Assembly (NCBI GenBank): GCA_036365515.1
Contig: CM070876.1
Location: 93,121,800-93,185,799, forward strand
Direction: 5' to 3'
Length of the DNA stretch: 64,000 nt
Source of the DNA: Torymus aiolomorphi
Taxonomy: Eukaryota; Arthropoda; Insecta; Hymenoptera; Torymidae
Shown here: positions 1 through 64,000 of the stretch, one piece after another
Layout: each line of letters opens with the position of its first letter
Numbering within the stretch: position 1 is the first letter of the stretch
Translations under genes and position numbers: made by a program
The notes under the pieces: generated by a model
Databases searched by the model: none
The model's input: only the letters and a program-made list of their open reading frames with translations
Told to the model about the DNA's origin: nothing

Positions 1-59
1 AAAAAATGCATTTTTAGTAAAAACTGCATACCTTATGCATTTTTTTTATTTTTATGCAA

Positions 60-365
60 ATGTCATGCAGGGCATGAAAGAAGGCGCTAATCTGAGTAAG
101 ATCGCGTATAGTTTACTCAAAAACTTAAATTCGTAAATTGGCAGCTGTTTGAAAAATAAAATTTGAACGTTAGGATTTTGTACAAAATTTTTGACATTGC
201 CAATCGGATGTCATTTTAGTGCAATCGAAAAATGAAAAAATTCGTATTGAATCAATTTTCGAGAAGAACAGCAATACTTTGATTCCAAAATGATCGGTGT
301 GGTAGGCATACCCTGGCTGTTCGATTTGACATGGATTCGGCCACATATAGTTGACCATGGCTAAA
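60..365 (+). repeat. Dispersed repeat, copy 1 (partner at 14165-14475)
   Basis: This stretch aligns by eye over about 300 bp to 14165-14475 in the same orientation. Both carry blocks such as AGTGCAATCGAAAAATGAAA and CAAAATGATCGGTG at matching spacing, with moderate divergence. No convincing coding frame is seen. It abuts the truncated end of the Helitron helicase, so it may mark where that element was cut off. Family not recognised. Confidence 0.7.
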
Positions 366-380
366 TACAGGATTGAGTAA

Positions 381-1584
381 TTAAACTTTTTTAAATGATT
401 GGCCTTGGACTTTATTAATAGTCATTGCATGAGCAAGTCTTACTGGAAATCGTCTTCTTTTCATGTAAAAAGGAACTTCTTCAATCGAAGGCGATAAATC
501 AATTCTCGCATTTTTAGATGCTAAAATTATACTTTCATTCAACACCGGATTTTCACAAGAAATCATTTCATTTCTGTAAATTTCGTCAATTAAATTACCA
601 TTCAAAAGAATTTCTTTGGGAAGCTTAAGTACTTCATGTTCATTTTCAAATTTTGAAGAAAGCTTTCCATCACCAATATTTAAAAGCTATTTTTAAAGAT
701 TTTTATCATTATCATTAATACGTTTGTATTCTTTTAAAGTCACACATTTGAATTGTTTCCATAATTGGCTATTTTTCACAAAATTTTCTACTATTTGAAC
801 TCTATTACCATGTCTTAGGACAGGTAACGTTTGTCGAAAATTTCCAGAAACTATAATAACTTTACCTCCGAAATGTAAATCGTTATTACAAATATCTTTT
901 AACATCCGATCAACAGCTTCAAATGCATATTTTGAAGTCATAGTAAGTTCATCCCAAATTATAATTTTTAGGTTTCTTATTTTTTCACCATCTTTGCAAT
1001 TCGGCTTAATTACATCTACTATTATTCAAATTTAATGGCAATTTAAATGTTGTATGGACTGTTCTACCATTATGTAGTAAATTTGCAGCGATCACTGTCC
1101 AAGCAACTGTAACAGTATTTATATTATTTATTGTACAATAACTTATAAATGTATTAAGTAAATAGCTTTTACCACTTCCTCCAGGGCCATCAATAAATAT
1201 TAATCTATCATTACATTTTTCATTAGTAGCATCAATTATAGTATTGAATATTATACTTTGTGCATTAGTTAAAATATGAATAAGTTCTCCAACATTATCA
1301 TTAAATCTTAACTCACAGCTTTCGAAATCCATGTTGTTGTTAGAATTAATACATTCTAATGAAGGTAGGTTAAAATCAGTTGTTGCGTAACCATGTGTTT
1401 GTAAAATCTTACTAATATGTTTTAAAGCAAACTATTCACCTGATTTTTCATCCATTTTTGGGGGGTAAAAGTGAATTTTGTACTTATTAAATAGTTCTGC
1501 AGTATTTATAGGATGCTGGAAAACACAAATATAACTAAATAATTCACACATATTATAAGGAAATTTGTATTGCGATGCTTCGTT
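381..1584 (-). pseudogene. PIF1-type helicase half of Helitron protein (broken)
   Basis: Read on the minus strand, the fragments carry successive superfamily 1 helicase motifs. Walker A GPGGSGKS is at about 1160-1185. WDE (Walker B) is just before the segment at 693-941. FGGKVIIVSGNFRQTLPV follows, and the C-terminal FPVRLAHAMTINKVQGQS lies at about 420-465. In most Helitron helicases the FRQ motif is preceded by Asp; here it is Asn. Stops or frameshifts separate the pieces (381-605, 693-941, 1006-1332, 1432-1584). The C-terminal residues after the QGQS motif are lost. Function in the intact parent would be DNA unwinding during rolling-circle transposition. Confidence 0.88.
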
Positions 1585-1935
1585 TATAGTACATTTCGAT
1601 ACTAGTGCGAGGATTTGATTTTCCCCTCGTGTGACTGTTTGCACCCGAGCGAAGCGAGGGTGAAAAGGTCACACGAGCAGAAAATCAACTTCTCACACAA
1701 GTGTCGAACCGTATTTTTTGACACGACGTGCGAGAAGTGAGATTTTTGCACGCATCGTTTAACGCAGCGTGCAAAAATCTCACTTCTCGCACGTCGTGTC
1801 AAAAAATACGGTTCGACACTTGTGTGAGAAGTTGATTTTCTGCTCGTGTGACCTTTTCACCCTCGCTTCGCTCGGGTGCAAACAGTCACACGAGGGGAAA
1901 ATCAAATCCTCGCACTAGTATCGAAATGTACTATA
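1585..1935. repeat. Perfect long palindrome (169-bp arms, 13-nt loop) inserted in Helitron
   Basis: Positions 1585-1753 are the exact reverse complement of 1767-1935, with spacer ATCGTTTAACGCA, by base-by-base reading. The element-like part begins ACTAGTGCGAGG and contains CCCGAGCGAAGCGAGGG. It splits the Helitron frame: helicase coding resumes on both sides. Even the outermost 15 bp (TATAGTACATTTCGA) are mirrored, so a target-site duplication cannot be separated from the arms. Probably a foldback MITE; family unknown. Confidence 0.93.
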
Positions 1936-2400
1936 TCCTATTCTTCATCAGTTTCATAAAACGTGTCATAAGTTGTATTATTATAAATTTTTAAAGTACC
2001 ATATGAAGTTGCACCTTTTACATGCAATAATAATAATCTTAGAAAAAAACGTTCTCGTTGTTTAGGAATAACTAAATACATTCTACTTAAAATTGGTTTA
2101 TTAAATATTTTTCTTTTCACACATTTTTCAGCTTTATTTTCAAAAATATAATAATTAGGAATATCTGAATATAAATATTGATGTGTTACCTCATCATGTT
2201 CATTTAAACCAAGCTGTAAGTGGTGTACTTACGGTATTATCAATTACTTCATTTTCGCAACCATTTTTGAAATAAATATTTTGTTCATTTTCATTATGAA
2301 CAGGTAATCTATAAAAAACGTGAGATAATTCATACATGTGATATTCTAATAAACGATGCATTGCTGGGGGGAGGGGGGGGGGCACGTATCATTTATTGAT
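1936..2400 (-). pseudogene. Helitron protein, linker between Rep and helicase (broken)
   Basis: Two minus-strand pieces (2200-2385 and 1938-2120) are consecutive parts of the Helitron protein between Rep and helicase. They include AMHRLLEYHMYELSHVFYRL, LTAWFKLNE, and RFFLRLLLLHVKGATSYGTL followed by YDTF, the block that precedes the helicase domain in Helitrons. A run of G at 2367-2381 lies at the upstream limit of the first piece and may be a frameshift site or a sequencing problem. Downstream the frame runs into the palindrome at 1935. Confidence 0.82.
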
Positions 2401-2547
2401 ATATTGTTTAATTTTATTGTATTTAATTTCAGTTTCAGTTACTTCATTATTTGTACATGAATCGTTTTCATTGCTATCATTGTTTAATTTCATTTCAATA
2501 AAAGCACAATCGTATTCTTTGTAACAGTATTTAAATAAATATCTAAC

Positions 2548-3220
2548 TCACAATACTGTTGAGCATACTTCAAGATTTATATGACTATTAAACTTTAATA
2601 AAAAATAAGGATTGTAAAGTACGACAAACGTATTGTTTGCCCATTTATTTTTCGTAAAATGAATTGTTCTCCCGTCATTTTTTCTCCTATATAATGGATA
2701 TCCAGATGTTATTATAGTATTGTCAATGAACTGTTTCGGAAATTTTTTAGTGCATAGTTCTACATTTTTGTCCATACAAGGAGAATTTAGATTTTGTTGT
2801 ACAAAGGGCCCATGGATCATAAACTGTTTAACTATTTTGTATAAGTGTGGATTCGTAGATTCATCTGGAATTTCAGCACTTATGATTCCATCCATTTGAT
2901 CAATATTTCGTATTTTATCTTCATTATCTAAAAAGATTAACATATGTACGTGAGGTAAACCTCTTTTCTGAAACTCAATTACATTAGTATATGTAATGCA
3001 TTTTCCAAAAATATATTTTTTACAAATTTCTTCTTTCAACTCTTTTACTTTCTAATTGAAAACGTTAACAACTATGTCAGGTCTATTAATAACCTCTTCA
3101 TTATGCCCTATATTAGAAATAATTTCATTCCCCTTTCGATTACAGGTCATGGTAAGAAACAATCTTGTTTTCCATATGTTTACAGCAAAACAATAGCATC
3201 TACAAAATTTTGATGCAAGG
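2548..3220 (-). pseudogene. Helitron Rep (HUH endonuclease) domain, broken
   Basis: The piece at 2548-3039 contains EFQKRGLPHVHMLIFLDNED, the Helitron version of the HUH motif (here H-V-H), followed by IVKQFMIHGPF and a cysteine-containing stretch. One in-frame stop near 3053 separates it from upstream RLFLTMTCNRKGNEI and NRPDIVVNVFN, also standard Helitron Rep blocks. The HUH histidines bind the metal used to nick single-stranded DNA. The two catalytic tyrosines were not located, which fits decay. Confident as a family call; inactive. Confidence 0.9.
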
Positions 3221-3699
3221 CTCTGGGACTCCCAGTAAAACTAGATGGTAGAAAAACCATTTTTCCAATTTTACATATAGTATCACTATATATAAAATCT
3301 AGTATCTTTTTTTTTTAAGTAAATAATCCATTAATCCATTGTAGTATTCTCTTCTTAATATGTTTTGGTTTTTTTGTATAAAGTAAAGTCGTGAGGATTC
3401 CACTTTAACCCATGCATCAACGACGTACTGTTGAGTTAATTTCCCTAAAAAAATTGTAAAAAAGGGCTAAATTCATCTCTAATAGAAAGTTTGTACGAAT
3501 AAACTTGTAATGCTGATATATTACAATTTTTTATATTAGATTTCATATTAGGCATCTACCCAAATCCGCCATGAGGATATAACAACGGGTAAGTCATTGG
3601 GTCGACATGTTTACAAATATTAGGAATTCTAATAGGTTCTTCAGCTTCAGAATAAATACAAATATCCCTTTCAATTGGAGGTTCGCCATTATTACCAAC

Positions 3700-4710
3700 A
3701 AATATTACAGAAATTCATTACAAGTTGCGTGTGAATAAGATTTTCACTTCTCTTGGTATAGATGTATTACTCAAACAACGATTATATCCTTCAGATTCTA
3801 CTTCATGCATCATTTTCCAAGCTGCAACATAAGGATTAGACTTACGTATTATAGAATCGATCTGCTTTAATAAATCTTCCGAACATACAGGATGACTTTT
3901 TAAACGCATCCTGTTGGAATCATCGTTATCAATAATATACAACGGACTAAATTTTCTCAAATCACCTTCATTCGGGTGTAGCGCATAAGTATTATAATAT
4001 ATTTGTCCACAGATACGAATTCCTGAAGGTCCTTGACTAAATAGCTTGTCAAAAGTTGCACCAAAACCTGCGAATGCAACAGCACTATTGCAAGATCTAC
4101 TATTGCACTATTGCACTATTATAAGACCTAATTGATTTAAAAAATTTTTTCGATGTTGTTGTACCGATGATTAAATCTCTCAACTCCATTGGATATTGCG
4201 GATCTTCAGGTAAAATTACTTTTCCGTTGTAGCAGCAGTGCGAAAATTTGTTATATCCAGATAATTCAAAAGTAAAATGTTTGGCATGGCAAAATTCACA
4301 CTAACTTTAAATCACCGACATAATTTTCTTCTATTAACTTTTCGTCAATTAAAGAATTTGCAATAAATGCAATTGATTTAGATTTCGATAGAATAGTTTT
4401 TTTATACTTTTGATAATGTTCTTTTTTCGGAATCAATATAGATTCTCTATTTATTTCATAATATCGTTTATGCTTTGATACTGGCTCTGATGTCAAATCA
4501 ATTAATACAAGGGCAATTTTCCGTTTTTTATTAATTGACTTTTTAATATGCTGCCTTGAAGATAGATTATCTGAAATCGTTCTGGTATTTTTTTTATACG
4601 TATTACGTTTTTACTTTTCACTGAAATTGGTGGTGAACATTTATTGTTTAAATTAATGTGATCAGTAATGCTAAGGTTGTTAATTTTATGTAATAATTTA
4701 ATATTTTCAG
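3700..4710 (-). pseudogene. Helitron N-terminal region (broken)
   Basis: Pieces at 3718-3960 and 4296-4496, plus readable frames between them, give a Cys/His pattern (CEFCHAKHF, then CC before NGKVILP) and GQIYYNTYALHPNEGDLRKF followed by SPLYIID. This is the usual Helitron N-terminal arrangement before the Rep domain. Frameshifts occur near 4030-4300 and 4520. At 4710 the frame is interrupted by the TTAA-flanked element; beyond it the frame continues at 10748. Confidence 0.8.
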
Positions 4711-4874
4711 TTAAGGGGGTCAGACATCTTTAAAATTTTCTTCATAAAATGACCTGAAAAAAAGAAATTTTCATAATTAGAAATATTTAGAAGTAATATC
4801 CTAAAAATATATTCAATTTGTGATAAAATGAGACACAAAAAAAATTTTTGATCGATTTTAACCAAATATATGGC

Positions 4875-5235
4875 CATTTCAAAATTTTTGCTCTACCGTC
4901 GACTCCAGATTCAGGAACTGCATATATTTTAAAGGGAGAGTTCCTAAAATTTTGGTATTTTATATAACTATTGACTGAAGAGTTGAACGTATCTAATTAA
5001 TTTGATTAAATAATTTTTTACGGTCAAAAATACATAAAAAATCTTAAATTTAAGTGAAATTCAGATTTTTTAGCAATCTTTGACCGTAAAAAATTATTTA
5101 ATCAAGTAAAAAATTGAATATATACAACTCTTCAGTCAATAGACATATAAAATACCAAAATTTTAGGACCTCTCCCATTAAAATATATGCAGTACCTGAA
5201 TCTGGAGTCGACGGCAGAGCTCAAAATTTTGTAGA
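4875..5235. repeat. Imperfect inverted repeat (about 160-bp arms)
   Basis: Left arm (about 4875-5035) and right arm (about 5072-5235) are reverse complements with scattered mismatches. CTACCGTCGACTCCAGATTC at 4892-4911 mirrors GAATCTGGAGTCGACGGCAG at 5199-5218. The inner ends TTTTTTACGGTCA and TGACCGTAAAAAA face each other. The short plus-strand reading frame inside is not convincing. Probably a MITE nested in the TTAA element. Confidence 0.85.
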
Positions 5236-5591
5236 AAATAGCTTTAAAGATAAAATTACAAAAAATACTTCTTTATTTCTTCTTCTTTATTTCTTAACTC
5301 CATCTCTGCTCTGAAATACAAAAAAGTATTGTTTTAGCTCAAAATATTTTACATTTAGAACAAATATTCTGATACCTCAGTATACGGTCCATCAGACTTG
5401 TCAGCTATTAACACGCGTAACAGTCATATTCACATCAGTCAGTTAAGTTTGTTAAGTGGTTTAACATGTAGATCCTTCGGTGCTTTTAAATCCACATATT
5501 TTTAATAATCTTTATCACATAAATTAGATTCTTATACATATACTGAGGTAAATAAAGAATGTGTTGAGAAATTCAAAATCCTTCATACATG

Positions 5592-5945
5592 TTATGAAGC
5601 AAGTATCGCCATAGACAAATGCTTAAGAAAAATGTTTATATCTGCAACACTCTTATATTGATTTCTTTTCATGTCTGATAGGGTGAACTTCTTTACTTGT
5701 CCTTCAGTATTCTTTTTTACATATACAATAATATTATTACTTAATAAAGAGAATACGACTGATACATATTTATTGCAGTGCATAACTGTTTTTACTTCAG
5801 AAAATAAAATGTCAATTATATCATAGTGAGATTCAGGCGATGGCTGATAATAATAGCTTTCTGGCAGAAGCGGAGGTTCCATAACATTTTTCTGCACAAT
5901 AGCATATCTTTCGCTTCCTTTAAAAGTTGATTTAAATCTGTACAC
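5592..5945 (-). CDS. Unrecognised ORF inside the TTAA element
   Basis: An open frame of about 117 codons ends at 5592. It has no ATG at its upstream end: it opens on GTG and the frame stays open upstream to about 5965, then meets a stop, so it may be a 3' exon or a broken gene. The product would be moderately hydrophilic with a hydrophobic stretch VSVVFSLLSNNIIVYV near the middle and YYYQPSPES upstream. I recognise no family. It lies between the element's left end and the hammerhead satellite. It could be transposon cargo or part of a decayed transposase; whether it is expressed is unknown. Confidence 0.35.
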   Translation of the reverse strand: MYRFKSTFKGSERYAIVQKNVMEPPLLPESYYYQPSPESHYDIIDILFSEVKTVMHCNKYVSVVFSLLSNNIIVYVKKNTEGQVKKFTLSDMKRNQYKSVADINIFLKHLSMAILAS

Positions 5946-6103
5946 TAAATGTTTTTTGTAATTGTCAGTATAGACTTAATTTTTCTTTAGTATCAATCCC
6001 TGTTATTTTAAGTATAAAGTTTCCAATAAAAGTTCAAGTACTAAAAGCTATTTCTAAAACTTTAATTCACTGTCACTCGCATTATTCAAACACTTCTAAA
6101 AAC

Positions 6104-6117
6104 TTATTTAAAATATC
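6104..6117 (+). repeat. 14-bp direct repeat, left border of ribozyme array (TSD)
   Basis: TTATTTAAAATATC is found here and again at 10085-10098, exactly bordering the 353-bp satellite. In the related uninterrupted copy near 24120-24145 only one diverged version is present. It reads as a target-site duplication. Confidence 0.82.
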
Positions 6118-6256
6118 ATGTAAGTAATGCTGCTAATGGGTAATACGGGCAAGTTTTTCGCGAGTGTCCTTTTTAATTAAAGGACCAATGAACAAAATTG
6201 TCAAAATTACGAAAAACAATAAGTTAATATCTTATTGTAGTCAAAGAAATCAATCG

Positions 6257-6323
6257 AAGTGTTTCGTCCAGGCTACTAGATTGGACTCATCAGTGATGAT
6301 CTAGTAGCTGTCATCAGACACTT
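6257..6323 (-). ncRNA. Type III hammerhead ribozyme, copy 1
   Basis: On the minus strand: stem III AAGUG-U then C (cleavage site), stem I UGAUGA/UCAUCA, core CUGAUGA, stem II GUCC/GGAC, core GAAA, stem III CACUU. All invariant core bases are present. Loop I has one change relative to the other copies (A for G). Confidence 0.92.
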
Positions 6324-6609
6324 GCCGCTGGGTGGTCACGGCCAAAACTTTATAGACTGAGCCACCTTTCTCACTAGTGGAAAAGGAGTCTCCATCTATC
6401 GGTATATAATTAACCCAAACACCGTATAATATAATATAAATTGATGAAGCTAATGCCCGATCAAGATTTCATGTAAGTAATGCTGCTAATGGCTAATACG
6501 GGCAAGTTTTTCGCGAGTGTCCTTTTTAATTAAAGGCCCAATGAACAAAATTGTCAAAATTACGAAAAACAATAAGTTAATATCTTATTGTAGTCAAAGA
6601 AATCAATCG

Positions 6610-6676
6610 AAGTGTTTCGTCCAGGCTACTAGATTGGACTCATCAGTGTTGATCTAGTAGCCGTCATCAGACACTT
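6610..6676 (-). ncRNA. Type III hammerhead ribozyme, copy 2
   Basis: Core CUGAUGA and GAAA are intact. Stem I is UGAUGA/UCAACA with one mismatch. Stem II GUCC/GGAC and the stem III pairing are complete. Confidence 0.9.
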
Positions 6677-6962
6677 GCCGCTGGGTCGTCACGGCCAAAG
6701 CTTTATAGACTGAGCCACCTTTTTCACTAGTGGAAAAGGAGGCTCCATCTATCGGTGTATAATTAACCCAAACACCGTATAATATAATATAAGTTTATGA
6801 AGCTAATGCCCGATCAAGATTTCATGTAAGTAATGCTGCTAATGGGAAATACGGGCAAGTTTTTCGCGAGTGTCCTTTTTAATTAAAGGCCCAATGAAAA
6901 AAATTGTCAAAATTACGAAAAACAATAAGTTAACATCTTATTGTAATCAAAGAAATCAATCG

Positions 6963-7029
6963 AAGTATTTCGTCCAGGCTACTAGATTGGACTCATCAGT
7001 GATGATCTAGTAGCCGTCATCAGACACTG
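6963..7029 (-). ncRNA. Type III hammerhead ribozyme, copy 3 (weaker stem III)
   Basis: The core is intact and stem I is perfect. Stem III is weakened: UACUU replaces CACUU after GAAA (a U-G wobble), and the opposite side reads CCAGUGUC instead of GCAAGUGUC. Confidence 0.87.
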
Positions 7030-7315
7030 GCCGCTGCGTGGTCACGGCCAAAGCTTTATAGACTGAGCCACCTTTTTCACTAGTGGAAAAGGAGGCTCCA
7101 TCTATCGGTGTATAATTAACCCAAACACCGTATAATATAATATAAATTGATGAAGCTAATGCCCGGTCAAGATTTCATGTAAGTAATGCTGCTAATGGGT
7201 AATACGGGCAAGTTTTTCGCGAGTGTCCTTTTTAATTAAAGGCCCAATGAAAAAAATTGTTAAAATTACGAAAAATAATAAGTTAATATCTTATTGTAGT
7301 CAAAGAAATCAATCG

Positions 7316-7382
7316 AAGTGTTTCGTCCAGGCTACTAGATTGGACTCATCAGTGATGATCTAGTAGCCGTCATCAGACACTT
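7316..7382 (-). ncRNA. Type III hammerhead ribozyme, copy 4
   Basis: Consensus copy: stems I (6 bp), II (4 bp) and III (about 6 bp) all pair, and the core CUGAUGA...GAAA is intact, with UC at the cleavage site. Confidence 0.92.
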
Positions 7383-7668
7383 GCCGCTGGGTGGTCACGG
7401 CCAAAACTTTATAGACTGAGCCACCTTTTTCACTAGTGGAAAAGGAGGCTCCATCTATCGGTGTATAATTAACCCAAACACCGTATAATATAATATAAAT
7501 TGATGAAGCTAATGCCCGATCAAGATTTCATGTAAGTAATGCTGCTAATGGGTAATACGGGCAAGTTTTTCGCGAGTGTCCTTTTTAATTAAAAGCCCAA
7601 TGAAAAAAATTGTCAAAATTACGAAAAACAATAAGTTAACATGTTATTGTAGTCAAAGAAATCAATCA

Positions 7669-7735
7669 AAGTATTTCGTCCAGTCTTCTAGATTGGACTC
7701 ATCAATAATGGTCTAGTAGCCGTCATCAGACACTT
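7669..7735 (-). ncRNA. Hammerhead ribozyme copy 5, probably inactive
   Basis: The core C of CUGAUGA is changed to U (UUGAUGA), stem I is disrupted (UGAUGA opposite CAUUAU-like sequence), and loop II is altered (AATCTAGAAGACT). That core C is near-invariant, so this copy should be dead or very slow. Confidence 0.85.
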
Positions 7736-8021
7736 GCCGCTGGGTGGTCACGGCCAAAGCTTTATAGACTGAGCCATCCTTTTCACTAGTGGAAAAGGAG
7801 GCTCCATCTATCTGTGTATAATTAACCCAAACACCGTATAATATAATATAAATTTATGAAGCTAATGCCCGATCAAGATTTCATGTAAGTAATGCTGCTA
7901 ATGGGTAATACGGGCAAGTTTTTCGCGAGTGTCCTTTTTAATTATAGGCCCAATGAAAAAAATTGTCAAAATTAGGAAAAACAATAAGTTAATATCTTAT
8001 TGTAGTCAAAGAAATCAATCG

Positions 8022-8088
8022 AAGTGTTTCGTCCAGGCTACTAGATTGGACTCATCAGTGATGATCTAGTAGCCGTCATCAGACACTT
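8022..8088 (-). ncRNA. Type III hammerhead ribozyme, copy 6
   Basis: Consensus copy with perfect stem I UGAUGA/UCAUCA, stem II GUCC/GGAC, and stem III AAGUGU opposite ACACUU. It is the last minus-strand copy before the inversion at about 8187. Confidence 0.92.
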
Positions 8089-8370
8089 GCCGCTGGGTGG
8101 TCACGGCCAAAGCTTTATAGACTGAGCCACCTTTTTCACTAGTGGAAAAGGAGGCTCCATCTATCGGTGTAGTAATTAACCCAAAAACTTGCCCGTATTA
8201 CCCATTAGCAGCATTACTTACATGAAATCTTGATCAGGCATTAGCTTCATAAATTTATATTATATTATACGGTGTTTGGGTTAATTATACACCGATAGAT
8301 GGAGCCTCCTTTTCCACTAGTGAAAAAGGTGGCTCAGTCTATAAAGCCTTGGCCGTGACCACCCAGCGGC

Positions 8371-8437
8371 AAGTGTCTGATGACGGCTACTAGATCATCA
8401 CTGATGAGTCCAATCTAGTAACCTAGACGTAACACTT
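8371..8437 (+). ncRNA. Hammerhead ribozyme copy 7, probably inactive
   Basis: First plus-strand copy after the inversion. Stem I is perfect, but GAAAC of the core is changed to GUAAC and stem II is weakened (GUCC opposite AGAC). A duplicated 3' half with the same GUAAC change follows at about 8480-8500. Confidence 0.87.
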
Positions 8438-8784
8438 CGATTGATTTCTTTGACTACAATAAGATATTAACTTATTATATAACCTGGACGTAACACTTCG
8501 ATTGATTTCTTTGACTACAATAAGATATTAACTTATTGTTTTTCGTAATTTTGACAATTTTTTTCAGTGGGCCTTTAATTAAAAAGGACACTCGCGAAAA
8601 ACTTGCCCGTATTACCCATTAGCAGCATTACTTACATGAAATGTTGATCGGGCATTAGCTTCATAAATTTACATTATATTATACGGTGTTTGGGTTAATT
8701 ATACACCGATAGATGGAGCCTCCTTTTCCACCAGTGAAAAAGGTGGCTCAGTCTATAAAGCTTTGGCCGTGACCACCCAGCGGC

Positions 8785-8851
8785 AAGTGTCTGATGACGG
8801 CTACTAGATCAGCACTGATGAGTCCAATCTAGTAGCCTGGACGAAACACTT
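8785..8851 (+). ncRNA. Type III hammerhead ribozyme, copy 8
   Basis: Core intact; stem I UGAUGA/UCAGCA has one mismatch; stems II and III are consensus. Confidence 0.9.
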
Positions 8852-9137
8852 CGATTGATTTCTTTGACTACAATAAGATATTAAATTATTGTTTTTCGTA
8901 ATTTTGACAATTTTTTTCATTGGGCCTTTAATTAAAAAGGACACTCGCGAAAAACTTGCCCGTATCACCCATTAGCAGCATTACTTACATGAAATCTTGA
9001 TCGGGCATTAGCTTCATAAATTTATATTATATTATACGGTGTTTGGGTTAATTATACACCGATAGATGGAGCCTCCTTTTCCACTAGTGAAAAATGTGGC
9101 TCAGTCTATAAAGCTTTGGCCGTGACCACCCAGCGGC

Positions 9138-9204
9138 AAGTGTCTGATGACGGCTACTAGATCAACACTGATGAGTCCAATCTAGTAGCCTGGACGAAAC
9201 ACTT
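9138..9204 (+). ncRNA. Type III hammerhead ribozyme, copy 9
   Basis: Core intact; stem I UGAUGA/UCAACA has one mismatch; stems II and III are consensus. Confidence 0.91.
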
Positions 9205-9489
9205 CGATTGATTTCTTTGACTACAATAAGATATTAACTTATTGTTTTTCGTAATTTTGACAATTTTTTCATTGGGCCTTTAATTAAAAAGGACACTCGC
9301 GAAAAACTTACCCGTATTACCCATTAGCAGCATTACTCACATGAAATCTTGATCGGGCATTAGCTTCATAAATTTATATTATATTATACGGTGTTTGGGT
9401 TAATTATACACCGATAGATGGAGCCTCCTTTTCCACTAGTGAAAAAGGTGGCTCAGTCTATAAAGCTTTGGCCGTGACCACCCAGCGGC

Positions 9490-9556
9490 AAGTGTCTGAT
9501 GACGGCTACTAGATCAACACTGATGAGTCCAATCTAGTAGCCTGGACGAAACACTA
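9490..9556 (+). ncRNA. Type III hammerhead ribozyme, copy 10
   Basis: Core intact; stem I has one mismatch (UCAACA); stem III is one pair shorter (CACUA). Confidence 0.9.
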
Positions 9557-9842
9557 CGATTGATTTCTTTGACTACAATAAGATATTAACTTATTGTTTT
9601 TCGTAATTTTGACAATTTTTTTCATTGGGCCTTTAATTAAAAAGGACACTCGCGAAAAACTTGCCCGTATTACCCATTAGCAGCATTACTTACATGAAAT
9701 CTTGATCGGGCATTAGCTTCATAAATTTATATTATATTATACGGTGTTTGGGTTAATTATACACCGATAGATGGAGCCTCCTTTTCCACTAGTGAAAAAG
9801 GTGGCTCAGTCTATAAAGCTTTGGCCGTGATCACCCAGCGGC

Positions 9843-9909
9843 AAGTGTCTGATGACGGCTACTAGATCATCACTGATGAGTCCAATCTAGTAGCCTGGAC
9901 GAAACACTT
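9843..9909 (+). ncRNA. Type III hammerhead ribozyme, copy 11 (consensus)
   Basis: Reference copy. AAGUGU is stem III and C9849 is the nucleotide 5' of the expected cut. UGAUGA (9850-9855) pairs with UCAUCA (9867-9872). Core CUGAUGA is 9873-9879; GUCC (9880-9883) pairs with GGAC (9897-9900); GAAA is 9901-9904, followed by stem III CACUU. Loop I (11 nt) and loop II (13 nt) share a 10-nt perfect complement, GGCUACUAGA with UCUAGUAGCC. Confidence 0.93.
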
Positions 9910-10084
9910 CGATTGATTTCTTTGACTACAATATGATATTAACTTATTGTTTTTCGTAATTTTAACAATTTTTTTCATTGGGCCTTTAATTAAAAAGGAC
10001 ACTCGCGAAAAACTTGCCCGTATTACCCATTAGTAGCATTACTTACATGAAATCTTGATCGGGCATTAGCTTCATAAATTTATA

Positions 10085-10098
10085 TTATTTAAAATATC
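10085..10098 (+). repeat. 14-bp direct repeat, right border of ribozyme array (TSD)
   Basis: TTATTTAAAATATC is identical to 6104-6117. The sequence to its right resumes the TTAA element and matches 24145-24330. Confidence 0.82.
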
Positions 10099-10743
10099 TT
10101 TACGTATTATAATAAACTAAATGTTTACTCCCAAATTCATTGGAAACAATGAGAATTAAGAACAACACTTTGTATAAAAAAGGTGCTGATGTTGATATCA
10201 CAGTGTTTATATGAAATGACAGCTGTGCATGTTTACATTGCTTGCGGACTTTTAGATAGGTTAAAATAAGCTTACAATAAAGGAGTGAGCTGTGAGAGGC
10301 TGTCGTTGATAAGTCAGGTTGTTATGGTGCCAACTTAACTGCTATATAAGTTATAAATACAAATTTTTATTTTTGTCAAAAATACCGCCCATAAATAATA
10401 TTATTTATTTTTTATCTTTATATCAATGTTTAAAATATTATTTTTTGATCTTTTAAAGTATATATAAATATGTAGGGTCCGAATTTTAAGTATATTAAGA
10501 AGAGTGAAATGAAAAAAAAATTAGTAGAAATAATATATGATTATATAAATATGTATACAAGAGGAAAAATGTAAGTTGAACAAAAAACAAATGAAAAGCT
10601 TTATCAATGTTTGTGTATATTCTAAAAACAAAAATAGATAATGCTTTAAAACTACTTGGGATATATTCTACAAGTGTCTTTTTAGTAAAATATGTAATAA
10701 AATGAAAATTGATTTTTCGTCATTTTAAAGGTGTCCGATCCCC
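10099..10743. other. Right part of TTAA element, no gene seen
   Basis: AT-rich. 10099-10300 matches 24145-24330 (both carry GGTGCTGAT or AAGTGCTGATATCACAG, then GAAATGACAG and GGAGTGAG). No coding frame is supported. It ends in the terminal inverted repeat and TTAA at 10744. Confidence 0.7.
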
Positions 10744-10747
10744 TTAA

Positions 10748-10951
10748 ACTGCTGTCAATTACTTTAGCAATTTTATTAGGAAATGATGTAGGAATTTCTT
10801 CATTATTAAAATCATCAAGAATCTTTCTTTTACGAATACATAAATCTATTGCATTACATTCGTTATTGTATTTCATTTCTTTTTTTGTAGTAGCAGTATA
10901 AGATTTTTTCTTTAAGGTATCATTGAAGATGCCTTGTTGCAAATTATCCAA
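10748..10951 (-). pseudogene. First part of the Helitron protein, beyond the insertion
   Basis: A minus-strand frame starts with ATG at 10951 and runs to the TTAA at 10744. It is lysine-rich with IRKRKILDDFNNEEIPTSF, a disordered-looking N-terminus. Its frame lines up with the open frame left of 4711 when the 6-kb element and one TTAA are removed. This makes it most likely the start of the Helitron protein (seen: frame continuity; inferred: same gene). The frame as it stands runs 69 bp into the inserted element. Confidence 0.65.
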
Positions 10952-11339
10952 AGAAGTTTTATTAGTTTCTATTAGTAAGTCTTTTTTAGTAATATTACAT
11001 CGTTGAAATAATAAATGTTGTTGGCTAGAAAAATAAGACAGGCCCCAAAAAAAAAAAATGTATCTGGTTCTGGGATGGAGACTACTTTTTTCTTATGTAT
11101 TTTTTCCGCTGAATCCGAATTCGTCATTAAAAATAGGGGTTCGGCCATAAGTTTTTAAGATAACCTCAAAAAACTGTCGAAAAGCATTGCTTCTGTGGTA
11201 AGAACTTGAGAAGAACAAAAACATTATTTCCTTCACATCAAAAACACTTTGTTTTTATGTACTTTGGCCTGCTGAATCCGAATTTGCTACGGGAAAAGAG
11301 GTTTGACCGACGGGTTTCGGAGATAACCTCAAAAACTGC

Positions 11340-13235
11340 TAAAAAATTTCATGCACAAGAACTAAATTGGCTTACACTTGCGTATACGTTTGTCATCGGA
11401 CGACCTATGCAAAGGATTTCTACGCCGCTTTTTGGTATTACATTGCACATCTCTTTTTAGCATCCAACAATAGTCCGCCATTATGTTCACGCTCCATTTT
11501 CCTTGCTACCTACGTGCAAATTCCTTCATGTCCTGATGAAATCTTTCACCTTGCTCTTTACTGAAGTCCCAAAGGTTTGGTGGAAATTCATCAATGTGTG
11601 AATCTAGAAAGTGGAGTTTCAAATTCATTAAGCAACCTAAACTTTTGAAGTTTTATACCATAGTTTCTACGATGCTCTTATAGTTCTCATGTTTATTATT
11701 ACCAAGAAATTTGGTTGCAACATCTTTGAAGCTCAACCAGGCTACCTTCTCAATATCATTCATACTTTTAACAAACTCTTTGTCCCTGAACATTTTGCGA
11801 ATTTGAGATCCATCAAAGATACCTTCCTTCAATTTAAGGAGAGTTACATTCTTAAAGATGTTTTCTAACAATAAATATCTGAAGCAGCGCCCTTCTTCAT
11901 CGAGAGCTTTAACAAATTTTTTCATCAGTCCTAATTTGGTATGTAAAGAAGGTAAAAGAGTTTTGCTAGAATCCACAAGAGGACGCTTGATAACATTGCT
12001 GGAACCTGGAGTGAGTGATGGCCTCGCTGACCATACTTTTACATTATAGTGTTTTGCTCTATCTCGACTGTCAAACATGCATAAATAGCATGGGTACTTG
12101 GTAAAACCTGATTGTTGACCTAGTATCATGGTCAATATTTTCAGGTCTCAGCAAATTAACCATTCGTGCTCACTATACTTTATTTTATTTAAAACGTTTT
12201 CGATGTTACAGTATTGTTCTTTGAGTTCAGTTGAATGGGCCAATGGCAACGGAGCCAGCACATTCGTAGAAGAATTGCCTTTAGACTTCGCTTGGATGAA
12301 TCGATGAATAACCTCCATTCTTTTGGCATGTATAAATTTTGTTGGAATTCATCAATAAGTCCTTGTACATCCGTACAGCACACTAGGTCAGATTCGCCAG
12401 TGTAATATTTCTGAAACGCTTCTTCTCGGTTTCGATAAAATGTGACGTTTACGCCCTGTTCTAATACGTTATAAGACTTTAATTGTGAAGCCATTAATTC
12501 AGCTGCATCTTTCGCTAATCCTGCATTCCTAAACAAGTCATTCAGTTGAGCTTGAGAGATCTTTTTTTGGTTTTTCTCTTTACCGATGGGAACGTACTCC
12601 TCATCACTGTCCGAAGACAGTTCTTCATTCTCGTCGGTTTCACTTTTTGCTTTCGTCAATGATTCACTTTCGTCAGTATCATCTTCTCTGTGGACATTGA
12701 GATTTTTTACTTATTCTTCTGTACCACCATCAACTTGCATACCATCCATTCCTTGTATAAAGCTGTCTCGTGAAGCCTCGTCTATCAAACTTTCGACTAA
12801 ATGCTTCTGTGGACGAACGACACTAGATACTGTTGCATACGATAGTTTTTCTACACGCACCTTATTTATCCCACTTACATTTGTCACGCAAAAGTAACAG
12901 TCACTTTTGTCCAATGGTTTTTTCCAAATAGCTGGTTTTACAAATTTTAATTTACTTTCACCTTCAGTTTTTTCGAATTTATCTAACATTTTGTAACAAT
13001 TAGCACATATAATGTGCGGAACCCAGGTCGAATTTTGCTGCGATATTTCTACTCCAAAGCATGCTTTGAATAAATCTTTAACTCTTTCAGTAATATGCCT
13101 CTTATGTTTTTTCACACGTATTCCGCACAAATGTAGCAATAACTGTCGGAATCACCTTCACAGTCGTGATGAACCTGTTGGTTAGATCCCGAGGGAATGT
13201 CAATTTTATTGAAATTAGTTTTAGTATCCATAAAT
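11340..13235 (-). pseudogene. Broken member of an arthropod multicopy gene family (TE-associated, function unknown)
   Basis: Minus-strand pieces in order: 12711-13230, 12189-12659, 11653-12135 and 11350-11640. The N-terminal piece has CYxC before a VKKHKRHITERVKDLF block and CxxC-type pairs (CANCYKML, CYFC), suggesting zinc binding. The middle has EWRLFIDSSKRSLKAILL. The C-terminal part has KYPCYLCMFDSRDRAKHY, LHTKLGLMKKFVKALDEEG, LKLHFLDSHIDEFPPNLW and GERFHQDM. I recognise this order from multicopy uncharacterised arthropod proteins that behave like transposon genes. A frameshift lies near 13125, others near 12680, 12160 and 11640, and a stop replaces Gln or Tyr near 11515. Biochemical role unknown. 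Confidence 0.75.
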
Positions 13236-13254
13236 TCATTGAAAAACCCGCACG

Positions 13255-13520
13255 ATAGAACTCCTATCCCGATCGCAGGTGAGTCCGCCGTCCCCCAGGC
13301 TTAAGTACGAGGGCTTTCCGACTTTGACGAGGACAGTGTCAACTCATCGTCGGACACACTACGGCATCATCTTCGCGTTCTAGCGTTCCCCTGCAGGGCA
13401 GCACGCCTCGCTAGCTTCGTTACCACAGAAGATTGGAAGCGAATCATTCTACACATCCCTTTCGGGCAATTGTCATCGTCCCAGTGTCTTCCGTGGCAAC
13501 AGGATCAGAGGGTACATATG
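13255..13520. other. GC-rich block of unknown origin
   Basis: This stretch is clearly more GC-rich than its surroundings (for example GCAGGTGAGTCCGCCGTCCC near 13276). No coding frame, tRNA or known repeat was recognised. It lies just upstream of the broken gene ending at 13235, so it might be a promoter or 5' UTR remnant, or a SINE-like insert. Confidence 0.4.
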
Positions 13521-13619
13521 CAGAATTCGGTAAATAAATTTTAAAGTTACTAAGTAACGGAAATAATGTACACGAGATAACCCTACAAATACGTGAAGTG
13601 CATGAGAAGAATCTCACGC

Positions 13620-14035
13620 GGAAGGAAGCGGGATGATTTATAAATAATCACCAAAACCAAAATAACCGGGGAAGCGAGTTTCACGTGGATGATGAAGGCA
13701 CGCAGACGGGCGATAAGAAGTAAGTTCGTTATGAAGAAGATCTAAAATCCAAAAAGGTAGGGGATGCGGGTAGCACGTAGAATAGGGTGGCACGCAGACG
13801 AGCAGATGAAAGCGACTTGATTATGAATTAAATTCCGAAATCCTAATAACTGGATGATACATGTATCATGTAGAAAAGGAAGGCACGCTAGGGGGCACCA
13901 AAACGCCAGTTGATCCTTAAAAAAAATCCGAAATCCAAATAGCCGAGGGATGCAAGTTCCACATAGTCGAGCGAGGCATTGAGCCAAGCGAGATAAAGCG
14001 AGTTAAATAATCTCCAAAACCTAAATTTTGCAGCA
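13620..14035 (+). repeat. Diverged tandem repeat, about 105-bp unit, about 4 copies
   Basis: A unit of roughly 105 bp recurs, marked by AATCC(A/G)AAATCC or similar, then GGGGATGCG-like sequence, then AGGCACGC and GCGAGTT. Copies are diverged. The minus-strand reading frame across it (13742-13987) simply reflects the repeat, giving LFGF every 30-35 residues, and is not likely a gene. Confidence 0.7.
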
Positions 14036-14164
14036 AGAAATGAGTAACAGAAGGTACAAGAACATGGTCTATTACCTTAATTTTAAGCTAGAAAAACGCA
14101 TGTTTTTCGGAAGCGGCTAGAGTAGCAATCTCCAGCAGGATTTTGGGATTTTTTTACTTTTATC

Positions 14165-14475
14165 CAAATATGATTCAAGGGGTGAAAGAGGGAGCTGATC
14201 TGAACCAAAGATCGTTTAGTTGTCTCAAAGGCTTTAAAAACTCATGAAATCGCAGCAGTTTGAAGATGACCTTCAAAGATAAAATTTCAAAGCTAGGATT
14301 CTGTACAGAATTTTGAGCATTGCGAACCGGATGCAATTTTAGTGCAATCGAAAAATGAAAAAATATGTGTCGAATCATTTTTAGACAAGAGCAGCAGAAA
14401 TACTTTAATTACAAAATGATCGGTGACGTAGGCATACTCTGGCTGTTGGTAATAGATTCGGTCATAATGGGAACT
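14165..14475 (+). repeat. Dispersed repeat, copy 2 (partner at 60-365)
   Basis: Collinear with 60-365: GATTCAAGGGGTGAAAGAGG corresponds to the start of copy 1, and the blocks GTGCAATCGAAAAATGAAAA and AAAATGATCGGTG are shared. No gene seen. Confidence 0.7.
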
Positions 14476-14544
14476 ATCTCGAAATAAAGGTTAGATGAGC
14501 GAAATGTTTGTAACAAAAGTAATAGGGGATAAAGGGGGTCACGT

Positions 14545-16320
14545 AATGCTACCAATGACTTTGGCCTTGAATGCTATTTTTAACGCCATCTGTGGGTGAA
14601 ATGGATTTTTTAAAATGAAAACCCTTATTTTTGACCTTGAATTTGAAAGAACGGCAAATTTGGCGTACAAAATGATATTTCCGTGAATGTGATTGTATGG
14701 TTAAATGAAGATCAAATATACGAAAATTTCTGTAATTCTGTCGGTTGGAATTCCAAACTTTTACGGTGTATTATAAAAGGTTATTTTTTTCAGTTTTAGA
14801 TGTAAAGCCTTTACTGTGTATTACAAAGGTTGAATGAACATTCAAAGCTCAAAAGACCGACCATACATCGATGACCTTGACTTTTTCAAGGTCATTAACT
14901 TACTATATTTAGCACTACCCAGGAGCAACGCCGAGGACGTAATAGAATGTAACAGGATTATGTTCCCATTGAGGGACTTGATTAAAATGAGTCCCCGCCT
15001 CTCACGGATCGGGGTGCTTAAGTGAAGTGAGTCCTCTTCCCTCTCACTATTTGGGGTGCTTGATTAAAGTGAGTCATTTTGCCTCTCAACATTCGGGGTG
15101 CTTGATTAAAGTGAGTCCCCTTGCCTCTCGTGAGTCACCTTGCTATGGCGGAAATAATGATAGAGGAAATAATTACAAGGAGAACAATTATAGAAATAAT
15201 AATTACAACTGAAGCTACAAAAAGAAACGGGAACAAGGCAATAATTAGGAAGTCTGGGATAGCGATGGCAATAGAGGTCACCAAAAACAATTTTTTGAAC
15301 ATAAAACTGGCAGTTACAAGACCCAAACATCGAACTGGCGAAACGGGGATGAAGGACAATACAAAACTGATGGGTTAGCTGGAAATTCAAATGTCCAAGG
15401 GGCTCGTCACGGCAAGAGGTGAAACGGGGATGAAGGACAATACAACACTGATGGGTTAGCTGGAAATTCAAATGTCCAAGGGGCTCGTCACTTTAATCAA
15501 GTATCCCGAATAATGAGAGGCAAGAGGACTCACTTTAATTAAGCACCCAGAATAATGAGAGGCAAGGGGACTCACTTTAATCAAGCACTCCAAAAGATAC
15601 ATAACCCCATTATATCCACGTTGTTGTTTCCGGGTAATGCTAAAAATAGGAAGTTTTTGACCTTGAAAAAGACAAGGTCGTTGATGCATGGTCGGTCGTT
15701 GGAGATTCGAAAATTCATTCAACCTTCGTAATACACAGTAAAGGCTTTACATCTAAAACTGACAAAAATTAAGTAATTTTCGAGAATTTGATCTTCTCAC
15801 GACCATGGGAATAGACGTATCTTGAAGATCGCTGATGTACGATAGGACGATGCTGAAGTTAACAACTCAGACTTGGCAGCTACTGAGAATAAACATGCTT
15901 CAGGGGCTCGCGAAACCAATTTTTCTTAATTTTTAGATTAATTTGGTTTATCAATATGTCAAAAATTACAATAATTGAAGAAATTTGATTCGGGGCGCCC
16001 ACCTGTGCCATATTTGTCCCTGGCAGCTGTTAAGTCTGAGCTGCAAACTTCAGGATCGTCGCGGTGGGTCCTTTAATCTTCGAAAGTGACTGTAACCGTT
16101 TGTAATTAACAGTAGAAGATTGGAATGTCAACCGTCAGTACAGCCATTTTCGCATATTTGATCTTCATTTGACCTTCCAATGCCCTTCACGGAAATATTA
16201 TTTTGTAAGTAAAATTTGTCAGTTTTTGTCAAATCCGGGGTCAAAAATAGGGGTTCCCATTTAAAAAAATCACATTGACTTCCAAATGACCTTGAAAATA
16301 GCATTCAATATTTACTTCAG
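14545..16320. mobile_element. Foldback element with 38-41-bp minisatellite arms
   Basis: Outer arms mirror each other: TGGCCTTGAATGCTATTTTT near 14563 opposes GACCTTGAAAATAGCATTC near 16290, and TAGATGTAAAGCCTTTACTG near 14797 opposes GTAAAGGCTTTACATCTA near 15731. Inside, a minisatellite (GGGGTGCTTGATTAAAGTGA type) sits in both arms (15010-15125 and 15490-15600) in opposite orientation. It is the same family as the minisatellite in the DUF4817 elements at 41255 and 62783. The centre (15130-15490) holds an N/G/R-rich broken frame with a direct duplication of about 80 bp. A second inverted repeat (about 15810-16100) is nested in the right arm. Confidence 0.78.
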
Positions 16321-16458
16321 GAAAAACTAAAATAATAAGAAATATAATTGAACAATTTAGTTGCTAATACGAAGCAAACAAATTCGGATCAATATTTATT
16401 TTATGTAGAAATAATTGTAGTTTGTTTAAAAAAATACATTCTAATGCTTTTGTATTAA

Positions 16459-16902
16459 GGTAGTTCTCTAATATATCAAAAAGTGGGTTTCGAAAGTAAC
16501 AAAATTCTAGCGTGTTCTTTAAAATCTAAATAATTTTTCTTTATTTTTTAAAATATAGGTTGCCGATCTATTTTTCAAGAAAAAAGTTATTGAAAACGGT
16601 TACTTTCACATTGAGAGTAAATCACGCCATATAACGCATAATAGGAAGTAATAGTATTACTTGATAAAAAAGTGGTTTTTCAAAAAGAAAAACAGCTTAA
16701 GAATGATGAAATTCAGCTCTTTCTTTTAAGTTTATCAAATATGTGTCAAGTCGACCTTTTTAAAAAGATATGAATGATTATAAACGCAAGTAGCAGACAA
16801 CATGTATGAGAGCGAGAAAGACAGAACGACGCGTATGGCATGCGTATGGTATAGTTTGTGCTCTCGCTGAGCGCACAAACTATATCACGGTAGAGAACTA
16901 CC
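16459..16902. mobile_element. 444-bp TTAA-flanked MITE
   Basis: TTAA at 16455-16458 and 16903-16906 borders inverted termini GGTAGTTCTCTA and TAGAGAACTACC. No coding potential. TTAA duplication is typical of piggyBac-superfamily elements. Confidence 0.88.
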
Positions 16903-17149
16903 TTAAGCTTTGCGGAGCCCATTGGACTTGCTCAGACACGTATTTATTTTTTATATATGGTACTGTCAAAATTAAACTGTAGGTTACAAAGGATTTACGC
17001 TCTTCTTGTCAAACGTTATTTCGGCGATTCCGTTCGAGTTTTCCATAAGATTTTTATGTTGAAATATCAGCGAACAAACTATTTTATCTAATTTAATCGT
17101 TTTTAAATATTTGTTGAGAAGAAATATTTTAGGGCATTTGTTCACGCAA

Positions 17150-17640
17150 TAACTATTTTATTTTGGGGCGATTTTATTACTTCTATGAAATTTTAATATT
17201 AAAAAATTGTTATTGAGTAACAATAAGTGTTCGTATATTGTATTATTCAGTATGTGGTTAGTGGACATCAATGAACAAATTAGACAAATTTTAGCTTTTT
17301 GACAACATTTCGACAGTTTTTTTATTGACACTCTCCTCCATTTGTTACTCTGGGTCTCATAATCGTACGTTGTGCTTTTATGTCCCAGACAACAATGAGT
17401 AAAAAACGAAAAGAAAAACCATATTGGTCTCACTGCCATCCGTACCATTTTAAACATGATTATTCGTTAAATTGTGACAACGTAAACGAACTTGTGTTAA
17501 ATTATGACTTTTAAAGCCCTGAAGAGGAGAGTGTCAATAAAAAACTCTCGAGACGTTGGCAAAAATTTGTCTAATTTGTTCGTTGACGTCCACTAACCAC
17601 ATACTGAAAAATTGTTATTGTTATTTTATCTCCTTTAAAC
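17150..17640. repeat. Inverted repeat, probable MITE
   Basis: AGTATGTGGTTAGTGGACAT near 17249 mirrors ACGTCCACTAACCACATACT near 17585. GACAGTTTTTTTATTGACACTC near 17310 mirrors GAGTGTCAATAAAAAACTC near 17527. The minus-strand frame at 17158-17457 lies in one arm and is not credible as a gene. Confidence 0.75.
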
Positions 17641-17784
17641 CTTTTCGCTTTAATAGATAACATGCGACAGTTTATTACAAACTTACTAAGTGTATAAAAA
17701 ACAATATAAAAATCAAAATAATTGTATTTTATGACTCTGATGACAGCTGTTTTTTAATAGTTGTAAAATGATTAAAACGGTAAC

Positions 17785-18003
17785 GCTATCCAATGTTTGT
17801 CCAGTGTAGCAATAACACAACAGTATTGTTGCGACGCTTCGAACTTTTTATTAAGCTCCTTATCAAGAAAACGTATCACCAGTTAGAGCTAGGAACTGAA
17901 GTGACTAGCTGATACCTTTAATCTTGAAAAGGAGCTTTATAAAAAGTTCGAAATGTCGACAAACAATACTGTTGTATCATTTCTACCCTGGACACACATT
18001 GGA
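17785..18003. repeat. Short foldback MITE
   Basis: TTTGTCCAGTGTAGCAA and ACAACAGTATTGTTGCGACG at the left, with GCTTCGAACTTTTTATTAAGC, are mirrored at the right by GAGCTTTATAAAAAGTTCGAA, AACAATACTGTTGTATC and CCCTGGACACACATT. No gene. Confidence 0.85.
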
Positions 18004-18239
18004 CTTGAGCCAGACCGTTTTAGTCATTTCACAACAATCATCAAAATAATCCTAATAATCCTAGATATCGATACGTATGCGAAAGAATGTATAAATTGTA
18101 ACTGAGCATATTTCATTATCAGGCGCAAGAAAATATCTCAAACAGTCTCATTGAAATTAGAGAACTATAGACCCTCCTTAGACCCTCTACTACATTAGTT
18201 TATATTAAGAAAAAATACATTTAAAATTTGATTACTTAC
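18004..18239. other. AT-rich, probable intron sequence
   Basis: No repeat or frame recognised. If the exon at 18240-19591 is real, this is the start of its downstream intron, beginning with GTAAGT on the minus strand. Confidence 0.5.
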
Positions 18240-19591
18240 TATCCCTTAGAAAGAACATTTTTGTCATCATCTGAATCATCTATGGCTTCACATTTATTGT
18301 CATTTACTTGATTATTATCTGTTACAATTTCTGCACCAGTTATGTTCTGCAAATCAAAGTTTTCACCTTTTTTTCCCCCTGATTCACTTTCTGAGTCTGA
18401 GAAGGTTCGCACTTTTTTTTTCTTTAATAAATTCTCCTCATTATCTGAATCAAAACTTAAGACATGAGCATGCGAATTTCTACTTAAACTTCTTGATATC
18501 CTGGAACATGTTGAGCTTGATCTTGACAGTAATCGGGATCTTGATCTCTCTCTAGACTCAGATCGGGATCTTAGTGTAGAGGCTCTGGATACAGATCTAG
18601 ATTTAGACCTAGAATTGGATCTAGATAATGAGGTGGATTGTAAACGCTGTCTGGATGTTCTTATTAAACTTAACCTTGATGTTGATCTTGATCTCGATTT
18701 TGAAATTGATCTGGATCTCGATTTTGATACTGATTGTGATTTTGATTTTGATACTGATCGTGATCTCGATTTTGATACTGATCGTGATCTCGATTTTGAT
18801 ACTGATCGTGATCTCGATTTTGATGCTGATCGTGATCTCGATTTTGATACTGATCGTGATCGCGATTTTGATGCTGATCTTGATTTTGATTTCGATACCG
18901 TTCTCGATTTAGACTTGGATATTGATCTAGATTTTGATCCTGATCTCGATCTTGATTTTGAACATGACTTTGATCTTGATTTTGACACCGATCGCGAAAG
19001 CGAACTGGACGTTGACCTAGATCGCGAGTGAGATCTCGATTTCGATCCTAAGCTTGATATTGATACTGACTTCGATTTTGATGTCGATTTTGACTTAGAC
19101 ATCCTTGTATGACTTTTGTTTGAAGACTGCGACGATGATCGAGATCTTGAACGTGAATTCGCTTTTGAATATGATCTGGATACAAAATTGGAATCAACTG
19201 AATGCGATCTTGATTTTGATAAGGATCTTGATTTAGATCTGGATCCATCTGATTTTAATATTGACATAGATTGTTTTTCAATCAAACAATTGGATGGAAA
19301 AGAATTATAAGAGCTGTCTTTTATTGGCTCAGAAAGAATCGATTGTGTGTCTGAGGAAACTAAGCTTGATCCATATTTATCTTCAGAAGTAATCCTGCTT
19401 GTCTCTGCATATGATTCATTCACAAGGATAGAACATTTAACTATGTCATCAGTAACATCCATTTGGCATTTTCTTTCATTTGGATGATCCAAATCAACAT
19501 TTAATTCTATTGACATATTTGTAGCTACACAATAACTTTCTTCATCCAGCTTTTCAATTACTTCTATGTCAGAAAATTTCTGTTCTTTATG
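18240..19591 (-). CDS. Large internal exon of an SR-rich host protein (partial gene)
   Basis: A minus-strand frame of about 450 codons runs from a plausible acceptor (TTGATTCTTAG just upstream, AG at 19592-19593) to a strong donor GTAAGT at 18239-18234. The frame's own stop straddles the donor, and the only stop upstream lies at the acceptor, so it reads as an internal exon of about 1352 bp. The product has an acidic N-terminal part, then about 230 residues of S-R/S-K-S-R repeats, then KKKKVRTFSDSESESGGKKG and an acidic tail. SR/RS tracts occur in splicing and transcription-elongation factors. The KKKK...SDSESE tail recalls IWS1-type proteins, but that is a guess. Neighbouring exons were not found. 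This is the only host-gene candidate in the window. Confidence 0.7.
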
Positions 19592-20015
19592 CTAAGAATC
19601 AATTGATAATCTGAAAAAACATAGCATATTAATATGATAAGATAAACAAATGTATTTAGAAAAGAATTAATAAATAATTAATAACAATGTTACATACATT
19701 AATAAAATAAATAAACGGTACGGCAAACAAAGAAGATACTGACTTAGAATAAAAATGTAATACTTCCATTTACTGGAGTTATTCTTTAATTTATAGAAGT
19801 AGAATGGTAGGCTCGCTACGCGCGCCTTTACTGTTTCTGTGCTCGATTTCAAAGCATTAAAGTAAATTATGTGGAAAAACATTTCTTGAAAATGATTTGC
19901 TTTATTAGACACACATAAATATCTATCTATATATAGCCAAAATAAAAGAGTTCGAGAATGTAGAAATTGATATATGACCGAATTACGTAGCTTGAATACT
20001 GGGAAAAGCACATAT
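19592..20015. other. AT-rich, probable intron; no other gene supported
   Basis: It contains the presumed acceptor tract next to 19592. The minus-strand frame at 19667-20011 is hydrophobic, AT-driven and has no recognisable domain. Confidence 0.5.
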
Positions 20016-20549
20016 GAGGCGTTTCACGTCAACTGCCCCAGCGCCGCGCGCGAGCGCCAAATCGTGCTATTACTAACCCATGTTTATGATACTAAAATGT
20101 AACTAAAAAAATTGTTTTATAAGCGTTTTCGACGTATTTTTTTTCTCAGCTTTCCAATGGTGTAGGCAGTTTTTCCGAAATTTTCCATTTTCACCTTCAA
20201 AAAGTACAAAACGTCTTATATCCCAAAAAGTGTATTTTTAATATTTTTTTTTGACCATTTAGATCGAAACCTGAGCATTTTTTTACATAGGAAATATTTT
20301 TTTTCATAATTTCCTCAGGATATTTTCTTCGAGAAATAGAACGTGAAAGAGTAGCGGAACGGCTCTCCTGCACGCGGGACGTCGCGCGGGACGTCGCGTG
20401 AACTAGGCCTGCCTCGCTACCTAATAACCTTTCATAATCTTTACCTGTTCTTTCGAATTCTTTGTAATGTAAGAATAATATTTTATTATCTTTTTTATAA
20501 AAAAAAAAAAAAACAGAGTTTCATAGCTAACGGCAATATAGTAACTATA

Positions 20550-22803
20550 CTAACGCTTTTTTCTCAGTGCAGATAATTTTTCTTTGTTTTTTCTAACGGT
20601 TTTTCTCGGGAAGATTTGATATTTAGAACTTAAAGAGGTTTTTTTGAGCTTCAATGTACTTTCATCAAATGGAATAATAGCATGGCATTGTAATGTGCCT
20701 GGTACGAATTTAGCCTTATCCAATCTTGGTTTTAGTTTCAAGACAGTATCTTCATATGATTCTTTACTGCTATAAAAAACTTTGGTTTCTTTGCAATAAT
20801 CTTTAGCCCAGTTATAAAGCTTTTCTGGCGTTAAAATATGATTATTAGAAGAAACTTGTAGACTCGCTCGTTTTGCACCTCTTTTTCGCTTGGCGCCTAT
20901 ACCATCGCATGCACCTTTGCCATGCGCCGTGGCATAAAAATGCCACTCAACTGGAACACCAAAATCTTTCTCATGAAAAAGAATATTTAGAAAATTAGAT
21001 TTATTTTTAAAATGCTGACCTGCTCCATCAGTCAAATAATAGAATTTTTTTACTATGAATTTAGTTTTGAGATAAGATATTATAACTTCTTGATATTCAT
21101 AAACGGCAACAGTATCATGGTTTAGATTGTCGGAAATCACAGCAATGCTTATATGTTTAAGCTCTTCATTTTCTTTATAATACACAACAACTGTAAAAAC
21201 AGTTGCTTAGTTGTTGTTCCAGTGGAACGATTGTGTAGAATTTTGTATAACAAACGGATAATTTTCGGCAAAATCACAACACACAAGAAATTCTCCTTGT
21301 TGAAGGTTGTTTTTTAAGTCACTTACAAAAATGATTGATTCTTAGCAAAAAAATCGTGAGATTTTAATTTTATCAATTTTTCTCCCAGTATGTCCATAAA
21401 TTCATAAGCATTTACAGTTTTAGAAGCCATTGTACACCAATCTGTATGAAACCATAATTCATACTCTATTTGAAAAATATCACTTTCAACAAAACATTCA
21501 AGCAAATGTTTACGTAATATAGTCATATTGGGGCAATCTAAACAGTCACCCAAGTAGCATCTATCGTATGCATCATTACACATAATTGCTTGGCTGCAAT
21601 CCTGGCAGTTTTTAGGAGGCAGTCTAGTATCTTTTGTTAAATTTTCTAGATCCATAGCACTTAGCATGAGCTTTACGTTTTCGTGATGTACACACACGCA
21701 TACCTTATGCGTACCACTACTTCCAGCTAAAACACAATGTGGTGGCCTCAATTGTGTAAATTTAGTAAAACCAATACTAACGTGTTCATTTTCTTTTTTA
21801 TATAAACTATACAGTTCATTTAAATTACCAAGCAGTAATCTTTTTTGAACATGTTCTCTTTTACCATTGCTCTGCTTAAGAGAGTGTGGTACTCATGCAC
21901 TCTGTTTTACCGGCAGAACACGGTAAATTCTATATTATTAAAATAAATATATCGAATTACGTCTTATAAAGAGATAGTTGCCCTGCACAATGTAATAATC
22001 TACCAACCTACGCAGTTTTGAGCTCAAATATCAACGGAATCCTAAAAAATTTTGCGAACAAAAATAACCGAAATTTCGTTCGCAAAATTTTTTAGGGTGC
22101 CGTTGATATTTGGGCTCAGAACTGCGCAAGCTGATAGATTATTACATTGCACAGGGCAACTATCTCTTTATAAGACGTAATTCAATATATTTATTCTAAT
22201 AATATACAATTTACCGAGTTCTGCCAGTAAAACAGAGTGCATAAGTACCACACCCCCTTAACAGATATGTAATCTTTTAAACCTGGCATAATTGGGCTTA
22301 CATCACCTTTTTCATAAAATATTTTCACTGAATTTACAGGTTCAGCTGAAAGTAGTTTGCCACTTTTATTAGCAGGTATTAAAAATCTTCCACTTTTAGC
22401 TACTAAATTTTTGCTTCGCGAGCTACCCGTTCAGTGCAAGCGAATTCTCGCATTAAGTCCCTACGAAACCAAAACTTAGGCGCAAGAGTTAGTAACTGAA
22501 TTCTCTCTTACTTATTTGTTGATTCTGAATTTTTTTCTTTATTTGTTCAAGAACTGCAACACCAGCTTTGTGATACTCATCGTTACACACTATTTTAGCC
22601 TTTTTAGCATCAACTGGAGGTAAACTTGATTTATGTTTGTAAATTTGGCGTTGACAGTTAGAACAAATTTTTGCTTTTTCTGGTACTAAGGGATATACGC
22701 TTCTTAAAGGTGTTGGAAAGTCGATCAAATCTCTTATTTTATATGAAGGGTGATCATTTTTATTTAAAGGATTTATGCATTTTAATTTCCAAATTGAATC
22801 CAT
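20550..22803 (-). pseudogene. DDE-type transposase of the 3.4-kb transposon (broken)
   Basis: The N-terminal part (22489-22803, ATG at 22803) has CSNCQRQIY, a possible zinc ribbon. After the MITE come LRPPHCVLAGSSGTHKVCVC and a Cys-rich stretch (CQDCSQAIMC, CYLGDCLDC). Then the core follows: VCCDFAENYPFVIQ, FHWNNN, ISDNLNHD, YLTDGAGQHFKNKSNFLN, EWHFYATAHGKGACDGIG. The Asp residues in DFAEN and TDGAGQ are probable DDE catalytic residues. One TAA at about 21208 sits where related proteins have Gln, between HWNNN and ATV. A region around 22380-22490 is poorly conserved, so another defect may lie there. The family is common as uncharacterised insect and hydra proteins. Confidence 0.82.
21880..22257. 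mobile_element. 378-bp TTAA-flanked foldback MITE inside the transposase
   Basis: TTAA at 21876-21879 and 22258-22261 borders mirrored ends (GTGTGGTACTCATGCACTCT and its complement with one change). The element is an inverted repeat along almost its whole length, centred at about 22070 (AAATTTCG). It splits the transposase frame. Confidence 0.92.
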
Positions 22804-23422
22804 TTTAGTTGCTACAATAAACGAAAGAAATAACGAAACAAAGGGTTACCGATGATTTAATCATCAAATACACGAAAGACACTATGAAATCCAAATTTGA
22901 TTGTATTGATAGAAATTCGAAAAAATTTCGAAGAGGAATAAGATGAAAAGTCATTGCAATTATATACTTTCGACGTGACGATTCACATACGGATAGAAAA
23001 TTCCGATATGAAAGCCACCTATCGAAAGAAAAATGAATCATGCGCTGCCGCGCGACGTCCCGCGCGCAGGACAGCCGTTGCGATACTCTTTCGCGTTCTA
23101 TTTCTCGAAGAAAACATCCTGAGTAAATTATGAAAAAAATCATTTCCGATGTAAAAAATGCTCAGGTTTCGATCTAAATGGTCAAAAAAAATATTAAAAA
23201 TACATTTTTTGAGATATAAGATGTTTTGTACTTTTCGAAGGTAAAAATGGAAAATTTTGGAAAAACTGCCTACACCATTGGAAAGCTGAAGAAAAAATAC
23301 GTCGGAAACGCTTATGAAACAATATTTTTAGTTACATTTTGGTATCATAGACATGAGTTAGACATAGCACGATTTGGCGCTCGCGCCCGGTGCTGGGGCA
23401 GTTGACGTGAAACGCCTCATAT

Positions 23423-24064
23423 AGGTATGATATCACATTTGAAAATTCACATAACGTAAAAAAAGAAATTGTACTCTTTATTGTAATCACAAATACATGT
23501 TTATAAGATGCTATATAAATTAGATTATCCCTGTGTACGGCAGGCAGTACCGTACACGGAAATGGGAATGCACTGTCCTGACAGTCAGCAGAGTGAGCAT
23601 GCTCGAACTAAATGAGAGAGCGTGCTCACTGTCAGCAAGCATACAGTCGCACCCAAAACAACAGCAATCAAGCTCACGCTAAAGAACCGTGCGTACGCTC
23701 ATCGTATGTGAGCGTGAGGCTTGCAGTCATACACGGTGCATATATCTGCCAAGTTAGCTCGCCGAAAATCACTCTTATCGCCCACCTTCGAAGGACAGCA
23801 GCTGATCTTCAGTATGCAGCCGGTGGCTGCAGAAGAAAACGGATGAGAGACTATTGTGCGAGCGCCTCAACGGCGAGCGGGAGGAAGCGAGCGAGAGAGA
23901 GAGATAGAAAACGTAAGTGGCCACTGTGCATTGATATTGTATTGCGCGCGTGCTGCTCTAAGTTGCCAATAAATTCTACAGTGATTTTTTATCCTACATT
24001 CGCAAGTTCTTTATTACCCGATTCCTTCCATCCCAACGCACCTTATCCGACTTTCACCTAGCCA
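23423..24064. other. No confident gene
   Basis: A plus-strand frame (23612-24061) covers a GC-richer patch with direct and inverted repeats of GAGCATGCTC and GTGAGCGTGAG type. The predicted product has no recognisable domain. I do not call it a gene. Confidence 0.5.
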
Positions 24065-24330
24065 GTACTAAAAAGCTATTTTCCCAACTTTAATTCAACT
24101 GTTACTACAGACTTGTATTACACTTTCAAAAACTTTTTTAATATACCTTCACATATAATGCACTAAATATATACTCTCAAATCCGTTGATGAATGCAAAA
24201 AATGGAAACTAAGAATAACACTTTACATAAAGAAAGTGCTGATATCACAGTAGTTGTATGAAATGACAGTTGTGCATGTTTAAACTGATGCTTGCAGACA
24301 TTTATATAGTTTGCAATAATGGAGTGAGTG
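24065..24330 (+). repeat. Uninterrupted relative of the TTAA-element interior (empty site)
   Basis: 24071-24130 matches 6040-6103 (AAAGCTATT, AACTTTAATTCA, TTCTAAAAACTT or similar) and 24145-24330 matches 10099-10300. At the point where the other copy has the 14-bp repeat and 4 kb of ribozyme satellite, this copy runs straight through CTTTTTTAATATACCTTCAC. Confidence 0.78.
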
Positions 24331-24735
24331 GGGGTAGTTAAGAATTACAATGGTTAGAAATTCCGATAGCGAAAATCCCGATAGGTAATTTAAATGATAG
24401 CTAAATCATCGAAATAAGATTTTAATCGAATAGGAAAAATTCCTACGAGGAAATTATAGATGGTCAAACGTTCCGAAAATAATTCTGACAATGGTTCATA
24501 GTAACGAAAATCAAATGTCGGAAAGGTCGAATAGTCGAAATAAAAACTATCATCGGTTACATTAGATATGGGTACAAATTCCGAAAGTCGGAGGTTAAAT
24601 GGGCCGAAATTCCGAAAACTAATAAAACACTTCTTAAATAGTTGTATAAAGATATACGTTTGCGCTAGTTCCAATTCCTGCGCATGCCGTACGGCCCGAG
24701 CAAGAGCCGCACGTCTACGCCTAAATCGACATGAT
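24331..24735. other. No confident gene; purine-rich repeats
   Basis: Short recurring units of the type AAATTCCGA(A/T)A(G/A) are scattered in 24355-24620. No family recognised. Confidence 0.4.
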
Positions 24736-25260
24736 CATTACCGCCGAGACTTTTGAGAAACACAAGGAGTGTCTCAAAATTGTGCTAGAGAGACTTGTGG
24801 CCGCTAGACTCTCGCTTAACCCAGTTGAAATCTCCAGAAACTAATGTTTTCATTAGCTTAAGCCAATCAGTAGATTATGCCGACGTCGTTTATGCCGATG
24901 AATAGACAAATTTTATTTGATTTAATAAGACTTTACTGGTGCAAATACTTATAATATCTTATGCAAATTTTTTTTATTGGACTTTATTGGTTACTTTCAA
25001 CTGGGAACCCAGATAAATGCGTGTTTTGCAAACCAGAGGTAGCTTACCTCGGTTTTCTGGTTAACCGAGATGGCACGAGGCCCAATCCGGCTAAGGTTAC
25101 CGATCAAAAATTACCCGAAGCCGAAGAACCTGAAGCATCTTCGAAAATTCCAAGGCATGGCCTCCTGGTACCGGAGGTTTATTCCCGATTACGCCACGAT
25201 CGCAGAGCCCCTCACATGACTAACAAGGAAGAACGAGAAGTTCGAGTGGCTTGATGGCAT
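24736..25260 (+). pseudogene. Gypsy-type LTR retrotransposon RT fragment, split by an insertion
   Basis: The frame TAETFEKHKECLKIVLERL then RLSLNP (about 24740-24830) continues at 25003 with NPDKCVFCKPEVAYLGFLVN and RDGTRPNPAKV, then, after a frameshift, FIPDYATIAEPLT and KFEW. This is the end of the reverse transcriptase and its connection toward RNase H in Ty3/Gypsy elements. The catalytic YxDD region is absent. An insert at about 24824-25002 separates the two halves. Dead fragment, no LTR seen. Confidence 0.85.
24822..25009. mobile_element. About 180-bp insertion in the Gypsy fragment
   Basis: CCCAGTTGAAA at the left opposes TTTCAACTGGG at the right, and AACCCAG occurs at both junctions (24820-24826 and 25010-25016). 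Removing the insert and one AACCCAG restores the LNPDKC reading of the RT. Either a 7-bp duplication, or 11-bp inverted termini with a shorter duplication. Confidence 0.7.
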
Positions 25261-25860
25261 TATTCAAACATATCTTATTTCGATCGAATTTTTCTAAACT
25301 TATTCACTCTCTTAGGGAGTATAGTTTCTTTTCACGAAATACCAACAAGTTCATACGAACAATTGTAAGCGGTTATAATTTTAAATTGTAAATTTGGTAA
25401 AATCAGGTGGACCACCTTCCGTTTATATTCTAGTTGACCATGAAGTAGGATGGTTTCTCTATAATTCTCTATGCTGTATTAAATTTTGAAAAATAAGTAG
25501 AGGTTATAATATATATTGAGTATGTTGTCCATTATCTAAAATAAAAATTCTGTATTATTTTTTTTGTTATTGTCTTTGCTTGTTAAAATGTTATTTCGTT
25601 TGTTTTGATAGCATTGCGAATTATTGTATGCTGATCCCTTTCAAGTTTGTTCATATTTGGTTCTTTAATTGGCAATATTGTGTCTCCTCTTTTGAAAATT
25701 TTCATGATATTGAATTTATTGTAGCAATCTTTAGATTTTAATTTTAATCTTGTATTTTTACAAATTCTTTAAAATGTTCTTTATAATTAGATATCCATTT
25801 TAGTTTTTTGACGTTTTTATCAGATGTTACTTTGGTTAAAACTAACTACAATTGGTGTAC
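25261..25860. other. AT-rich, no gene seen
   Basis: No recognisable frame, repeat or motif. It may include the end of the broken gene to its right. Confidence 0.4.
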
Positions 25861-27237
25861 TTTATTAGGATTTGTATTTAGATTGATTATTACGTTATGA
25901 TCTTGATTATCAAAGATCTCTTTTAGTTGACTTTTATTCTCAAGCTATTCTCGGTGTTCTTGATTATCAAATAATTTTAGATGACCTTTATTCTCTAGAT
26001 TTTTTTGAAGTTTTTCATTATCAAACATATCTTTTGGTTGATTTTCATTTTCAGAAACTACTATACTATTATTTCATAAGTTCTTTAGATTTTTTTTTAT
26101 CATTTAATAAAGACTCTTCGGAATGTATTAATACTATATTCGCTTCTAACGAATTTTCAAGCGATTTTCGTTGGAGTTTAATTTCAATTTGAACATATTC
26201 GAAATCAAATGATTCAGCTAAAGCAGAAATTTTGTATAAAATGTCTTTAAGATCATCATAAAAAGTTACTGTTTCTAATGAATTATTATCTTTTTCATTA
26301 TTTTCATTTAAATTTTCGTCCTTTTGGTTATTTATATCATTAAAATAAATTAAATTAATTTCATCATCATCCTCGTTAGTTTTAATATGAATTTCACTAA
26401 AATTCATTAAATTAATTTTATCGCTAGTTTCATGATCGTTTGAAGTAGGTTCGGTAAAAGCAAGGAAATTTGTATCCTCAATATTTTGAATTTCATGATT
26501 ATTTATGAAATTTTTGTTAAAATCAATTAAATTAATTTCTTCATCATTATTAATTATTTTAGATTCTTCTATGATATTGATTTCCTGTTTATTATATGTA
26601 ATTAGTTTATTTTCATCGTATAGCTCAATATTAGTTGCATTAATTTTATTTTTCTTTGTTCTGAAATCGTTAATTGATTCGTTTATTGTATTATTATATG
26701 ATTCAACAGTATTATTATGCGACTCATCAGTATTATTGGATTATTCGGGTATTGTTTGAGTGACTCACATTTTGCAATTTTACCTAAATCTTCAATAAAA
26801 TTTAAAATTAAAATGTTCGCCTCTTCACAATTCGATGCGTCGTGATCGTTTCCTGAGCAAACTGCACACCAAATTATTTTTTCCGTAGTTCTGCAGTAAT
26901 TCGATGAGCAGTCTTTGATTGAGTGACCCATGATTCCCCAACTATAACAACCAAGTTCATATTCGTTTATAATAGAAGATTGAATAACTGTATGTCCTAT
27001 GTTTTGACAATACTGGCAATGAGTTACATTACTTTTGTTGAATTTACATATATTTATAGTATGTCCCTCTTGGTTACAAAAATTACATTCTATTTTATTT
27101 TTGACTGAATCGCAGTAGTATGATGTGTGATTTCCACTTTTGCAATAAAGAGATGCTGTTCATGGGCAAAGTAAGGCTTCATGACCTTGATTTTTATAAA
27201 TTTGACAATGAACTATTCTGTAAGGTTTATACATGGA
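25861..27237 (-). pseudogene. Zinc-knuckle-array protein with acidic low-complexity tail (broken)
   Basis: The minus-strand frame starts with ATG at about 27237. One frame encodes a run of knuckle-like units, including one perfect CX2CX4HX4C (CNFCNQEGHTINIC) and degenerate ones (CQYCQNIGHTV, CYSWGIMGHSIKDC, CAVCSGNDHDASNC). A single TGA interrupts it near 27163 and further stops follow about 26683. Downstream comes an Asn/Asp/Glu-rich part with repeated INLIDFN, INLMNF and INLIYFN, and a terminal FDNxxxxxxxLENK repeat. Zinc knuckles bind single-stranded nucleic acid and are typical of retroelement Gag and of CNBP-like proteins. No RT is next to it. Origin unresolved. Confidence 0.6.
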
Positions 27238-27431
27238 TAACTTCATATCAACTGTTCAGCTCAAAATTTTAAAATTGCTCAAAATTTTTTTACTTATTCC
27301 AAATTGTAAGTAGAATTGCTCAGAATTTCTGCAGATCGATGCCAATCGTTTTGCTAATTTATACTTGACAGAACACCATTCAAAATATGATTAAGGCGAA
27401 TGCGACTGTATCAATATCCCTCACCAAAGGC

Positions 27432-27670
27432 TGAAAAATTTGTAAAAAAGGTTACCTTTAAAATGCGACCTTGATCAAGATGGTAATAGATCAAAGAAAA
27501 AAGTTACGAGCAATTAAAACTGTCAAAACAGTGATAAATACTATTATAGTACTATAACAGTATTTTTTTAAATTTGTAAAGAAGGTTACCTTTAAAATGC
27601 GACCTTGATCATGATGGTAATAGATCACAGGAAAACGTTACGGGCAATTAAAACTGTCAAAACAGTAAAA
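27432..27670 (+). repeat. Tandem duplication (about 105 bp) flanking a 26-bp near-palindrome
   Basis: 27432-27535 and 27571-27670 are near-identical (AAGGTTACCTTTAAAATGCG, ACCTTGATCA, AATTAAAACTGTCAAAACAG). Between them lies ATACTATTATAGTACTATAA and on to 27563, the same palindrome as at 31317-31342. Confidence 0.82.
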
Positions 27671-28944
27671 AAACCGCTGCCAATTCATTGGCACGTAGCT
27701 TCCTCAAAATAATTTTTTGATTCCTTTTATTAAATTAAAATTCGAAAAATAAATTTTTCTGTCCTCCGGCCGGAAATCGCCAACTTCCCAGCCGCTGCGC
27801 GAAACGAAGTTGCCGCTTTCCGGCGCCGTCGAGCAGAAAAATAATATACAGACCTTGGCCAGTAAAAAAGAAAGCCTCAGATCATTTCTTATTTTTACTG
27901 CCTAGGTGTGTAATATACTATTTCACGAAAAAAATTGGAAAAATTTTATGAAAAATATTAACTTGTAATTTTTTCATGGCTATTCATTGAGGTTCCATGT
28001 GCAATTTATTTGTTTGTGATTTTAATTCTTATACGAATGGAAAACAATCTTCTTCAAGTTCTATTCTTCATCAAAATTTTCTTCTTCAAGTCTACTGTCA
28101 ACGGCTTCTCGTCGTACATTGGTTCGAAATAAAAAAAATATTCTAAAGTTGTTCTTTGATTGTGTTTACCTCAAATATTTCTGAAATTTATGAACCAATC
28201 ATTTTGCCAAAAGAACTCATCCGAGAACTATCAATAAAACCGCTGCCAATTCATTGGCACGTAGCTTCCTCAAACTTAATTTACTGATTCCTTTAGTTAA
28301 TTTTTAATTCCAATATTTAAAATTTAATACTTCAGAAAGACAGAAATAACAAAACTCCAACATAATTTATTCAAATTTTTATAGATTATACATTACCACA
28401 AAATTTCACATACCTAAAATATATATCACAATTGTCTATAAATTTGCAACTGATATTTAGAGCTCTATGTATTTGAATGTAATTTATAGCATTCGAAACA
28501 TAATTAAATTACCTATATTTTCTAAAAAAAATTAATTTTCTAGCTATCACGGTTCTTTTGTTATTAATAGAAATGTAAAAATTTAAAAATTAAAAAAAAA
28601 TGAGTTTTGGATGTTCAACTATTACGATAGTAAAATTGTCTTATTCGCTTCAAAATTCATTGTACAGGTATATTATTGATAGTTCTCGGCAGAGTTTTTT
28701 TGGCAAAATGATTGGTTCACAATTTTCAGAGATATTATAAACTAAAATTATCTTTTTATAAATTAAATTAAATTTAATTATAAACTAAATTAAAAAAAAT
28801 TATAAATTAAAAAAGTAGTCTTTTATTGCATTTTAATTAAATATTCTAATTCAATTTGATAATTTGAATATAATAATAATATAATAATCCATTTTTACGT
28901 AAGAGATAGATGAAATTATACATTTTCATATAAAATTAAAATTC

Positions 28945-29090
28945 GAAATAGTATATTACGATACGTGGGCCGGAAATTGGATTTCCGGGCCGTGCGTGGT
29001 ATGACGCCCGAGGCGAAGCCGAGGGCGTCATAACGCACGGCCAGGGCATCCAATTTCCGGTCCAAGTATTGTATACTATTTTTCTTACTC
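28945..29090. repeat. Foldback hairpin with GAGGCGAAGCCGAGG apex
   Basis: AATAGTATATTACGATAC then GGCCGGAAATTGGAT and GGGCCGTGCG are mirrored by CGCACGGCC, ATCCAATTTCCGG and GTATTGTATACTATTT. The apex reads ATGACGCCCGAGGC, GAA, GCCGAGGGCGTCAT. Non-coding. Confidence 0.85.
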
Positions 29091-29825
29091 CCCGGCCGAA
29101 AGTACGTTCTGTAATTGTTAAATAATTGATAAAATTGCGTTGTCGTCTGCTAGCTGTGTTTGAGTGTTAGTTTTTCTTTCGGCCCGCTCGATAGTAGTGC
29201 CTCTGTCGGCCGCTTTGGGTAGCTCGGTCGATATTACCGACTGTTTTTTCTTTCGGCCCGGCGTAGAGAGCTGGTTTTTTGGGCGTCTGCTACTTTCGCT
29301 ATTGTACAGATGGTCTGATGCCCGCCCGACATTTGCAAGACCGAGGCGAAGCCGAGGTTTTGCTGGTCGGGGCGGGCATCAGAAACACATTCATTAAAAA
29401 AAGACAACACCACTTTTTATTTCAATTAACTCTTTTTTCTCGTCACACGTGCACTTTCCTCTGTCTATTTCATACGTGTCTAACCTTCACACCGCACAAA
29501 CATATTTTTCTCGGACGCTCCCGTCCATAAGTTTAAAAAACAATAACCACGATCAAACAAAACCACTTTTTATTTCAACTAACTTTTTTCTCGTCACCCG
29601 TGCACTTTCCTCTGTTTATTTCGTACGTGTCTAACCTTCACACCGCACAAACATCTTTCCTCGGGCATGCGCGCGGGCGCTGAAGCGCCGCGGGTCAGGA
29701 AATTTCGGCAGCCAATCAGAGCGCGCGGTTGGTCTAAAATAGGATGCGAAAGTTTCTCTTTCGGCCCGGAGATGCGGGCCGAAAGTACGTACTTTCGGGT
29801 GGGCGAGTAAGAAAAATAAATTTTT
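29085..29825. repeat. About 740-bp element with inverted ends and CTTTCGGCCCG motifs
   Basis: The left end ATTTTTCTTACTC, CGGCCGAAAGTACGT is mirrored by ACGTACTTTCGG, GAGTAAGAAAAATAAAT at the right. CTTTCGGCCCG or its complement recurs at least five times. An internal segment of about 100 bp (29410-29512) is duplicated at 29563-29662. A second hairpin apex GAGGCGAAGCCGAGG lies near 29342. Short frames here are not credible genes. Confidence 0.75.
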
Positions 29826-31316
29826 CACGAAAAAAATTGGAAAAATTTTATGGAAAATATTAACTTGTAATTTTTTCATGGCCAATTCATATTCAGTGGT
29901 AGAAATGTACTCATTCTGCAACACTACCACTGAGTATGAAATTGTTAGATGTCGGACAACAAATTTATTTTCGTGTTACGTTGAACATTGAACGTGTTAT
30001 ATTGAATGCGTTATGTGGAAAGGCTGTTATAATGTGAGGGGATGTATTTTAAAAAATTTTAAAGACAGATTTTTGTTTTCATTTTTCAATTTTTCAAGTT
30101 TTACATTTTTGTTAATAATAAAAAACCGCGATAACTAAAAAATTTTTCTGTTTAGAAAATATAAATATTTTAATTCTCTTTCAAATGCTATCCATCCCAT
30201 TCAGATACACAAAGCCATCCTCAAGAATAGATTTTAAAAATGTCTAGAAAAATTATAACCTCAAATATCTCTGAAATTTATGAACCAATCACTTTGCCAA
30301 AAGAACTCATCCGAGAACTATCAATAATATACCTCTACAATGAATTTTGAAGCGAATAAGACAATTTTACTCTTGTAATAGTTGAACATATAAAACTCAT
30401 TTTTTTTTCATTTTTCAATTTTTACGTTTTTGTGAATAACCAAAGAACCGTGACAGCTAGAGAATTAATTTTTCTTAGAAAATATAGGTAATTTAATTCT
30501 CTTTCGAATGCCATCCACTCCATTTAGATACATAGAGCCGTTCTCGAGAAATTACGATTTAAAAAAAAATTGAAAAAAATTTTAACCTCAAATATCTCCG
30601 AAATTTATGGATCATTCCTTTTGCCCAAAGAACTCACTCGATTGATATACAAAATCTACCCCTACAAAGAATTTCAAAGTGATTAAGCCAATTTTACTAT
30701 AGTTATTGAACGACAAAAAAAATCACTTTTTTTTATAAATTATTTTTTTTCTCAAAAAATAATGAATAAAAAAACCTAAAAATTTAGTAAGTTATAGTAC
30801 TTAATATTCTTTATAACCAAAAAAATATTCATGTTAATATCTTTTTTTAATTTCGAAATATAACCTATTTACAAAAAATTACGTTTTCATCAATAACTTA
30901 TGACGAAATATAGCTACCGACTTTTTTTTTTTTTTTAAATTGTAGATAATTTTATTCTACATACAGAGAATTCATGATATATAAACAATATTAATTCTAA
31001 ATATTAAAAAAATCGAAAATAAAAATTTTGAAAATTAAAAAATGGCTATAAAAAAAAAAAATTAAATTTTACAAAAATAGAATATTGACCCCAATTGTGG
31101 AAGCAAAATCTAAAAAAATGATCACTCTCCCGTTAAAATCGGTCGAGTAGATCATGAGATATCAGCGTATACGGACATACATACACACACACACATCCAT
31201 ACGGACATTTTCTAAAAATAGTGTATTTCGATTCCAAATTTGCTAAATAACATTTCTAACACATTATCTCATAAACTTTTTTTTTACTATCACAAAGCTT
31301 CCTCTAGAAGGAAGTA

Positions 31317-31342
31317 ATACTATTATAGTACTATAATAGTAT
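31317..31342. repeat. Perfect 26-bp palindrome
   Basis: ATACTATTATAGT followed by its exact reverse complement. One mismatch separates it from 27538-27563. It directly precedes the Jockey-like fragment. Confidence 0.9.
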
Positions 31343-31349
31343 TATAATA

Positions 31350-32260
31350 TATGACGATGATTTGACCATCTACTGCCGATCATCTTTCGCTAATCTACGA
31401 GAGACTATAGACCGTGTCAATGCGGACCTTAATAGTCTGACCACGTGGGCGTCAGCGAATGGACTTCTGATTAATGCGAGGAAAATCCAGGCCATTTAAT
31501 TTGGTTCGAGAGGCTTTATTTCTCGCCTGCGTTACCTTAACTTACCCAGCCCTGTGTTGGATGGCCTGCCGATACCCTACTGGGAATCAGTAAAACTATT
31601 GGGCTTTACGCTAGACTCGACTCTCAGCTAGACTCCGCAGTGCATACAGACCTCTCGGAAAGCTATTGCCGCGCTGGCTCGTCTCCACAAGTGTAATGAC
31701 TTGATCCCGCATGCTACAAAAATGCAGCTAATAAAATCGCTAGTATTCTCGTACTTTGATTATAGCGTCGGCTTGCTTTTGGATCTATCGGGAGAGCTAT
31801 GTAAAATAATCCAGAGGTGAATGCATTCGGCGGTACGCTTTGCAACGGGTGCGAGAAAATACGACCATGTAACACCGCATTAAGTAAAAAATGATTTGCT
31901 TCCATTTATTGCCAGGACAGACTATCTCTGCTTGTCTTTGCTAGAGAGCATTTTAAAATACGGTGAACCGAAATATCTCTATGAGAAATTCAAATTCCGC
32001 AGCCTGATAAAGTAGGGTCCAAACGTAGCTGTGTCTTCGATCTTGTAATTATGCCGGCTCGTACAGATTATTTTATGTTTTCTTTTGCAATAGGGGTTTC
32101 GCAGCTTTGGAATAAGCTACCTGTACATGCGTCCATGTTTTAAACATTTGCTAATCAACCACTTTTTAAGTATTGAAGTGAACAGACCGGCGTAGAGCGG
32201 AACTATGTCGATCATCTTGATGCGCAATCTACCTCTTTTTTTAGTTCTTTGTACATTTGT
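31350..32260 (+). pseudogene. Jockey-like non-LTR reverse transcriptase, 3' part (broken)
   Basis: Translation begins at the catalytic motif (YDDDLTIYC, normally YADD) and continues with ETIDRVNADLNSLTTWAS, NGLLINARKIQAI, SVKLLGFTLDSTLS, ALARLHKCNDLIP and KSLVFSYFDYSVGLLLDLSG, then HSAVRFATGARKYDHVTPH and ARTDYLCLSLLESILKYGEP. This is the palm, thumb and C-terminal region of Jockey-clade ORF2. At least five in-frame stops are present. The element is 5' truncated and ends in the TACA repeat at 32261. Dead. Confidence 0.87.
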
Positions 32261-32292
32261 GTATACATACATACATACATACATACATCAAA
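32261..32292 (+). repeat. (CATA)n microsatellite, first of three
   Basis: About seven units, between the Jockey-like fragment and the first R1-like element. Confidence 0.92.
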
Positions 32293-32890
32293 ATTTACAC
32301 GGGAACAAAGCTGCGCAACACTTGGTTTACCAAACAGCTAAAGAACACGATGCGGGTATTCTGCTCATTTCCAAACAATACAGAAACTCGGAAAAAAATG
32401 GCTGGCACTCGAACAACCGTGGCGATGCGGCTATACACGTACGGCCTAGAGCTAACACGAAAGTTTACTCAACAGACAAAGGAAACATGTATATACGAAG
32501 CGTGCTAAATGGCACGGCAGTTTACAGGCAGACTTGGACGACTTGGAGAGAAGCGAAAGCAATGGCCCCGACACATCATCGTTCTAGGAGATTTCAACGC
32601 CAACTCTACGTCATGGAGCGGAGGCCCGGAAGACAGAAGAGGACAGCTTTTAGACGAAATGATGTTATCACTCGACCTGATAGTGGTTAATCAGCCGGGG
32701 ATGGCAACATTCGAAAGAAGAGCGTCGTCGTCAGTATTAGATCTGACATTCCTTCGACCAACGCTAAGGAAGCACCTACACAAGTGGACAATATTGGAAG
32801 AAGAGTCACTCAGCGAGCATCGATGTCTGCTTCGAGTTAAAGAGCCGAAAACGCGATGTCCCGCGAGACAAACCCACAGGATAGGTTGTC
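32293..32890 (+). pseudogene. APE-type endonuclease of R1-like element A
   Basis: Motifs: AKEHDAGILLISKQYRN near the N-terminus, NNRGDAAIHV, then (in another frame) HIIVLGDFNANSTSWSGG, LIVVNQPGMATF, and ESLSEHRCLL. GDFNA and the terminal S-D/E-H motif are the catalytic signatures of APE-like nickases that open the target for reverse transcription. About 130 residues between the two blocks are missing or frameshifted near 32508. Confidence 0.85.
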
Positions 32891-33299
32891 AAGAAATTTG
32901 ACTGGGACGCCTTTGCAGAATGCATGTCGGGGACACCAGGACTGGACAAGACAGACGACGGACGACCTGACGCGACGTTACACAACTGAAATGAGCCGAG
33001 CGTGCAATGCATCCATGTCCCGGAGAAGACAATACAAGAATCAAAAGCCTGCTTTCTGGTGGAACTCAGAAATCTCAGAACTGAGGAGCAGCTCAGAAGA
33101 GGAAGAAGAAGGGGAGGAGGATAGATACAAGGATGCCAGAAAGACGTTCCGAAAGTAAGAGGCAATGCCGGAAAGCTCTGTGCGCCGATGTCGATCGAGA
33201 CACATGAAGTACATCCTATCGCCTAGCGATACGGAAACTCCAGACGAGTCGAGGATCGGTCGCACCAACAGATGTACCGACTGTACTTCAAATCGTAGA

Positions 33300-34676
33300 A
33301 GCACTATTCCCAAAAGCAGCTCCCAGAGAGAGCTACCCGAGCGATGTAGCAGTAGAGGTACCTCTGTTCCAGATAAGCGAACTTAAACTGGCTGCAAAGA
33401 GGCTGGACTCCGGTGAGGCACCGGGATCCGATGGGATCCCCAACGAAGTTCTGCGGCGACTATTCGGGAAAAGCCTCAACTAATCCTGGACTTATTCAAC
33501 ACGTGTTTGGAAAGAGGTCATTTCCCGAAACAATGGAAACGCCAAAAACTGGTGGGTAAAAACAAGGATCCCAAGACACCATCCTTTTGGAGACCGTTAC
33601 GCATGCTTGACTCTACGGGCAAGCTATATGAGAGAATGATTCTGAACCGCATGCAGAGCGAATTGGACGACTCGGAGAATGAAGGGCTGTCGAAGAGGCA
33701 ATACGGATTCCGTGCAGGACAGAGCACTTTGCACACCGTGCAGGAAGTGCAAAAAAAAGTAGACAAAGCATTCTCCATGAAACCGCAGCCGGGAGGCTTC
33801 TGTGCCGTGGTAACACTCGATGTTAAAAACGTCTTTAACACGGCCAACTGGGAACATATATATCAACCCTTTAACAGAAGACTCCCTGAATATCTAATGA
33901 GGGTGGCTAGCAGCTACCTAGAGGACAGGGTGCTGATGGTGAAAACGGGCGATGGCACCACAGAAGTCGCGATCACCGCAGGAATCGCTCAAGGATCTGT
34001 AGGTGGCCCCACGATATGGAACATACATTACAACGGGCTGCTGCGGCTCAAACTACCTAAGGACGTGGTTTTAGAAGGATATGCGGATGGTGTGACCATG
34101 GTGGTAGTAGCAGCAACTATACAAGAACTAGAGTGGAAATGCAACGAGTCTCTAGAAATAGTCAGCCGCTGGATGAAAGCACACGGCCTCGAACTAGCCC
34201 AGGAGAAGATCGAGGCTGTTATCGCAACAAAGAGAAGAAAGTTCGAGTACCCCAAACTCGAACTAGATGGCCACACGATACAGTTCCAGGATAGCATCAG
34301 GTACCTGGGCTTATGGATCGACAGGTATTGGAACTTCGAAGACCACATCAGACGAACATCAACCAAAGCAGGGAATATAGGTACAACGCTACAACAGCTG
34401 ATGCCCAATGTGGGAGGACCTAAACAAGGCAGCCGAGCACTTCTGGCGATTGTGGTGCACTCGGTGCTACTCTACGGCTCGGCTCTGTGGGGTGCCCATG
34501 CCCACAATAGCGCAGTCATGAAGAATAAGGCTCCTGTACAGCAACGAATAGCACTTCAAGGTATTAGAGGATATCGTACCCTATCGCTGGGCGCAACCTT
34601 GCTCCTCGCAGGAATAGCCCCGATATGGCTACTCGCTAAGGAAAGAGCCAACCTGTGGGAGAGACAGCAACGATAG
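33300..34676 (+). pseudogene. Reverse transcriptase of R1-like element A, catalytic motif YADG
   Basis: A frame with APGSDGIPNEVLRRLF (about 33418-33465) shifts to the long frame 33507-34676. That frame contains QYGFRAGQSTLHTVQEV, VTLDVKNVFNTANWEH, AGIAQGSVGGPTIWNI, GYADGVTMVVV, AHGLELAQEKIEAVI and SIRYLGLWIDRYWNFEDHI, the R1-clade order. The second Asp of the YxDD active site is Gly (GGT), which should abolish polymerisation. The 389-codon frame is otherwise intact, so the decay is recent. Confidence 0.9.
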
Positions 34677-35165
34677 GATGAGACAGCCAGAGAATGGAGC
34701 GCATACCCTAAAAGCAGGTGGACACATACGCTTATTAGGGGCGTCAAAGAGTGGACGACCCCAGAACATGGAACACTCGATTACTGGGTCACGCATGCAC
34801 TCAGTGGACATAGGTGCTTCGGCGCCTACTTGTTTAAGTATAAAAGGCGAAGCGATCCAAGCTGCCAGGACTGTGGCGCTGAATGGGACGACGCGGAACA
34901 CGCGTTCTTTCCCTGCAGATTCTACATGGAGAAGCGGGTCCAACTACAACAGAGTATTGGCGCACTCTTAGAGCCAGAGACACTGGTCGAAGTCATGCTG
35001 CGTGGACTGGAATCTTGGGAGAAGATTGCGTGCTACTTCAGGCACTTAATCACAAAGAAGCGAGAAACAGAAGAGGAGCCACAACGAATGAGGAATTACG
35101 GACCTTGGACTAGAGGAAAGGAAAGGTCGATGAGCGAAGAGATGGGTCTGTGTGTGTGTGGGTGA
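34677..35165 (+). pseudogene. C-terminal zinc motif of R1-like element A
   Basis: After a stop at 34674-34676 the frames give HRCFGAYLFKYKRR, then SCQDCGAEWDDAEHAFFPC, the CX2C...HX4C motif that closes R1-type ORF2, and a tail LESWEKIACYFRHLITKK. A frameshift lies near 34825. Confidence 0.82.
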
Positions 35166-35272
35166 GTGCGCGTGTGCGTGGTTGAGTGTACGCGCACGTG
35201 TGTGTCTGTGCGTGCGTGCGTGCGTGCATGTGTGCATGTGTGCGTGTGTGTGTGTGTGTGTGTGTGAATGTA
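35147..35272 (+). repeat. Impure (GT)n/(GTGC)n tract in the 3' UTR of element A
   Basis: Alternating purine-pyrimidine GTGTGTGCGTGCGTGC-type sequence, a candidate Z-DNA former. It lies after the ORF2 end. Confidence 0.9.
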
Positions 35273-35530
35273 CGCGTGCTGAAAAAGAAGATGGAAGCGC
35301 CCTGAAAGAGGGACGTCGAAATACGGATAAACTGCCGAGCCCGCACCCCTAATCCGTTGGCCGCAAGGCTAAGGGGACGGGGGAGTAGGGATAACGACAG
35401 CAACGGCGACGGGTTCAGTGGATCAGAACCGGCCCCACTGAAGGAATGCTCACGCGGCCCCGATGGGATTTCTGTCTCGTACGGCCACTGGCTGGGGAGC
35501 TTGCTCCCCCACGCCCACTAAAGAAAAAAA

Positions 35531-35552
35531 CATACATACATACATACATCCT
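35531..35552 (+). repeat. (CATA)n microsatellite, second of three
   Basis: About five units after an A-run. It closes element A and is followed at once by the GC-rich 5' region of element B. Confidence 0.9.
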
Positions 35553-35750
35553 GTGCCGAGTTGCGAGTCTCGCATCAGGCGCCTCCCCAGGCGGTGGATA
35601 GGGGAAAGCTCGTCAGATATGAAGAGCACCGGGGAAATAAAATACCCGGGGGGGACCAAAACTAGCTAGAGGAAGGAACCCCGAAATAAAACCGAAAATG
35701 AGTGTTTAGTCCACGGAAACGACTATCCATGGGGGTAGCCCGGCAACCGG

Positions 35751-37400
35751 ATGTCTCCCGGTGGTTCCGATTGGGGTATAGTAGACCCAATGGCCGCCGC
35801 AGGTCTCCAACTCGGATATGGAGCAGATAAAGCACTCGCCAAAGGCTCTGGGGGTAATGATTTGGACCCTCAGCTGCCTTCAAACGGCTACCAAAACTCT
35901 ATCGGTGCGGTAGCACACTTGACCGCGTCGATAGAAGCAGCAACAAGCGCAGATCTACCTGCAAAAGATAGAGTACTCGACACCTGGAAACACATTCAGG
36001 GAGCAGAGTCGAAGGAAAACGAGCTACGGGGTAAGATTCAGGAGAATCTAGACAGATGGATGCAGTGGTGGACGAAAAAGGAGTCAACCAGGCAAGCGCG
36101 CCACAAGTGAGATCATCTCTGTGGAGGTTGTGGGACCAAATAGTAGAGAACGATAAGATGGAGCAACAATCCCTGTATGCCCTGGAACAGAGGATGGTTT
36201 CTATAGAAGAGTTGGTGAGTAAAGCCAGGAATATGCACAACAAGGTAAAAAACGACCACGTAGCTCCCATGTCACACTTGAGACGAATACTCAAAAGTAG
36301 GCAGAAAAACAAAGAGGCTAAAGCAGCCTTCCAAAGAGAATTGGAAAAGACGATAAAGCGGGCAGAGGGGGCAAAAGGAAACGCCTCAAAGAAGAGAGTG
36401 GCAAGTAACCCATCCGACGACTCAATAGGGAGGGCCAGATAACTGAGCGTCGGCGAGAACAGAAGGGTCATTATGCGGAAGGAACGGCTAAATTCTGCTC
36501 CTACATCTACATCTTTATCCCAGAGGGACAGAATCCCGAGCACTGAGAAGACAAACGTTCCTCAGGACCAGGCTGAAGGCGACTGGGAGATAGCCAGAAA
36601 GCAGAAGAGGAAAGGAAAAAGCAAGAAAGAAAATCCTGTCCCAACAAGAGGCAAGACGGCACCTGGAAAAACAACATCGAGGAGAAAACTTTCGAGGCCA
36701 AAGGTAGAAGCGGTACTCATAAAAGCGACCGGGGACAATAAGATGTCCTACGCGGATATGCTAAAGGAGCTGAAGACTAAGGCAAGCCCGGACGAAGTCG
36801 GATCCAAGGTGGGCAAGATCCGCAAGACCAGGGACGAAAACCTGCTCATAGAACTGCGGAAGGATACATAGCTAGAGGAGGTAAGCGGAGATATCTGAGA
36901 AGCAGTAGGAGACGAATTGCTCGTAAGACCACTGGTTCCAACGGTCACCATAGAGCTAAGAGACCTGGAGGAAACGACCAGAGAAGAAGAGATCAGAGAA
37001 GCTTTCATTGCTGCCGTAGAAGAGGCGACTCCAGATCAAGTCGAAGTAAAGGCTCTCCGCGCAGGACCAAGAGGAACCAAAGCGGTTCTCGTAGTGGCAC
37101 CAAGAGCCATAGCGAATGCAAAAGTGCTAAAGTCAGGCAAAGTTAGAGTCGGTTGGGTTAATGCATCAGCACGCGAAAGCAAGCTAGTCATTAGATGTTT
37201 TAACTGCCTGGAATTCGGACACGTCGCCGCAGAGTGTCCCAAGGATATCCTGGGGAAGCTGTGTTACAGATGCAGAGAGCAAGGACACTTGGCTGCAGGA
37301 TGCGGCAAGCCATATAAGTGTCTCGCTTGCGAAGCTACTGGAAACACAACGGCCACAGAACGGGAGATGTTACATACGCCGCTCTTCGAATGGCTAGGGG
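35751..37400 (+). pseudogene. ORF1 (Gag-like) of R1-like element B
   Basis: The start is taken at ATG 35751. After a frameshift near 36060 one frame runs to 37576 with in-frame stops at 36440, 36869 and about 36896. It shows coiled, charged N-terminal sequence, a domain TIELRDLEETTREEEIREAF (RRM-like region of R1 Gag) and CFNCLEFGHVAAECP, CYRCREQGHLAAGC, plus a partial third CLAC. Zinc knuckles bind the element RNA. The stops and frameshift make it non-functional. Confidence 0.85.
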
Positions 37401-38335
37401 GAAGGTGGACCACCGCCAAAGCGGAAATGGCTAACTTCCCTAGCGTGAACATGCTGCAGATCAACCTCAACTGGACTCAGGATGCACAAGACCTTGCCAT
37501 ACAGATCGCGAGGGAAAGAGAAGTAGGTATACTCGTTATCTCGGAGCAAAACCGAGATCTCCATGACGCGATGTAGTTTAAGGACAAGAGAGGTGATGCG
37601 GCAATATACGTCTACAAGGACGAATACTACAGGGCCAGAGAAGTGATATCTGGTATTGGCTATGTAGGCGTGGCTCTAGGACAGCTGGCCATATTCAATT
37701 GCTACTTCTCCGAACGTCGCGGACGCGCTGGTAGAACTAGACCTGGCTGCGCTAGAGGAACACATCCGAAAGTGGAAGGGCTCACTTATATTGGCGGGTG
37801 ACTTTAATGCCAAAGCAAGGGCATAGACAGGAGGGCCGCGGAATACAAGAGGCGACCTACTTGAAGAAATGATGGCGGCCTATAATCTTGTAGTGGCAAA
37901 CCAACCAGGCGTGCACACTTACGAGAAGGGAATTGTTAACAAAAACATCTCATCCTGGGAGGTATTAGACGCAGAGTCGCTCAGCGATCACCGATATATA
38001 TCGACGAAACTCCTAGGAAAGCAGAACCAACGAAGAAAGCGCAAAACGAAAGGAGCATGGTCCTTCCAAAAGATGAACCACGACAGATTCCTACAGCGAA
38101 TTAGCGCAGTTAACTTGAAAGGTTCTTCTACTGCAGAGGAAGCAGCAGAAGCACTTATGAAGACCATAGCGGATGCATGTGATGCGTCGATGCCACGCAG
38201 GCCGCCAACCTACCACAGGAAACCAGCCTACTGGTGGAATGAGGAGCCGGCGGGATTAAGGAATGAGTGCAACAAACGTAGAAGGGACTTCCAGAGGGTT
38301 AGGAAAGCAAATAGGCAAATCGCACCGAACGGAGC
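37401..38335 (+). pseudogene. APE-type endonuclease of R1-like element B
   Basis: MLQINLNWTQDAQDLAIQIA with VGILVISEQNR is in the same frame as the ORF1 zinc knuckles, so ORF1 and ORF2 are fused here. A stop follows at 37574. Then come KRGDAAIYVY, a frameshift near 37720, SLILAGDFNAKARA, a TAG where related proteins have Trp, GDLLEEMMAAYNLVVANQPG and ESLSDHRYI. The linker runs to RRDFQRVRKANRQ. Catalytic motifs GDFNA and SDH are retained. Confidence 0.85.
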
Positions 38336-38776
38336 ATCGCTGGTTGGGTTTGCCGACGATTAGTGGTGGTAGAAAAGGCATGGTTAGTGGAGATAATTGC
38401 TAACGAAGCCTTGGAGCTGATTGCTGAATGGCTGACCAGTAGTAGATCTTTGCAGCTAACAGTGCGCAAATGTGAGTCAATCTTGGTAACACATCGAAGA
38501 AAGTACGAAGCTCCCCGGTTTGAGATCAACGGGGAAGTAATCCCTCTCAAACAGGAGATAAAGTACTTGGGAGTGTGGCTAGACAGGAAATGGTCATTCA
38601 AGCACCATGTCAACCAAGCAGCAACAAAGGCGTCGATAGCTTGCACATCACTGATGCGACTTATGTCCATCGTAGGAGGGCCGTGGCAGGCACGCAGACA
38701 ATTGCTGGCAAAAGTAGTCAAGTCAATTCAGCTGTATGAGGCATCTCCTTGGGCAGATTGCATCCTGCATATCTAG
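38325..38776 (+). pseudogene. Reverse transcriptase remnant of element B, joined across a deletion
   Basis: NGASLVGFADD follows directly after the endonuclease linker, so the RT fingers and first palm part (roughly 250 residues in element A) are deleted. A stop follows FADD. The next frame continues with LIAEWLTSSRSLQLTVRKCE, EIKYLGVWLDRKWSFKHHV and SLMRLMSIVGGPWQARRQ, parallel to element A. Confidence 0.85.
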
Positions 38777-39400
38777 TGGATGAGCGTATGGGCGCAGTGC
38801 AGCGTAAGATGAATCTGTGGATGATCAGTGGATGGCGGACACTGTCAAGATATGCGGACAACATACTTTCAGGTGTTCCTGCGATCAGGTTGCTAGCTTT
38901 TGAGAGGAAAGAAATATGGGTCGAACAGGAGGAGTACCAACGCAGACAAGGTCACTTACCCGAAGGACAGAGGAACATCATACGAGGGAAGGCAAGAGAG
39001 ACAAGAGATGGCAAGAGGAATAGGACTCGTCAAAGGACGGAAGATGGACGCACAAGCTCATACCATTGATCAAGAAGTGGGTACTCCGAGAACAAGGCTC
39101 GATGGAATACCGCCTCACGCAAGGGCTCAGCGGCCACGGGTGCTTTGGAGTGTATCTAGCCGCGAGAGAGCATAGACCCAATAGCAACTGCCGATTATGC
39201 GGAGAAGAAGAAGACGACGGGGAACACACGATATTCGCATGCCCCGTGCACGAGCAGGGCAGGACTTATTGTCGAAAGACAACATAATAGCGACCATGCT
39301 CCAGTCGCCAGACAGTTGGGACAGGATAGCTTCTTTTATCAAGAGGGTAATCAAGACTAAAGAAGAGAAGGAGAGAGAAATGAGAAGAAAAGACTGATAA
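38777..39400 (+). pseudogene. C-terminal part and zinc motif of element B
   Basis: Frames give RKMNLWMISGWRTLSRYADN, VPAIRLLAFERKEIWVEQEE, HGCFGVYLAAREHRPNSNC followed by RLCGEEEDDGEHTIFACP (CX2C...HX4C) and DSWDRIASFIKRVIKTKEEK. Frameshifts lie near 39060 and 39250. Confidence 0.82.
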
Positions 39401-39607
39401 GCTAATAAATACAGTTTCCGGAGAGGGGTACTCCGGGACCAGAACAAGCCCCACCGAACTAATACTGAAAAGGAGTTCCGGTGTGTGCTAGATGCTGCAA
39501 GGGCTAACACACGAGGGCGGGGAGGGGGAGGGGGTTAGGCAGTAGGAATCTCGACACTACCAACTTCGTGGGTGTCTTGTGAAGTATTAACCCTCGTCAG
39601 GAAAAAA

Positions 39608-39635
39608 AATACATGCATACATACATACATTTATG
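39608..39635 (+). repeat. (CATA)n microsatellite, third of three
   Basis: About five units after an A-run. It closes element B. Confidence 0.9.
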
Positions 39636-40801
39636 TCGTTTCTCGGTTTTGACGAGTTTTTCAACGTATGATATACTGGTTTTGAAGAGCTTCTCCGATT
39701 TTGAAGAGGCTCTTCGCAAGCGAAATGTATATATAATCTTGGAGTTTTTTGCCAGATTCTAGAGTCTATATTTCCAGGGTCCATTATTTCTTTAGCAAAA
39801 ACCTATAACAACTCTGAAGAAAAGTGCTATACATCTCCAAAACCGGTTCACCTATTTACTTATATACACGATGTCTGATTTTAATCTATGCAGCCAAATA
39901 TCTCCGAATGCAGGCCACATACAGAAAAATGGTTCAGATGAAAATTGTTCGTGACGATGGGGAACAACTTTTTTTCACCTTCAATTTGACCTTGAGATCA
40001 TTTTTCAAGGTCATTTCAGGGATAAGACCAATTTTTCAAATTAGAACCCCTATTTTTGACGTCGGAATCGGATAGAGCGGGAAATTTTACGTCCAAAACG
40101 GTTCTTTAAATATTTTTTTGTCACCTCCATAAGGTTATATCAAGGTCAAATGCATAAAAAGTGGTAAAAACGCGAAATTTCATAGTTGTCTCAGGCAGAA
40201 CAAGCCTTGACAAACCCAACCAATCAAAGAATGCCTTCTTTGTAGATACAGCTCAGCATGCCGCCTAACTGCTGCAAGATAATTGCCATTATATTGCTCT
40301 AAAACCTTTATCATGTCATCTATTTAATCAACTGGATAATTCACAGATATAATAAAAAAGGGATCTGTACTCAACACAAGACCCATCAACTCTTATGAAT
40401 TTTGATGTGCTAAAACCGAATCTGGGGCCAGAATTATGCCATCACCTTCCATTTTTTATTAAAACTCAAGAAATCACCCTCCCACTTACGAAAATACATG
40501 ATTTTATGGGAATAAGCGTTACGTAAAAAAATATAAAGTAAAAAAATGTTTATCTTTATCACAAGAATAACGATGTCAAAAGTTTAAAATCTAATAATTG
40601 ATAACAAGATTAACTAAGTAAGAGGTTAAAATACAAGTGTTAACCATTACATTGTTGAAAATAAGCAAGAATTGAATTTTCAACAATTTGTATTGAATTT
40701 GTAACTTAAGTTAAATTTCCAAGACACGAAGGTTTATTTGCTCTCAATATTTTAAAAATTAAATCTTTTTCAATTGTCTCGTCTATAAGTAAAGTTACAT
40801 C

Positions 40802-41259
40802 ATGGCTGATTCTCCAGCTGATTAAATAGTTGAAATGATAATGGTTTTATGGCAATGTAATGGTAATTATCGTGCAGCAGCTAGGCGGTATGCTGAGTTC
40901 TATCCACAAAGGAGACATCCTACTGATTTGGCAGTCAGAACTTTAACTCAAAGAGCTCACGGTGGCCACGTTATTCGTCAGCGCAGGCACCACGAATACG
41001 ATGAAAACGATGCTCGTGTCGTGACGACTTTACTTTAGCAATTATTCATCTCGACCCGCATATTAGCACACGCCAAATTGAAAGAGAAATTGGTATTTTC
41101 CGTCCGACGGTTTTAAGGATTCTGAGAATTATTGACTATCATGCCTACCATATAACTTTAGTTCAGGAACTAAGGCAGAACCATATTCAATTGCGCACTG
41201 AATTTTGTCACTGGGCTTCAAGAATGATAGAAAATGATCCAGACTTTTTCAAACGTTAA
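40802..41259 (+). pseudogene. N-terminal half of a DUF4817/ITm-type transposase
   Basis: ATG at 40802 is followed by a stop after six codons. Then comes VEMIMVLWQCNGNYRAAARR and FYPQRRHPTDLAVRTLTQRA (the DUF4817 helix-turn-helix), ARVVTTLL, a frameshift near 41036, HISTRQIEREIGIFRPTVLR and YHAYHITLVQELRQNH, LRTEFCHWASRM. These are the two DNA-binding domains that precede the DDE domain in this transposase group. The frame ends with DPDFFKR and TAA at the edge of the minisatellite, so the catalytic domain is absent. It is non-functional, though the truncated DNA-binding part could in principle be made after repair of two defects. Confidence 0.85.
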
Positions 41260-41572
41260 ACAAGCACCCCAGTGAGAGGCAAGGGGACTCACGTTAAACA
41301 AGCACCCCAGTGAGAGGCAAGGGGACTCACGTTAAACAAGCACCCAAGTGAGAGGCAAGGGGACTCACGTTAAACAAGCACCCCAGTGAGAGGCAAGGGG
41401 ACTCACGTAAACAAGCACCCCAGTGACAGGCAAGAGGACTCACGTTAAAAAAGCATCCCAGTGAGAGGCAAAGGGACTCACGTTAAGAAAGCACCCCAGT
41501 GAGAGGCAAGGGGACTCACGTTAAACAAGCACCCCAGTGAGAGGCAAAGGGACTCACGTAAACAAGCACCCC
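41255..41572 (+). repeat. 38-bp minisatellite, about 8.4 copies
   Basis: The unit starts GTTAAACAAGCACCCCAGTG and ends AGGCAAGGGGACTCAC. Copies 5 to 7 carry small changes. The same family lies at 15010-15125, 15490-15600 and 62783-63100. Confidence 0.95.
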
Positions 41573-42344
41573 AAAGGAAATAGGCCTTACTACGTCCGCG
41601 TCGTTGTTTCTGGGCAACGCTAAAAGTAAGGACCCAGTATTATCAAAAAGAGCTTAAAGCCAATAGAGCAATGTTGCTGGAACTTCTGTAGATAAGTGAC
41701 CGCGAAAACTCCCAGGATAGTATTTTTAGCGATTTTCATGGAAATTGGAAAATTGACCCCACTTAAAGCGATTTGATCTCCATGTAGTACTCCGACGTCG
41801 CATCTGACTTCGAATTTATAATCAGCGACCCCCTAAAGCTCTCAGAATGTATTCTTAGTGATTTTCATAGTGATTCAAAATGACCTCATTTGGGATATTT
41901 CAGCCTCCATACGGTACCATCGCATCGCACCCCACAGAAACCTAACACCATATTCACAATTGGCGACCACAAAAATTTCTTAATTGGTTGAGTTTATCAA
42001 GGCTTGTTCTGCTTGAGACAACTATGAAATTTTGCGTTCTGACCAATTTTTAAGCATTTGACCTTGATTTAACCTAGTGGAGGTCACAAAAAATGTTTAA
42101 AGAACGGTTTTGGACGTAAAATTTTCCGCTCTATCCGATTCCGACGTCAGAAATAGGGGTTCTAATTTGAAAAAATGATCTTAACCTTGAAATGACCTTG
42201 AAAAATGATCTCAAGGTCAAATTGAAGGTGACCAAAAGTTGACCCCCATCGTCACGAACAATTTTCATCTGAACCATTTTTCTGTATCTGGCCTGCATTC
42301 GGAGATATTTGGCTGCATAGATTAAAATGAGACACCGTGTATAT

Positions 42345-43430
42345 ATAGAATGTTTCAGGTGAAGTGAACATGTCAAAATTTTAAAATCGCTCAGAACTAG
42401 TTTAATTTGAGTTTTTTATGAAAAAAACATGTTCCTCAAATTTTAGGTCGATATTTGCATAAACAAAAAAGTTATACAACATTGAAAATTCAAAGTTTTT
42501 GCAATTTTTTGTTAAAATCTAAGTTTATTCATTTTTTTACTCAAAATCTTGAAAATTATTATATAGAACATTGATTGGGAAAATGTTTGCATTTTATTTG
42601 TAGAATACACCAGTATTTTTTTTATGACCCTTCTTGATAGTCTCTCATTGTTTGGTTTTTGGTATACCTTCATCAAAAAAAGTAAGGACTACGCCAGTAC
42701 CAAGTTTCTCCACCAAAGTTTTTTTCAATTCCTTGGACAAAATATTTTAATTTAAAAAAAAAGTTTATGGCTGGAGCTAAGGAAAAAATTCTACAGCACA
42801 TTAAAAATTGATAAAGACCATAAAAATGTTAAATCATGCAACCATAAGCCATTCTGTGATTGAGTATCATTTGAAGACTTCATGTCACTTATCTTGCTAC
42901 AAAATTTTGTATTAGCAGTAAATGTACATTAAGAAACTAATTTGATTTGTCGAATACTTCGTACAATATATTTAGCAATGTGCTCAAAACTCACTTACTT
43001 TGAATTTTCTGAATAGATATTATAACTGATTAACATCAGAGTTACCAGTACCTGGGTCAAGAATTCATTCTAAACTTGAATCACTACTTTCTTAATACTA
43101 TATAAGTATTTCTATAATTCTATATAAGTACTTTTATAATGATTCAAATTATTTAATACAGAAAATCAGACATGTTGCCTTTGTATAAATTCCATAAAAA
43201 TAATTGTAGTAAGATTATTGAAAAATAATTGTTAATTGCAGCCGGTCAAAATAACGTAACAAAACAGAACATTGAAAGCTTACATTAAAATAGCTGTGTA
43301 ATTTATGTGATTGATATGAACTTTGAAAATTAAAAAAAAAAATAATTGGACAAAAATACTTCATATATTTCATAGAAAAGAACCATATGAAAAATTATCG
43401 ATTTTGATATCTTATAACTGAATTAACCCA
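42345..43430. other. AT-rich, no gene seen
   Basis: 42345-42470 is duplicated at 63874-63999 as part of the segmental duplication. The rest shows no frame or repeat that I can support. Confidence 0.5.
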
Positions 43431-43431
43431 T

Positions 43432-44010
43432 TAAATCCTGAGCCGAATCTAGGCTAGATAGCATCAAACGAACTATTGGATTGGTATCATAGCCGAAAAA
43501 AAGTACCCGTGTTTTTTCTTTTATCGTTTGCAATTGTTTATAAAAAATTATTTAAACAAATAGATACAAAATATGTAATTTTGAAAAACTAAAAGTGACA
43601 ATCGGTTCTACGGGAAAAATCATGAAGAAAACCTTAGTAACGTTCTTTTGTGAGACTTCAAATTGTTAGTGTAAAAATGGTATAAACAAATGCATCTTCA
43701 CAGACACAGCTCTTCGTCAAATCCTGAGCCGAATCTAGGCTAGATAGCATCAAACGAATTATTGGATTGGTGGCACAGCCGAAAAAAAAGTACCCGTGTT
43801 TTTTCTTTTATCATTTGCAATTATTTATAGAAAATTATTTAAACTAATAGATAAAAAATTTGTAATTTTGAAAAACTAAAAGCGGCAATCGATTCTACGG
43901 AAAAAGTCATGAAGAAAACCTTAGTGACGTTTTTCTGTCAGATTTCAAATTGTTAGTATAAAAGTGGTATAAAGAAATAGAAATTGAGGAAATCTAAATT
44001 TGAACAGTAT
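43432..44010 (+). repeat. Tandem duplication, unit about 290 bp
   Basis: 43432-43720 and 43724-44010 share TCCTGAGCCGAATCTAGGCT, AGATAGCATCAAACGAA and AAAGTACCCGTGTTTTTTCT in order. It directly precedes the piggyBac relic. Confidence 0.9.
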
Positions 44011-44340
44011 TGTAGTTGGAAGATTTAAAACCGCGCATAGTGTATTTATGTATACCGTATGTATAGGTATAATATATCTATATTTATACCGTATAAATAA
44101 TTATATTATATCTATATATACCGTATAGATACACTATATATATCTTTATTTTACGTATAGATATGCTAATTAATTAGTATACATATGATTATATTTGTTT
44201 TCATTTATTCTACTTATTCAAAATGTTTTGATTTTCAGAAATTATTTTATATCTGAAATCAATATAGCACTTTTATTCGAAAAAGATATATAGTAATAGA
44301 ATTTTTATATATTTTTTTTCGATTTACATATTAGCATCAT
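44011..44340. repeat. TA-rich repeats with CCGTAT(A/G) motifs
   Basis: ATACCGTAT occurs four times at 44040-44135 between TATATCTATATATA stretches. No gene. Confidence 0.6.
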
Positions 44341-45180
44341 TCCGTGTCTGTGCTCTTTTGAGGAAACCCGGTAAAAAATACCAAAGCGAAGAGTTCCCGA
44401 TTTACTCGATTTAGTTGACGATGATGATGTTGATTGCGATCAAAACACCGATATAGCACTCTTACCTTCTGACGACGATAATTTCGATGGCGACTTTGTT
44501 CATGATCCACATGAAGATATCCTATCATGTGAACTTCCTGCGGGTTCCTACGCACATGTAAGGAGTACTTACACAAGTACGCAAACATTATTAGAGCCTA
44601 ATCATGTTTATGATTGGCAGAATTATGCTTACAATGATAGCCCTGTTGAAAGTACTGACGATTATACTAGATGCTTCAATAACAGTTCCATTTTATCATT
44701 TTATAATAAAAACTCATTATAATTATTTGAATTGTTTTTTTCAAGTGCGTTAAACAACAACATTATTGAAGCAACTTCAGAAAATAATTTCGAACTTAGT
44801 ATGATTAATCTTGAAAGATTTCTTGTCATTATTATGATTACTATTTTCAACTCCAGAAAAAGCGTGATTATTGGTCAAATAGTCAGCTTCTATAATGCTC
44901 TGTGATCAAAGAACTCATGACAAGAGATAAATTTTTCGAAATAAAAAAATACATAAGATTTTACATGTTGCAAGACAAAGATGAATATGATAAGGTATGG
45001 AAAAGTAGGTATTTGTAAGACTTATTCCGATCAAATTGTATGCAATTTAGGTTTTTTGATTACACTTTATCTATTGATGAAATAATGGTGAAATATTTTG
45101 GAAGGTTTAGTATAAAATAGTGTATCAGAAACAAACCGATCAGATTTGGAATAAAGTTATGGTATAAGTCTCAATAAGTC
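44341..45180 (+). pseudogene. piggyBac-like transposase fragment (broken)
   Basis: Plus-strand frames give an acidic N-terminal stretch (LVDDDDVDCDQNTDIALLPS). A piggyBac core follows: LIKELMTRDKFFEIKK-like sequence (44902-44950), YIRFYMLQDKDEYDKVW, RSNCMQFRFFDYTLSIDE then IMVKYFGRFS, and RNKPIRFGIKLWYK. The Asp in LSIDE and the KPIRFGIK block are typical of the piggyBac DDE domain. Stops occur near 45018 and 45117, and the upstream part is frameshifted. The C-terminal half is missing. piggyBac transposases target TTAA, like three elements in this window. A minus-strand frame at 44337-44588 is only its shadow. Confidence 0.78.
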
Positions 45181-45219
45181 TCAAACATCCAAGAGTGTAC
45201 TGCCCTACTGAAAAAAATC

Positions 45220-45430
45220 CTATGATTTATCATATGATTTATCATATAATTTATCATATAATTTATCATATGATTTATCATATGATTTCTCATATGATTT
45301 ATCATATGAATTGTCATATGATTTATCATAAAATTTGTCATATGATAAATCATACGATTTATCATATGAAACATCATAATATGACAAATTATATGATAAA
45401 TCATGTGATAAATCTCATGACAAAAAACAT
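45220..45430. repeat. 12-bp palindromic microsatellite (ATTTATCATATG)n
   Basis: About 12 units in one orientation then about 5 in the other (CATATGATAAAT). Because CATATG is self-complementary, the tract can form many alternative hairpins. Reading frames on both strands are repeat artefacts. Confidence 0.9.
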
Positions 45431-45649
45431 GTCGCATCAAATAATAAATCTAATAATTTAAATTATTTCTATTGTATGTTTTAAAATAAATCCTTAAAAC
45501 AAAATTAATTTATTTAACGCAGATATGGCGAAAAATTTTCAGTCCCCATTGTAAAGAGGCTATCAAAAACAAGGCAAGCCTTGTAATTCGGGCTCTTCGT
45601 ACAGTCATTTGAACGGTTGACTTACATGGCTTATATATACTCGGCCATC

Positions 45650-45800
45650 CAGTGTATCTACAGAAAGCACTACAGGAGCGCCGCATAGCGATGACAAAGG
45701 GGAATTTGTGATAGGCGGCGCCTGATCAACAAGCTCTGGTTATTTATCCGCTATGCGGCGCTCCAGTAATGCTTTCTGTGGATATACTGGATCGCCAAGA
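45650..45800. repeat. Imperfect inverted repeat
   Basis: CCAGTGTATCTACAGAAAGC and GGAGCGCCGCATAGCG are mirrored by CGCTATGCGGCGCTCC and GCTTTCTGTGGATATACTGG. A MITE-like foldback next to a (TA)n run at 45801-45842. Confidence 0.85.
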
Positions 45801-47765
<1,965 letters not shown>

Positions 47766-49049
47766 TTGGGTATACAAATAAGTTTCCGCCGTTTTCAAGA
47801 GATGGCTCCACCGACAAGATTACTTTGAAATCGTCAGATGTAAAATGTCACATAGAAAGTTTGGACACCTGGCAACAACATAACCTTAAAATACTATTGA
47901 CTTTGTATTGGCAGTATACATTTTTTTTTGTTCGAAAATGTCGAGTTTTGTACCGAATAAGCGTCATTTGCGGGAAGTTTTGATTTATTTATTTCATTTA
48001 AAGAAATCTGCTGCTGAGGCGCATCGGTCGCTCGTAGAAGTTAACGGTGATGCTGCTTTAAGTGAGAGAAATTGTCGTGAGTTGTTTCAAAAGTTTAAAA
48101 ACGACGAGTTTGACGTGGAAGGTAAAGAACGCGAAGGAAGGCCAGTCAAGTTTGAAGACGCTGAGTTAGAGGCATTATTGGACCAAGACTCATGCCAAAC
48201 TGAAGAGCAGCTCGCAGAAAGCTTGGGAGTGACTCAACAAGCGATTTCACACCGTCTCAAGACCATTGGTATGGTACAAAAGCAAGGAAATTGGGTTCCG
48301 CATAACTGACACCCAGAGACGTCAAGCGCCGTCTTTTCACGTGGGAACAACTTCTCCAAAGACAAAGTCGAAAGGGTCTTTTGCATCGAATAGTGACGGG
48401 GGATGAAAAGTGGATCTACTACGACAACCCAAAGCGTAGGAAATCGTGGGGTAAGCCCGGCCATGTACCAATTTCAACGGCCAAACCGAATATTTATGGC
48501 AAAAAGTTAATGTTGTGCATTTGGTGGGATCAGCTCGGAGTAATTTATTACGAGCTACTCCAGTCTAACGAAACTATCACTGGAGAACGTTATCAACAAA
48601 ACTGTTGCAATTGAGCAGAGAATTGAAGCTTAAACGCCTCCAATATGCCAAAAAACATGACAAAGTGATTTTTCAGCACGACAACGCTCGGCCACATGTT
48701 GCAAAAGTCGTCAAGGATACTTTGGAAGCTTTACAATGGGATGTCTTACCCCACCTGCCGTATTAACCAGATATTGCTCCTTCGGACTACCACTTGTTCC
48801 GGTCGATGGCTCACGCCCTGCTCAAGCAACACTTCACTTCTTACGAAGAAGCCAAAAATTGGGTCGATTCATGGGTAGCCTCAAAAGATGAAGAGTTTTC
48901 TCGACATGGCATCCGAATGCTGCCAGAAAGATGGCAAAAAGTAGTAGCCAATGACGGACAATATTTTGAATAAAATGTAACGTATATTTGTTTTACAATA
49001 AATTGAAAATTTTTATAAAAAAACGGCGGAAACTTATTTGTATTTACAA
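47766..49049 (+). mobile_element. Full-length dead mariner element
   Basis: 1284 bp, the usual mariner size, flanked by TA (47764-47765 and 49050-49051). The ends TTGGGTATACAAATAAG and, on the other strand, TTGTAAATACAAATAAG continue into shared TTTCCGCCGTTTT inverted repeats. It contains the transposase pseudogene at 47938-48973. Confidence 0.95.
47938..48973 (+). pseudogene. Mariner transposase (broken)
   Basis: ATG at 47938 (MSSFVPNKRHLREVLIYLF). The helix-turn-helix domain (AEAHRSLVEVNGD, CRELFQKFKNDEFDVEGKER, GVTQQAISHRLKTIGM) is intact to WVPHN at 48306, where a frameshift occurs. Then come IVTGDEKWIYYDNPKRRKSW (first catalytic Asp), WWDQLGVIYYELL, a second frameshift near 48600, VIFQHDNARPHVAKVV (second Asp) and PDIAPSDYHLFRSM (third Asp of D,D34D). 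A TAA near 48764 replaces the Ser expected before PDIAPSD. The gene ends NDGQYFE and TAA. Two frameshifts and one nonsense codon; all three catalytic Asp codons remain. Confidence 0.94.
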
Positions 49050-49051
49050 TA

Positions 49052-49189
49052 AATTTTATATACTTTTTGCATTTTAAATATTAAAATCATAGATATACAT
49101 ATACTCGATCCCCGCCAGTCCCTATACGAAGACTCTGTACTGTTATCTAGCTATTGTTAGCTTGCCCCCACCCGCATTGTTCTACAAAA
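49052..49189. other. Short spacer, nothing recognised
   Basis: Between the mariner TA and the first degenerate satellite unit. Confidence 0.4.
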
Positions 49190-49505
49190 TTTTTCATACA
49201 TTAAGTAGGGAGTTTCAGGACGTAAAAAGGATCAAATTTATCAAAAATAAATCTTTCTTTTACATACGTACATTTGGTTGCCGCAACAAAAATATTATTA
49301 AATTCATCGTTTTTCCCCAGTTGCCCCCCCTAAACGCAAGATTCCGGATGGATTTTAATATCAGCAATTTTTTTACATGCCTTTAGGAAGGTTGCGAACG
49401 TATTCCCGAGACAAAATTTTTACTAAATTCATAAACTCTCGAGATAGAATTTTTCAAACGTATGTTTCACGTGTTTTACACCGATTTGCCCCATGAAGGA
49501 AAGGT
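49190..49505 (+). repeat. 173-bp satellite, left portion (about 2 units)
   Basis: The unit contains CCGGATGGATTTTAATATC, ATTCATAAACTCTCGAGATA, GAATTTTTCAAACGTATGTT and CACCGATTTGCCCCAT. It is the same satellite as 59551-60935, in the same orientation, interrupted by the 10-kb foldback element after GGAAAGGT (49498-49505). Confidence 0.88.
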
Positions 49506-49859
49506 ATGGGTTTGAAGTTTGCAACGTTGCGATCCAACGAAAATTCGATTTTCGAAAAACACCTTTTTTCCACATGAATAGCATAATATACTGCAAATAA
49601 TGGAAGAATACATGAAAATTGATCAAAATAAATCAATTCCAAACTACCCCCCACTCCTAACACGGAATTCGTAAGACAACCTAAGAGAACGAAAATTCCA
49701 TTTTTCTAAAATCAAATTTCTCAGGGAGAATGACACCAGATATTGTAAATAACACAAGAATTCATCAAAAATAATTGATATAAACCAATATCAAATTATC
49801 CCCACCCCCAAAACCACCCCAAACGGGTGATTATACAGGGTAGATGTAAAAATGCAATA

Positions 49860-52030
49860 AAAAAAAATTCTCCCTCGGCGGCTTTGAGATTTTCCAAACT
49901 TTTTATTGTAGAAATTACTTTCTAGGAACACAAGCTACATGTAAAAAAATTAAGAAGAAAATAAACTCCCCAGAACATTTCCAAACGGACCCAAAAAGGT
50001 GACAAACAGCGTGTTTGTAAGAAAAAAAAATTCTCCCTCAGCGGCTTTGGGCATTTCCAAACTTTTTATCGTGGAAATTACTTTCTAGGAACACAAGCTA
50101 CATGTAGAAAAATTAAGAAGAAAATAAACTCCCCGGAACATTTCCAAACGGGCCCAAAAAGTTGATAATACAGCGTATTTGCAGGAAAAAAAATTCTCAC
50201 TCGGCGGCTTTGGGCATTTCCAAACTTTTTATCGTGGAAATTACTTTCTAGGAACACAAGCTACATGTAGAAAAATTAAGAAGAAAATAAACTCCCGGAA
50301 CATTTCCAAACGGGCCCAAAAAGTTGATAATACAGCGTATTTGCAGGAAAAAATATTCTCACTCGGCGGCTTTGGGCATTTCCAAACTTTTTATCGCGAA
50401 CATTACTTTCTAGCAGCACAAGCTACATGTAAAAAAATTAAGAAGAAAATAAATTCCCCGGAACATTTCCAAACGGGCCCAAAAAGGTGACAAACAGCGT
50501 GTTTGTAAGAAAAAAAATTCTCCCTCAGCGGCTTTGGGCATTTCCAAACATTTTATCGTGGAAATTCCTTTCTACCGACACAAGCTACATGTAAAAAAAT
50601 TAAGAAGAAAATAGACTCCCCGGAACATTTCCAAACGGGCTCAAAAATTGATAATACAGCGTATTTGCAGGACAAAAAATTCTCACTCGGCGGCTTTGGG
50701 CATTTCCAAACTTTTTATCGCGAACATTACTTTCTAGCAGCACAAGCTACATGTAAAAAATTAAGAAGAAAATAAACTCCCCGGAACATTTCCAAACGGG
50801 CCCAAAAGGTGACAAACAGCGTGTTTGTAAGAAAAAAAATTCTCCTCAGCGGCTTTGGGCATTTCCAAACTTTTTATCGTGGAAATTACTTTCTAGGAAC
50901 ACAAGCTACATGTAGAAAAATTAAGAAGAAAATAAACTCCCCGGAACATTTCCAAATGGGCCCAAAAAGTTGATAATACAGCGTCTTTGCAGGAAAAAAA
51001 TTCTCACTCGCCGGCTTTGGGCATTTCCAAACTTTTTATCGCGAACATTACTTTCTAGCAGCACAAGCTACATGTAAAAAATTAAGAAGAAAATAAACTC
51101 CCGGAACATTTCCAAACGGGCCCAAAGAGGTCACAAACAGCGTGTTTGTAAGAAAAAAATTCTCCTCAGCGGCTTTAGGCATTTCCAAAGTTTTTATCGT
51201 GGAAATTACTTTCTAGCAACACAAGCTACATGCAAAAAAATTAAGAAGAAAATAAACTCCCGGAACATTTCCAAACGGGCCCAAAAAGTTGATAATACAG
51301 CGTATTTGCAGGAAAAAAAATTCTCACTCGGCGGCTTTGGGCATTTCCAAACTTTTTATCGTGGAAATTACTTTCTAGGAACACAAGCTACATGTAGAAA
51401 AATTAAGAAGAAAATAAACTTCCCGGAACATTTCCAAACGGGCCCAAAAAGTTGATAATACAGCGTATTTGCAGGAAAAAAAATTATCACGCGGCGGCTT
51501 TGGGCATTTCCAAACTTTTTATCGCGAACATTACTTTCTAGCAGCACAAGCTACATGTAAAAAAATTAAGAAGAAAATAAACTCCCGGAACATTTCCAAA
51601 CGGGCCCAAAGAGGTGACAAACAGCGTGTTTGTAAGAAAAAAAAATTCTCCCGCAGCGGCTTTAGGCATTTCCAAACTTTTTATCGGGGAAATTACTTTC
51701 TAGCAACACAAGCTACATGTAAAAAAATTAAGAAGAAAATAAACTCCCCGGAACATTTCCAAACGGGCCCAAAAAGTTGATAATACAGCGTATTTGCAGG
51801 AAAAAAAATTCTCACTCGGCGGCTTTGGGCATTTCCAAACTTTTTATTGCGAACATTACTTTCTAGCAGCACAAGCTACATGTAAAAAAATTAAGAAGAA
51901 AATAAACTCCCCGTAACATTTCCAAACGGGCCCAAAGAGGTGACAAACAGCGTGTTTGTAAGAAAAAAAAATTCTCCCTCAGCGGCTTTAGGCATTTCCA
52001 AACTTTTTATCGTGGAAATTACTTATGACA
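49860..52030 (+). repeat. Left-arm array, about 163-bp units
   Basis: Equivalent points (CACAAGCTACATG) recur at 49929, 50092, 50255, 50417 and on to about 51880. Two unit types alternate: one with CAGCGTGTTTGTAAG and GTGGAAATTACTTTCTAG, the other with CAGCGTATTTGCAGG and GCGAACATTACTTTCTAGCA. Open frames across units are repeat artefacts. Confidence 0.93.
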
Positions 52031-52330
52031 TTTACAATCTCTACTATCTCTTTTAATTTTTGAATAAAAGCAGATAAATAAAAAGTCCACTTACTAATGG
52101 GCGGATGGGGGGGGGGGGGTGTCGACCGGACCGAGCATTACGGGTAAGTTTTTCTCTTATCACTCTTTTATAATCACACGTTTAGGGCGTTGTGCCATTT
52201 TTTATTTACTACACAGAATTTTAATTTTACGCCTCCGATAGGGAATGTTTTCCGTCACTACTCCTACATAATAAGCTGTTTTGGGGTGTTCCGGAGAGTC
52301 GATTTGGTTCCTAATTTATTTTCGGGTATT
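52031..52330. other. Unique centre segment of the foldback element
   Basis: A non-repetitive stretch with a G-run (52108-52120), followed by the first degraded middle-type unit. No gene or TIR was seen; this is where an autonomous element would carry its transposase. Confidence 0.6.
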
Positions 52331-53125
52331 TTGTATGCTAAGAAAATAATTCCAGCAATAAAAAGTTTGGAAATGCCAAACGCCGCAGAGAGGGAATTTT
52401 TTTTCCATTACCACCCCTATATAATCAGCTGTTTGCGGCTGTTCCGCTGGGGAGTCGATTTGATTTGCATTATTTTTTACGGGTATTTTGTATGCTCAGA
52501 AAATAATTCCAGTAATGAAAAGTTTGGAAATGCCAAACGCCGCGGAGAGGGAATTTTTTTTCCGTTACCACCCCTATACAATCAGCTGTTTGGGGGTGTT
52601 CCGGAGAGTCAATTTGGTTCGTCATTTTTTTACGGGTATTTTGTGTGCTCAGAAAATAATTCCAGCAATAAAAAGTTTGGAAATGCCAAACGCCGCGGAG
52701 AGGGAATTTTTTTTCCGTTACCACCCCTTTACAATCAGCTGTTTGAGGGTGTTCCCGGTAGTCGATTTGGTTTGTAATTTATTTACGGGTATTTTGTATG
52801 CTCAGGAAATAATTCCAGCATAAAAAAGTTTGGAAATGCCTAACGTAGCATAGAGAGAATTTTTTCTCCGTTACTACCCCTATATAATCAGCTGTTTGGC
52901 GGTGTTCCGGGTAGTCGATTTGGTAAGTAATTTTTTTTCGGGTATTTTGTGTACTCAGAAAATAATTCCAGCAATAAAAAGTTTGGAAATGCCAAACGCC
53001 GCGGAGAGGGAATTTTTTTTCCGTTACCACCCCTATATAATCAGCTGTTTGGGGGTGTTCCGGGGAGTCAATTTGGTTTGTAATATTTTTACGGGTATTT
53101 TGTATGCTCAGAAAATAATTCCAGC
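52331..53125 (-). repeat. Middle array, 153-157-bp units (third type)
   Basis: AAAAGTTTGGAAATGCC recurs at about 52361, 52517, 52671, 52824, 52977 and 53130. Units share that core and GAGAGGGAATTTTTTTTCC with the arm units but have their own CCACCCCTATATAATCAGCT and ACGGGTATTTTGTATGCTCA. Orientation matches the right arm. Confidence 0.9.
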
Positions 53126-56100
53126 TTTGAAAAGTTTGGAAATGCCCAAAGCCGCCGAGGGAGAATTTTTTTTTCTTACGCTGTTTGTCAACTTTTTGGG
53201 CCCGGTTGGAAATGTTCCGGGGAGTTTATTTTCTTCTTAATTTTTTTACATGTTGCTTCTGTTCCCAGAAAGTAATTTCCACGATAAAAAGTTTGGAAAT
53301 GCCCAAAGGTGCAGAGGGAGAATTTTTTTTTTCTTACAAATACGCTGTTTGTAAAACTTTTGGGCCCGTTTGGAAATGTTCCGCGGAGTTTATTTCCTTC
53401 TTAATTTTTTTACATGTAGCTTGTGTTCCTAGAAAGTAATTTCCACGATAAAAAGTTTGGAAATGCCCAATGCCGCCGAGGGAGAATTTTTTTTCCGGCA
53501 AATACGCGGTATTATCAAATTTTGGGCCCGTTTGGAAATGTTCCGGGGAGTTTATTTTGTTCTTAATTTTTTTACATGTTGCTTGTGTTCCCAGAAAGTA
53601 ATTTCCACGATAAAAAGTTTGGAAATGCCAAAAGGTGCCGAGGGAGAATTTTTTTTTCTTACAAATACGCTGCTTGTCAACTTTTTGGGCCCGTTTGGAA
53701 ATGTTCCGGGGAGTTTATTTCCTTCTTAATTTTTTTAAATGTAGCTTGTGCTGCTAGAAAGTAATGTTCGCTATAAAAAGTTTGGAAATGCCCAAAGCCG
53801 CCGAGTGAGAATTTTTTTTCCTGCAAATACGCTGTATTATCAACTTTTTGGGCCCGTTTGGAAATGTTCCGGGGAGTTTATTTTCTTCTTAATTCTTTTA
53901 CATGTAGCTTGTGTTGCTAGAAAGTAATTTCCACGATAAAAAGTTTGGAAATGCCTAAAGCCGCTGAGGGAGAATTTTTTTTTCTTACAAACACGCTGTT
54001 TGTCACCTCTTTGGGCCCGTTTGGAAATGTTCCGGGGAGTTTATTTTCTTCTTAATTTTTTTACATGTAGCTTGTGCTGCTAGAAAGTAATGTTCGCGAT
54101 AAAAAGTTTGGAAATGCCCAAAGCCGCCGAGTGAGAATTTTTTTGACTGCAAATACGCTGTATTATCAACTTTTTGGGCCCATTTGGAAATGTTCCGGGG
54201 AGTTTATTTTCTTCTTAATTTTTCTACATGTAGCTTGTGTTCCTAGAAAGTAATTTCCACGATAAAAAGTTTGGAAATGCCCAAAGCCGCTGAGGGAGAA
54301 TTTTTTTTTCTTACAAACACGCTGTTTGTCACCTCTTTGGGCCCGTTTGGAAATGTTCCGGGGAGTTTATTTTCTTCTTAATTATTTTACATGTAGCTTG
54401 TGCTGCTAGAAAGTAATGTTCGCGATAAAAAGTTTGGAAATGCCCAAAGCCGCCGAGTGAGAATTTTTTTTCCTGCAAATACGCTGTATTATCAAATTTT
54501 GGGCCCATTTGGAAATGTTCCGGGGAGTTTATTTTCTTCTTAATTTTTCTACATGTAGCTTGTGTTCCTAGAAAGTAATTTCCACAATAAAAAGTTTGGA
54601 AATGCCCAAAGCCGCTGAGGGAGAATTTTTTTTTCTTACAAACACGCTGTTTGTCACCTTTTTGGGCCCGTTTGGAAATGTTCCGGGGAGTTTATTTTCT
54701 TCTTAATTTTTTTACATGTAGCTTGTGCTGCTAGAAAGTAATGTTCGCCATAAAAAGTTTGGAAATACCCAAAGCCGCCGAGTGAGAATTTTTTTTCCTG
54801 CAAATACGCTGTATTATCAACTTTTTGGGCCCGTTTGGAAATGTTCCGGGGAGTTTATTTTCTTCCTAATTTTTTTACATGTAGCTTGTATTGCTAGAAA
54901 GTAATTTCCACGATAAAAAGTTTGGAAATGCCTAAAGCCGCTGAGGAAGAATTTTTTTTTCTTACAAACACGCTGTTTGTCACCTCTTTGGGCCCGTTTG
55001 GAAATGTTCCGGGGAGTTTATTTTCTTCTTAACTATTTTACATGTAGCTTGTGCTGCTAGAAAGTAATGTTCGCTATAAAAAGTTTGGAAATGCCCAAAA
55101 CCGCTGAGGGAGAATTTTTTTTTCTTACAAAGACGCTGTTTGTCACCTTTTTGGGCCCGTTTGGAAATGTTCCGGGGAGTTTATTTTCTTCTTAATTTTT
55201 TTACATGTAGCTTGTGTCGCTAGAAAGTAATTTCCACGATAAAAAGTTTGGAAATGCCCAAAGCCGCTGAGGGAGAATTTTTTTTTCTTACAAACACGCT
55301 GTTTGTCACCTTTTTGGGCCCGTTTGGAAATGTTCCGGGGAATTTATTTTCTTCTTAATTTTTTTACATGTAGCTTGTGCTGCTAGAAAGTAATGTTCGC
55401 GATAAAAAGTTTGGAAATGCCCAAAGCCGCCGAGTGAGAAGTATTTTTCCTGGAAATACGCTGTATTATCACCTTTTTGGGCCCGTTTGGACATGTTCCG
55501 GGGAGTTTATTTTCTTCTTAATTTTTTTTACATGTAGCTTGTGTTGCTAGAAAGTAATTTGCACGACAAAAAGTTTCGAAATGCCTAAAGGCGCTGAGGG
55601 AGAATTTTTTTTCTTAAAAACACGCTGTTTGTCACCTCTTTGGGCCCGTTTGGAAATGTTCCGGGAGTTTATTTTCTTCTTAACTTTTTTACATGTAGCT
55701 TGTGCTGCTGGAAAGTAATGGTCGCTATAAAAAGTTTGGGGTGGCCCAAGCCCGCTGAGGGAGAATTTTTTTTCTTACAAAGACGCTGTTTGTCACCTTT
55801 TTGGGCCCGTTTGGAAATGTTCCGGGGAGTTTATTTTCTTCTTAATTTTTTTACATGTAGCTTGTGTCGCTAGAAAGTAATTTCCACGATAAAAAGTTTG
55901 GAAATGCCTAAAGCCGCTGAGGGAGAATTTTTTTTTCTTACAAACACGCTGTTTGTCACCTTTTTGGGCCCGTTTGGAAATGTTCCGGGGAATTTATTTT
56001 CTTCTTAATTTTTTTACATGTAGCTTGTGCTGCTAGAAAGTAATGTTCGCGATAAAAAGTTTGGAAATGCCCAAAGCCGCCGAGTGAGAAATTTTTTTTC

Positions 56101-59100
56101 CTTCAAATACGCTGTATTATCAACTTTTTGGGCCCGTTTGGAAATGTTCCGGGGAGTTTATTTTCTTCTTAATTTTTTTACATGTAGCTTGTGTTGCTAG
56201 AAAGTAATTTCCACGATAAAAAGTTTGGAAATGCCTAAAGCCGCTGAGGGAGAATTTTTTTTTCTTACAAACACGCTGTTTGTCACCTCTTTGGGCCCGT
56301 TTGGAAATGTTCCGGAGAGTTTATTTTCTTCTTAATTTTTTTACATGTAGCTTGTGCTGCTAGAAAGTAATGTTCGCGATAAAAAGTTAGGAAATGCCCA
56401 AAGCCGCCGAGTGAGAATTTTTTTTCCTGCAAATACGCTGTATTATCAACTTTTTGGGCCCGTTTGGACATGTTCCGGGGAGTTTATTTTCTTCTTAATT
56501 TTTTTACATGTAGCTTGTGTTGCTAGAAAGTAATTTCCACGATAAAAAGTTTGGAAATGCCTGAAGCCGCTGAGGGAGAATTTTTTTTTCTTACAAACAC
56601 GCTGTTTCTCACCTCTTTGGGCCCGTTTGGAAATGTTCCGGGGAGTTTATTTTCTTCTTAATTTTTTTACATGTAGCTTGTGCTGCTAGAAAGTAATGTT
56701 CGCGATAAAAAGTTTGGAAATGCCCAAAGCCGCCGAGTGTGAATTTTTTTTCCTGCAAATACGCTGTATTATCAACTTTTTGGGCCCGTTTGGAAATGTT
56801 CCGGGGAGTTTATTTTCTTCTTAATTTTTTTACATGTAGCTTGTGTTGCTAGAAAGTAATTTCCACGATAGAAAGTTTGGAAATGCCTAAAGCCGCTGAG
56901 GGAGAATTTTTTTTTCTTAAAAACACGCTGTTTGTCACCTCTTTGGGCCCGTTTGGAAATGTTCTGGGGAGTTTATTTTCTTCTTAACTTTTTTACATGT
57001 AGCTTGTGCTGCTAGAAAGTAATGTTCGCTATAAAAAGTTTGGAAATGCCCAAAGCCGCTGAGGGAGAATTTTTTTTTCTTACAAAGACGCTGTTTGTCA
57101 CCTTTTTGGGCCCGTTTGGAAATGTTCCGGGGAGTTTCTTTTCTTCTTAATTTTTTTACATGTAGCTTGTGTCGCTAGAAAGTAATTTCCACGATAAAAA
57201 GTTTGGAAATGCCTAAAGCCGCTGAGGGAGAATTTTTTTTTCTTACAAACACGCTGTTTGTCACCTTTTTGGGCCCGTTTGGAAATGTTCCGGGGAATTT
57301 ATTTTCTTCTTAATTTTTTTACATGTAGCTTGTGCTGTTAGAAAGTAATGTTCGCGATAAAAAGTTTGGAAATGCCCAAAGCCGCCGAGTGAGAAATTTT
57401 TTTTCCTTCAAATACGCTGTATTATCAACTTTTTGGGCCCGTTTGGAAATGTTCCGGGGAGTTTATTTTCTTCTTAATTTTTTTACATGTAGCTTGTGTT
57501 GCTAGAAAGTAATTTCCACGATAAAAAGTTTGGAAATGCCTAAAGCCGCTGAGGGAGAATTTTTTTTTCTTACAAACACGCTGTTTGTCACCTCTTTGGG
57601 CCCGTTTGGAAATGTTCCGGGGAGTTTATTTTCTTCTTAATTTTTTTACATGTAGCTTCTGCTGCTAGAAAGTAATGTTCGCGATAAAAAGTTTGGAAAT
57701 GCCCAAAGCCGCCGAGTGAGAATTTTTTTTCCTGCAAATACGCTGTATTATCAACTTTTTGGGCCCGTTTGGAAATGTTCCGGAGAGTTTATTTTCTTCT
57801 TAATTTTTTTACATGTAGCTTGTGTTGCTAGAAAGTAATTTCCACGATAAAAAGTTTGGAAATGCCCAAAGCCGCTGAGGGAGAATTTTTTTTTCTTACA
57901 AACACGCTGTTTGTCACCTTTTTGGGCCCGTTTGGAAATGTTCCGGGGAGTTTATTTTTTTCTTAATTTTTTTACATGTAGCTTGTGCTGCTAGAAAGTA
58001 ATGTTCGCGATAAAAAGTTTGGAAATGCCCAAAGCCGCCGAGTGAGAATTTTTTTTCCTGCAAATACGCTGTATTATCAACTTTTTGGGCCCGTTTGGAA
58101 ATGTTCCGGGGAGTTTATTTTCTTCTTAATTTTTCTACATGTAGCTTGTGTTCCTAGAAAGTAATTTCCACGATAAAAAGTTTGGAAATACCCAAAGCCG
58201 CTGAGGGAGAATTTTTTTTTCTTACAAACACGCTGTTTGTCACCTTTTTGGGCCCGTTTGGAAATGTTCCGGGGAGTTTATTTTCTTCTTAATTTTTTTA
58301 CATGTAGCTTGTGCTGCTAGAAAGTAATGTTCGCGATAAAAAGTTTGGAAATGCCCAAAGCCGCCGAGTGAGAATTTTTTTTCCTGCAAATACGCTGTAT
58401 TATCAACTTTTTGGGCCCGTTTGGAAATGTTCCGGAGAGTTTATTTTCTTCTTAATTTTTTTACATGTAGCTTGTGCTGCTAGAAAGTAATGTTCGCGAT
58501 AAAAAGTTTGGAAATGCCCAAAGCCGCCGAGTGAGAATTTTTTTCCTGCAAATACGCTGTATTATCAACTTTTTGGGCCCGTTTGGAAATGTTCCGGGGA
58601 GTTTATTTTCTTCTTAATTTTTTTACATGTAGCTTGTGTTGCTAGAAAGTAATTTCCACGATAAAAAGTTTGGAAATGCCCAAAGCCGCTGAGGGAGAAT
58701 TTTTTTTTCTTACAAACACGCTGTTTGTCACCTTTTTGGGCCCGTTTGGAAATGTTCCGGGGAATTTATTTCCTTCTTAATTTTTTTACATGTAACTTGT
58801 GCTGCTAGAAAGTAATGTTCGCGATAAAAAGTTTGGAAATGCCCAAAGCCGCCGAGTGAGAATTTTTTTTCCTGCAAATACGCTGTATTATCAACTTTTT
58901 GGGCCCGTTTGGAAATGTTCCGGGGAGTTTATTTTCTTCTTAATTTTTCTACGTGTAGCTTGTGTTCCTAGAAAGTAATTTCCACGATAAAAAGTTTGGA
59001 AATGCCCAAAGCCGCTGAGGGAGAATTTTTTTTTCTTACAAACACGCTGTTTGTCACCTTTTTGGGCTCGTTTGGAAATGTTCCGGGGAGTTTATTTTCT

Positions 59101-59190
59101 TCTTAATTTTTTTACATGTAGCTTGTGTTCCTAGAAAGTAATTTCTACAATAAAAAGTTTGGAAAATCTCAAAGCCGCCGAGGGAGAATT
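53126..59190 (-). repeat. Right-arm array, about 37 units of about 163 bp
   Basis: Reverse orientation relative to the left arm, with the same two alternating types (CACGCTGTTTGTCACC and TACGCTGTATTATCAACT). Some neighbouring blocks of about 800 bp look almost identical (for example around 55080-55440 and 56990-57410), suggesting recent unequal exchange. Confidence 0.93.
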
Positions 59191-59550
59191 TTTTTTTATT
59201 GCATTTTTACATCTACCCTGTATAATCACCCGTTTGGGGTGGTTTTGGGGGTGGGGATAATTTGATATCGGTTTATATCAATTATTTTTGATGAATTCTT
59301 GTGTTATTTACAATATCTGGTGTCATTCTCCCTGAGAAATTTGATTTTAGAAAAATGGAATTTTCGTTCTCTTAGGTTGTCTTACGAATTCCGTGTTAGG
59401 GGTGGGGGGTAGTTTGGAATTGATTTATTTTGATCAATTTTCATGTATTCTTCCATTATTTGCAGTATATTATGCTATTCATGTGGAAAAAAGGTGTTTT
59501 TCGAAAATCGAATTTTCGTTGGATCGCAACGTTGCAAACTTCAAACCCAT

Positions 59551-60935
59551 GGAAAGGTTCCGGATGGATTTTGATATCGGCAATCTTTTTATAACTATTT
59601 GGTAAGCTCTCAAAGAAATTCTCACGATTAAATCTTTGTTAAATTCATAAACTGTCGCGATAGAATTTTTCAAACTTATGATTCACGTATTTTTCACCGA
59701 TTTGCCCCATTCGCACCCCCTGAAGGAAAGGTTCCGGATGGATTTTGATATCGGCAATTTTTTATATGTTTTTGGGAAGCTTCCGAACTCATTTCCATGA
59801 CAAAATTTTTATTAAATTTATAAACTCTCGAGATAGAATTTTTCAAAAATATGTTTCACGTATTTTTCACCGATTTGCCTCATTCGCACCACCAGAAGGA
59901 AAGCTACCGGATGAATTTCGATACCGGCAATTTTTTTATAAGTATTTAAGAAGCTCCGGAACTTATTTCCGCGATAAAATTTTACTTAAATTCATAAACT
60001 GTCGAGATAGAATTTTTCAAACGTATGTTTCAGGTATTTTTCACCGATTTGATCCATTCGCACCCCTGAAGGAAAGGTTCCGGATGGATTTTAATATCGG
60101 CAATTTTTTATATGTTTTTGGAAAGCTTCCGAACTCAGTTCCATGACAAAATTTTTATTAAATTTATAAACTCTCGAGATAGTATTTTTCAAAAGTATGT
60201 TTCACGTATTTTTCACCGATTTTCCCCATTCGCACCACCAGAAGGAAAGCTTCCGGATGGATCTCAATACCGGCAATTTTTTTATAACTATTTTTTAAGC
60301 TCTCAAAGAAATTTCCGCGATAAAATTTTTATTAAATTCATAAACTGTCGAGATAGAATTTTTCAAACGTATGTTTCAGGTATTTTTCACTGATTTGATC
60401 CATTCGCACCCATGAAGGAAAGGAAACTGTCAGGATAGAATTTTTCAAACGTATTTTTCACGTGTTTTTCACCGATTTGCCCCATTCGTACACCCTGAAG
60501 GAAAGGTTCCGGATGGATTTTAATATCGGCAATTTTTTATATGTTTTTGGAAAGCTTCCGAACTCAGTTCCATGACAAAATTTTTATTAAATTTATAATC
60601 TCTCGAGATAGTATTTTTCAAAAGTATGTTTCACGTATTTTTCACCGATTTTCTCCATTCGCACCACCAGAAGGAAAGCTTCCGGATGGATCTCGATACC
60701 GGCAATTTTTTTATAACTATTTGGTAAGCTCTCAAAGAAATTCCCGCGATAAAATTTTTATTAAATTCATAAACTGTCGAGATAGAATTTTTCAAAGGTA
60801 TGTTTCACGTCTTTTTCACCGATTTGCCCGATTCGCACCCCCTGAAGGAAAGGTTCCGGAAGGATTTTCATATTGGCAATTTTTTTATAAGTATTTGGTA
60901 AGCTCTCAAAAAAATTCCCGCGATAAAATTTTTAA
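59551..60935 (+). repeat. 173-bp satellite, right portion (about 8 units)
   Basis: The block before CCGGATGGAT recurs at 59557, 59731, 59903, 60077, 60249, 60506, 60679 and 60852 (172-174 bp; one partial unit near 60420-60500). Two variants alternate: CTGAAGGAAAGGTTCCGG and CAGAAGGAAAGCTTCCGG. Frames spanning units are artefacts. Confidence 0.92.
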
Positions 60936-61604
60936 TTGTAATACGATAATGTATAGTGCCCTACGACTTTTCGAGACAATTATAACTAGATCAGTATTAT
61001 TAGATCGGTAACATTAAAATCTTATAATAACGATAACCTAAAACTTTTAACCGATTAGATTAAAACCATTTCAAAATAAAAATAAAATAACTCCACACAA
61101 GGGCCCCCAATTTGGAAGATTTTTGTTTGTACTTACAACAAAGTAAATGTAAATTAGAAGAAAAGTAGAGAAAATTTTCATAACAGTTTTCATAACCTCA
61201 AAATCCTACAAGAGACATCGGTATTTTTCTAATTCTTGTAGAAAACCCTATTTAAGTTGTCGAAAAATGATTCTTTTTTGTAAAAATGTTGACTTCTGAG
61301 TTCGTCCATCTATAATATATAATCCCAGACGTGTGATAAACCATAACCTTATAACAACTCCAAGTTGAAAACTTCCCCGGAATGACGGGTTAAGGTGGTT
61401 CTTTCATGACTTCCCTAGTCAAAGCAATGCTAAATAAAGAGGGTACCTAAAATTACGAAAACCATAGTTGAAATGTGATTTATTTTTTTAAAATGATAGA
61501 AATAGTCAATGTATTATAAATAAAGTATATTTTACATGACTAAGATATCTTTTTTAACAAAATGTCGATATCTTAGAAACAGCACAAACAATTATTGATA
61601 AAAC
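60936..61604. other. AT-rich, no gene seen
   Basis: It lies between the satellite and the segmental duplication. No recognisable repeat or coding frame. Confidence 0.5.
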
Positions 61605-62329
61605 AGCGGGAAATTTTACGTCCAAAACGGTTCTTTAAATATTTTTTTGTCACCTCCATAAGGTTATATCAAGGTCAAATGCATAAAAAGTGGTAAAAAC
61701 GCGAAATTTCATAGTTGTCTCAGGCAGAACAAGCCTTGACAAACCCAACCAATCAAAGAATGCCTTCTTTGTAGATACAGCTCAGCATGCCGCCTAACTG
61801 CTGCAAGATAATTGCCATTATATTGCTCTAAAACCTTTATCATGTCATCTATTTAATCAACTGGATAATTCACAGATATAATAAAAAAGGGATCTGTACT
61901 CAACACAAGACCCATCAACTCTTATGAATTTTGATGTGCTAAAACCGAATCTGGGGCCAGAATTATGCCATCACCTTCCATTTTTTATTAAAACTCAAGA
62001 AATCACCCTCCCACTTACGAAAATACATGATTTTATGGGAATAAGCGTTACGTAAAAAAATATAAAGTAAAAAATGTTTATCTTTATCACAAGAATAACG
62101 ATGTCAAAAGTTTAAAATCTAATAATTGATAACAAGATTAACTAAGTAAGAGGTTAAAATACAAGTGTTAACCATTACATTGTTGAAAATAAGCAAGAAT
62201 TGAATTTTCAACAATTTGTATTGAATTTGTAACTTAAGTTAAATTTCCAAGACACGAAGGTTTATTTGCTCTCAATATTTTAAAAATTAAATCTTTTTCA
62301 ATTGTCTCGTCTATAAGTAAAGTTACATC

Positions 62330-62787
62330 ATGGCTGATTCTCCAGCTGATTAAATAGTTGAAATGATAATGGTTTTATGGCAATGTAATGGTAATTATCG
62401 TGCAGCAGCTAGGCGGTATGCTGAGTTCTATCCACAAAGGAGACATCCTACTGATTTGGCAGTCAGAACTTTAACTCAAAGAGCTCACGGTGGCCACGTT
62501 ATTCGTCAGCGCAGGCACCACGAATACGATGAAAACGATGCTCGTGTCGTGACTACTTTACTTTAGCAATTATTCATCTCGACCCGCATATTAGCACACG
62601 CCAAATTGAAAGAGAAATTGGTATTTTCCGTCCGACGGTTTTAAGGATTCTGAGAATTATTGACTATCATGCCTACCATATAACTTTAGTTCAGGAACTA
62701 AGGCAGAACCATATTCAATTGCGCACTGAATTTTGTCACTGGGCTTCAAGAATGATAGAAAATGATCCAGACTTTTTCAAACGTTAA
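62330..62787 (+). pseudogene. Second copy of the truncated DUF4817 transposase
   Basis: Identical to 40802-41259 apart from one base (G to T near 62553), including the early stop after six codons and the frameshift near 62564. Since both copies share every defect, the gene was already dead before duplication. Confidence 0.88.
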
Positions 62788-63100
62788 ACAAGCACCCCAG
62801 TGAGAGGCAAGGGGACTCACGTTAAACAAGCACCCCAGTGAGAGGCAAGGGGACTCACGTTAAACAAGCACCCAAGTGAGAGGCAAGGGGACTCACGTTA
62901 AACAAGCACCCCAGTGAGAGGCAAGGGGACTCACGTAAACAAGCACCCCAGTGACAGGCAAGAGGACTCACGTTAAAAAAGCATCCCAGTGAGAGGCAAA
63001 GGGACTCACGTTAAGAAAGCACCCCAGTGAGAGGCAAGGGGACTCACGTTAAACAAGCACCCCAGTGAGAGGCAAAGGGACTCACGTAAACAAGCACCCC
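62783..63100 (+). repeat. 38-bp minisatellite, second copy
   Basis: Copy-for-copy match to 41255-41572, including the variant units 5 to 7. Confidence 0.95.
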
Positions 63101-64000
63101 AAAGGAAATAGGCCTTACTACGTCCGCGTCGTTGTTTCTGGGCAACGCTAAAAGTAAGGACCCAGTATTATCAAAAAGAGCTTAAAGCCAATAGAGCAAT
63201 GTTGCTGGAACTTCTGTAGATAAGTGACCGCGAAAACTCCCAGGATAGTATTTTTAGCGATTTTCATGGAAATTGGAAAATTGACCCCACTTAAAGCGAT
63301 TTGATCTCCATGTAGTACTCCGACGTCGCATCTGACTTCGAATTTATAATCAGCGACCCCCTAAAGCTCTCAGAATGTATTCTTAGTGATTTTCATAGTG
63401 ATTCAAAATGACCTCATTTGGGATATTTCAGCCTCCATACGGTACCATCGCATCGCACCCCACAGAAACCTAACACCATATTCACAATTGGCGACCACAA
63501 AAATTTCTTAATTGGTTGAGTTTATCAAGGCTTGTTCTGCTTGAGACAACTATGAAATTTTGCGTTCTGACCAATTTTTAAGCATTTGACCTTGATTTAA
63601 CCTAGTGGAGGTCACAAAAAAATGTTTAAAGAACGGTTTTGGACGTAAAATTTTCCGCTCTATCCGATTCCGACGTCAGAAATAGGGGTTCTAATTTGAA
63701 AAAATGATCTTAACCTTGAAATGACCTTGAAAAATGATCTCAAGGTCAAATTGAAGGTGACCAAAAGTTGACCCCCATCGTCACGAACAATTTTCATCTG
63801 AACCATTTTTCTGTATCTGGCCTGCATTCGGAGATATTTGGCTGCATAGATTAAAATGAGACACCGTGTATATATAGAATGTTTCAGGTGAAGTGAACAT
63901 GTCAAAATTTTAAAATCGCTCAGAACTAGTTTAATTTGAGTTTTTTATGAAAAAAACATGTTCCTCAAATTTTAGGTCGATATTTGCATAAACAAAAAAT

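Follow-up and report, generated by a model that had tools for sequence, protein, structure and literature searches.

Arrays of type III hammerhead units with insertion ends resembling those of Penelope-like elements in the genome of Torymus aiolomorphi

Animal non-LTR retrozymes are, according to the available portion of the source (Cervera and de la Pena 2020, PMC7229834), tandem repeats that code for no protein, have a unit length in the hundreds of bp and a G+C content below 50%, carry type I hammerheads, generate duplications of >4 bp, and pass through a circular RNA intermediate. The enzyme that writes their RNA into the genome is so far a reasoned guess, with Penelope-like elements (PLEs) named there as the strong candidate. 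Plant LTR retrozymes, as presented in parts of PMC7229834 and PMC7761336, are non-autonomous and combine a type III hammerhead and a circular RNA with an LTR arrangement, units of ~600–1000, and 4-bp duplications. PLEs, in the sections consulted of PMC3846280 and PMC11167929, form head-to-head inverted arms, one of which ends in a 30–40-bp tail, and are found between short duplications in A+T-rich targets. The same sections of PMC11167929 report that a PLE in purified form acts on both strands, cutting and extending each, that reverse transcription (RT) starts at two adjacent internal sites bounding the genomic tail, and that cleavage by the PLE's own ribozyme is dispensable in vitro, the main substrate being uncut RNA. 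Type III hammerheads are described as plant-characteristic in the excerpted text of PMC7936874, which also presents type III hammerheads with pseudoknots from dipteran genomes and from termite and toad HDV-like RNAs. A conserved hammerhead resides in a further insect repeat, the pDo500 satellite of Dolichopoda cave crickets (PMC2837043, in part). No type III animal retrozyme with PLE ends was found in the openly accessible journal literature searched.

We analyzed a window of 64,000 nucleotides from the hymenopteran Torymus aiolomorphi (contig CM070876.1, positions 93,121,800–93,185,799), in which Tandem Repeats Finder delineated two 353-bp arrays at 6116–8185 (5.9 copies) and 8483–10088 (4.6 copies). 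The hammerhead units face outwards in opposed arms, six on the minus strand followed by five on the plus strand. The left arm (6118–8188, minus strand) spans 5.88 units, with its outer end at a unit position termed site A; the right arm (8183–10084, plus strand) holds the five plus-strand hammerheads, has its outer end at site B, and contains a 61-bp tandem duplication within its first unit (8419–8537, plus strand). At the head-to-head junction (8183–8188), the alignments of the two arms overlap by 6 nt of microhomology. The entire insertion (6118–10084) is framed by 14-bp direct repeats with the same letters, TTATTTAAAATATC, i.e., the left (6104–6117) and right (10085–10098) target-site duplications. 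A satellite would be a one-way tandem array without insertion boundaries, and the ‘satellite’ label of the preliminary description does not fit this single inverted-arm insertion between direct repeats. That description was silent on the opposed arms, the TTATTTAAAATATC borders, and an 11-nt complementarity between loops I and II.

The unit agrees with the non-coding tandem units of animal non-LTR retrozymes (~150–450 bp, low G+C) in its length of 353 bp and its G+C of 0.380. There is no ORF of ≥150 aa in 6118–10084, and the RT/GIY-YIG frame of an autonomous PLE is thus absent from the element. The 14-bp duplication (6104–10098) is likewise in line with the >4 bp of these retrozymes, as are the candidate PLE driver and a circular RNA intermediate, here inferred. 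However, the topology at 6118–10084 is type III, and the inverted double arms and the A/B ends differ as well; because its hammerhead is type III and not type I, the element is a variant, not a typical member, of the animal non-LTR retrozymes. Plant LTR retrozymes resemble it in the type III hammerhead, non-autonomy, and a circular RNA (putative here), but the locus has 353-bp multimeric arms and a 14-bp duplication in place of an LTR-type dimeric unit and a 4-bp duplication, and copies of the element elsewhere have duplications of 12–16 bp. The layout at 6104–10098, with head-to-head arms, a one-sided 30–40-nt tail, and a short duplication, is that of a Penelope-like insertion, and the A+T-rich targets and two internal RT start sites of PLEs also have their counterparts here; in contrast to PLEs, the unit has no RT/GIY-YIG frame, and its hammerhead is type III, whereas the autonomous PLE L078 carries a minimal one. 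The pDo500 repeat is a different unit, and the part of PMC2837043 consulted makes no mention of inverted insertions with duplications.

The preliminary description had claimed 11 type III hammerheads in 6118–10084, one per 353-bp unit, with nine intact cores, and both counts were confirmed. The intact cores (UH cut site, CUGAUGAG, CGAAA) lie on the minus strand at 6256–6324 (cmscan 39.4 bits), 6609–6677 (35.0 bits), 6962–7030 (29.7 bits), 7315–7383 (39.4 bits), and 8021–8089 (39.4 bits), and on the plus strand at 8784–8852 (35.0 bits), 9137–9205 (35.0 bits), 9489–9557 (30.3 bits), and 9842–9910 (39.4 bits). Two copies are degenerate: one at 7668–7736 (minus strand), the core of which, near 7705, reads UUGAUGA (U for C) alongside loop changes and gave no cmscan match, and one at 8370–8438 (plus strand, 29.3 bits), with its core at 8401, where GAAA reads GTAA. 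Thus, RF00008 (Hammerhead_3) matched 10/11 units at 29.3–39.4 bits, with a best E-value of 3.3e-6 for 4.2 kb, in agreement with the type III layout of a conserved core, three helices, and an open helix III. None of the 11 units reached the RF00008 gathering score of 48.5, which is a database cut-off and not a structural feature; the best score in the window (39.4 bits) and the best among 68 scored genome candidates (40.2 bits) both lie below it, probably because the model has shorter loops I and II. The preliminary description had proposed that scores below threshold in such a search would count against the motif, and, taken literally, this is what was obtained; nevertheless, the E-values, the intact cores, and family-wise covariation, in which stem I changes on both sides and the loop–loop pairing changes with it between families, argue on sequence grounds that the hammerhead motif is real. 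The core with stem II, CTGATGAGTCC-N(8-20)-GGACGAAAC, had 1535 matches in the genome against 0 for the reversed pattern, and is therefore not a chance occurrence. A search for relatives in IMG/VR gave 0 exact matches of a 35-nt core.

Loops I and II at the window locus are complementary over 11 nt, and across the 16 loop pairs compared this complementarity of the terminal loops spans 6–12 nt, next to a stem I of 5–8 bp. The hammerheads of PMC7936874, in the text available, are alike in Watson–Crick pairing of loops 1 and 2 and in occurring in insects, but pair through GCCR/YGGC (4 nt) and have a longer helix I. Near-repeats of kept pairs (L066, L067, L075, L077), decayed copies with runs of 5 (L063, L071, copies in L057, and one in L051), and broken motifs (L056, L060, L069, L072) were omitted from the comparison, and four kept pairs (W, L059, L061, L068) were judged by eye. 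Unrelated type III families of the same genome keep the long loop I–loop II complementarity. These observations place a type III hammerhead in a retrozyme-like element of an animal; its loop–loop pairing is unusual and is kept despite sequence change. In energy predictions, the ribozyme is most stable as an inactive hairpin (−23.3 kcal/mol), compared with −9.7 kcal/mol for the hammerhead helices when loop–loop pairing is excluded. This difference, together with the scores below the gathering cut-off, would fit a non-working hammerhead in which the 11-nt complementarity merely forms a hairpin and the core is there by coincidence; against this stand the excess of exact core-plus-stem II matches over the reversed pattern, the both-sided changes in stem I between families with loop pairing kept, and ribozyme cores intact in 117/133 copies examined, and we consider such an explanation very unlikely.

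The 353-bp unit is dispersed through the 1.08-Gb genome, with at least 253 matches, and its outer ends prefer two unit sites ~36 nt apart, A (~200) and B (~238). Among 38 insertions read, 21 have A+B ends, one has A+A, nine have one end elsewhere, and seven are single-armed, the last anchored at site A in 7/7 cases. In this count, five second ends were taken from rows of the genome-wide unit match list, L047 was counted with L046 and L106/L107 with L102/L103 (shared duplications), and the ends of L104/L105 were unreadable. At 28 loci (L012 omitted), 42/49 outer ends fall at A or B, vs. 7/42 inner ends. For the counts, the interrupted left arms of L013 and L040 were each treated as a single arm, and one end of L013 and L044 was adjusted for duplication letters. 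Forecasts made beforehand were correct for 4/4 ends predicted from the opposite end and for 1/3 loci predicted as A+B with both ends unseen; three loci forecast as single-armed with an A end were single-armed in 0/3 cases and had A at the left end in 1/3. Direct repeats of 12–16 bp flank 17/28 loci, and mispaired control flanks share ≤11 nt (754 pairs); no direct repeat of 12 bp was seen at 11/28 loci, nor of 10 bp at 10/28. Such repeats are absent from 4/7 single-armed copies and clear in 1/6 pairs read later. The dispersed insertions, the target-site duplications at many of them, and the preferred outer ends lend support to the idea of a mobile RNA put forward in the preliminary description.

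Two-armed places have the minus arm to the left of the plus arm among the matches listed, and neighboring opposite-strand pairs were minus-then-plus in 12/12 cases, among 86 typed places of the hammerhead-pattern matches listed. The arms, which range from a fraction of a unit to ~20 units (20.8 units in one arm of L031), are often joined with a few nt of microhomology; because the inner junctions depart slightly from uniform (KS p 0.044), we call them scattered and not uniform. Ordinary satellite DNA, spreading by unequal crossing-over and segmental duplication with the hammerhead as a relic, could account for the tandem units, the higher-order patterns of long arms, and the identical duplications of L046/L047 and L102/L106, where segmental duplication is seen; but it is highly improbable, given that dispersed loci lie between target-site duplications, have outer ends at preferred positions, carry one-sided tails, and keep a head-to-head order, and unequal crossing-over alone was ruled out by the duplications and end positions. 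Head-to-head arms are also typical of an assembly artefact from a palindromic read, a suspicion that L084/L085 invite in particular, lying between (TG)n and (CA)n with a symmetry that reaches the flanks. The arms, however, do not match each other in their length, their unit variants, or their outer end (A vs. B), flanks differ and yet have a short duplication in common at many loci, and the arm order recurs in PLEs of the same genome; an assembly palindrome was ruled out, perhaps except at L084/L085, and its probability as a general explanation is close to negligible.

The autonomous PLE insertions of this genome show a one-sided tail and 13–15-bp duplications in 6/6 independent readable pairs, drawn from minus-then-plus neighbors picked by eye, of which 8 of ~12 were examined. 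These tails and duplications match the published PLE biochemistry, as given in the sections of PMC11167929 cited above. Likewise, where other type III families have inserted with two arms, one-sided 30–39-nt tails and 13–14-bp duplications are present in 3/3 cases. L078 encodes RVT_1 and GIY-YIG; no Rfam match to the type III hammerhead was found in the two PLE loci L078/L079, and the 353-bp unit has no significant similarity to them, with short matches only, on which account sequence kinship with these two loci was rejected. A hairpin near site A, appealing by eye as an RT-start feature shared with PLEs, failed a shuffle control: a run of equal length arose in 4,858/20,000 shuffles of the unit and 3,134/20,000 of the second PLE family, and no run of that kind exists in the first. 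One genome holds many retrozyme insertions with a PLE end signature beside autonomous PLEs that bear the same signature, and array ends with this fingerprint suggest a route by which the RNA returns to an animal genome. The question of the driver becomes testable in vitro with one protein and one RNA.

We therefore favor, as the likely though not assured explanation, a non-autonomous retrozyme, made of 353-nt units that carry a type III hammerhead but no long ORF, mobilized by a PLE; the RNA circle, the cleavage, and the partner PLE are the parts of this scheme that we infer. Copying can be rationalized into four steps. (i) Processing: array transcripts would self-cleave at their type III hammerheads, and closure of the products would give 353-nt circles and, in some cases, oligomeric ones. 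(ii) Target cleavage: a PLE protein acting in trans would cut both strands of an A+T-rich target 12–16 bp apart, as read from the duplications. (iii) Copying: each cut end would prime RT at an internal position of the RNA, one strand using site A and the other site B, which lies ~36 nt from it, as the end positions indicate; RT would cover anything from part of a unit to ~20 units, as in the observed arms, probably around circular RNA from both cut strands. (iv) Joining: the two cDNAs would be joined head to head, giving the inverted double array and the scattered, often microhomologous junctions observed. The predicted self-cleavage and circularization agree with the copying pattern, and the element may be a natural example of circular RNA on which reverse transcription is primed. 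More speculatively, and with doubt prevailing on our side, one circle might be spooled by two RT subunits at once, primed at A and B by each strand of one cut target, so that the double array forms in a single event, the circle being shielded from self-cutting by refolding of loops I and II from a kissing contact into the inert hairpin.

The arms preserve a record of the template. Since 36/54 arm pieces are longer than one unit, they cross the ribozyme cut site, and cut linear monomers cannot be their template. An uncut linear multimer from an older array could be, given the dispensable ribozyme cleavage and uncut main substrate of PLEs in the cited part of PMC11167929; insertion would still be PLE-driven, and the hammerhead dispensable for copying. 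A patterned source array could then account for what some arms show, namely variants at middle frequency and period-2/period-4 patterns. However, the 20.8-unit arm of L031 would need >7 kb of RNA left uncut at ~20 ribozymes in a family whose cores are mostly intact (117/133), and the main family variants are uniform within an arm, as if it had begun from one unit, although a uniform source array also fits; we regard such a template as unlikely.

Five variant sites, four recurrent and one private to L031 and picked after the data were seen, were unmixed in 149/149 arm cells, and 58 both-arm cells included 7 shared and 0 discordant. All 11 recurrent sites gave 323 uniform and 13 mixed cells, with 6 shared and 9 discordant, the latter including three in L037 and one in L050. 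Only 12/20,000 shuffles reached the excess of shared variants at these sites. The arms of one insertion thus tend towards common rare variants, which, exceptions aside, points to a single template haplotype. Mean distances were weak or contrary as evidence of a single template (0.0293 between arms of one locus, 17 pairs, vs. 0.0262 to other loci; 0.0198 between units within an arm, which are only slightly closer), and the variant test was preferred. Long arms contain 47 middle-frequency variants vs. 6 that are fixed and 1 present in all units but one, and L031 and L033 show period-4 patterns, which requires that duplication at a later stage, or oligomeric templates, contributed.

The array at 6118–10084 of the window (C4:93121800–93185799, C4 denoting contig CM070876.1 of a 1.08-Gb genome in 21 contigs) consists of 11 units of 353 bp with one type III hammerhead each, six on the minus strand and then five on the plus strand. 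The preliminary description, which saw a complete type III hammerhead in every unit, is upheld: cmscan found RF00008 in 10 of the 11 units (29.3–39.4 bits), although all scores in the window are below the Rfam gathering score of 48.5. Core reading confirmed that 9 of the 11 hammerheads have intact cores; self-cleavage is predicted rather than observed. The ‘satellite’ label had to be dropped, as the units form a head-to-head double array rather than a one-way one. A 14-bp direct repeat, TTATTTAAAATATC, lies on either side of the array and is read as a target-site duplication. In general terms, the element works like a retrozyme driven by Penelope-like elements (PLEs). Animal retrozymes as described carry type I hammerheads, whereas this element carries type III; since it differs in this defining feature, it is a variant apart from them.

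The unit has at least 253 matches in the genome, from 39 scored among 438 candidate stretches, and two-armed places among the matches listed have the minus arm on the left and the plus arm on the right. We read 29 loci (the window, 20 loci, and 8 further stretches) and the ends alone for 10 more; L046 and L047 were counted once because both show the same duplication, giving 38 insertions. Numbering from the nucleotide after the ribozyme cut, most outer ends fall at site A (~198–210) or site B (~234–245), which hold 42 of 49 outer ends versus 7 of 42 inner ends in 28 loci. One A and one B end delimit 21 of the 38 insertions; L084/L085 has two A ends, nine (L006, L007, L011, L034, L037, L049, L088, L090, L092) have one canonical end and the other elsewhere, and seven are single arms anchored at A. 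The second end of L012 and L080–L083 was taken from genome-wide unit match rows. Of the 22 insertions with two canonical ends, 21 are mixed (p = 5.5e-6 if the choice were random). End predictions, fixed before fetching, were correct at all four loci with one end known. Where both ends were unseen and A+B was predicted (three loci), one was A+B, one A+A, and one had an odd end; none of three loci predicted to be single-armed at A was so (left ends B, A, and B). Given this mixed outcome, the A+B rule is valid for the commonest insertion class, not for every insertion. The A+A copy (C4:56012470–56015770) lies between (TG)n and (CA)n tracts and has no duplication, and L011, a further unit copy, lies ~2.6 kb from it.

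Exact direct repeats of 12–16 bp border 17 of 28 loci, while the common run in 754 mispaired flank pairs never exceeded 11 nt and reached 10 nt or more in 17. No duplication was found at four of seven single-armed copies, and six later-fetched pairs gave a clear 14-bp repeat in one, 8 bp in one, and none in four.

At five chosen variant sites, all 149 cells (one arm at one site) with at least two units are uniform within the arm; the maximum is 21 of 21 units, in locus L031. With both arms covered, 51 cells lack the variant, seven carry it in both arms, and none is discordant, a result equally extreme in 2 of 20,000 shuffles. Across all 11 recurrent sites, comparison within arms gives 323 uniform and 13 mixed cells; between arms, six are shared, nine discordant, and 116 without variant, the shared count being attained by 12 of 20,000 shuffles. 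The mixed cells mostly involve a single unit, which fits repeated later mutation, and loci L037 and L050 are genuine exceptions. Mean distances (0.0198 for units of the same arm, 0.0293 for the two arms of a locus in 17 pairs, and 0.0262 for different loci) are uninformative on the single-template question. We read the shared variants as pointing to one RNA haplotype per insertion, usually, which would be either a single molecule or a set of sister RNAs with a common source. In 36 of 54 cases, an arm piece is longer than one unit and so crosses the ribozyme cut site. An uncut 7-kb RNA could serve as a template, but because the longest arm reaches 20.8 units, a circular one is more likely. Units alternate ABAB in L036 and show a period of four in L031/L033, suggesting oligomeric templates or later duplication.

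For GIY-YIG (PF01541), the genome has 4,041 candidates; the 150 scored yielded at least 120 matches. Locus L078, a resident autonomous PLE, has an open frame of 862 codons encoding RVT_1 and GIY-YIG. Its arms are arranged head to head, with a tail of ~40 nt on one side and a 14-bp duplication; its frame and, in the repeats, a hammerhead-like motif, CTGAAGA...GAAACGTC, are placed at L078:1476, 4308 (+) and 240 (−). Read by eye, the motif is a putative minimal hammerhead of the type reported for PLEs; the Rfam search gave no match to it. L078 was joined by seven minus-then-plus pairs picked from the GIY-YIG list, head-to-head order being the selection criterion; one was unreadable and two were copies of one insertion, and all six independent insertions have a tail at a single end and 13–15-bp duplications. 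In other type III families, three two-armed insertions (two with a 457-bp unit, one other) likewise have a one-sided 30–39-nt tail and 13–14-bp duplications. As stated in part of PMC11167929, a purified PLE cleaves and extends both target strands, and its reverse transcription begins at two adjacent internal sites, which delimit the tail; a passage of PMC3846280 describes inverted pLTRs with an optional 31-bp tail on one of them. By analogy, a PLE protein would insert such elements in trans and so mobilize them. Several other type III families, with units of ~457 bp and others and different bodies, occur in the same genome (L052–L058, L061–L076, L110–L112), head-to-head in two-armed cases among the matches listed.

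In the unit, an 11-nt stretch of loop I is complementary to loop II. Across 16 retained genome loop pairs in five sequence groups, a set excluding several decayed copies with runs of 5, the longest paired run is 6–12 (mean 9.06), versus a mean of 4.97 in mismatched between-group pairs (n = 188), four of which reach 9–10. The native runs of L062, L053, L074, and L076 were matched by 2.7–6.0% of shuffles, and stem I differs on both sides from group to group. Such loop pairs would be compatible with an active fold (kissing contact) and an inert hairpin alike, a putative loop switch; the energy model prefers the hairpin (−23.3 versus −9.7), which also appears in the predicted circular fold. Self-pairing does not block most animal circles, according to a section of PMC7229834; the unit ribozyme, by contrast, could be self-blocking through loop pairing. 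Pseudoknots of 4–6 bp are already mentioned in PMC3088659, and, according to PMC7936874, HDV-like RNAs carry type III hammerheads whose loops pair over 4 nt, similar ones being present in flies. At L051:1501–1564, a hammerhead lacks five loop II nt and its loop–loop pairing is just 5 nt, with normal copies adjoining.

Other repeats in the window include large tandem arrays of ~153–163 and 174 bp at 49860–61011, with reading frames partly running through them. An array of 38-bp period occurs twice with identical tandem-repeat figures (41253–41573 and 62781–63101, 21,528 bp apart), and the same distance separates letters that match at 40981 and 62509; a single element is probably present here in two copies. 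At 45882–46727, a (TA)98 run is flanked by nearly inverted copies of a 19-bp repeat, CGCTGTTATTTCCGGGACG, and looks like an inverted-repeat element surrounding a long TA tract. Finally, 18239–19591 (−) holds an SR-dipeptide-rich frame of 450 codons, whose opposite strand is open for 187 codons.
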